A stretch of DNA of 23,974 nt from a virus: positions 1 through 23,974 of the IMG/VR virus record IMGVR_UViG_3300031757_000673. One strand, 5' to 3'. This document shows, in pieces, positions 1 to 23,974 of the stretch. Under the pieces are notes generated by a model. That model was not told where the DNA came from, searched no databases, and saw only the letters and a program-made list of their open reading frames with translations. Position numbers and translations under genes: made by a program. How positions within the stretch are numbered: the first letter of the stretch is position 1; each line of letters opens with the position of its first letter.

Positions 1-757
1 ATCCGCCCTGTACACCAAAGGCTTTGCCTAATGTGCCATTCAATATATCGATTCGGTCCTGTGATCCTTGCTTTGCTGACCAACCAGCACCTGTTTCACC
101 ATACAGGCCAACGGCGTGGACTTCATCGAGATATGTAATAGCATTGTACTTTTCGGCTAGATCAACGATATCATTTAACTTACTAGTATACCCATCCATG
201 CTATACACGGATTCGAAAACTACACAAGGTGTACCTTCGACGGTCTTCAGTATGCTTTCTAATTGCTCTAAATCGTTATGCTTGAAAATATGTTTCTTAG
301 CACGACTGTTACGTATTCCTTGTATTAAGGAAGCGTGATTTTTATCATCACTCACAAACTCAATGTCTGGAATGATCTTTGCAAGAGAAATTAGTGTCCA
401 TTCGTTTGCAACATAAGCCGATGTATAGAGCAAGGCTGACTCTTTGCTATGCAGAAGCGCCAGTTCATGCTCTAAAGCGACATGATAGTGAGTTGTTCCC
501 GCAATATTGCGAGTTCCTCCTGCTCCAGCACCAACTTGGTCAAGTGCAGTACGCATAGAATCTAAAACAACTGGATGCTGTCCCATTCCTAGATAATCAT
601 TGGAACACCAATTGACAATATTTTTTATATTATATTTGCCATACCAAATAGCGTTGGGATACTCTCCGCAAGTGCGAAGGATATCATTAAAGACTCGGTA
701 GTTTCCGTTATCCTTAAGATCCTGGATTACTTTCCGAAATGGTGCCAGCTCTATCAT
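1..757 (-). CDS. hemA: 5-aminolevulinate synthase, 3' end cut off by window edge
   Basis: Pyridoxal-phosphate enzyme that condenses glycine and succinyl-CoA to 5-aminolevulinate, the first step of tetrapyrrole synthesis by the Shemin (C4) route. The 252 visible residues carry ALAS-specific blocks: [10 protein letters not shown] near residues 53-62, [21 protein letters not shown] starting near 77, [11 protein letters not shown] near 141, ESVYSMDG near 182, [10 protein letters not shown] near 208 and GTLGKAFG with the PLP lysine at K245. The family is about 400 residues, so roughly 150 C-terminal residues lie outside the window. The ATG at 757 gives the usual alphaproteobacterial N-terminus (GNYRVF near residue 18). 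It overlaps the 71-aa gene upstream by 44 bases and has no clear Shine-Dalgarno, but a perfect TATAAATA lies 9 bases upstream. No frameshift is visible. Identity as ALAS rather than the related AONS or KBL enzymes is well supported by these blocks. Confidence 0.93.
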
Positions 758-929
758 TGTCGTCAGTATTTATACTAGTTTGTTCCGGCTTTCCTACATA
801 AGTGACATAAGGAGCACCCCATGAAGTACCTGGTGGTGGGTAGTGAACTATGTATCCTTGTTCTCTGAGTTCTCTGTCTGCTTCTGTTAACCAATTTACA
901 AGTCTGTTTATTAAACGAAATAAAAACAT
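714..929 (-). CDS. Hypothetical 71-aa protein upstream of hemA
   Basis: I do not recognise a family. The N-terminal third is amphipathic and basic ([20 protein letters not shown]). It is followed by a Tyr/Pro/Gly-rich stretch ([12 protein letters not shown]) and a polar tail that overlaps the start of hemA. The N-terminal part looks like real protein, with aromatic and proline residues in an ordered pattern. The last ~15 residues may only reflect overlap with hemA. No strong ribosome-binding site is visible. It lies just downstream of a minus-strand terminator-like hairpin, so it may depend on readthrough or on a promoter I cannot place. Confidence 0.5.
767..774 (-). promoter_or_regulatory. 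T4-type late promoter octamer before hemA
   Basis: Reads TATAAATA on the minus strand, identical to the T4 late promoter consensus, and ends 9 bases before the hemA ATG. With T4 spacing the transcript would start about 4 bases before the start codon. It lies inside the upstream 71-aa reading frame. Confidence 0.6.
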
Positions 930-942
930 ATAAAAGTATATA

Positions 943-982
943 GCAAAAAAGATTAACCCCTAGTGTCTTTCGATACCAGGGG
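943..982 (-). terminator. Intrinsic terminator, minus strand
   Basis: CCCCT and AGGGG arms (957-982) form an 11-position stem with one mismatch and one wobble around a four-base loop. On the minus strand a T-rich run (TTTTTT at 945-950) follows after a short TTAATC spacer. It sits between the leftward promoter at 1090-1119 and the 71-aa gene plus hemA, so it could end a small RNA or attenuate transcription into them. Confidence 0.65.
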
Positions 983-1083
983 CTCGCTATCTAAAATCTC
1001 ATATACGGGCTATGCCTCGCTTTATCATCATATTGTGAGTTACGTATATTTCATGTTAAGTCTCTTTAGTTAGGAACGCTATT
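943..1083 (-). ncRNA. Candidate ~140-nt small RNA or attenuated leader
   Basis: A sigma70-like promoter (TTGACC, 18 bases, TATAGT; 1090-1119) predicts a start near 1083, and an intrinsic terminator ends near 943. Between them are only very short frames without ribosome-binding sites. That layout fits a free-standing small RNA or a leader whose terminator gates the 71-aa gene and hemA. I recognise no RNA family. The boundaries are inferred from the promoter and terminator only. Confidence 0.4.
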
Positions 1084-1089
1084 GTGAAT

Positions 1090-1119
1090 ACTATAGCACA
1101 AACATACTTATCAGGTCAA
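1090..1119 (-). promoter_or_regulatory. Sigma70-like promoter, leftward
   Basis: Minus strand TTGACC at 1119-1114, 18-base spacer, TATAGT at 1095-1090 (5 of 6 matches to each consensus box). The base before the -35 box is C, as in the other TTGACT promoters of this window. It points toward the terminator at 943-982 and hemA. Confidence 0.5.
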
Positions 1120-1155
1120 GAGAATATCGTGTTAAAAGTGGTTTAAAACGTTCAA

Positions 1156-1284
1156 TTAGTGCTTTTTGGAGCGACCCATGTAGTGTTGAGATGGTTCATA
1201 GTTCCATCTTCTGCCCTTATGGCCACGCAACTCAGCGTACCACATTCGCAGTCTGCAAATTAGTCTTTTTACTTTGTATGCCAC
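1156..1284 (-). CDS. Small basic 42-aa protein, GTG start
   Basis: A short frame with protein-like composition. It is rich in Arg/Lys, Trp and Tyr and ends in a polar basic tail: visible pieces include VKRLICRLRMWYAELRGH, RRWNYEP and QHYMGRSKK. The GTG at 1284 is preceded by AGGA with a 7-base spacer and is the only sensible start before an in-frame stop. A perfect TATAAATA on the same strand lies about 110 bases upstream (1392-1399). The function is unknown. The RWNYEPS-HYMGR composition suggests a conserved phage microprotein rather than a chance frame. Confidence 0.6.
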   Translation of the reverse strand: MAYKVKRLICRLRMWYAELRGHKGRRWNYEPSQHYMGRSKKH

Positions 1285-1391
1285 CGAAATATCCTATAGC
1301 GATTATTTGTTAAACTAATGCTTAAGGAATAGCAATACCCTAGTCTCTTCCAGTGTCACCTAAATTTAATGTGGAAAGGGTTCCGCACACC

Positions 1392-1399
1392 TATTTATA
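1392..1399 (-). promoter_or_regulatory. T4-type late promoter octamer, leftward
   Basis: Perfect TATAAATA on the minus strand, about 108 bases upstream of the GTG of the 42-aa gene. Predicted start near 1386. The long leader has no other obvious gene. Confidence 0.55.
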
Positions 1400-1415
1400 T
1401 TGATTAACAAAAAAC

Positions 1416-1444
1416 TTGACTTTATTGAAAGAGTATGTAATAAT
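1416..1444 (+). promoter_or_regulatory. Sigma70-like promoter for the PiT-like gene
   Basis: TTGACT at 1416-1421, 17-base spacer, AATAAT at 1439-1444. Predicted start near 1451, giving a 16-base leader with AGGAG before the ATG at 1467. The -35 box sits in the context ACTTGACTT, shared with the promoters at 3945-3973 and 11955-11983. Confidence 0.7.
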
Positions 1445-1466
1445 TAGATAAAATTCAGGAGAACTT

Positions 1467-2453
1467 ATGGATCTTACTTTACTCTATATGGTCGTAGGAT
1501 TTATCCTTGCGGCTTACTCTGTTGTAGCTAATGATAGTGTACAAACCCTTGGACCGTGGATAGCTTGTAACTCAGACCATCCAGATAATACTGAGCCAGG
1601 GTTTCATTGGCGAACACTTTGGTTATCAGCAACGGCAGTCTTACTGTTTACATTATGGTATGGCTGGTATGTTAATGGAGGAGATATATCCTTTGGACGC
1701 TTAAATCAAATACCATTCCAAGAAGTCCGATGGTATCATGCTACTGCTCCACTTGTACTTTTATTATTAACACGAGTTGGCGTACCAGTTTCAACAAGTT
1801 TCTTAGTCCTGTCTGCATTCGCTAGTACATTTGTATTAGAAAAGATGCTAGTCAAATCTATTATAGGCTATGCGTTAGCGGCCATCGTTGCTTACTCCAT
1901 ATGGTTGATAGTTGAACGTGTCATAGATGAGAAAGCAGATAAGGTTCCTGAAACACATAAAATTTATTGGCGTGTTGGTAGTTGGGCCACTACAGCATTC
2001 TTATGGTACACTTGGTTATCACACGACATGGCCAATATTGCTGTATTCCTTCCTAGAGCATTATCCGTTGAATGGATGCTTTTTATATCTGTTGTGTTTA
2101 TAGTATTCTTAGGATATACATTTTATGAGCGTGGAGGAAAGATTCAACATATTGTTTTAGAAAAGACAGGTACTAGATATGTACGTTCAGCAACATTAAT
2201 TAATCTAGTCTATGCATTTATATTAATGTTCTTTAGAGAGTATAATGATATACCAATGAGTACTACTTGGGTCTTTGTTGGATTGTTATGTGGACGTGAA
2301 CTTGCTATCTCAACACTTATGGAAAACTATAAGTTTAAGTATGTGTTTCCAATTATTGGGCGAGACTTTCTAAAAATGATGCTGGGCTTAATTGTATCGG
2401 TTGGCATAGTATTAACGATACACTATGTAATAATTCCAAACAACTTACATTAA
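1467..2453 (+). CDS. PiT-like inorganic phosphate permease, divergent
   Basis: Integral membrane protein of 328 residues with about nine hydrophobic segments. Two internal repeats resemble the PiT (PF01384) inverted-repeat architecture. Repeat one has VVANDSVQTLGPWI near residue 19, matching the GANDxxNxxGP signature, and GVPVSTS near 104, matching PxSTTH. Repeat two has LSHDMANIAVFLPR near 184, a degraded signature with the Asn-Asp pair changed to His-Asp, and DIPMSTTWVFVG near 261. The expected role is proton- or sodium-coupled phosphate uptake across the host inner membrane during infection, which would suit phosphate-poor seawater. It is shorter than most bacterial PiT proteins. The start follows AGGAG after a sigma70-like promoter, so early expression is likely. 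The stop overlaps the stop of the convergent lipase gene. The PiT assignment rests on motifs only. Confidence 0.68.
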   Translation: MDLTLLYMVVGFILAAYSVVANDSVQTLGPWIACNSDHPDNTEPGFHWRTLWLSATAVLLFTLWYGWYVNGGDISFGRLNQIPFQEVRWYHATAPLVLLLLTRVGVPVSTSFLVLSAFASTFVLEKMLVKSIIGYALAAIVAYSIWLIVERVIDEKADKVPETHKIYWRVGSWATTAFLWYTWLSHDMANIAVFLPRALSVEWMLFISVVFIVFLGYTFYERGGKIQHIVLEKTGTRYVRSATLINLVYAFILMFFREYNDIPMSTTWVFVGLLCGRELAISTLMENYKFKYVFPIIGRDFLKMMLGLIVSVGIVLTIHYVIIPNNLH

Positions 2454-3286
2454 CGTTCATACATACTCGCATAATTATCAATAAAAGACGGCTGAGGTGT
2501 TTCTTTACCGTCTCTTAATTTCTTTATATGCTTAATATATTCTTTAGGATTATGATCAGCAACAGAATCAAACTTTAAGTTTTTTATACCCTTAATGATC
2601 CCACGCCATACGTCTTTAGTGCGTTGCCATCCTGTAATGTTTCTTATGTTACCCCAGTGATTAAAATACATACATACTCCGTGATGCCTATAACCCATAA
2701 AATAAAAAGGTACTCTAGCTACTATATCTGCATTGTTAACCCAACGATAATGTACCATTGGAAAGTTATTAATATAGTTTTTCCAACCTACTCTTGGTGA
2801 TCCAAATGTATGCAGGGCAACTGGATGTTTAATTATTTGATCACCTCTACAACGACTTGACATTATTGTTGACATTGCCGCTCCTAACGAATGTCCAATA
2901 AAATAAAGATGACGTGTCTTTTGCTCTCTAACAATATCTTCTCTAATCTTATCCCATAGTTTATCGACTTCACCTTTAAAGCCACTATGTACTCGTCCTA
3001 TAGTTTCAGATACGATCGGCCATGACCTAGCATCTGCTTTAATATCATTAAATTGTTTAGGTTGAGTTCCACGACAAGCAAAAACCATATCGTGCTTATT
3101 CATAAAGCGATATGCTTCTGCACCGTTGATGTTATAATATTCTACTGTAGTGAAGCCTAACTTCTTTGCTAATCGTGTTGCGTGATATTCAGTAAAATAA
3201 GCAACCCTGCTTAACTCTGCAAAGAGTAAAGCCTGATCGTGAAAAGGTAAGTCTTTAATTTTTGTTTTAAGTTTTGCACTAAACAT
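2450..3286 (-). CDS. Class 3 lipase-like alpha/beta hydrolase
   Basis: A 278-residue protein with the hallmarks of the Lipase_3 (PF01764) family, which hydrolyses acyl esters of glycerolipids. VFACRGTQ near residue 68 matches the oxyanion strand, and GHSLGAA contains the nucleophile S133. The likely triad partners are D187 in NNADIVARVP and H245 in ADHNPKEY. HTFGSPRVG near 159 is also typical. No signal peptide or membrane segment is visible, so it would act in the host cytoplasm or be released at lysis. The ATG at 3286 has CGGAG upstream, with a late-promoter-like AATAAATA further up. It lies downstream of the VOC gene and ends tail-to-tail with the PiT-like gene (overlapping stop codons). 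The substrate is unknown: host phospholipid breakdown at lysis and lipid recycling are both possible. Confidence 0.83.
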   Translation of the reverse strand: MFSAKLKTKIKDLPFHDQALLFAELSRVAYFTEYHATRLAKKLGFTTVEYYNINGAEAYRFMNKHDMVFACRGTQPKQFNDIKADARSWPIVSETIGRVHSGFKGEVDKLWDKIREDIVREQKTRHLYFIGHSLGAAMSTIMSSRCRGDQIIKHPVALHTFGSPRVGWKNYINNFPMVHYRWVNNADIVARVPFYFMGYRHHGVCMYFNHWGNIRNITGWQRTKDVWRGIIKGIKNLKFDSVADHNPKEYIKHIKKLRDGKETPQPSFIDNYASMYER

Positions 3287-3305
3287 TACTACTCCGTTAT
3301 AGTAG

Positions 3306-3313
3306 TATTTATT
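3306..3313 (-). promoter_or_regulatory. Late-promoter-like octamer before lipase
   Basis: AATAAATA on the minus strand in the short gap between the VOC and lipase genes. It is followed by CTACTATAAC and then the CGGAG of the lipase gene. Seven of eight bases match the T4 late consensus. Confidence 0.5.
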
Positions 3314-3327
3314 TAATTAGTGCGTTT

Positions 3328-3795
3328 TTATGGGCATCCCCATTCAGGATGTCCTGTAATATCAGGTTCGGTTTCTGGATATGTTACTTCGCTATCGCTG
3401 TAGCTTTTAATTTCTAAAATATTACAATGGGGATCTTTAATGAAGAACGTTTCTTGTTCAAGCATCTTGCCCTCAAATCGTATAAAAGGTTTAAGAAGAT
3501 ATCCAATCTTATTTTCTTCTATACGTCTTTTTATATCATTATAGTCTTTACGACGTAGATGCACCCCAAAGTGCGGGACCATTACATCGTTCATACTATC
3601 TACATGATGTGCTTCAAATTTAGGTTTGTTAGTTGGGTCACTTGCGTGAAGGGTTAATTCGTTACCGAAGAAGTTAATGTCAATCCAATTAGGAAGTTCT
3701 TTATCTGCTGATTCACATCCTAACATATCAACATAAAACTTTAAGGCAGAATCTATGTCCCCCACTTCAAGTGCTAAATGAAACGTTGAACTCAT
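3328..3795 (-). CDS. VOC-fold (glyoxalase/dioxygenase superfamily) protein
   Basis: A 155-residue protein with the paired beta-alpha-beta-beta-beta pattern of vicinal-oxygen-chelate enzymes. Possible metal ligands are H6 in FHLALEV, H50 in ELTLH, H75 or H79 in PHFGVHL, and E128 in NILEIKS. The N-terminal half starts FHLALEVGDIDSALKFY, a classic VOC opening. The second half ends FFIKDPHCNILEIK. The C-terminal 25 residues form a Pro/Glu-rich tail. Members include glyoxalase I, dioxygenases and drug-resistance proteins, and the reaction cannot be chosen here. AGGAG precedes the ATG at 3795, and part of it lies in a hairpin (3804-3827). It shares a strand with the downstream lipase and may be cotranscribed from the tRNA side. 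Confidence 0.8.
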   Translation of the reverse strand: MSSTFHLALEVGDIDSALKFYVDMLGCESADKELPNWIDINFFGNELTLHASDPTNKPKFEAHHVDSMNDVMVPHFGVHLRRKDYNDIKRRIEENKIGYLLKPFIRFEGKMLEQETFFIKDPHCNILEIKSYSDSEVTYPETEPDITGHPEWGCP

Positions 3796-3803
3796 CTTAT
3801 GCT

Positions 3804-3827
3804 CCTAGAAAAGAACTTTTTACTAGG
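3804..3827 (-). promoter_or_regulatory. Hairpin overlapping the VOC ribosome-binding site
   Basis: On the minus strand, CCTAG and CTAGG arms extended by an A-run facing a T-run fold around a short loop. The downstream arm contains most of the AGGAG that serves the ATG at 3795, so the structure could limit translation. Confidence 0.35.
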
Positions 3828-3862
3828 TTTCTATCTAGATGCTATGTATATTTAGCTAAGAA

Positions 3863-3936
3863 TGGAGCGGAGTGTCGGAATCGAACCGACAGCATCAGCT
3901 TGGAAGGCTGAGGTATTACCACTATACGAACCCCGC
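3863..3936 (-). tRNA. tRNA-Gly (anticodon UCC), CCA encoded
   Basis: Minus-strand cloverleaf. The acceptor stem GCGGGGT pairs with ACTCCGC (one G-U). The anticodon stem TCAGC/GCTGA holds the loop CTTCCAA with anticodon TCC. The T-arm is GTCGG-TTCGATT-CCGAC. The discriminator is U, followed by an encoded CCA. It reads GGA and GGG glycine codons. It is the only tRNA I see in the window. A near-consensus promoter ends 8 bases before the mature 5' end, so little or no 5' leader is expected. Confidence 0.95.
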
Positions 3937-3944
3937 ATTGTTTT

Positions 3945-3973
3945 ATTATATAACCTATTTGATAAGAAGTCAA
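3945..3973 (-). promoter_or_regulatory. Strong sigma70 promoter for tRNA-Gly
   Basis: Minus strand TTGACT (3973-3968), exactly 17 bases, TATAAT (3950-3945). Predicted start near 3938, two bases before the mature tRNA 5' end at 3936. The context ACTTGACTT matches the other sigma70-like promoters here. Transcripts could continue into the VOC and lipase genes. Confidence 0.8.
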
Positions 3974-4006
3974 GTCTCGTGTCTGCATCTTATTTAATGA
4001 AAACTC

Positions 4007-4014
4007 ACTAAATA
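4007..4014 (+). promoter_or_regulatory. Late-promoter-like octamer before the 88-aa gene
   Basis: ACTAAATA followed by CAGTATAGGAA, with AGGAA serving the ATG at 4035. Six of eight bases match TATAAATA. It opens the long rightward gene block. Confidence 0.45.
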
Positions 4015-4034
4015 CAGTATAGGAAACGATAACC

Positions 4035-4301
4035 ATGAAAAAACGTACCCGATCTATACTAGAAGAACTTAATAGCATCCATAGAACTGCTGATAATGAT
4101 GCATTAATCCAATCTACAGGACACAATTTGATAGAAAGCTCTATTAATTTATTGAATAGAATTACTGAGAGTTATGACCCTGATACAGCTTCTGAACTAG
4201 AAAGACGCTTTATTAATAGTATACGAAGTGGTGATCCACGTAAATTTAAACGTGGAATTGATCGTATTGTTGAAACAAAGAGACATTCCGATGATTCTTA
4301 A
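4035..4301 (+). CDS. Conserved small phage protein, 88 aa
   Basis: I recognise this as resembling a small conserved protein of marine T4-like phages, of unknown function. The first 15 residues are basic (MKKRTRSILEELNS), followed by a helical acidic region (NLIESSINLLNRITESYDP) and a charged C-terminus (RKFKRGIDRIVETKR). It has no cysteines and no membrane segment. It is probably alpha-helical and may be a small core or assembly protein, to judge from its position at the head of the virion-cargo block. AGGAA sits 10 bases upstream of the ATG. The last 11 bases overlap the start of the nucleotidyltransferase gene, which suggests translational coupling. Confidence 0.75.
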   Translation: MKKRTRSILEELNSIHRTADNDALIQSTGHNLIESSINLLNRITESYDPDTASELERRFINSIRSGDPRKFKRGIDRIVETKRHSDDS

Positions 4302-4995
4302 AGAAGGCGGAAATATATTTAAAAATGCTGAAGGCGAACCAGCAACAGTTCGCATTAACAAAGCTGATGTCAAACCTACACTTTCTTGGCTTGAAAAGAT
4401 TACTAAATTAGACCATAAGAATCATATGCTAGGTAGCACTGGTGTTAAAGACACAAGTGGTGACTTAGATGTTGCAATTGATAAAGAAAAGGTTGACAAA
4501 GATAATTTAGTAAGTATACTACGAGCTTGGGTAATTAAAAATTACCCTGACGAGGATCCTAAAAATTGGATACGTAAGTCAGGAATTTCTGTACACTTCA
4601 AAACACCAATCAATGGTGATCCTAAAAAAGGCTTTGTTCAAACTGATTTAATGTTTGGTGACCAAAAGTTTATGAAGTTTGCTTTAGGCGGTATGGATGC
4701 AAAAAGTAATTTCAAAGGACAACACCGTATGATTATGATTGCCTCACTTGCTAAAGCACAAGGCTTTAAGTGGAGTCCTTCAAATGGATTAGTTGATAGA
4801 ATAACTAATGAACCTACAAAAAAAGCTAAAGATCCAGACTTCATTTCTAAAACTTTAATGGGTCCAACTGCATCAGCAAAAGACTTACAAAGTGTAGAAT
4901 CAATTAATAATAAAATTAAAGCAGACCCTAATTATGAGGCACTAGTAGCAGATGCTAAAGAGTGGTTTGAAAAGGATGGGCTTGAGCTACCGTAA
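4291..4995 (+). CDS. Pol-beta-type nucleotidyltransferase
   Basis: A 234-residue protein with the nucleotidyltransferase active site: GS at residues 49-50 (MLGSTG), DLDVAID with metal-binding D58 and D60, and a third carboxylate D119 in VQTDLMFGD. Members of this superfamily transfer NMP to RNA, DNA, proteins or small molecules. The acceptor here is unknown. The reading frame opens at 4228, but I place the start at 4291 because residues before it have no family character and MILKEGG gives a short leader ending in L-K-E/G, like the T4 prohead protease site. It directly precedes, and overlaps by one base, a ligase-like gene, so a linked nucleic-acid end-processing role is plausible. A toxin or antitoxin role is an alternative. 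Confidence 0.75.
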   Translation: MILKEGGNIFKNAEGEPATVRINKADVKPTLSWLEKITKLDHKNHMLGSTGVKDTSGDLDVAIDKEKVDKDNLVSILRAWVIKNYPDEDPKNWIRKSGISVHFKTPINGDPKKGFVQTDLMFGDQKFMKFALGGMDAKSNFKGQHRMIMIASLAKAQGFKWSPSNGLVDRITNEPTKKAKDPDFISKTLMGPTASAKDLQSVESINNKIKADPNYEALVADAKEWFEKDGLELP

Positions 4996-6533
4996 TGAGA
5001 TTTTTTGAATTTAAACATATTGTAAAAGAAATGGAAGCACGTATCCAACACGCTGAAGATGTTGTGTTCTGGGAAGGTAGTGCTGGAGCCAAACGTGCCT
5101 TAACAGCTTTATCTAATATGGCTAAAGGTGGCGAGAAAAATGTTACAATTAAATGGGATGGTTCTCCAGCAGTAGTATTTGGTCGTAATCCTAAAGGGAA
5201 GTTTGTCTTTACAGATAAGTCAGGCTTTGTCGCAAAAGGATATGATGGCAAATCACAAAGTGGAGATGACTTAGAGAATATGTTATTAAGCAGAGGCAAA
5301 GGTGGTGATAAATCAGCTAGTTATAAAGCATTTGCAGGTAACATGAAAGATGTATACGACGAGTATGAAAAAGCTGTACCTAAAAAACACAGAGGATACT
5401 TTAAAGGAGACTTACTATATTTTAATAAGCCAAAGCTAATTGATGGTGCATATACTTTTAAACCAAATACCGTACAGTATAAAGTACAAGCAGACAGCGA
5501 CTTAGGTAAACGAGTAGGAAGAAGTAAAACAGGAATAGTTATTCATAGAGTTGTAGACGATGCTGGTACTGAAGGGCCATTACAAAATGCAGATATTTTT
5601 GAAGGTAATGAAGTGTTAGTGCTACCACCAGTAACTACACAAGACCCTCCACAGATAGATAGTGCTGGTATTAAAAATTTAAATGCGATTGTTAATAAGA
5701 ACGGAGCGGCTATTGATGCTCTATTAAACCAAGAAACATTACGTAACATGAAAGTTAGTGACTTTCCTAATATATTATACACATATACAAATAGATGTGT
5801 TGATGACAATTGTTTAACCAATTTAGGAAAAGACTTCGTACAATGGTTAAGTGGAAGTAAAGTTAGTAGAATTAAACAAGGTAAAATTATTGAATACCTT
5901 CAGGCAAATATGCAAGGCGTTAATGCTTTATGGCAAACTGTTTCAGGCATTATGAAAGTTAAAGACGATATTGTACAACAACTAGAACAACAACCTGCTG
6001 ATGTACAAGCAACAATAGGTGACAAACCAGGTGGAGAGGGATATGTATTATCTCATCCAGGTGGTGATATGAAATTAGTTAACCGCGGTAATTTTAGTGC
6101 GGCTAATAGAGCAATTAAACGTGAAGGAAAAACTATGAGAGCAAAAGAATTTGTTAAAGAAACCGGGGACTTTGATCCAGGCGAAATTGACTTTATGCAA
6201 AAAAGAGATGTTGATCCTGCTGACGCTGATGACGGAGGTATTGGTCCTGGATTTAAAAACGATACTATATTTGACCAACTAGGTAAAATATTAGACTCGC
6301 AAGGTAATCCAGTTGAACGAGATACCGTAGTAACAGACGATGACAAAAAGTTTAAAGTTACAGTACCACAAGCTAAAACATTAAGAATGATGGCTACTAC
6401 TGATAAAGTTAAACCTGCTGTACGTGTTGAGTTTACTAAATCTATTCAACGATCAGATGGACTCGCACCATTTTTAGCAGTTAAAGATCCGCGAGATATG
6501 ATTAATATCTTTGCTGACAAATATATGAAGTAA
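4995..6533 (+). CDS. Ligase/capping-type covalent nucleotidyltransferase-like protein
   Basis: A 512-residue protein that resembles a conserved marine T4-like phage family. Residues 50-57 read VTIKWDGS, matching ligase motif I KxDG with K53 as the putative nucleotide-accepting lysine. Residues 134-142 (GYFKGDLLY) resemble motif III. EGYVL at 348-352 followed by K360-L-V resembles motifs IV and V. A long insert separates III from IV. An alternative motif IV is TGIVIH near 179. If real, it would join or adenylylate RNA or DNA ends. The N-terminus MRFFEFKHIVKE resembles a capsid-targeting leader. From residue 381 a separate ~130-residue domain begins with its own Shine-Dalgarno and similar leader (listed separately). 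It starts on the last base of the nucleotidyltransferase stop. The ligase assignment is motif-based only. Confidence 0.62.
   Translation: MRFFEFKHIVKEMEARIQHAEDVVFWEGSAGAKRALTALSNMAKGGEKNVTIKWDGSPAVVFGRNPKGKFVFTDKSGFVAKGYDGKSQSGDDLENMLLSRGKGGDKSASYKAFAGNMKDVYDEYEKAVPKKHRGYFKGDLLYFNKPKLIDGAYTFKPNTVQYKVQADSDLGKRVGRSKTGIVIHRVVDDAGTEGPLQNADIFEGNEVLVLPPVTTQDPPQIDSAGIKNLNAIVNKNGAAIDALLNQETLRNMKVSDFPNILYTYTNRCVDDNCLTNLGKDFVQWLSGSKVSRIKQGKIIEYLQANMQGVNALWQTVSGIMKVKDDIVQQLEQQPADVQATIGDKPGGEGYVLSHPGGDMKLVNRGNFSAANRAIKREGKTMRAKEFVKETGDFDPGEIDFMQKRDVDPADADDGGIGPGFKNDTIFDQLGKILDSQGNPVERDTVVTDDDKKFKVTVPQAKTLRMMATTDKVKPAVRVEFTKSIQRSDGLAPFLAVKDPRDMINIFADKYMK
6135..6533 (+). CDS. Probable internal start: C-terminal 132-aa product
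   Basis: In frame with the ligase-like gene, the ATG at 6135 is preceded by GAAGGA with a 6-base spacer, a better site than that of the parent gene. It begins MRAKEFVKE/TGD, the same style of leader (M-R-x-x-E-F...K-E) as the parent and other genes nearby. The product is acidic in its first half (DVDPADADDGG) and more ordered in its second (VTVPQAKTLRMM; DPRDMINIFADKYMK). I recognise no enzymatic motif. It may be a virion protein made both as a domain of the long protein and alone. It remains possible that only the full-length protein exists. Confidence 0.45.
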   Translation: MRAKEFVKETGDFDPGEIDFMQKRDVDPADADDGGIGPGFKNDTIFDQLGKILDSQGNPVERDTVVTDDDKKFKVTVPQAKTLRMMATTDKVKPAVRVEFTKSIQRSDGLAPFLAVKDPRDMINIFADKYMK

Positions 6534-6538
6534 GTGTT

Positions 6539-7414
6539 ATGGAACTAGAGTTTTTAGACGAAATTCATGAAGCGAGAATGACTCGCAATTCAAGTGACCA
6601 ACGTCAGTTAACGTATACTGATTGTTGTGAGCGCCTCTATCTGTCTCTATTAGTTTTAGAAGTATTAAGAAGGTTCCCATCATTTAAACCAATAGCAAAT
6701 GGCTATGCAAGAAATACAGTAAGTAACCAAAACTATGGTCACTTCCGTATACACGCAACAGACTTATATAACTTAATATATTTTGTTACTGGTGACGAAC
6801 AAGCAATGAACAAGTTAAAAGATCCGGCGGCGGCTTTGCAACTTCGTCAGCGTACAACGTTACCTCTTATGAGACTTAATGGTTACTTACATCAAGTGTC
6901 AAGTGGCTTTAATGGCTCTAATTCAGAATTATTTCTTAACATAGAGGGTGCTCTACGTATTGGTAACTCAGACTACAAAGCAATTAGACGCCATGTTGTT
7001 AATCTTAACAGCATTAGTACACTTGATAAAAAGAAAGTTGTAACTAAATTATTACTGGCCGCTAGAGCTAAACTACGAAATAGTGATTTAATTCCTGCAT
7101 TAGAACAGTTAGCCTCACAGAGAGATTTAGAAACAAGTAAGGTTAAAGATAACGAACCAAGTATTAGTACACCTGATATGGTTCCAACAACTAATAGAGA
7201 ATTAATGTTTTATAGATACATTGTTGGTCCTCGTAATTTAGTTGGTACTAAAAAGTTTTTAGACATGGCAAAGCAAGGCAAAAGTGTTCCATCCCCTTTT
7301 ATTCAAGCCTACCTACCGGCTGTTAAAATGCTTGATGACATAGTAAAAGCCGGTCCAGGATACATCACAATGCTCAGAGCACTCCAAAAAAGAGCATTAC
7401 AGAGCAAAAAGTAG
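6539..7414 (+). CDS. Conserved phage protein, 291 aa, capsid-targeting-like leader
   Basis: I do not recognise a function. The protein is mostly helical and basic, with a Leu-rich segment (YLSLLVLEVLRRF near residue 30) and a C-terminal basic helix (MLRALQKRALQSKK). The N-terminus MELEFLDEIHE/ARM offers L-D-E and I-H-E sites matching the (I/L)-x-E rule of the T4 gp21 prohead protease. It starts 5 bases after the ligase-like gene and has only a weak Shine-Dalgarno, so translation is probably coupled. A late-promoter-like site follows it, making it the likely end of this transcription unit. Position and leader suggest a virion-associated protein, by inference. Confidence 0.72.
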   Translation: MELEFLDEIHEARMTRNSSDQRQLTYTDCCERLYLSLLVLEVLRRFPSFKPIANGYARNTVSNQNYGHFRIHATDLYNLIYFVTGDEQAMNKLKDPAAALQLRQRTTLPLMRLNGYLHQVSSGFNGSNSELFLNIEGALRIGNSDYKAIRRHVVNLNSISTLDKKKVVTKLLLAARAKLRNSDLIPALEQLASQRDLETSKVKDNEPSISTPDMVPTTNRELMFYRYIVGPRNLVGTKKFLDMAKQGKSVPSPFIQAYLPAVKMLDDIVKAGPGYITMLRALQKRALQSKK

Positions 7415-7432
7415 CCAAAAATCCCCCAATTG

Positions 7433-7440
7433 ACTAAATA
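7433..7440 (+). promoter_or_regulatory. Late-promoter-like octamer before the 113-aa gene
   Basis: ACTAAATA followed by CTATTAAC, the extension shared with other copies in this window. Predicted start near 7446, giving a leader of about 57 bases that ends in a strong AGGAGA. Confidence 0.5.
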
Positions 7441-7502
7441 CTATTAACTAACATACAAGAGAAACGTATGTCAGGGTCATTAGAGAACATAGGAGAAATA
7501 AA

Positions 7503-7844
7503 ATGGCTGGAGTAGCAAGAACAACAGGAATAGGTCACGCACACGAGACCTTATATTCAACAGCAAATCTAGGTTTTTACGTAATCGCTTGTCAGGCAAG
7601 TATGGCAAGTGAAGGCGGAATTGGTAAAGCCTTAGAAGCATTAGCACAAGCAATCAACCCACTAGCGTACAATTCAGAAGGTACAGCAGGATTAGTAAAC
7701 GTTGTAGTTGACGGATCACAATGGGACGCGGCGGCACTACAACGTGCAGTACGTCACCTTGGTGATGACGTTGGTTCAACTGGATCTATCGATTTTAGTG
7801 CGGCAACGGCAACTGCTGGTGGACAATTTATAGTAGCGGCGTAA
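7503..7844 (+). CDS. Probable abundant virion protein, 113 aa
   Basis: The family is not firmly recognised. The protein is small, rich in Ala, Gly and Thr and nearly free of charged clusters. It starts MAGVARTTGIGHAHETLYST and ends TATAGGQFIVAA, a composition typical of capsid decoration or tail structural proteins. Its own late-promoter-like site, a strong Shine-Dalgarno (AGGAGA, 7 bases before the ATG) and a dedicated terminator at 7879-7912 make it a single-gene unit built for high output. It resembles small structural proteins of marine T4-like phages, but I cannot name one. Alanine pairs here use GCG as the first codon, as elsewhere in the window. Confidence 0.75.
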   Translation: MAGVARTTGIGHAHETLYSTANLGFYVIACQASMASEGGIGKALEALAQAINPLAYNSEGTAGLVNVVVDGSQWDAAALQRAVRHLGDDVGSTGSIDFSAATATAGGQFIVAA

Positions 7845-7878
7845 TTACTTAATTACACTACACTATTAACACACTACG

Positions 7879-7912
7879 AAAAAGGGTTCAGTTTTTACTG
7901 GACCCTTTTTTT
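7879..7912 (+). terminator. Intrinsic terminator after the 113-aa gene
   Basis: GGGTTCAG (7884-7891) pairs with CTGGACCC (7898-7905) with one G-U. The loop is TTTTTA. The stem is followed by seven T, and the A-run before the stem can extend it and make it partly bidirectional. Confidence 0.88.
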
Positions 7913-7935
7913 ATGACCGATAAGTATAATTAACT

Positions 7936-8358
7936 ATGGAATCATTAGAAATTAAAACACTTGTCGATATCACGCAAACTGGACAGAACAAATTTAGAAG
8001 CCATGATAGATTATTAATTAATCAGCAGGCTAATTGGAATACATTCTTTCAAGTATTAAGTATGCGAATAAATCCACTTTTTAATGGAGGGCCTACTGTA
8101 GAAAAACGAACTTTAGAAAATGGGGAGTTTGGTAGTGACCATGATCCAGCAGAAGAACATAATGTTTGGACATTTAAATTTGATAGTGAACGTGATGGTG
8201 CATTAACTCCATCACTGTTAACTGATGATTTTGATCTTATTCCAGTTATAAACAACTTAAACGAGTCTACAATAAATAACAGTGATGCTTTTCGCACTAA
8301 CGGAACGGCACAAAATATTGTGTTTAAGTTAGTAGATAAAGAAGAGCTGGCACAATGA
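7936..8358 (+). CDS. Conserved phage protein of unknown function, 140 aa
   Basis: The opening MESLEIKTLVDIT and the pattern of a long N-terminal block followed by an Asp/Glu-rich middle (SDHDPAEEHNVWTFKFDSERDG) resemble a hypothetical protein found repeatedly in marine T4-like phages. There are no catalytic motifs, cysteines or membrane segments. The middle block has alternating hydrophobic residues (VWTFKF, IVFKLV), suggesting a beta-rich fold. It starts shortly after the terminator of the preceding gene. No clear Shine-Dalgarno is present, but a TATAAT at 7925-7930 lies close to the ATG, which could mean its own promoter; no -35 box is convincing. The stop overlaps the next late-promoter-like octamer. 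Confidence 0.75.
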   Translation: MESLEIKTLVDITQTGQNKFRSHDRLLINQQANWNTFFQVLSMRINPLFNGGPTVEKRTLENGEFGSDHDPAEEHNVWTFKFDSERDGALTPSLLTDDFDLIPVINNLNESTINNSDAFRTNGTAQNIVFKLVDKEELAQ

Positions 8359-8364
8359 TAAATA
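8357..8364 (+). promoter_or_regulatory. Late-promoter-like octamer before the coiled-coil/TM gene
   Basis: GATAAATA overlapping the stop of the preceding gene, followed by TTAACGTG. Predicted start near 8370, giving a leader of about 110 bases before the ATG at 8483. I see no other strong structure in that leader apart from GGAGA before the ATG. Confidence 0.45.
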
Positions 8365-8482
8365 TTAACGTGAACAGAATAAGTTGTTAGATTCTTAACT
8401 GTTTACCAGGCACATAATATAGAACATCAGGCGATTATAAAACAGGCCCCTTCCACGATAACAACGGAATGGAGAGATAAAG

Positions 8483-8731
8483 ATGGCGAAAAGTGCCATA
8501 GTAAAAGCAGACGTAGAAAAAGATAATCTAGAAGCTCATGTGGCTCTATGCCACCAACGCTATGAGAATCTAGAACGCAGATTAACTACAATTGAAGAAA
8601 AAGTCGAACATATCCACACTGATATTATACACGGCAACAAATCGATGATGAAGGTAATTATTGGTGCCACAGGCACTATAATTGCCGGCTTACTTTCCAC
8701 GCTTGTTGTTGTGCTCATGAATTTTAACTAA
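8483..8731 (+). CDS. Small coiled-coil protein with C-terminal membrane segment
   Basis: An 82-residue protein. Residues 10-50 form a charged helix with coiled-coil spacing (YENLERRLTTIEEKVEHIH). Residues 58-80 are a hydrophobic segment (VIIGATGTIIAGLLSTLVVV) ending four residues before the C-terminus. This layout matches XhlA-like phage proteins and small holin accessory proteins, and a similar protein recurs in marine T4-like phages. A role in membrane anchoring or lysis is an inference. GGAGA lies 8 bases before the ATG. The gene stands alone between two late-promoter-like sites, which fits late expression. Confidence 0.78.
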   Translation: MAKSAIVKADVEKDNLEAHVALCHQRYENLERRLTTIEEKVEHIHTDIIHGNKSMMKVIIGATGTIIAGLLSTLVVVLMNFN

Positions 8732-8746
8732 TCCATCTTACATTCA

Positions 8747-8754
8747 CATAAATA
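8747..8754 (+). promoter_or_regulatory. Late-promoter-like octamer 5 bases before an ATG
   Basis: CATAAATA ends exactly 5 bases before the ATG at 8760. With T4 spacing (octamer at -13 to -6) the first transcribed base is the A of that ATG, so a leaderless mRNA is predicted. Confidence 0.6.
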
Positions 8755-8759
8755 CACGT

Positions 8760-9149
8760 ATGCTGTTACGTGAAATCTATAATCATCTAGACGAGAAGCA
8801 AATCTGGGGCAGATCCGGACAAAAAGTGGTGCGAAAGTTCCGCTGTACTGTTGGTCGCCGCAAAGGAAGAATTGTAAAGAAGATCGCACAATGCTTTGCT
8901 TCACCTAATATGAAAGCTAGAATTACAATGAAGCGTACTAGAGCAAGAGTCGGCGCTAAAATGATGCGTAGACGAGCGAAAACAATGCGTTCAAACCCAG
9001 CATCTAAACGAGTACAAGCATTAAACAAAGCTGGGAAGCCATCAGGAACACGTAAGCCAAAGAGTTTTAGAGCATTTAAACCAAAAAGAACTATGCCAAA
9101 GAAGGTTAAGAGTTTTAAACCTGGTAAACCAAAGAAGGCTAAAAAGTAA
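8760..9149 (+). CDS. Highly basic internal-protein-like, copy 1
   Basis: A 129-residue, very Lys/Arg-rich protein. After the leader MLLREIYNHLDE/KQ (L-D-E site) comes a conserved block IWGRSGQKVVRKFRC, then GRRKGRIVKK and a second Cys about 18 residues on. An ITMKRTRAR block follows, then a lysine-rich tail (KSFKPGKPKKAKK). The paired cysteines could bind metal or form a disulfide. It is a paralogue of the next gene: both share F/WGR-x-x-KVVRK(F/Y)RCT, RKGRIV, ITMK and S-KR-LNK in order. Composition and leader suggest a DNA-binding protein packaged in the head, like T4 internal proteins; this is inference. No Shine-Dalgarno precedes the ATG, which may be leaderless. The stop overlaps the next start by one base. 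Confidence 0.78.
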   Translation: MLLREIYNHLDEKQIWGRSGQKVVRKFRCTVGRRKGRIVKKIAQCFASPNMKARITMKRTRARVGAKMMRRRAKTMRSNPASKRVQALNKAGKPSGTRKPKSFRAFKPKRTMPKKVKSFKPGKPKKAKK

Positions 9150-9574
9150 TGAAAATTGCTGAAATTATTACTGAAGGTATTATTCCTATCTTTGGAAGAT
9201 CTAAAGGTAAAGTTGTTAGGAAATATAGATGTACGTCAGGCACTAGAAAAGGACGTATTGTAGCAAAACCGGCTACTTGTAATGCGGCTAAGAAAATTAG
9301 CAGTATGATTACAATGAAGAAAGCCAGACGAGCAAGATCATCTGTTCTACAAATAAAATCTAGTAGACGTAAACGAACTGGAGCAACTTCAAAACGTATT
9401 GCAAAATTAAACAAACCATTATCACAAAAACGATATGGTAAAGCAAAATCACGTAGAAAATCTATTAATAAGCCAAAAGGTTATACGCCACCACATAAAA
9501 GAGTAGCACGTAAGATTACTAAAGGTGGGCCAAGTGCAAAAAGAAGAAAACCGACAAGAAAGAAAATTAAATAG
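9149..9574 (+). CDS. Highly basic internal-protein-like, copy 2
   Basis: A 141-residue paralogue of the preceding gene, probably a tandem duplication. Leader MKIAEIITE/GII has an I-T-E site as in T4 capsid-targeting peptides. The core is IFGRSKGKVVRKYRCTSG, RKGRIVAKPATC, ITMKKARRAR and TSKRIAKLNK. The tail is again Lys/Arg-rich but differs in sequence (RRKSINKPKGYTPPHKR, RRKPTRKKIK). The two cysteines keep the same spacing as in copy 1. A nucleic-acid-binding role in the virion or just after injection is likely. It starts on the last base of the previous stop, with AAGG upstream. I recognise the core as a conserved marine T4-like phage family without an assigned function. Confidence 0.8.
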   Translation: MKIAEIITEGIIPIFGRSKGKVVRKYRCTSGTRKGRIVAKPATCNAAKKISSMITMKKARRARSSVLQIKSSRRKRTGATSKRIAKLNKPLSQKRYGKAKSRRKSINKPKGYTPPHKRVARKITKGGPSAKRRKPTRKKIK

Positions 9575-9582
9575 AGTAAATA
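9575..9582 (+). promoter_or_regulatory. Late-promoter-like sequence 5 bases before an ATG
   Basis: AGTAAATA followed by CTATT and then the ATG at 9588. The octamer matches six of eight consensus bases, but spacing and the CTATTA extension match the other copies, and no Shine-Dalgarno is present. Confidence 0.4.
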
Positions 9583-9587
9583 CTATT

Positions 9588-10064
9588 ATGAGAGCTTACG
9601 AATTTAAAAAACCTATAGACGAAGCAAAGATTGTAGAAATTGTTCCAGCAATTGGAAATGCAGTCGGCAGAGTAGGTCAAGCCATGGGCGGAGCGGCGGC
9701 ACAAGGTGCAGGAGCGGCGGCGGCCATGGGAAAAGATACAAATAAAGCTCAACAAGTAGGAGCCAAAGTGGCAAAAGGGGCGGCCACGGCAATACAAAAA
9801 GGACAAGATAAAGTAGCCTCAGCAATCCTTAAAAAAGGATCACAATTAGCAGTTCCAACGCAAGGTGGAAAAGAAGAAGAATTTGATATTGTAGACGTCG
9901 ACGGAGACGAAGTTACATTAAAAAACCCAAATCCTAAAACAGGTGAACCACAAGGGTTCATTTATAAAAAGGATGAATTAGATGCTATAGTAAAAGCTAA
10001 AGCAGATAAAGTAGCTGGCAGTGACGCTGACGCAGGCGGCAATCCAGCAGGACAGGTAGTATAA
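9588..10064 (+). CDS. Alanine-rich phage protein with capsid-targeting-like leader, 158 aa
   Basis: The open frame begins at 9525, but I choose the ATG at 9588. It gives MRAYEFKKPIDE/AKI, the leader style of neighbouring genes with an I-D-E/A cleavage site, and the 63 bases before it overlap the previous gene. Residues 20-85 are Ala/Gly/Gln-rich (GAAAAMGKDTNKAQQ) and helical, suggesting an elongated or core-forming segment. Residues 95-135 (FDIVDVDGDEVTLKNP, GFIYKKDEL) look like a small beta-barrel. No enzymatic motif is present. Runs of Ala codons are written GCGGCGGCG, giving a striking GC-rich patch in an AT-rich gene. Probable virion component. Confidence 0.75.
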   Translation: MRAYEFKKPIDEAKIVEIVPAIGNAVGRVGQAMGGAAAQGAGAAAAMGKDTNKAQQVGAKVAKGAATAIQKGQDKVASAILKKGSQLAVPTQGGKEEEFDIVDVDGDEVTLKNPNPKTGEPQGFIYKKDELDAIVKAKADKVAGSDADAGGNPAGQVV

Positions 10065-10270
10065 TGAAAATAAATGACCTCGTAGGTGAATTTACAATAG
10101 CAATGAGTAATGAAGAAGCTAGAGTTCTTAAAAAGCTAGACAATCCATTACCCTTACATTCTTTTCCCGAAAGAGAACAATTCGTTATTGAGGGACTTAT
10201 CCGAAAAGCACTGGTAAGTAAAGTACGCAATAACAATCTGACGTTGGTAGTTGCTAATGAAGATTTCTAA
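10064..10270 (+). CDS. Conserved small phage protein, 68 aa
   Basis: Starts MKINDLVGEFTIAMSNEEARVLKKL and resembles a short conserved protein of marine T4-like phages with no known function. It continues with a predicted helix (EREQFVIEGLIRKALV) and a C-terminal beta strand (NLTLVVANEDF). The pattern, a helix-turn-helix-sized domain with IEGLIRKALV, could be a winged-helix-like fold, but that is speculative. The start overlaps the stop of the previous gene (TAATG), and the end overlaps the next gene by 14 bases, so it belongs to a coupled series. Confidence 0.75.
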   Translation: MKINDLVGEFTIAMSNEEARVLKKLDNPLPLHSFPEREQFVIEGLIRKALVSKVRNNNLTLVVANEDF

Positions 10271-10682
10271 ACTAGCAAAAGAATTAGACGCAATTATGGA
10301 ATCCGGACTTCAGGATGTCTTTATTCCCTATGCTAAAGGTAACAGCATACGCATTAAGAATACTGTAATTAGACGTACTAAACATGGATATTTAATATTT
10401 AATGTTAAAGATAGTAAACGTATAGCTGATACATTTAGCAAAAGAGGCGCAATTGCTTATGCTCGTTGCGTATCTAAAAATAAGCAAGATGACCTACATA
10501 CAATACTAGAATTAGATACAAAGCTAGGAAAGTACTATATGGATAGCTTATATGCCAAAAATACCATTGAAAAAACGTCAGATCCTGTTAGACAAGACTC
10601 TGCTTTAATACTATTTGATATAGCAAAAGACAAAACATGGTATTATACGTGCCAGCTTGACGACTATATCTTTGACGATTGA
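10257..10682 (+). CDS. Conserved phage protein, 141 aa
   Basis: The frame is open from 10251 (TTG), but the ATG at 10257 gives MKISKLAKELDAIMES/G, a leader of the local style with an I-M-E/S site, so I take it as the start. The body is mixed alpha/beta: RIKNTVIRRTKHGYLIFNV near residue 30, ADTFSKRGAIAYARCV near 60, LGKYYMDSLYAKNTIEK near 90 and a Tyr/Asp-rich end (WYYTCQLDDYIFDD). I recognise it only as resembling small proteins of marine T4-like phages. It has no catalytic motif. A late-promoter-like octamer starts just after its stop. Confidence 0.74.
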   Translation: MKISKLAKELDAIMESGLQDVFIPYAKGNSIRIKNTVIRRTKHGYLIFNVKDSKRIADTFSKRGAIAYARCVSKNKQDDLHTILELDTKLGKYYMDSLYAKNTIEKTSDPVRQDSALILFDIAKDKTWYYTCQLDDYIFDD

Positions 10683-10683
10683 T

Positions 10684-10691
10684 GATAAATA
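10684..10691 (+). promoter_or_regulatory. Late-promoter-like octamer before the 300-aa core-like gene
   Basis: GATAAATA followed by ACTATAAC. Predicted start near 10697, and AGGAA lies between it and the ATG at 10722. Confidence 0.5.
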
Positions 10692-10721
10692 ACTATAACA
10701 CTTAGGATAGGAATACAAGAT

Positions 10722-11624
10722 ATGAAAATACATGAACTATCAAAACCATTAACAGCAAATGCGTTGAATGAAAGTCTTGGTAAAAACTTCGGGCAAAAGT
10801 TACAATTAGAAAGTTTTACTCTATCGCAACTTGAGGACGCACGAAACAGGCTTAGAACTCAATTAGCAGATGTTGAAACTAATGAGAGTTTTGAAACTGT
10901 TCATAATAGTGACGCTTACCAAAAAGGTAAATTATTCCTTGACACAATCAATAAAGAAATTGCTGAGAGAGACGAATGGGTTACTGAAGCTGACAAAGAC
11001 CCAGAAACAGAATTTACATCATGGCTTAAAGACAAAAAAGGCAAAGGTATAAGAGAACTTAAAGGTAACGAATATACTAAAATGTCAAAAGAATTCCAAG
11101 CACAGAAAAAAGAACCAGTTAAAGAAGGCGCAGAAGAATCAGCTCAACTAGTAATGGCCGCAAAGGACATGGTTGATAGAATTACAGGCTGGATGGAAGA
11201 CACAGCAGAAATGCAAACAGAATCAATGCTAGAATTAGGCGACGCGATTCGTGACGAACTAGGCAGTGAAATGAGTGAACAATTCATTGGTACTGTAAAA
11301 CCAGCATTAGAACAATTATATACAACTTTCGAAGGAACACGTGAAGCACTTACAGGTGGCGTAGCCATCATAACAGGCGAAGGTGGACCAGAAACAATGC
11401 CAGGAGCAGAAGGTGATGTTCCGGTAGAGGATCCAGCAATGGAGCCTGTCGATGCAGAAGGCGAACCAGGTGTTGAAGCTCCAGTAGATGATGAATTTGG
11501 CGCAAGTGAACCTGCTACAGGCGGAGAAGAAGTTGCAGACAGAGAAAAAAGAGAAAGCGTAGAACGATCACGTAGGCTAGGAAACATTTTAAGTACGGAG
11601 AGTACTTCAAAAAAAAAGTCTTAG
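10722..11624 (+). CDS. Prohead-core-like acidic virion protein, 300 aa
   Basis: Leader MKIHELSKPLTANALNE/SLG (L-N-E/S). A helical block follows that I associate with marine T4-like phage structural proteins: LESFTLSQLEDARNRLRTQL near residue 29, and SDAYQKGKLFLDTINKEIAERDE near 62. Residues 140-210 are acidic helices (MLELGDAIRDELGSEMSEQF). Residues 215-275 are a disordered Pro/Glu/Asp-rich linker. The last 25 residues are basic (EKRESVERSRRLGNIL). This acidic-helical, protease-site-bearing profile fits a scaffold or prohead core protein, but I cannot name a T4 equivalent. The stop TAG falls just after a nine-A run. A -1 slip there would join this protein to the next frame. Confidence 0.75.
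   Translation: MKIHELSKPLTANALNESLGKNFGQKLQLESFTLSQLEDARNRLRTQLADVETNESFETVHNSDAYQKGKLFLDTINKEIAERDEWVTEADKDPETEFTSWLKDKKGKGIRELKGNEYTKMSKEFQAQKKEPVKEGAEESAQLVMAAKDMVDRITGWMEDTAEMQTESMLELGDAIRDELGSEMSEQFIGTVKPALEQLYTTFEGTREALTGGVAIITGEGGPETMPGAEGDVPVEDPAMEPVDAEGEPGVEAPVDDEFGASEPATGGEEVADREKRESVERSRRLGNILSTESTSKKKS
11609..11617 (+). other. A9 run: candidate -1 frameshift site
   Basis: TTC followed by nine A lies 5 codons before the stop of the 300-aa gene. A -1 slip continues into the frame of the next gene through VLEGTTLKTELISIFRN, protein-like residues that come before its first ATG and have no in-frame ATG, GTG or TTG of their own. Confidence 0.4.
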
Positions 11625-11668
11625 AAGGGACAACCCTTAAGACAGAATTAATATCAATTTTTAGAAAT

Positions 11669-11950
11669 ATGATAGGCGGTGCTGACAATAAAAATCAGCC
11701 TGCCTATCTTTCTTTTCAAGCACTCAATAAAATATTAAGTAACGTTGATAAACCACAATTTGATTACGACGGATTCAAAGTAGTTTATGATGCTAATCCA
11801 GACCTTCAAGCATACATTAAAAACTTTGATGATAAAGGTGTAACACTAGCAACAAAAGTTGAAGCACCTTCAGACGCACAAGTCCAAACCGATTCCGGCA
11901 CTGACACAGTAGACCAAATGGCAAAACGTGCCACTGCTAAAGCTCAGTAA
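11669..11950 (+). CDS. Hypothetical protein, 93 aa or C-terminal part of a frameshift product
   Basis: From the ATG at 11669 it reads MIGGADNKNQPAYLSFQALN, KILSNVDKPQFDYDGFKVVY and so on, ending in a Thr/Asp/Lys-rich tail. The frame is open back to 11576, and the upstream codons look like real protein (YFKKKVLEG, TELISIFRN) but lack a start. The ATG itself has no Shine-Dalgarno and seems to begin in mid-helix. I therefore suspect it is made by -1 frameshifting at the A9 run, or from a non-standard start. Function unknown; no enzymatic motifs. A sigma70-like promoter for the next block follows directly. Confidence 0.65.
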   Translation: MIGGADNKNQPAYLSFQALNKILSNVDKPQFDYDGFKVVYDANPDLQAYIKNFDDKGVTLATKVEAPSDAQVQTDSGTDTVDQMAKRATAKAQ

Positions 11951-11954
11951 TTAC

Positions 11955-11983
11955 TTGACTTAACTTAAAAACTGTTATATACT
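11955..11983 (+). promoter_or_regulatory. Sigma70-like promoter before the oxygenase block
   Basis: TTGACT (11955-11960), 17 bases, TATACT (11978-11983), again in the context ACTTGACTT. The start is predicted at 11990, the A of the first oxygenase ATG, which has no Shine-Dalgarno. Confidence 0.75.
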
Positions 11984-11989
11984 ATTGTT

Positions 11990-12565
11990 ATGAATGAGTA
12001 TAAATTCCTTCCCACTTTGATGTGGAAATACAATTATGAGCAAGGTTTTGATTTAAATCCTTTTAAAGATCAATTAAAAAGAATTGGAATTCAAGGCAAC
12101 TATGAAGGTGAAGGTGGATTAACTACAGCAGGTATGGGCGAAAACCTTCACGAGCAAGAATTTTTAGTACCTTTTTTAAATTGGCTTAGACCAAAAGTTG
12201 AACTTGCATTAAATGAATGGCAACTTAATTGGACTCAATACTTTATTACTAAAAGTTGGGTTAACAGTCATCTAATAGGTGGTTATACTAAAACACATGA
12301 TCACGGCTCTACTCATTTAGTTGTATCAATTTATATTAAACAACCTAAGAATGGTGGGAATGTTGAATTTGAAAACTTTACTCGTCGTGAGTGGATTTCC
12401 TATATGAGAAAAGATAAACCCGGAAATATGCATGACTACTATAGTGAAGTGGCTATTGAAACAAACGATGTTCTTATTTTTCCTGGTTGGCTATCGCATA
12501 GAGCACAAGCTAATAATTCTATTGAAGAAAGGTTAGTGTTTACACTAAATTATTTTGTACAATGA
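11990..12565 (+). CDS. 2OG-Fe(II) oxygenase-like protein A
   Basis: A 191-residue protein resembling the phage-rich putative 2OG-Fe(II) oxygenases (PF13759-like). The jelly-roll core runs from SWVNSHLIGGYTKTHDHGST near residue 89 to FPGWLSHRAQ near 164 and ERLVFTLNY near 179. H-D-H near residue 104 supplies proximal iron ligands, LSH the distal histidine, and the Arg in EER may bind 2-oxoglutarate. These enzymes hydroxylate proteins, nucleic acids or small molecules, and the substrate is unknown. It is paralogous to the next gene, which it overlaps by 4 bases (ATGA). It is the first gene of the block and probably has a leaderless transcript. Confidence 0.82.
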   Translation: MNEYKFLPTLMWKYNYEQGFDLNPFKDQLKRIGIQGNYEGEGGLTTAGMGENLHEQEFLVPFLNWLRPKVELALNEWQLNWTQYFITKSWVNSHLIGGYTKTHDHGSTHLVVSIYIKQPKNGGNVEFENFTRREWISYMRKDKPGNMHDYYSEVAIETNDVLIFPGWLSHRAQANNSIEERLVFTLNYFVQ

Positions 12566-13215
12566 ATGAAGTAAAACTAGTACCAACTATAGTATTTAAA
12601 TATAATTATGAGCCTGGGTTTAACCTTGATAAGTTTAAGGAACATATAAAACTTCACGGAGGTCCTGGTGTTTCAGAAGATGGTGGCGGTATTACTACAG
12701 CAGGAAATAACGACAATCCGCACTTTTGGCCTTCAATGGTTCCTTTTTTACAATGGCTCCATCCTAAAATAGAAATTGCATTAAATGAATGGGCCGTTGC
12801 ATACGACTCATATTTTATTTCTAAAAGTTGGGCTAACCTACATACTAGGGGAGGTTATACAAAACCACATGAACATGGTCCTGGGTCTGTTGTAGTATCA
12901 ATTTATGTTAAACAACCGCAGGATGGTGGTAATATTATGTTTGAATCTTTACTGCGTGATAAATGGGTAGCATATTCAAGAGAAGATAAGCATAGTAACA
13001 TTCATGACTACTGGCGAGAAATTTCAGTAAATACAAACGACGTGCTTTTATTTCCAGGATGGATTAATCATAAAACACAACCAAGTAAAACAGACGAAGA
13101 AAGAATAGTATTCACAATCAATTTCGGAGCAGTAATAAAAAGTAGAATGTTACACGAAAACGAAATTCATACAACAGAAAGGACGGACAAAGCAGTAATT
13201 CCGAAAATAAAATGA
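12562..13215 (+). CDS. 2OG-Fe(II) oxygenase-like protein A', paralogue of A
   Basis: A 217-residue protein clearly related to the gene before it along its whole length: MNEVKLVPT versus MNEYKFLPT at the start, the shared GG(L/I)TTAG block near residue 43, and SIY(I/V)KQP. Iron-ligand candidates are H-E-H in KPHEHGPG near residue 107 and the His in FPGWINHKTQ near 168, followed by DEERIVFTINF. About 25 extra C-terminal residues (HENEIHTTERTDK) have no counterpart in protein A. Both neighbouring overlaps are ATGA, so translation is coupled from A through to the Nfu gene. The substrate is unknown. The pair looks like a tandem duplication that has diverged. Confidence 0.82.
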   Translation: MNEVKLVPTIVFKYNYEPGFNLDKFKEHIKLHGGPGVSEDGGGITTAGNNDNPHFWPSMVPFLQWLHPKIEIALNEWAVAYDSYFISKSWANLHTRGGYTKPHEHGPGSVVVSIYVKQPQDGGNIMFESLLRDKWVAYSREDKHSNIHDYWREISVNTNDVLLFPGWINHKTQPSKTDEERIVFTINFGAVIKSRMLHENEIHTTERTDKAVIPKIK

Positions 13216-13619
13216 CAGATGAAAAAACAGCGGCAGAAATTGAAGTTGCAATAGCAACTATTATAGAAGACAAACTACAACCAAGTGTTGCGATGCATGG
13301 AGGCGAAATAAGTTTAAAGGAGTGGGATCATGCTAATGGTATAGCAACTATTTTTATGTCTGGTGCTTGTTCAGGATGTGCTATGTCAATGCAAACTTTA
13401 AAGATGGGTGTTGAACGTACACTTATGCATTACATTCCAGAAGTAAAAGTAGTGCATGGTGAAGAAGATATTAATTCACAAGTAGATCCTTATATGTCTA
13501 ACGATGCATGGGGAGGCGTGGATTTAAGTAGTCCATTTAACATAACTCCTAGGCAACCTACAACAGAACCACCTACATCAAAAGACAATCCTAATTCTAG
13601 ATTTAATAAAAAGGATTAA
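13212..13619 (+). CDS. Nfu-type iron-sulfur scaffold protein
   Basis: A 135-residue protein. Residues 5-80 form a NifU C-terminal (Nfu) domain: LQPSVAMHGGEISL near 22, then MSGACSGCAMS with the cluster-binding C53 and C56 (CxxC), and LKMGVERTLMHYIPEV near 63. Nfu proteins hold and hand over [4Fe-4S] clusters, usually as dimers sharing the CxxC pairs. The last ~55 residues are Pro/Thr/Asn-rich and probably disordered. The gene lies between two pairs of non-haem iron oxygenase-like genes, joined by an ATGA overlap upstream, and not far from the ribonucleotide reductase genes. Phage Nfu proteins are known in marine T4-like phages. A role in supporting host iron-sulfur repair during infection is inference. 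Confidence 0.92.
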   Translation: MTDEKTAAEIEVAIATIIEDKLQPSVAMHGGEISLKEWDHANGIATIFMSGACSGCAMSMQTLKMGVERTLMHYIPEVKVVHGEEDINSQVDPYMSNDAWGGVDLSSPFNITPRQPTTEPPTSKDNPNSRFNKKD

Positions 13620-13621
13620 TT

Positions 13622-14269
13622 GTGCCACACTTTCAACTACAATCTTCAATGAACCTTTGGATAGCAGAAACATACTATCCTGATTGGAAAAAATTAGAAG
13701 AACTATTTGTAGACAAAGGTCCTGATCAAAGTTCTTACAAAACAATATTTAATGGTTGGCAATTTGATACAACTGAACAAGTAAAAAAATATAAAATAGA
13801 TGAATGGTTCAACCAGTTATGCATAGAAAAACACATACCAGTTAAAGATATAAAAGTAAATCAATCATGGGCTATATTATATGAAGACGGAGGGTATCAA
13901 CATTTACATTGCCATGGTCCAACATTAATTAGTATGGTTGTACATTTAGATACACAACCTCCATTATGGTCACAATCAAAAGACTCTGATGTTATAATTG
14001 GAAGTGATGGCAATAATAGAATAGTTGGACAATACGGTATGTTGTATTCAATAATGCCAGGTGGTGGTAACGAAATGATTGTTAATAACTTTGCACCTAA
14101 CCCAGGACAATGTATTATATTTGATGGTAGAGTATTCCATGGAGTATACCCAACTAAGGCTCCTAGAAGAAGTGTAATTATTGATTTTGATTTTACCTAC
14201 ATGACCCCTGACGAAGGTTGGGACGATAGATGGGCTGATAAGTCGGAAGATAATGTCACAGTTAAATAA
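13622..14269 (+). CDS. 2OG-Fe(II) oxygenase-like protein B
   Basis: A 215-residue protein with a GTG start at 13622 preceded by AAGGA. It is of a different subtype from proteins A and A'. Core motifs are W-A-I-L-Y-E-D-GGYQHLHCHGP near residue 82, with candidate ligands in H-L-H-C-H, and a long insert before the second half. NPGQCIIFDGRVFHGVYPT near residue 162 supplies the distal His, and APRRSVIIDFDF supplies an Arg that could hold 2-oxoglutarate. The C-terminal ~25 residues are acidic (TPDEGWDDRWADKSED). It is paralogous to the next gene, which shares GGYQ-x(2)-H-x-H and DG-VFHG-YP-x(2)-APRR. They overlap by 17 bases. Substrate unknown. Confidence 0.78.
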   Translation: MPHFQLQSSMNLWIAETYYPDWKKLEELFVDKGPDQSSYKTIFNGWQFDTTEQVKKYKIDEWFNQLCIEKHIPVKDIKVNQSWAILYEDGGYQHLHCHGPTLISMVVHLDTQPPLWSQSKDSDVIIGSDGNNRIVGQYGMLYSIMPGGGNEMIVNNFAPNPGQCIIFDGRVFHGVYPTKAPRRSVIIDFDFTYMTPDEGWDDRWADKSEDNVTVK

Positions 14270-14858
14270 TACAGAATGGAAAACATTCCTTAAGGATAAT
14301 CAAAACTATACTTGTGATAATTATTACAATACAGATACTAATCAATTTATTATAGAAACTGAACATCCTGATTGGAAAGAATATTTACGTGTGTTTACCG
14401 ACGCCTTTCAAAGGTCTGAGTATCCTGATCGTGTACAATATAGCATTGATCCAAATTTCAAACTAGATATAACAGGTTGGATAGACAAAAAACTAAAACA
14501 ACATTTGAATTATAGTATTAACATAAAGCCTTATGAAGCATGGGCAATTGAATATAAAGATGGAGGCTATCAAGCAATACATAATCACACTCAACAGTCT
14601 AATTTAATTAGTATGATAATGTTTTTTGATACAATAACAGAGGAACAAAGAAGACAACCAACAGATGGTTGTACCTATACATTAATGCCACAGACTGATG
14701 GTAACCAAATGTGTTCACATTTTAATCCTTATCCAGGCAAAGTTATTATAATGGACGGAAAAGTATTTCACGGAACATACCCTTGTAGAGCACCAAGAAG
14801 GTGCTTTGTGGTTAACTTCAAATTTGAGTATATTACAATGGAGCCGAAAATTGATTAA
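14253..14858 (+). CDS. 2OG-Fe(II) oxygenase-like protein B', paralogue of B
   Basis: A 201-residue protein. AWAIEYKDGGYQAIHNH near residue 94 gives the H-N-H ligand pair. PYPGKVIIMDGKVFHGTYPC near 158 gives the distal His, followed by RAPRRCFVVNFKF. The N-terminal half shares EHPDWKEYLRVFTDAF with the YPDWKKLEELF of protein B, so the homology covers the whole chain. The insert between core halves is shorter than in B. GGAAG precedes the ATG at 14253, inside the end of gene B. The gene ends inside the start region of the nuclease gene. Substrate unknown, and activity is not assured because the proximal carboxylate ligand of many family members is replaced by His in all four copies. Confidence 0.76.
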   Translation: MSQLNNTEWKTFLKDNQNYTCDNYYNTDTNQFIIETEHPDWKEYLRVFTDAFQRSEYPDRVQYSIDPNFKLDITGWIDKKLKQHLNYSINIKPYEAWAIEYKDGGYQAIHNHTQQSNLISMIMFFDTITEEQRRQPTDGCTYTLMPQTDGNQMCSHFNPYPGKVIIMDGKVFHGTYPCRAPRRCFVVNFKFEYITMEPKID

Positions 14859-15525
14859 ACAGAAATTTGATTATGAAAGTCTTAAAAAAGAGTCTGTAGA
14901 CGGTAAACGTTTATACGCTTGTCCTGATGGCAATAATGTTGCTAGTGTTACAACTATATTAAGTAAAACAAAGGATCAAACTGCTCTTAACGAATGGCGT
15001 AAAAGAGTAGGTGAACAAAAAGCAAACGAAATTACAACTGAAGCCGCAAGTGTTGGTACACGTATGCACAAGTTTCTAGAAGATTATATAGATACAGGCT
15101 CTTGGCCTGACGCAGGCTCAAACCCTTTTAGTCAACAAGCAAATGATATGGCAAAAGTAATAAGAGAAGAAGCATTATCATTTGTGAGCGAAATATGGGG
15201 TAGTGAAGTATCATTATACCATCCTAAGATATATGCAGGCACTACAGACCTCTTAGGCGTCTTTAAAGGTGGACAATGCATCATGGACTTTAAACAGTCT
15301 AACAAGCCTAAAAAAGAAGAGTGGGTTGATGATTATAAAATGCAATTAGTAGCCTACGCATTGGCACATAACGAATTATATGGTACTAAAATACAAGAAG
15401 GACACGTCTTTATGTGTTGCAGAGACCTTACATATCAGCAATTTGACATTTATCCTGACACATTTAAGCATTGGGAGTCTAAATGGTGGGATAGGGTGTA
15501 CCAGTACTACGACCGTTTCGCATAA
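14851..15525 (+). CDS. PD-(D/E)XK nuclease, RecB/Cas4-like exonuclease family
   Basis: A 224-residue protein. GTRMHKFLEDY near residue 70 is the RecB-family helix with its His. AGTTDLLGVF near 130 carries the metal-binding Asp, and CIMDFKQS near 143 the D-x-K pair. MQLVAYALAHNELY near 164 is the QxxxY motif. Such proteins degrade DNA ends in recombination or host-genome breakdown. The frame opens at 14806, but I choose the TTG at 14851: it is preceded by GGAG with a 7-base spacer and gives MIKQKFDYESLKKESVDGK, a natural N-terminus. It overlaps the previous gene by 8 bases. There is no helicase domain. If it attacks host DNA, the phage's own lack of certain sites would not protect it, as these enzymes are not site-specific. 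Confidence 0.85.
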   Translation: MIKQKFDYESLKKESVDGKRLYACPDGNNVASVTTILSKTKDQTALNEWRKRVGEQKANEITTEAASVGTRMHKFLEDYIDTGSWPDAGSNPFSQQANDMAKVIREEALSFVSEIWGSEVSLYHPKIYAGTTDLLGVFKGGQCIMDFKQSNKPKKEEWVDDYKMQLVAYALAHNELYGTKIQEGHVFMCCRDLTYQQFDIYPDTFKHWESKWWDRVYQYYDRFA

Positions 15526-15528
15526 ATA
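15521..15528 (+). promoter_or_regulatory. Late-promoter-like octamer before the tail fibre
   Basis: CATAAATA overlapping the nuclease stop, followed by TATAAAAC and then AAGGAG before the GTG at 15550. Confidence 0.55.
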
Positions 15529-15549
15529 TATAAAACAAGGAGTTGAAAC

Positions 15550-17175
15550 GTGGCAATAGTACAGATTAGCCGAATACAAATTAGACGCGGACAGAAGCTT
15601 ACTGGTTCTGGTGTACCACAATTAGCTGGTGGTGAACTAGGCTGGGCAGTGGATACTCGTGAACTTTACATAGGTAATGGGTCAGTATCTGAAGGGTCTC
15701 CAGCAGTAGGTAATTCTAAAGTATTGACAGAACACGATAATTTGTTTACGTTTGCTGATCAATATACGTATCTAAAAAACGATACAACAATGTTAACAGG
15801 TACTACAGCTACAACACCTGTTTCTAGAACTTTACAAGATAGACTAGACGAAAAAGTTAATGTTAAGAGCTTTGGAGTTATAGGTGACGGTCTTGATTGT
15901 ACTACAAAATTACAACAAGCTATTGACCAATTATATATTAATACAGCAACAAAAGGAAGTACAGCTAGTAGAGTAGTGCTTTCAATAGATGCTGGCGATT
16001 ATACACTTTCAGATAGTATTAAAATTCCACCACACGCAAGTATTATTGGTGCTGGTGCAGATAAAGTTATTATAACACAAACAGCAAATGCTCCAATCTT
16101 TGAAACTGTTAATAGTGCAAGTACTCCAGGATCACCGGCATTAGATGCTACAAGCACAACATTAAACCAAGCAAGACGTATTCATCTTAAAGGAATGACT
16201 TTAAAACATAATTCTACTAATGTAGGATTAAAATTACAAAGTTGTCGTGAAAGTATTTTTGAAGACATACTTATTACAGGTATATGGACAAGCGGTGCAA
16301 CTCACCTTGCTGATCAAATAGGTATTAGAATGTCATGTTTAAGTACGGCAGTTAATACAATAAGAAATACGTTTAGGAATGTACAAATTCAAGGATTTGC
16401 AAGAGCTGTTGAATCTGATTATGATATAGAAAATAACTTATGGGACAAATGTATATTTGAAACATTAGGATATGGATTTGTGCTTGGTGAAAATACAGTA
16501 ATAAACAACCCAGGGATGGCTGATGGTCCAATACATAACGTTATTCAAAATAGCAAATTCCAAGATATTGATAGAAGTGCTATTTGGATACACACAGGTA
16601 ATTATAATACTAGTGATAATAACGTTTATGTTGATGTAGGTAACGATGGTGGTACAGAAGCCGCGGCTCTTTATGCAGTAATTGAATTTTCTGAAGGTAC
16701 GGCCTTAAGTAATGTTTCAGCAGGTGACTTCTTTAGCAGAACACAGCAGTTAGCATTTGATCAATCATTAATAACTCACCCATATATTCCTGAAGTTAAA
16801 GGGCCTGCAATTTATGACATGGAATTTTCTTACAGATTTAATGTTGTTCAACAAACATCATATGTTAGAGTACTAAAAGCACCAGGTGATACCGATCGAA
16901 CAGTATATATTGATTACCTTTATCGTTCATCACAGGTAGATGCTATTAGACAAGGAACATTAGAAATTTTAATTAACAGATCATTAGGTACAGCTATCTT
17001 AACTGATGATCACTCGTATATAGGTAGTTCACTTTATGAACCCAATATCAGCTTTAGAGCAGTTGTTACTGATGAAAGTGGCGACACACTAGTTGACACA
17101 ATAGTCATTGAGATGCAAAACTTAACTAGTGCTGATACAGGTACACTTTTATTTAAGGTAAAGTATAAGTCATAG
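15550..17175 (+). CDS. Tail fibre/spike with pectate-lyase-like beta-helix
   Basis: A 541-residue protein with a GTG start after AAGGAG. Residues 1-75 form the N-terminal module common in marine T4-like tail proteins (RIQIRRGQKLTGSGVPQLAGGELGWAVDTRELYIGNG, quoted here in pieces: IRRGQ, GELGWAVDTRELYIG). VNVKSFGVIGDGLDCT near residue 103 is the classic opening of the pectate-lyase superfamily (PF12708-like), and a right-handed beta-helix follows to about 380 (GMTLKHNSTNVGLKLQSC, NVIQNSKFQDIDRS). Residues 400-541 form a beta-rich C-terminal domain. Such proteins bind or cleave surface polysaccharide during adsorption. No catalytic residues could be assigned. It overlaps the next gene by one base. 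Confidence 0.85.
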   Translation: MAIVQISRIQIRRGQKLTGSGVPQLAGGELGWAVDTRELYIGNGSVSEGSPAVGNSKVLTEHDNLFTFADQYTYLKNDTTMLTGTTATTPVSRTLQDRLDEKVNVKSFGVIGDGLDCTTKLQQAIDQLYINTATKGSTASRVVLSIDAGDYTLSDSIKIPPHASIIGAGADKVIITQTANAPIFETVNSASTPGSPALDATSTTLNQARRIHLKGMTLKHNSTNVGLKLQSCRESIFEDILITGIWTSGATHLADQIGIRMSCLSTAVNTIRNTFRNVQIQGFARAVESDYDIENNLWDKCIFETLGYGFVLGENTVINNPGMADGPIHNVIQNSKFQDIDRSAIWIHTGNYNTSDNNVYVDVGNDGGTEAAALYAVIEFSEGTALSNVSAGDFFSRTQQLAFDQSLITHPYIPEVKGPAIYDMEFSYRFNVVQQTSYVRVLKAPGDTDRTVYIDYLYRSSQVDAIRQGTLEILINRSLGTAILTDDHSYIGSSLYEPNISFRAVVTDESGDTLVDTIVIEMQNLTSADTGTLLFKVKYKS

Positions 17176-17600
17176 TGTTATATGAAGATTATGATATTAA
17201 GTTAAAGCACTGGAAAGCAGTTAGATCCAGGCTTGAAATAAGTAGTAATCCTTTCAAAGATGTAATTAACTATTACAACACCAAGAAACGGTGTAAATTA
17301 AGTACTAACCCATGGGATCAAACTAGTTGGCCTACACCATGGGAGCTATTGGACGTTAATAAGTACTGTGATTTTACATTAACACTCGCAAGTTGTTACA
17401 CGCTACAGTTAACCGATAAGTTTAAAGATTGTAAATTTGAGATACATATCAGTATAGACAATGTAAATGAAGAATTATTATACCCATTATACGTCGACGA
17501 TAAAATATTGTGCTATAATTATGACGGGGTTGTTCAAAATAGCGACTTACCCACTACAATTATTTCACAACGAATTTACAAGATGCCACGGTTACAATAA
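17175..17600 (+). CDS. Conserved phage protein next to tail fibre, 141 aa
   Basis: GTG start on the last base of the preceding stop. It contains a block I associate with a protein widespread in marine T4-like phages: DVINYYNTKKRCKLSTNPWD near residue 29, then SWPTPWELLDVNKYC near 51, and ASCYTLQLTDKF near 72. The four cysteines and many Tyr/Trp residues suggest a compact fold. No enzymatic motif is seen. Position directly after the fibre gene suggests a tail or baseplate role, possibly a fibre chaperone; this is inference. A late-promoter-like octamer overlaps its stop. Confidence 0.78.
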   Translation: MLYEDYDIKLKHWKAVRSRLEISSNPFKDVINYYNTKKRCKLSTNPWDQTSWPTPWELLDVNKYCDFTLTLASCYTLQLTDKFKDCKFEIHISIDNVNEELLYPLYVDDKILCYNYDGVVQNSDLPTTIISQRIYKMPRLQ

Positions 17601-17603
17601 ATA
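17596..17603 (+). promoter_or_regulatory. Late-promoter-like octamer before nrdA
   Basis: AATAAATA followed by CAATATC, overlapping the preceding stop. The leader runs about 45 bases and ends in AAGGAG before the nrdA ATG. A late-type site before a replication gene is unexpected and may be used alongside an earlier promoter. Confidence 0.4.
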
Positions 17604-17655
17604 CAATATCATTTACAAATAATTAAACGTAAGCGTAACAAGGAGTAAATTCATA

Positions 17656-19986
17656 ATGTCAAACGGCGTCGGTATACACATACGGAAAAGAGACGGCAGA
17701 CTAGTACCATTAAATATTAATAAAATTCATTTTGTAGTAGAAGAAGCAGTAGAAAACCTTGCTAATGTAAGTGCTTCCCAAATTGAGATGAACGCCAACA
17801 TACAATTCTACGATGGAATGAGTACAGCAGAAATTCAAGAAATTTTAATTAAGTCAGCAAACGATCTAATTACCTTAGACATACCAAATTATCAATTCGC
17901 CGCGGCAAGATTATTACTCTATCCAATTTATAAAGAAGCATTTGGTCATTTTAAACCAATTACGTTACAAGAAATGATTAATAAAAATATTGAACGTAAA
18001 GTATACGATAAAAGTATACTGGAAAAATATTCTGTTGATGAAATTAAAATACTTGACAAGTATATTAAACATTCTCGAGATGAAAATTTTACTTACGCAG
18101 GCTTAAGACAAATTGTAGACAAGTATCTTTGTCAAGATAGAAGTAATGGAGAAATTTTTGAGTCTCCACAATTTATGTACATGATGATAGCGGCAACTTT
18201 ATTTGCTGAGTATCCAGAAAAGAATCGTTTAAATTACGTAAGGAGATACTATGATGCGACCTCACTTTTTAAAATCAATATCCCAACGCCAGTCATGGCC
18301 GGCGTCCGTACACCTGTTCGGCAATTTGCTTCGTGTGTCCTTGTTGATAGTGACGATACCCTTGATAGCATTTTCGCTAGTGATATGTCGATTGGTAGAT
18401 ATACTGCACAAAGAGCCGGCATAGGAATCAACGCAGGCAGAATAAGAGCAATTAACTCTAAAATACGGGGCGGCGAAGTTGCACACACAGGAGTGATTCC
18501 TTTTCTAAAAAAATTCGAATCAACTGTAAGATGCTGTACTCAAAATGGAGTACGTGGAGGTAGTGCTACAACGCACTTCCCTATTTGGCATTACGAAATT
18601 GAAGATATTTTAGTATTAAAAAATAACAAAGGAACTGAAGATAATAGAGTTCGTAAATTAGATTATTCAATTCAAATTAATAAACTAATGTATGAACGAT
18701 TACTTAAAGGAGAAAATATTACATTATTTTCACCACACGAAGTACCAGACTTATATGAAGCATTTTTTAGTGACCAAGATTTATTTCAAGAACTTTATGA
18801 AAAGTATGAAAGAAAGACTTCACTTCGAAAACATAAAATTCCTGCAATGAATCTTTTTTCATCTCTAATTAAAGAACGTGCAGAAACAGGACGCATTTAT
18901 ATAATGAATGTTGATCATTGTAATACTCACAGTTCTTTTAAAGATACTGTTTATATGAGTAACCTATGTCAAGAAATTACATTACCTACAAAGCCATTAC
19001 AACACATTGACGATCCTAATGGTGAAATAGCATTATGCATATTATCTGCAATTAATGTAGGAAAGATTAATCAACTAGAAGAACTAGAAAACTTATGCGA
19101 ATTAGCTGTTAGATCATTAGATGAAATTATAGACTATCAACGCTACCCTGTAAAAGCGGCTGAAATAAGCACGAAAGCACGTAGATCTTTAGGTGTTGGC
19201 TATATAGGATTAGCACATTACCTAGCAAAGAATCAAGTAAAATATTCTGATAAAAAAGCATTAACAAAAGTACACGAATTAACAGAAGCATTTCAATATT
19301 ATCTATTGTCTGCGTCTAATAAGTTAGCAATCGAAAAAGGTCAGTGTGAATACTTTGACCGTACTAAATACGCAGAAGGACTACTGCCCATCGATCATTA
19401 CAAAAAAGATCTTGATGAAGTATGCAGTATTACATTAAAATATGATTGGGATAGTTTACGCAGAGATATTAAGAAGCACGGCCTACGGCATTCCACTTTG
19501 TCCGCACAAATGCCATCAGAAAGCAGTTCCATTGTGTCGAATGCAACAAATGGAATCGAACCACCTCGCGGATACTTGTCCATTAAGAAATCAAAAAAAG
19601 GGCCTCTTAAGCAAATTGTTCCGCAGTATCAATTATTAAAAAATCAGTATACTCTATTATGGGATATGCCAAGTAACGAAGGTTACATTAATATTGTTGC
19701 CATAATGCAGAAGTTCTTTGATCAAGCTATTAGTGGTAACTGGAGTTACAATCCAACGCACTTTGATAACAACGAAGTACCAATGAGTGTAATGATCCAA
19801 GATATGCTAATGACGTATAAGCTAGGGTGGAAAACATCTTATTATCAAAATACATACGACCTGAAAGTTGACGTAACAGATACTCCAGAAGAAGTAGAAG
19901 TAACATCAGAAAGCACACCTAACTCATACGAACCAGAGACTCCAAAAAAGATAGAAGAAGAAGATTGTGAAAGTTGTGTTATATAA
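17656..19986 (+). CDS. nrdA: Class Ia ribonucleotide reductase, large (alpha) subunit
   Basis: Reduces ribonucleoside diphosphates to deoxy forms together with NrdB. The chain is 776 residues, full length and with no intron. Residues 8-90 are the ATP-cone (IRKRDGRLVPLNINKI). C227 in RQFASCVLV and C461 in IALCILSAINVGK are the reducible pair. SNLCQEI near 435-441 contains N436, thiyl-radical C438 and E440. The radical-transfer tyrosines are in TSYYQNTYD near the C-terminal end. The C-terminus ends EDCESCVI, the swinging CxxC that passes electrons from a thiol donor, fitting the glutaredoxin gene just downstream. AAGGAG lies 9 bases before the ATG. It forms an operon with nrdB, grx and the 103-aa gene. 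Confidence 0.97.
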   Translation: MSNGVGIHIRKRDGRLVPLNINKIHFVVEEAVENLANVSASQIEMNANIQFYDGMSTAEIQEILIKSANDLITLDIPNYQFAAARLLLYPIYKEAFGHFKPITLQEMINKNIERKVYDKSILEKYSVDEIKILDKYIKHSRDENFTYAGLRQIVDKYLCQDRSNGEIFESPQFMYMMIAATLFAEYPEKNRLNYVRRYYDATSLFKINIPTPVMAGVRTPVRQFASCVLVDSDDTLDSIFASDMSIGRYTAQRAGIGINAGRIRAINSKIRGGEVAHTGVIPFLKKFESTVRCCTQNGVRGGSATTHFPIWHYEIEDILVLKNNKGTEDNRVRKLDYSIQINKLMYERLLKGENITLFSPHEVPDLYEAFFSDQDLFQELYEKYERKTSLRKHKIPAMNLFSSLIKERAETGRIYIMNVDHCNTHSSFKDTVYMSNLCQEITLPTKPLQHIDDPNGEIALCILSAINVGKINQLEELENLCELAVRSLDEIIDYQRYPVKAAEISTKARRSLGVGYIGLAHYLAKNQVKYSDKKALTKVHELTEAFQYYLLSASNKLAIEKGQCEYFDRTKYAEGLLPIDHYKKDLDEVCSITLKYDWDSLRRDIKKHGLRHSTLSAQMPSESSSIVSNATNGIEPPRGYLSIKKSKKGPLKQIVPQYQLLKNQYTLLWDMPSNEGYINIVAIMQKFFDQAISGNWSYNPTHFDNNEVPMSVMIQDMLMTYKLGWKTSYYQNTYDLKVDVTDTPEEVEVTSESTPNSYEPETPKKIEEEDCESCVI

Positions 19987-20014
19987 ACACAACATAATGA
20001 ATTAACAGATTATA

Positions 20015-21121
20015 ATGACAAAGACAGTATTTAATAAAGACAAGGTAGATTTCACTAAACAAAATATGTTTTTTGGAAAAGACCAAAACACACAAAGATA
20101 TGATGTATTTAGATTTCCAGAGTTTGATAAACTTAATCAAACAATGCTGGGTTACTTTTGGCGACCTGAAGAAGTAAGTTTACAAAAGGATCGTTCAGAC
20201 TATGCAAATTTTAGACCTGAACAAAAACATATCTTTACTGCTAATTTAAAATACCAAACACTATTGGATAGCGTACAAGGTCGAGGACCAGCGTTAGCTT
20301 TCTTACCTTATGTATCATTACCTGAACTTGAAGGTTGTATTGTTACTTGGGACTTTTTTGAAACAATCCATTCACGTTCTTATACACACATTATGAAAAA
20401 TGTATATGCAAATCCGTCAGAAGTATTAGATACAATTTTAGATGACAAAGAAATTTTAAAACGTGCAGAAACAGTTACTAAACATTATGATAATTTTACT
20501 ACAGTTGCTAACAAGTATTTTCATAATAAAAAAGGTACAATGCGTGATGTCAAAAAGAAAATGTTTCTTGCAATGATGAATGTTAATATCTTAGAAGGTT
20601 TACGTTTTTATGTATCTTTTGCTTGTACGTTTGCATTTGGTGAATTAAAAATGATGGAAGGTTCTGCTAAGATTATTTCATTAATTGCTAGAGACGAAGC
20701 AACACATTTAAATCTTACAAGCCATGTTCTTAAACATTGGATGAAGGGTGAAGATGATCCTGAAATGAAAAAGATTGCTAAAGAATGTGAAGCTGACGTT
20801 TATGAAATGTGGAAAAATTGTGTAGAAGAAGAAAAGGCTTGGACTAACTATCTATTTAAAGATGGATCTATTATTGGATTAAACGAAAGCCTATTACACG
20901 CTTACGTTGAATATATTGCTAACCGTAGACTAAAAGCCTTAGGCTACGAAACATTATTCTCTGATCGGCCACTGAATACAAATCCACTACCTTGGACACA
21001 ACATTGGTTGTCAAGTTCAGGAATGCAAGTGGCTCCGCAAGAAACAGAAGTAGAAAGTTATATTATCGGTGGTATCAAACACGACATCGAAGAAGATACA
21101 TTGAAAGATTTTAAATTATGA
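20015..21121 (+). CDS. nrdB: Class Ia ribonucleotide reductase, small (beta) subunit
   Basis: Di-iron protein that generates the tyrosyl radical needed by NrdA. At 368 residues it is of normal length. All ligands are visible: D85 in LLDSVQG, E116 and H119 in FFETIHSRSY, E194 in NILEGLRF, and E228 and H231 in ARDEATH. The radical tyrosine is Y123 in SRSYTHI, so this is the Tyr-radical type and not a Tyr-lacking subclass. The C-terminal tail (IEEDTLKDFKL) should dock into NrdA. It follows nrdA by 28 bases. No Shine-Dalgarno is evident before the ATG. The end overlaps grx by 4 bases. Confidence 0.97.
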   Translation: MTKTVFNKDKVDFTKQNMFFGKDQNTQRYDVFRFPEFDKLNQTMLGYFWRPEEVSLQKDRSDYANFRPEQKHIFTANLKYQTLLDSVQGRGPALAFLPYVSLPELEGCIVTWDFFETIHSRSYTHIMKNVYANPSEVLDTILDDKEILKRAETVTKHYDNFTTVANKYFHNKKGTMRDVKKKMFLAMMNVNILEGLRFYVSFACTFAFGELKMMEGSAKIISLIARDEATHLNLTSHVLKHWMKGEDDPEMKKIAKECEADVYEMWKNCVEEEKAWTNYLFKDGSIIGLNESLLHAYVEYIANRRLKALGYETLFSDRPLNTNPLPWTQHWLSSSGMQVAPQETEVESYIIGGIKHDIEEDTLKDFKL

Positions 21122-21384
21122 CAAACTCTGTAATTTACAGTAAACCTAATTGTCCTTATTGCGTTCAAGCAAAAGCATTATTAGATAAAACCCAAATTCC
21201 ATATAACGAAGTAGTAATAGGAAAAGATATAACAGTAGGTAAACTATTTGAAGAGTTTGAACTAAATGGAATGGCGCAACCGAAATCTGCTCCACAAATT
21301 ATTTTACATGGTAAGTATATAGGAGGCTTTAAAGAACTCCAACAATATTACGAAGACTGTGAATTAGGAAGAAACGACACATAA
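21118..21384 (+). CDS. Glutaredoxin
   Basis: An 88-residue thioredoxin-fold protein: VIYSKPNCPYCVQAKALL with the CPYC active site near residues 12-15, the cis-proline in SAPQIIL near 57, and HGKYIGGF near 64 for glutathione binding. Its expected job is to re-reduce the C-terminal CxxC of NrdA, like T4 NrdC. It overlaps nrdB by an ATGA and the following gene by one base, so all are coupled. The last residues (CELGRNDT) form a short polar tail. Confidence 0.94.
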   Translation: MTNSVIYSKPNCPYCVQAKALLDKTQIPYNEVVIGKDITVGKLFEEFELNGMAQPKSAPQIILHGKYIGGFKELQQYYEDCELGRNDT

Positions 21385-21695
21385 TGTTAATTGAAAAAAC
21401 TTATAAAATTGATGATGTAGTTACTATCAAATTAAAGTCTGGTGAAGAACTAGTCGGCAAACTTGAAGCTGAAGATGATAAAGCTATTAAAGTTAATATG
21501 CCATTAACCCTTGTAGCAACTGGACAAAAGATAGGATTACAGCAGTTTCTATTTACAGCTGATGTAACTAAATCTTTTACTATTAAACACGATGCTATTA
21601 CGTTAGTTGCCTTAACAAAACACGAGTTTGCTGAAGGCTATCTTAAACAAACAACTTCCATAATTACGCCACCAAAAGCCAGTATTATTACTTAA
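21384..21695 (+). CDS. Conserved phage protein, Sm/SH3-like small barrel, 103 aa
   Basis: Starts MLIEKTYKIDDVVTIKLKSGEELVGKLEAED, a pattern of strands separated by a Gly-containing turn that resembles Sm-like or SH3-like barrels. It then has MPLTLVATGQKIGLQQFLFTAD near residue 39 and ends KQTTSIITPPKASIIT. I recognise a similar protein, of unknown function, in many marine T4-like phages. The barrel fold is a guess from the strand pattern. It is the last gene of the nrd operon, sharing one base with the grx stop. A late-promoter-like octamer overlaps its stop. Confidence 0.76.
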   Translation: MLIEKTYKIDDVVTIKLKSGEELVGKLEAEDDKAIKVNMPLTLVATGQKIGLQQFLFTADVTKSFTIKHDAITLVALTKHEFAEGYLKQTTSIITPPKASIIT

Positions 21696-21701
21696 TAAAT
21701 A
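21694..21701 (+). promoter_or_regulatory. Late-promoter-like octamer 5 bases before an ATG
   Basis: AATAAATA, then CTAGT, then the ATG at 21707. With T4 spacing the predicted first base is the A of the ATG. No Shine-Dalgarno is present, so leaderless translation is predicted. Confidence 0.6.
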
Positions 21702-21706
21702 CTAGT

Positions 21707-22897
21707 ATGACAATACCAGTACATAGAATTACAGATAGTCGTGTCTGCGGCGCAGAGACTACCCCAGCAGGGAATAGTAATGTATTCGCTAACAACTTGC
21801 TAGTAGCAGTTAATGGCGATCCTAACTCACATGGTAACGGAGGGTTAATAGCCCACTCAAATGAAGTTTATGCTCATAATATTCTTACAGTAAATCATAC
21901 TGCCGATAATGCTAATGCAGATGATATTGTTGTTCCGCCACATGACAATCCAGCAACTAGCCAAGGATCACCTAACGTATTCACAGGCGACCCAAATATA
22001 CCTCCGCCAGTACCGATTCCAGCACCAGAAATTGAAAGAGCTGTAATTCATCTTAACAAATTTATTGCAACAAATGAAAGTGATGAAGGTGAACCAGCTG
22101 AACCAATAGATCCTGTATCAGCCGCGGAAATGAAACCAGATCACGTTGCAACTCCTGAGATATCAGTTGCTCCAGCACAAGAGATAGAAGAAGCACAAAC
22201 ACACGAAGATATATGTCATCCATTTGATGGTATACTAGATCAAATTTTATTAGAAGCTAAAAAAGGAGAGTGGTTGGAAAAAGGCCAAGTTTTTAATATG
22301 GGTAAATCAAGGAAACTTCCATACTTTGGCGCAGTTGGTGGAAAACACGTTTTTCAACAACCGGACGGAACTGCTGACACTGAGAAACAATATCAGAATG
22401 CAAAGATTTTAAAGATATGGGATGCCCTTGGAGGACTAAACGGTTCAGAGGTTTGGGAAACTGATCAACAACCATGGTGTATGGGTTTTGTTAATTGGGT
22501 TTTAAAAAATGCAGGATATAAGTTTCTTCAAAGTGCTACTGCAAAACATATACATAGAACAGCTGACTATGAATCGACAGAAATAAAAGACTTTAAAGAC
22601 GCCAAGTGTGGAGATATAGCTTATTGGGATTTCTCACACGTAAGTTTTGTTTATTCTAATGATGTTGGTAAGTGCCGAATGTCCTTTGTTGGAGGGAATC
22701 AAGGTAGTAGTGCCATCGCGGCTGAACTGAGAAATAATAATCCAGAAGGCGGATCAGTTACTCATAACTGGGCAGGAACGGCTCCAAGTCCTTATAACTC
22801 AAAGGGAGTTGCAGGTGGAGTTGGTTCATATTATTATGGTCCAGGCCCACAACATAATACCGCAGTAACAAACATTTATAGACCAAAAAAGATATAA
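21707..22897 (+). CDS. PAAR spike-tip domain fused to peptidoglycan-hydrolase-like domain
   Basis: A 396-residue protein. Residues 1-65 are PAAR-like (CGAETTPAGNSNVFANNLLVAV, quoted within limits as SNVFANN and LLVAVNGDPNSHGNGG), the domain that caps the tail spike (T4 gp5.4). A short second piece, GSPNVFTGDP near residue 87, repeats part of it. Residues 95-165 are a Pro/Glu-rich linker. Residues 230-320 resemble the CHAP/NlpC-like TIGR02594 family, with QPWCMGFVNWVLKNAGY supplying the nucleophile C258 and SHVSFVY supplying H311. The C-terminus is Gly/Tyr-rich. It would pierce the outer membrane and open the cell wall at the tail tip. It is probably expressed late from a leaderless transcript. 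Confidence 0.82.
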   Translation: MTIPVHRITDSRVCGAETTPAGNSNVFANNLLVAVNGDPNSHGNGGLIAHSNEVYAHNILTVNHTADNANADDIVVPPHDNPATSQGSPNVFTGDPNIPPPVPIPAPEIERAVIHLNKFIATNESDEGEPAEPIDPVSAAEMKPDHVATPEISVAPAQEIEEAQTHEDICHPFDGILDQILLEAKKGEWLEKGQVFNMGKSRKLPYFGAVGGKHVFQQPDGTADTEKQYQNAKILKIWDALGGLNGSEVWETDQQPWCMGFVNWVLKNAGYKFLQSATAKHIHRTADYESTEIKDFKDAKCGDIAYWDFSHVSFVYSNDVGKCRMSFVGGNQGSSAIAAELRNNNPEGGSVTHNWAGTAPSPYNSKGVAGGVGSYYYGPGPQHNTAVTNIYRPKKI

Positions 22898-22993
22898 TGG
22901 CAAAGTAAATAGCCATTTTAGACGTTTAAAAGCCACTTTTCATATAAACAAATATTATTACCGGTACATACTAATACACAAGGAGAAATTTTT

Positions 22994-23170
22994 ATGGCAA
23001 ATCATGATGAAATAGTTGCGGCGTATGAGGCTTACTTAAAAGAGTCTGAATCGTTCGAAACTAAAAACGTAAAAGCCTCGGCGGCTAGAGCACGTAAGGC
23101 TCTAGGTAACTTAGGTAAATTGGCAAAGGCAAGACGAGCAGAGATACAAGAGCGAAAAAACTCTCTATAA
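22994..23170 (+). CDS. Small basic histone-H1-like (Hc1-like) protein, 58 aa
   Basis: Too short for most gene finders but well supported: the ATG at 22994 follows AGGAGA with a 7-base spacer. The chain reads MANHDEIVAAYEAYLKESES, then FETKNVKASAARARKALGNL, then GKLAKARRAEIQERKNSL. It is an acidic helix followed by a basic helix of Ala, Arg and Lys, like the N-terminal part of bacterial Hc1 histone-like proteins. A DNA- or RNA-binding role is inference. It lies 96 bases after the PAAR gene; that gap holds no other gene. A terminator follows at 23196-23228. Confidence 0.8.
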   Translation: MANHDEIVAAYEAYLKESESFETKNVKASAARARKALGNLGKLAKARRAEIQERKNSL

Positions 23171-23195
23171 GCTAAATAAACAGACTACTTAACGA

Positions 23196-23228
23196 ACATA
23201 GTACAATATAATATTGTGCTATGTTTTT
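23196..23228 (+). terminator. Intrinsic terminator, long AT-rich stem
   Basis: ACATAGTACAATAT (23196-23209) and ATATTGTGCTATGT (23211-23224) form an almost perfect inverted repeat with one G-U, followed by five T (23224-23228). It separates the 58-aa gene from the first cold-shock gene. Confidence 0.82.
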
Positions 23229-23270
23229 AGTAGTAATTTAAAATGAAACAAAAGGAAACAAAGAAAGACT

Positions 23271-23474
23271 ATGAGTAACGGAAAAGTAAAATGGTTTAAT
23301 GGCGTAAAAGGTTACGGATTCATTACACCAGAAGATGGAAGTAAAGATATTTTTGTACATACATCAGCAGTAAGAGATGCAGGTATGAATGACCTAGTTG
23401 AAGGTCAAGCAATAACATTTGAAACTCAAGAAGGTCCTAAAGGACTTACAGCAGTAAATTTATCGTCGGTTTAA
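23271..23474 (+). CDS. Cold-shock protein (CspA family), copy 1
   Basis: A 67-residue single cold-shock domain that binds single-stranded nucleic acid and melts RNA structure. GKVKWFNGVKGYGFITPEDG at residues 4-23 contains the RNP1 motif KGYGFI, and KDIFVHTSAV near 25 contains RNP2. The C-terminal strand is GLTAVNLSSV. The length is normal for the family. AAGGAAAC and AAAGA lie upstream of the ATG. It follows the terminator at 23196-23228, so it needs its own promoter, which I cannot place with confidence. Phage copies may help translation or antitermination during infection. Confidence 0.95.
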   Translation: MSNGKVKWFNGVKGYGFITPEDGSKDIFVHTSAVRDAGMNDLVEGQAITFETQEGPKGLTAVNLSSV

Positions 23475-23497
23475 ATCACTTAAAAACTCATTATACT

Positions 23498-23505
23498 GAT
23501 AAATA
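23498..23505 (+). promoter_or_regulatory. Late-promoter-like octamer before the second cold-shock gene
   Basis: GATAAATA, predicted start at 23511. That base is also the first base of a perfect 8-bp inverted repeat (23511-23527, one-base centre), so the transcript could begin with a small hairpin. Confidence 0.5.
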
Positions 23506-23546
23506 TTTGTAGTAAAATCATTTTACTAACAAGGAACACTATACAT

Positions 23547-23771
23547 ATGAGTAGAATCAACGGATCATTGAAATGGTTTGACGCTAAAAAGGGGTACGGG
23601 TTTATAACACCCGATGACGGCGGCAAAGATGTTTTTATCCACATATCAGCATTCGAACAAGCTCACATTACAAATATCCGCGACAAGATGTTACTAGAAT
23701 TTGAACTAGTAGATAATCGCGGACGTGAGATTGCTGGCAATGTTACCCAACCCGATAGCTTCAATAGATAA
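23547..23771 (+). CDS. Cold-shock protein (CspA family), copy 2
   Basis: A 74-residue cold-shock domain: GSLKWFDAKKGYGFITPDDG with RNP1 KGYGFI, and KDVFIHISAFEQAHITN with RNP2. It ends in an extended polar tail (EIAGNVTQPDSFNR). It differs enough from copy 1 that the two are not a recent duplication. AAGGA precedes the ATG with an 11-base spacer, longer than usual. It ends 6 bases before the stop of the convergent small gene. Confidence 0.94.
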   Translation: MSRINGSLKWFDAKKGYGFITPDDGGKDVFIHISAFEQAHITNIRDKMLLEFELVDNRGREIAGNVTQPDSFNR

Positions 23772-23777
23772 TTAAAA

Positions 23778-23969
23778 TTAATCGCAATTAATATTTCTGA
23801 ACGGAATAGGATTGCCTTCTGAATCGACTATTAGTTCGTCATTAGCTGTACCACAGAGTTTCTGTTTACCGTTAGTGTTTACAAACATAGTGGGTTTAAT
23901 TTCATGCCCATTATAATAGCGTTTGTGGTTTTCGGATTTCATTCCTCGTGAAGTTTTGTGCCCTGCCAT
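23778..23969 (-). CDS. Hypothetical small protein, 63 aa, leftward
   Basis: I recognise no family. It starts MAGHKTSRGMKSENHKRYYN, is basic and His/Lys-rich in its first third, then reads GHEIKPTMFVNTNGKQKLCG and ends polar (GNPIPFRNINCD). Two cysteines and several His residues could bind metal, but spacing fits no motif I know. The ATG at 23969 is 5 bases from the window edge, so an upstream start or ribosome-binding site cannot be excluded. It converges on the second cold-shock gene with 6 bases between them and only a weak AT-rich hairpin there. Confidence 0.55.
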   Translation of the reverse strand: MAGHKTSRGMKSENHKRYYNGHEIKPTMFVNTNGKQKLCGTANDELIVDSEGNPIPFRNINCD

Positions 23970-23974
23970 TTGCC

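Follow-up and report, generated by a model that had tools for sequence, protein, structure and literature searches.

The window, by which we mean the whole 23,974-base stretch of DNA analyzed here, is an entire IMG/VR record, a fragment with no further genome behind it, and a megablast comparison with phage records returned zero matches at the DNA level. The block of interest lies on the + strand and opens at its left edge with a marker gene for an 88-residue protein (4035..4301) that matches phrog_11854, 'virion structural protein' (E = 1.5e-14), and whose named relatives were found only among jumbo phages of the PA5oct, RaK2, BF, SCTP-2, and Vibrio 2.275.O type. It is followed by a DNA-polymerase-beta-like nucleotidyltransferase (4291..4995) with the leader MILKE/G (4291-4305; a slash marks the predicted cut), by a ligase-like DUF6267 protein to which a C-terminal domain is fused (4995..6533; leader MRFFEFKHIVKE/M, 4995-5030), and by a protein without assigned function, predicted mature pI 10 (6539..7414; leader MELEFLDEIHE/A, 6539-6571). 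Three genes within the block are leaderless and have no conserved site, namely 7503..7844 and 7936..8358, similar to PA5oct gp251 and gp250, respectively, and 8483..8731, an ORF for a small coiled-coil protein with a hydrophobic C-terminal segment, whose profile matches were all weak. Downstream lie a very basic protein (8760..9149; leader MLLREIYNHLDE/K, 8760-8795), its basic paralog (9149..9574; leader MKIAEIITE/G, 9149-9175; predicted mature pI 12), an Ala/Gly-rich protein (9588..10064; leader MRAYEFKKPIDE/A, 9588-9623), a small protein with the leader-like start MKINDLVGE (10064..10270; phrog_16215, E = 1.8e-4), a gene starting MKISKLAKELDAIMES (10257..10682; quoted N-terminus MKISKLAKELDAIME/S), and an acidic virion protein (10722..11624; leader MKIHELSKPLTANALNE/S, 10722-10772; phrog_14154, E = 1e-7). 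Just before the stop codon of this last gene is a -1 slippery heptamer, A_AAA_AAG (11612..11618), and a conserved -1 ORF of 110 residues beginning VLE/G (11618..11950) would fuse a second domain to the 10722 protein. The N-termini quoted in the original prediction, which had read this run of genes as sharing T4-style capsid-targeting leaders, were all found in place, as was an internal MRAKEFVKE near 6135.

Shuffling residues 2-24 of 13 block proteins gave a measure of what chance would produce. The tripeptide [ILV]xE occurred within the first 20 residues of 10/13 proteins, against a shuffled mean of 4.9/13 (P = 0.004), and six of the 13 carried it followed by a small P1' residue, against 1.6 after shuffling (P = 0.002). 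A strict leader-plus-site pattern, searched in six frames, matched block genes only, five in the window and two in a 110.9-kb relative (contig G001; 110,870 bases). That pattern was composed once the leaders had been seen, and the case is therefore built on conservation of the site instead.

Conservation was followed across about 100 loci of the lineage gathered through DUF6267. In six families (4291, 4995, 6539, 8760, 9149, and 10722), each with 17-44 distinct orthologs, the predicted site [I/L/V/M]-x-E is present in every sequence that reaches it, while the leader changes in both sequence and length; the motif is somewhat wider than the (I/L)-x-E first proposed, since some members have V or M at P3. 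In the 4291 family all 42/42 sequences retain the site, in variants that include MIHPVHRVLNE/GG, and it is likewise present in 39/39 of the 4995 family, in 26/26 of the 6539 family, where A/S-R follows directly, and in 18/18 of the 10722 family. Relatives of 6539 that retain only the last third of the protein start with a new leader of their own, M(E/K)FI(R/Q)D(M/L)YE. In 8760 the site lies a constant 12 residues ahead of RK(F/Y)RC (31/31), and in 9149, all of whose distinct orthologs keep it, [ILVMF]xE is found 12-20 residues before the same motif, with varying leader length; taken together, all 54 distinct N-termini of the two have the site behind leaders of about 8 to 30 residues. The Ala/Gly-rich 9588 brings the families that keep the site to seven (9/10). 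The claim that consecutive genes share the leader style did not extend to 10064 (Glu in 9/32) or 10257 (10/29), both of which were rejected as cut proteins after alignment. The 10064 family keeps its MKINEL start, with Glu often replaced by Asp, Lys, or Ser, and by the T4 rule for Asp at position 10 it may be packed but uncut. The marker gene 4035 starts MKKRTRSILE/E, which may itself be a leader; its ILE is kept in 39/39 sequences, but its entire N-terminus is equally conserved. The sequences after the leaders are mostly unrelated, as had been stated, the exception being the paralogs 8760 and 9149, which are 42% identical. These two consist of 36-38% K+R (38% in the mature part of 8760) with a pI of 12, an extreme basicity that is as expected for putative DNA-bound internal proteins.

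The DUF6267 family (PF19782), which 4995 matches with E = 5e-38 and 131.8 bits against a cut-off of 27, gives the most detailed view of a leader. In 32/32 distinct contexts [ILVM]-x-E stands one or two residues before ARIxHxED, and in the alignment the site Glu is an invariant column. The leaders range from that of the window to MRLWEFTRPVKRALTE, and some consist of MRFYEF with an insert of about 40 residues or more ending in SVLNE. The idea that the leaders of some lineages are unrelated proved wrong, as these still start MR(F/Y)x(E/D)F and have the insert before the site. The DUF6267 protein of cyanophages is leaderless and starts MAKNTHLEHLEDD, at the predicted mature N-terminus of the window protein, and that of methylophage Melnitz reads MLTLINFSKYITE/D. 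In another lineage (L096) the polymerase-like and ligase-like proteins form a single ORF with IRE/EGARIDHAED at the fusion junction. AlphaFold models leave little beyond the leader unstructured: in 4291 (mean pLDDT 90.9) only residues 1-6 fall below pLDDT 50, and in DUF6267 (mean pLDDT 81.2) residues 1-16 and the cut C-terminus are unstructured. Judged from these comparisons, the leaders are add-ons to the predicted mature proteins. Within the open library searched, nothing relevant was found on DUF6267 or on capsid targeting in cyanophages. The fused C-terminal domain of 4995 starts at the internal Met at 6135 and is a separate gene in three lineages (L019, L020, and L024). The original prediction had treated MRAKEFVKE at this point as a looser match to the leaders; it is present, but as a general cleavage junction it was rejected, since several lineages have MRASDF or MRASEF with no Glu site, and an internal start appears likelier.

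The 10722 gene ends TCA AAA AAA AAG TCT TAG, and a -1 slip on A_AAA_AAG would read on as KKK-VLE-GTTLKTELISIFRN to give a product of 409 residues. The sequence AAA AAA AAR stands in frame right before the stop in 24/24 distinct sequences and is gone in 2/2 sequences in which the second gene starts at an ATG of its own (MQPYRHYHKLLE/D). The second domain contains a 93-residue ORF with an ATG at 11669, but conserved residues lie upstream of this ATG with no ATG, GTG, or TTG before them, and, of the variable sites in the stretch preceding it, 6/1/9 are at -1-frame codon positions 1/2/3. It is improbable that the second domain arises from ordinary re-initiation or a non-canonical start rather than from frameshifting: an overlapping GTG (AAGTGA) could restart translation in some lineages, e.g., L089 and L101, yet no ATG, GTG, or TTG precedes the conserved -1-frame residues in the window and in other lineages, all of which still keep AAA AAA AAR, and it is both sequences with a proper ATG that have lost it. 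For the preferred reading, a frameshift, the run of nine A's could alternatively act through polymerase slippage in place of ribosomal frameshifting, and downstream RNA folding was not consistent, with z-scores of -6.0 to +1.3 among sequences and -2.2 for the window's twin (L014). In most lineages (V/I/L)xE again follows the slip directly (KKKVLE/G, KKKISE/S, KKKVNE/A, KKKVTE/A, and KKKIVE/A), and the simplest reading of this is that one leader would import two cargos that are then separated by the prohead protease. This frameshift-linked candidate cargo is new and had been missed in the original prediction.

A search for gp21 and a comparison of its sites, which had been proposed as a check, found no S77 protease or capsid gene in the 24-kb window and succeeded in G001, which has the same block at 101574-110864 and a DUF6267 protein 56% identical to that of the window. 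In G001 an S77 (gp21-type) protease is encoded by the ORF at 12307-12930 (E = 1e-27), and the Gp23 capsid protein reads KKYLAE/AASTGATASGNVA (YLAE/AASTGATASGN), a candidate L-A-E/A site read from the sequence. The block, the protease, and the capsid protein on one contig provide what we regard as the decisive link between the leaders and predicted gp21-type cutting. An S77 protease and a Gp23 capsid protein are encoded by all five phages inspected (PA5oct, 2.275.O, BF, SCTP-2, and HTVC008M), and the capsid proteins of PA5oct, BF, 2.275.O, and SCTP-2 likewise read L-x-E/(S/N)A where the T4 propeptide ends; the T4 capsid site in the T4 record is FLTE/A. HTVC008M was dropped as a close relative, as no such block was found in the 50 kb examined, while the PA5oct/RaK2/BF/2.275.O group has it. 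The G001 gene between portal and protease starts MKLKSLIE/SDKK and resembles PA5oct gp333, a head-core gene beside the portal that starts MKINDIITE/G; the head-core gene and the block therefore share a leader style. It could be argued that the conserved Glu only marks the start of each folded domain, so that nothing is cut and the leaders are ordinary variable tails. Variability is common in N-terminal tails, the sites are close to the starts of the folds, and among eight downstream control families one (13212) also has a conserved N-terminal [ILV]xE. Against this, seven unrelated families have one and the same tripeptide with its hydrophobic P3, which is found again at the frameshift junction and the L096 fusion junction, it matches the capsid propeptide site, and it falls where leaderless relatives begin, and we consider this alternative improbable.

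Packaging is further addressed by gene order. In PA5oct the homolog of 4035 (gp259) is followed by a run of virion genes, then an exonuclease (gp244), ribonucleotide reductase (gp241/240), and a PAAR/lysozyme protein (gp239), an order matched in the window by 4035, the leader block, an exonuclease (14806), reductase (17656/20015), and a PAAR/CHAP protein (21707). Most of the PA5oct run after gp259 (gp258, 257, 254-249, and 247-245) bears the annotation 'ESI-MS/MS', a mark of mass spectrometric detection in virions made by the annotators of the PA5oct record. Profile searches linked four window genes to PA5oct proteins so marked, namely 4291 to gp253 (E = 2.7e-21), 10722 to gp247 (E = 1.7e-17), 7936 to gp250 (E = 1.6e-4 plus synteny), and 7503, weakly, to gp251 (E = 0.002 plus synteny); no such mark is given to the PA5oct homologs of 4035, 4995, and 10257. 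This synteny, with the four detected homologs, is the best evidence that the block would code for virion proteins. Detection is less closely tied to the leaders themselves: gp253 was detected in virions yet has no obvious leader, the bare motif showed no clear association with detection across the PA5oct genome, and the leader-plus-site pattern, chosen afterwards, showed a weak one (5/91 versus 2/258, P = 0.015). The capsid targeting and gp21-type cutting originally proposed are strongly supported by the invariant sites, the S77 protease and Gp23 with their L-x-E site, the head-core leaders, and the PA5oct synteny. Packaging and processing of the block proteins are well supported as predictions, because the lineage has an S77 protease and a Gp23 with its own site as well as synteny with detected PA5oct homologs.

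Two of the tagged proteins resemble nucleic acid enzymes. The modeled fold of 4291 is similar to DNA polymerases lambda, beta, and mu (Z about 10; 3.3-3.7 A over 156-175 residues), and the catalytic GS...DxD...D residues S56, G57, D58, D60, and D119 are invariant in 18 sequences. No Pfam polymerase-beta profile was matched above cut-off, only one of the 18 relatives matching Polbeta (E = 0.044), and the protein is therefore named polymerase-beta-like and not filed as Pol X. For the ligase-like reading of 4995, the motif I KxDG lysine of the ATP-dependent ligase/capping superfamily is present, and K53, W54, D55, and G56 are invariant in 20 sequences; all 50 structural neighbors listed are nucleic acid ligases or capping enzymes, but Z is at most 7.4. 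A plain Foldseek search for DUF6267 returned no match below E = 0.1, and its top hits, CorA-type helical proteins, were set aside as coincidence (TM 0.1). Searches of solved-structure sequences with the 4291, 4995, and 8760 profiles gave nothing meaningful. Adjacent and both tagged, 4291 and 4995 look like a fill-and-seal pair that might act on either DNA or RNA.

Taken together, these observations favor an explanation that we hold with considerable confidence, in which the block would encode internal head proteins of a large T4-like myovirus. A short N-terminal propeptide on every cargo, in many cases M(K/R)x-x-(E/D)-(F/I/L) at its start, would carry that cargo into the assembling prohead core; the phage S77 protease would then cut after [I/L/V/M]-x-E, freeing the mature protein among the packaged DNA. 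In addition, a -1 frameshift would extend the 10722 protein by a second domain that enters under the one leader and could be released at VLE/G by this protease. Entry of the cargo into the host, the injection of the original prediction, may follow. That the leaders are packaging and processing signals for cargo that works solely in assembling the head or condensing DNA, and is never delivered, is a serious possibility to which we give somewhat less than even chances. The basic paralogs 8760 and 9149 (pI 12) and the acidic 10722 resemble DNA-binding or core components, and IPIII of T4 takes part in forming the head (PMC9026906), but the polymerase-like and ligase-like enzymes have no evident use in a closed head, and in T4 both the internal proteins and Alt reach the host cell. 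The likeness of two tagged proteins to a DNA-repair polymerase and a ligase suggests a phage with a repair kit, and other helper proteins, in its head. We tentatively picture a head that packs a polymerase-beta-like gap filler, a ligase, and basic DNA-binding proteins, which might enter with the genome and mend the genome or host-cut RNAs ahead of the expression of any phage gene, with a frameshift polyprotein whose parts, released by the protease, would allow one import tag to serve two proteins. What had been a T4 peculiarity would become a rule by which head cargo can be read from sequence in uncultured jumbo phages, namely a conserved [I/L]-x-E before a conserved domain with a variable leader. 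This rule points to candidate packaged enzymes, polymerase-like and ligase-like, that were previously unannotated or known only as 'DUF6267', and the locus makes it possible to test whether a frameshift acts together with a maturation protease to make two cargos out of one import tag.

The open literature searched, which covers only part of publications, contained no report of the block, its leaders, or the frameshift, and its parts can be set beside several known systems. Jumbo phages pair an RNA ligase with the polymerase-beta-type RlaP for RNA repair (PMC7824862), and the window likewise has a polymerase-beta-fold enzyme beside a ligase-fold enzyme; unlike that pair, 4291 and 4995 both have capsid leaders and no Pfam match to such families. 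The ejection or inner-body proteins of phiKZ, 201phi2-1, and SPN3US also belong to large myoviruses, and a gp21-related protease cleaves them after Glu (PMC9026906), but the phiKZ motif is (S/A)-x-E, whereas that of the block is (I/L)-x-E. PA5oct gp259-gp239 share the gene order and homologs of 4035, 4291, 10257, 10722, 7503, 7936, the exonuclease, the reductases, and the PAAR protein, but PA5oct has fewer leaders, gp253 among those lacking an obvious one, and it encodes gp247 and gp246 separately, with a leader on both. The closest parallel is with T4, whose propeptides are 10-19 residues long, with targeting at residues 4 and 7 and processing at 8 and 10, and whose motif is L/I-x-E, proteins with Asp at position 10 being targeted and not cut (PMC9026906). 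The leaders in the T4 record (MKTYQEFIAE/A in IPII and IPIII, MAKINELLRE/S in gp24, and MELITE in Alt) are close to those of the block. As in IPI-III and Alt, short predicted propeptides end in (I/L)-x-E, the lineage has an S77 protease, and the leader is shared while the mature parts differ. Unlike the T4 set, the block has many more genes with putative tags together, leaders far more variable in length, and cargo families unrelated to those of T4, among them polymerase-like, ligase-like, and putatively frameshift-fused proteins.

At the end of gene 10722, which encodes a leader-bearing acidic virion protein, a conserved A-run lies ahead of the stop codon and is followed by an ORF in the -1 frame that lacks a start (11612-11950). 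The A-run was present in all 24 relatives (24/24) whose -1 ORF has no ATG of its own. This arrangement likely reflects either a programmed -1 frameshift or transcriptional slippage, each of which would yield a 409-aa fusion protein.

Gene 4995, encoding the DUF6267 ligase-like protein, contains an internal start, M(R/K)A(K/S)(E/D)F, at 6135-6161. Distant relatives encode its C-terminal domain as a separate gene, suggesting that 4995 is an in-frame fusion, with a possible internal restart at this position. In the related phage locus L096, a single ORF (1998-4271) joins the polymerase-like and ligase-like proteins, and a protease-type site is found at the junction.

In the jumbo phage PA5oct, a leader was present at the start of all three adjacent genes gp105-gp103 (260677-262300; L051:43678-45301), reading MRLNEINLIE/T, MKILEFNLTE/K, and MKLSEICILE/S with predicted cut sites, and two of the three products were detected by MS. 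At two loci, short ORFs reading MK..MKESATGGGTSAGAIASVPGG (L029:16459-16635) and MK..INENASSGATSAGGIASVSGG (L030:20272-20436) are similar to SATAGATSAGNIATL, the sequence with which the mature major capsid protein of the same phages is predicted to begin.

To the right of the block, four 2OG-Fe(II)-oxygenase-like ORFs (11990-14858), including two tandem paralogs, flank an ORF with a NifU-like Fe-S scaffold domain (13212-13619). A small protein (21384-21695) may be an Hfq/LSm-like phage protein, given a sub-threshold LSM match (E 0.007). Of two tandem cold-shock-domain proteins (23271-23771), the first matched CSD at E 2e-24 and the second was judged similar by eye.

To the left, 1467-3936 carries a gene for a PHO4-like membrane protein together with three minus-strand genes, for a class-3 lipase, a glyoxalase-like protein, and tRNA-Gly. 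The same place is occupied by a DnaB-type helicase in both PA5oct and G001, a 110.9-kb related contig; the difference is a local rearrangement or insertion.
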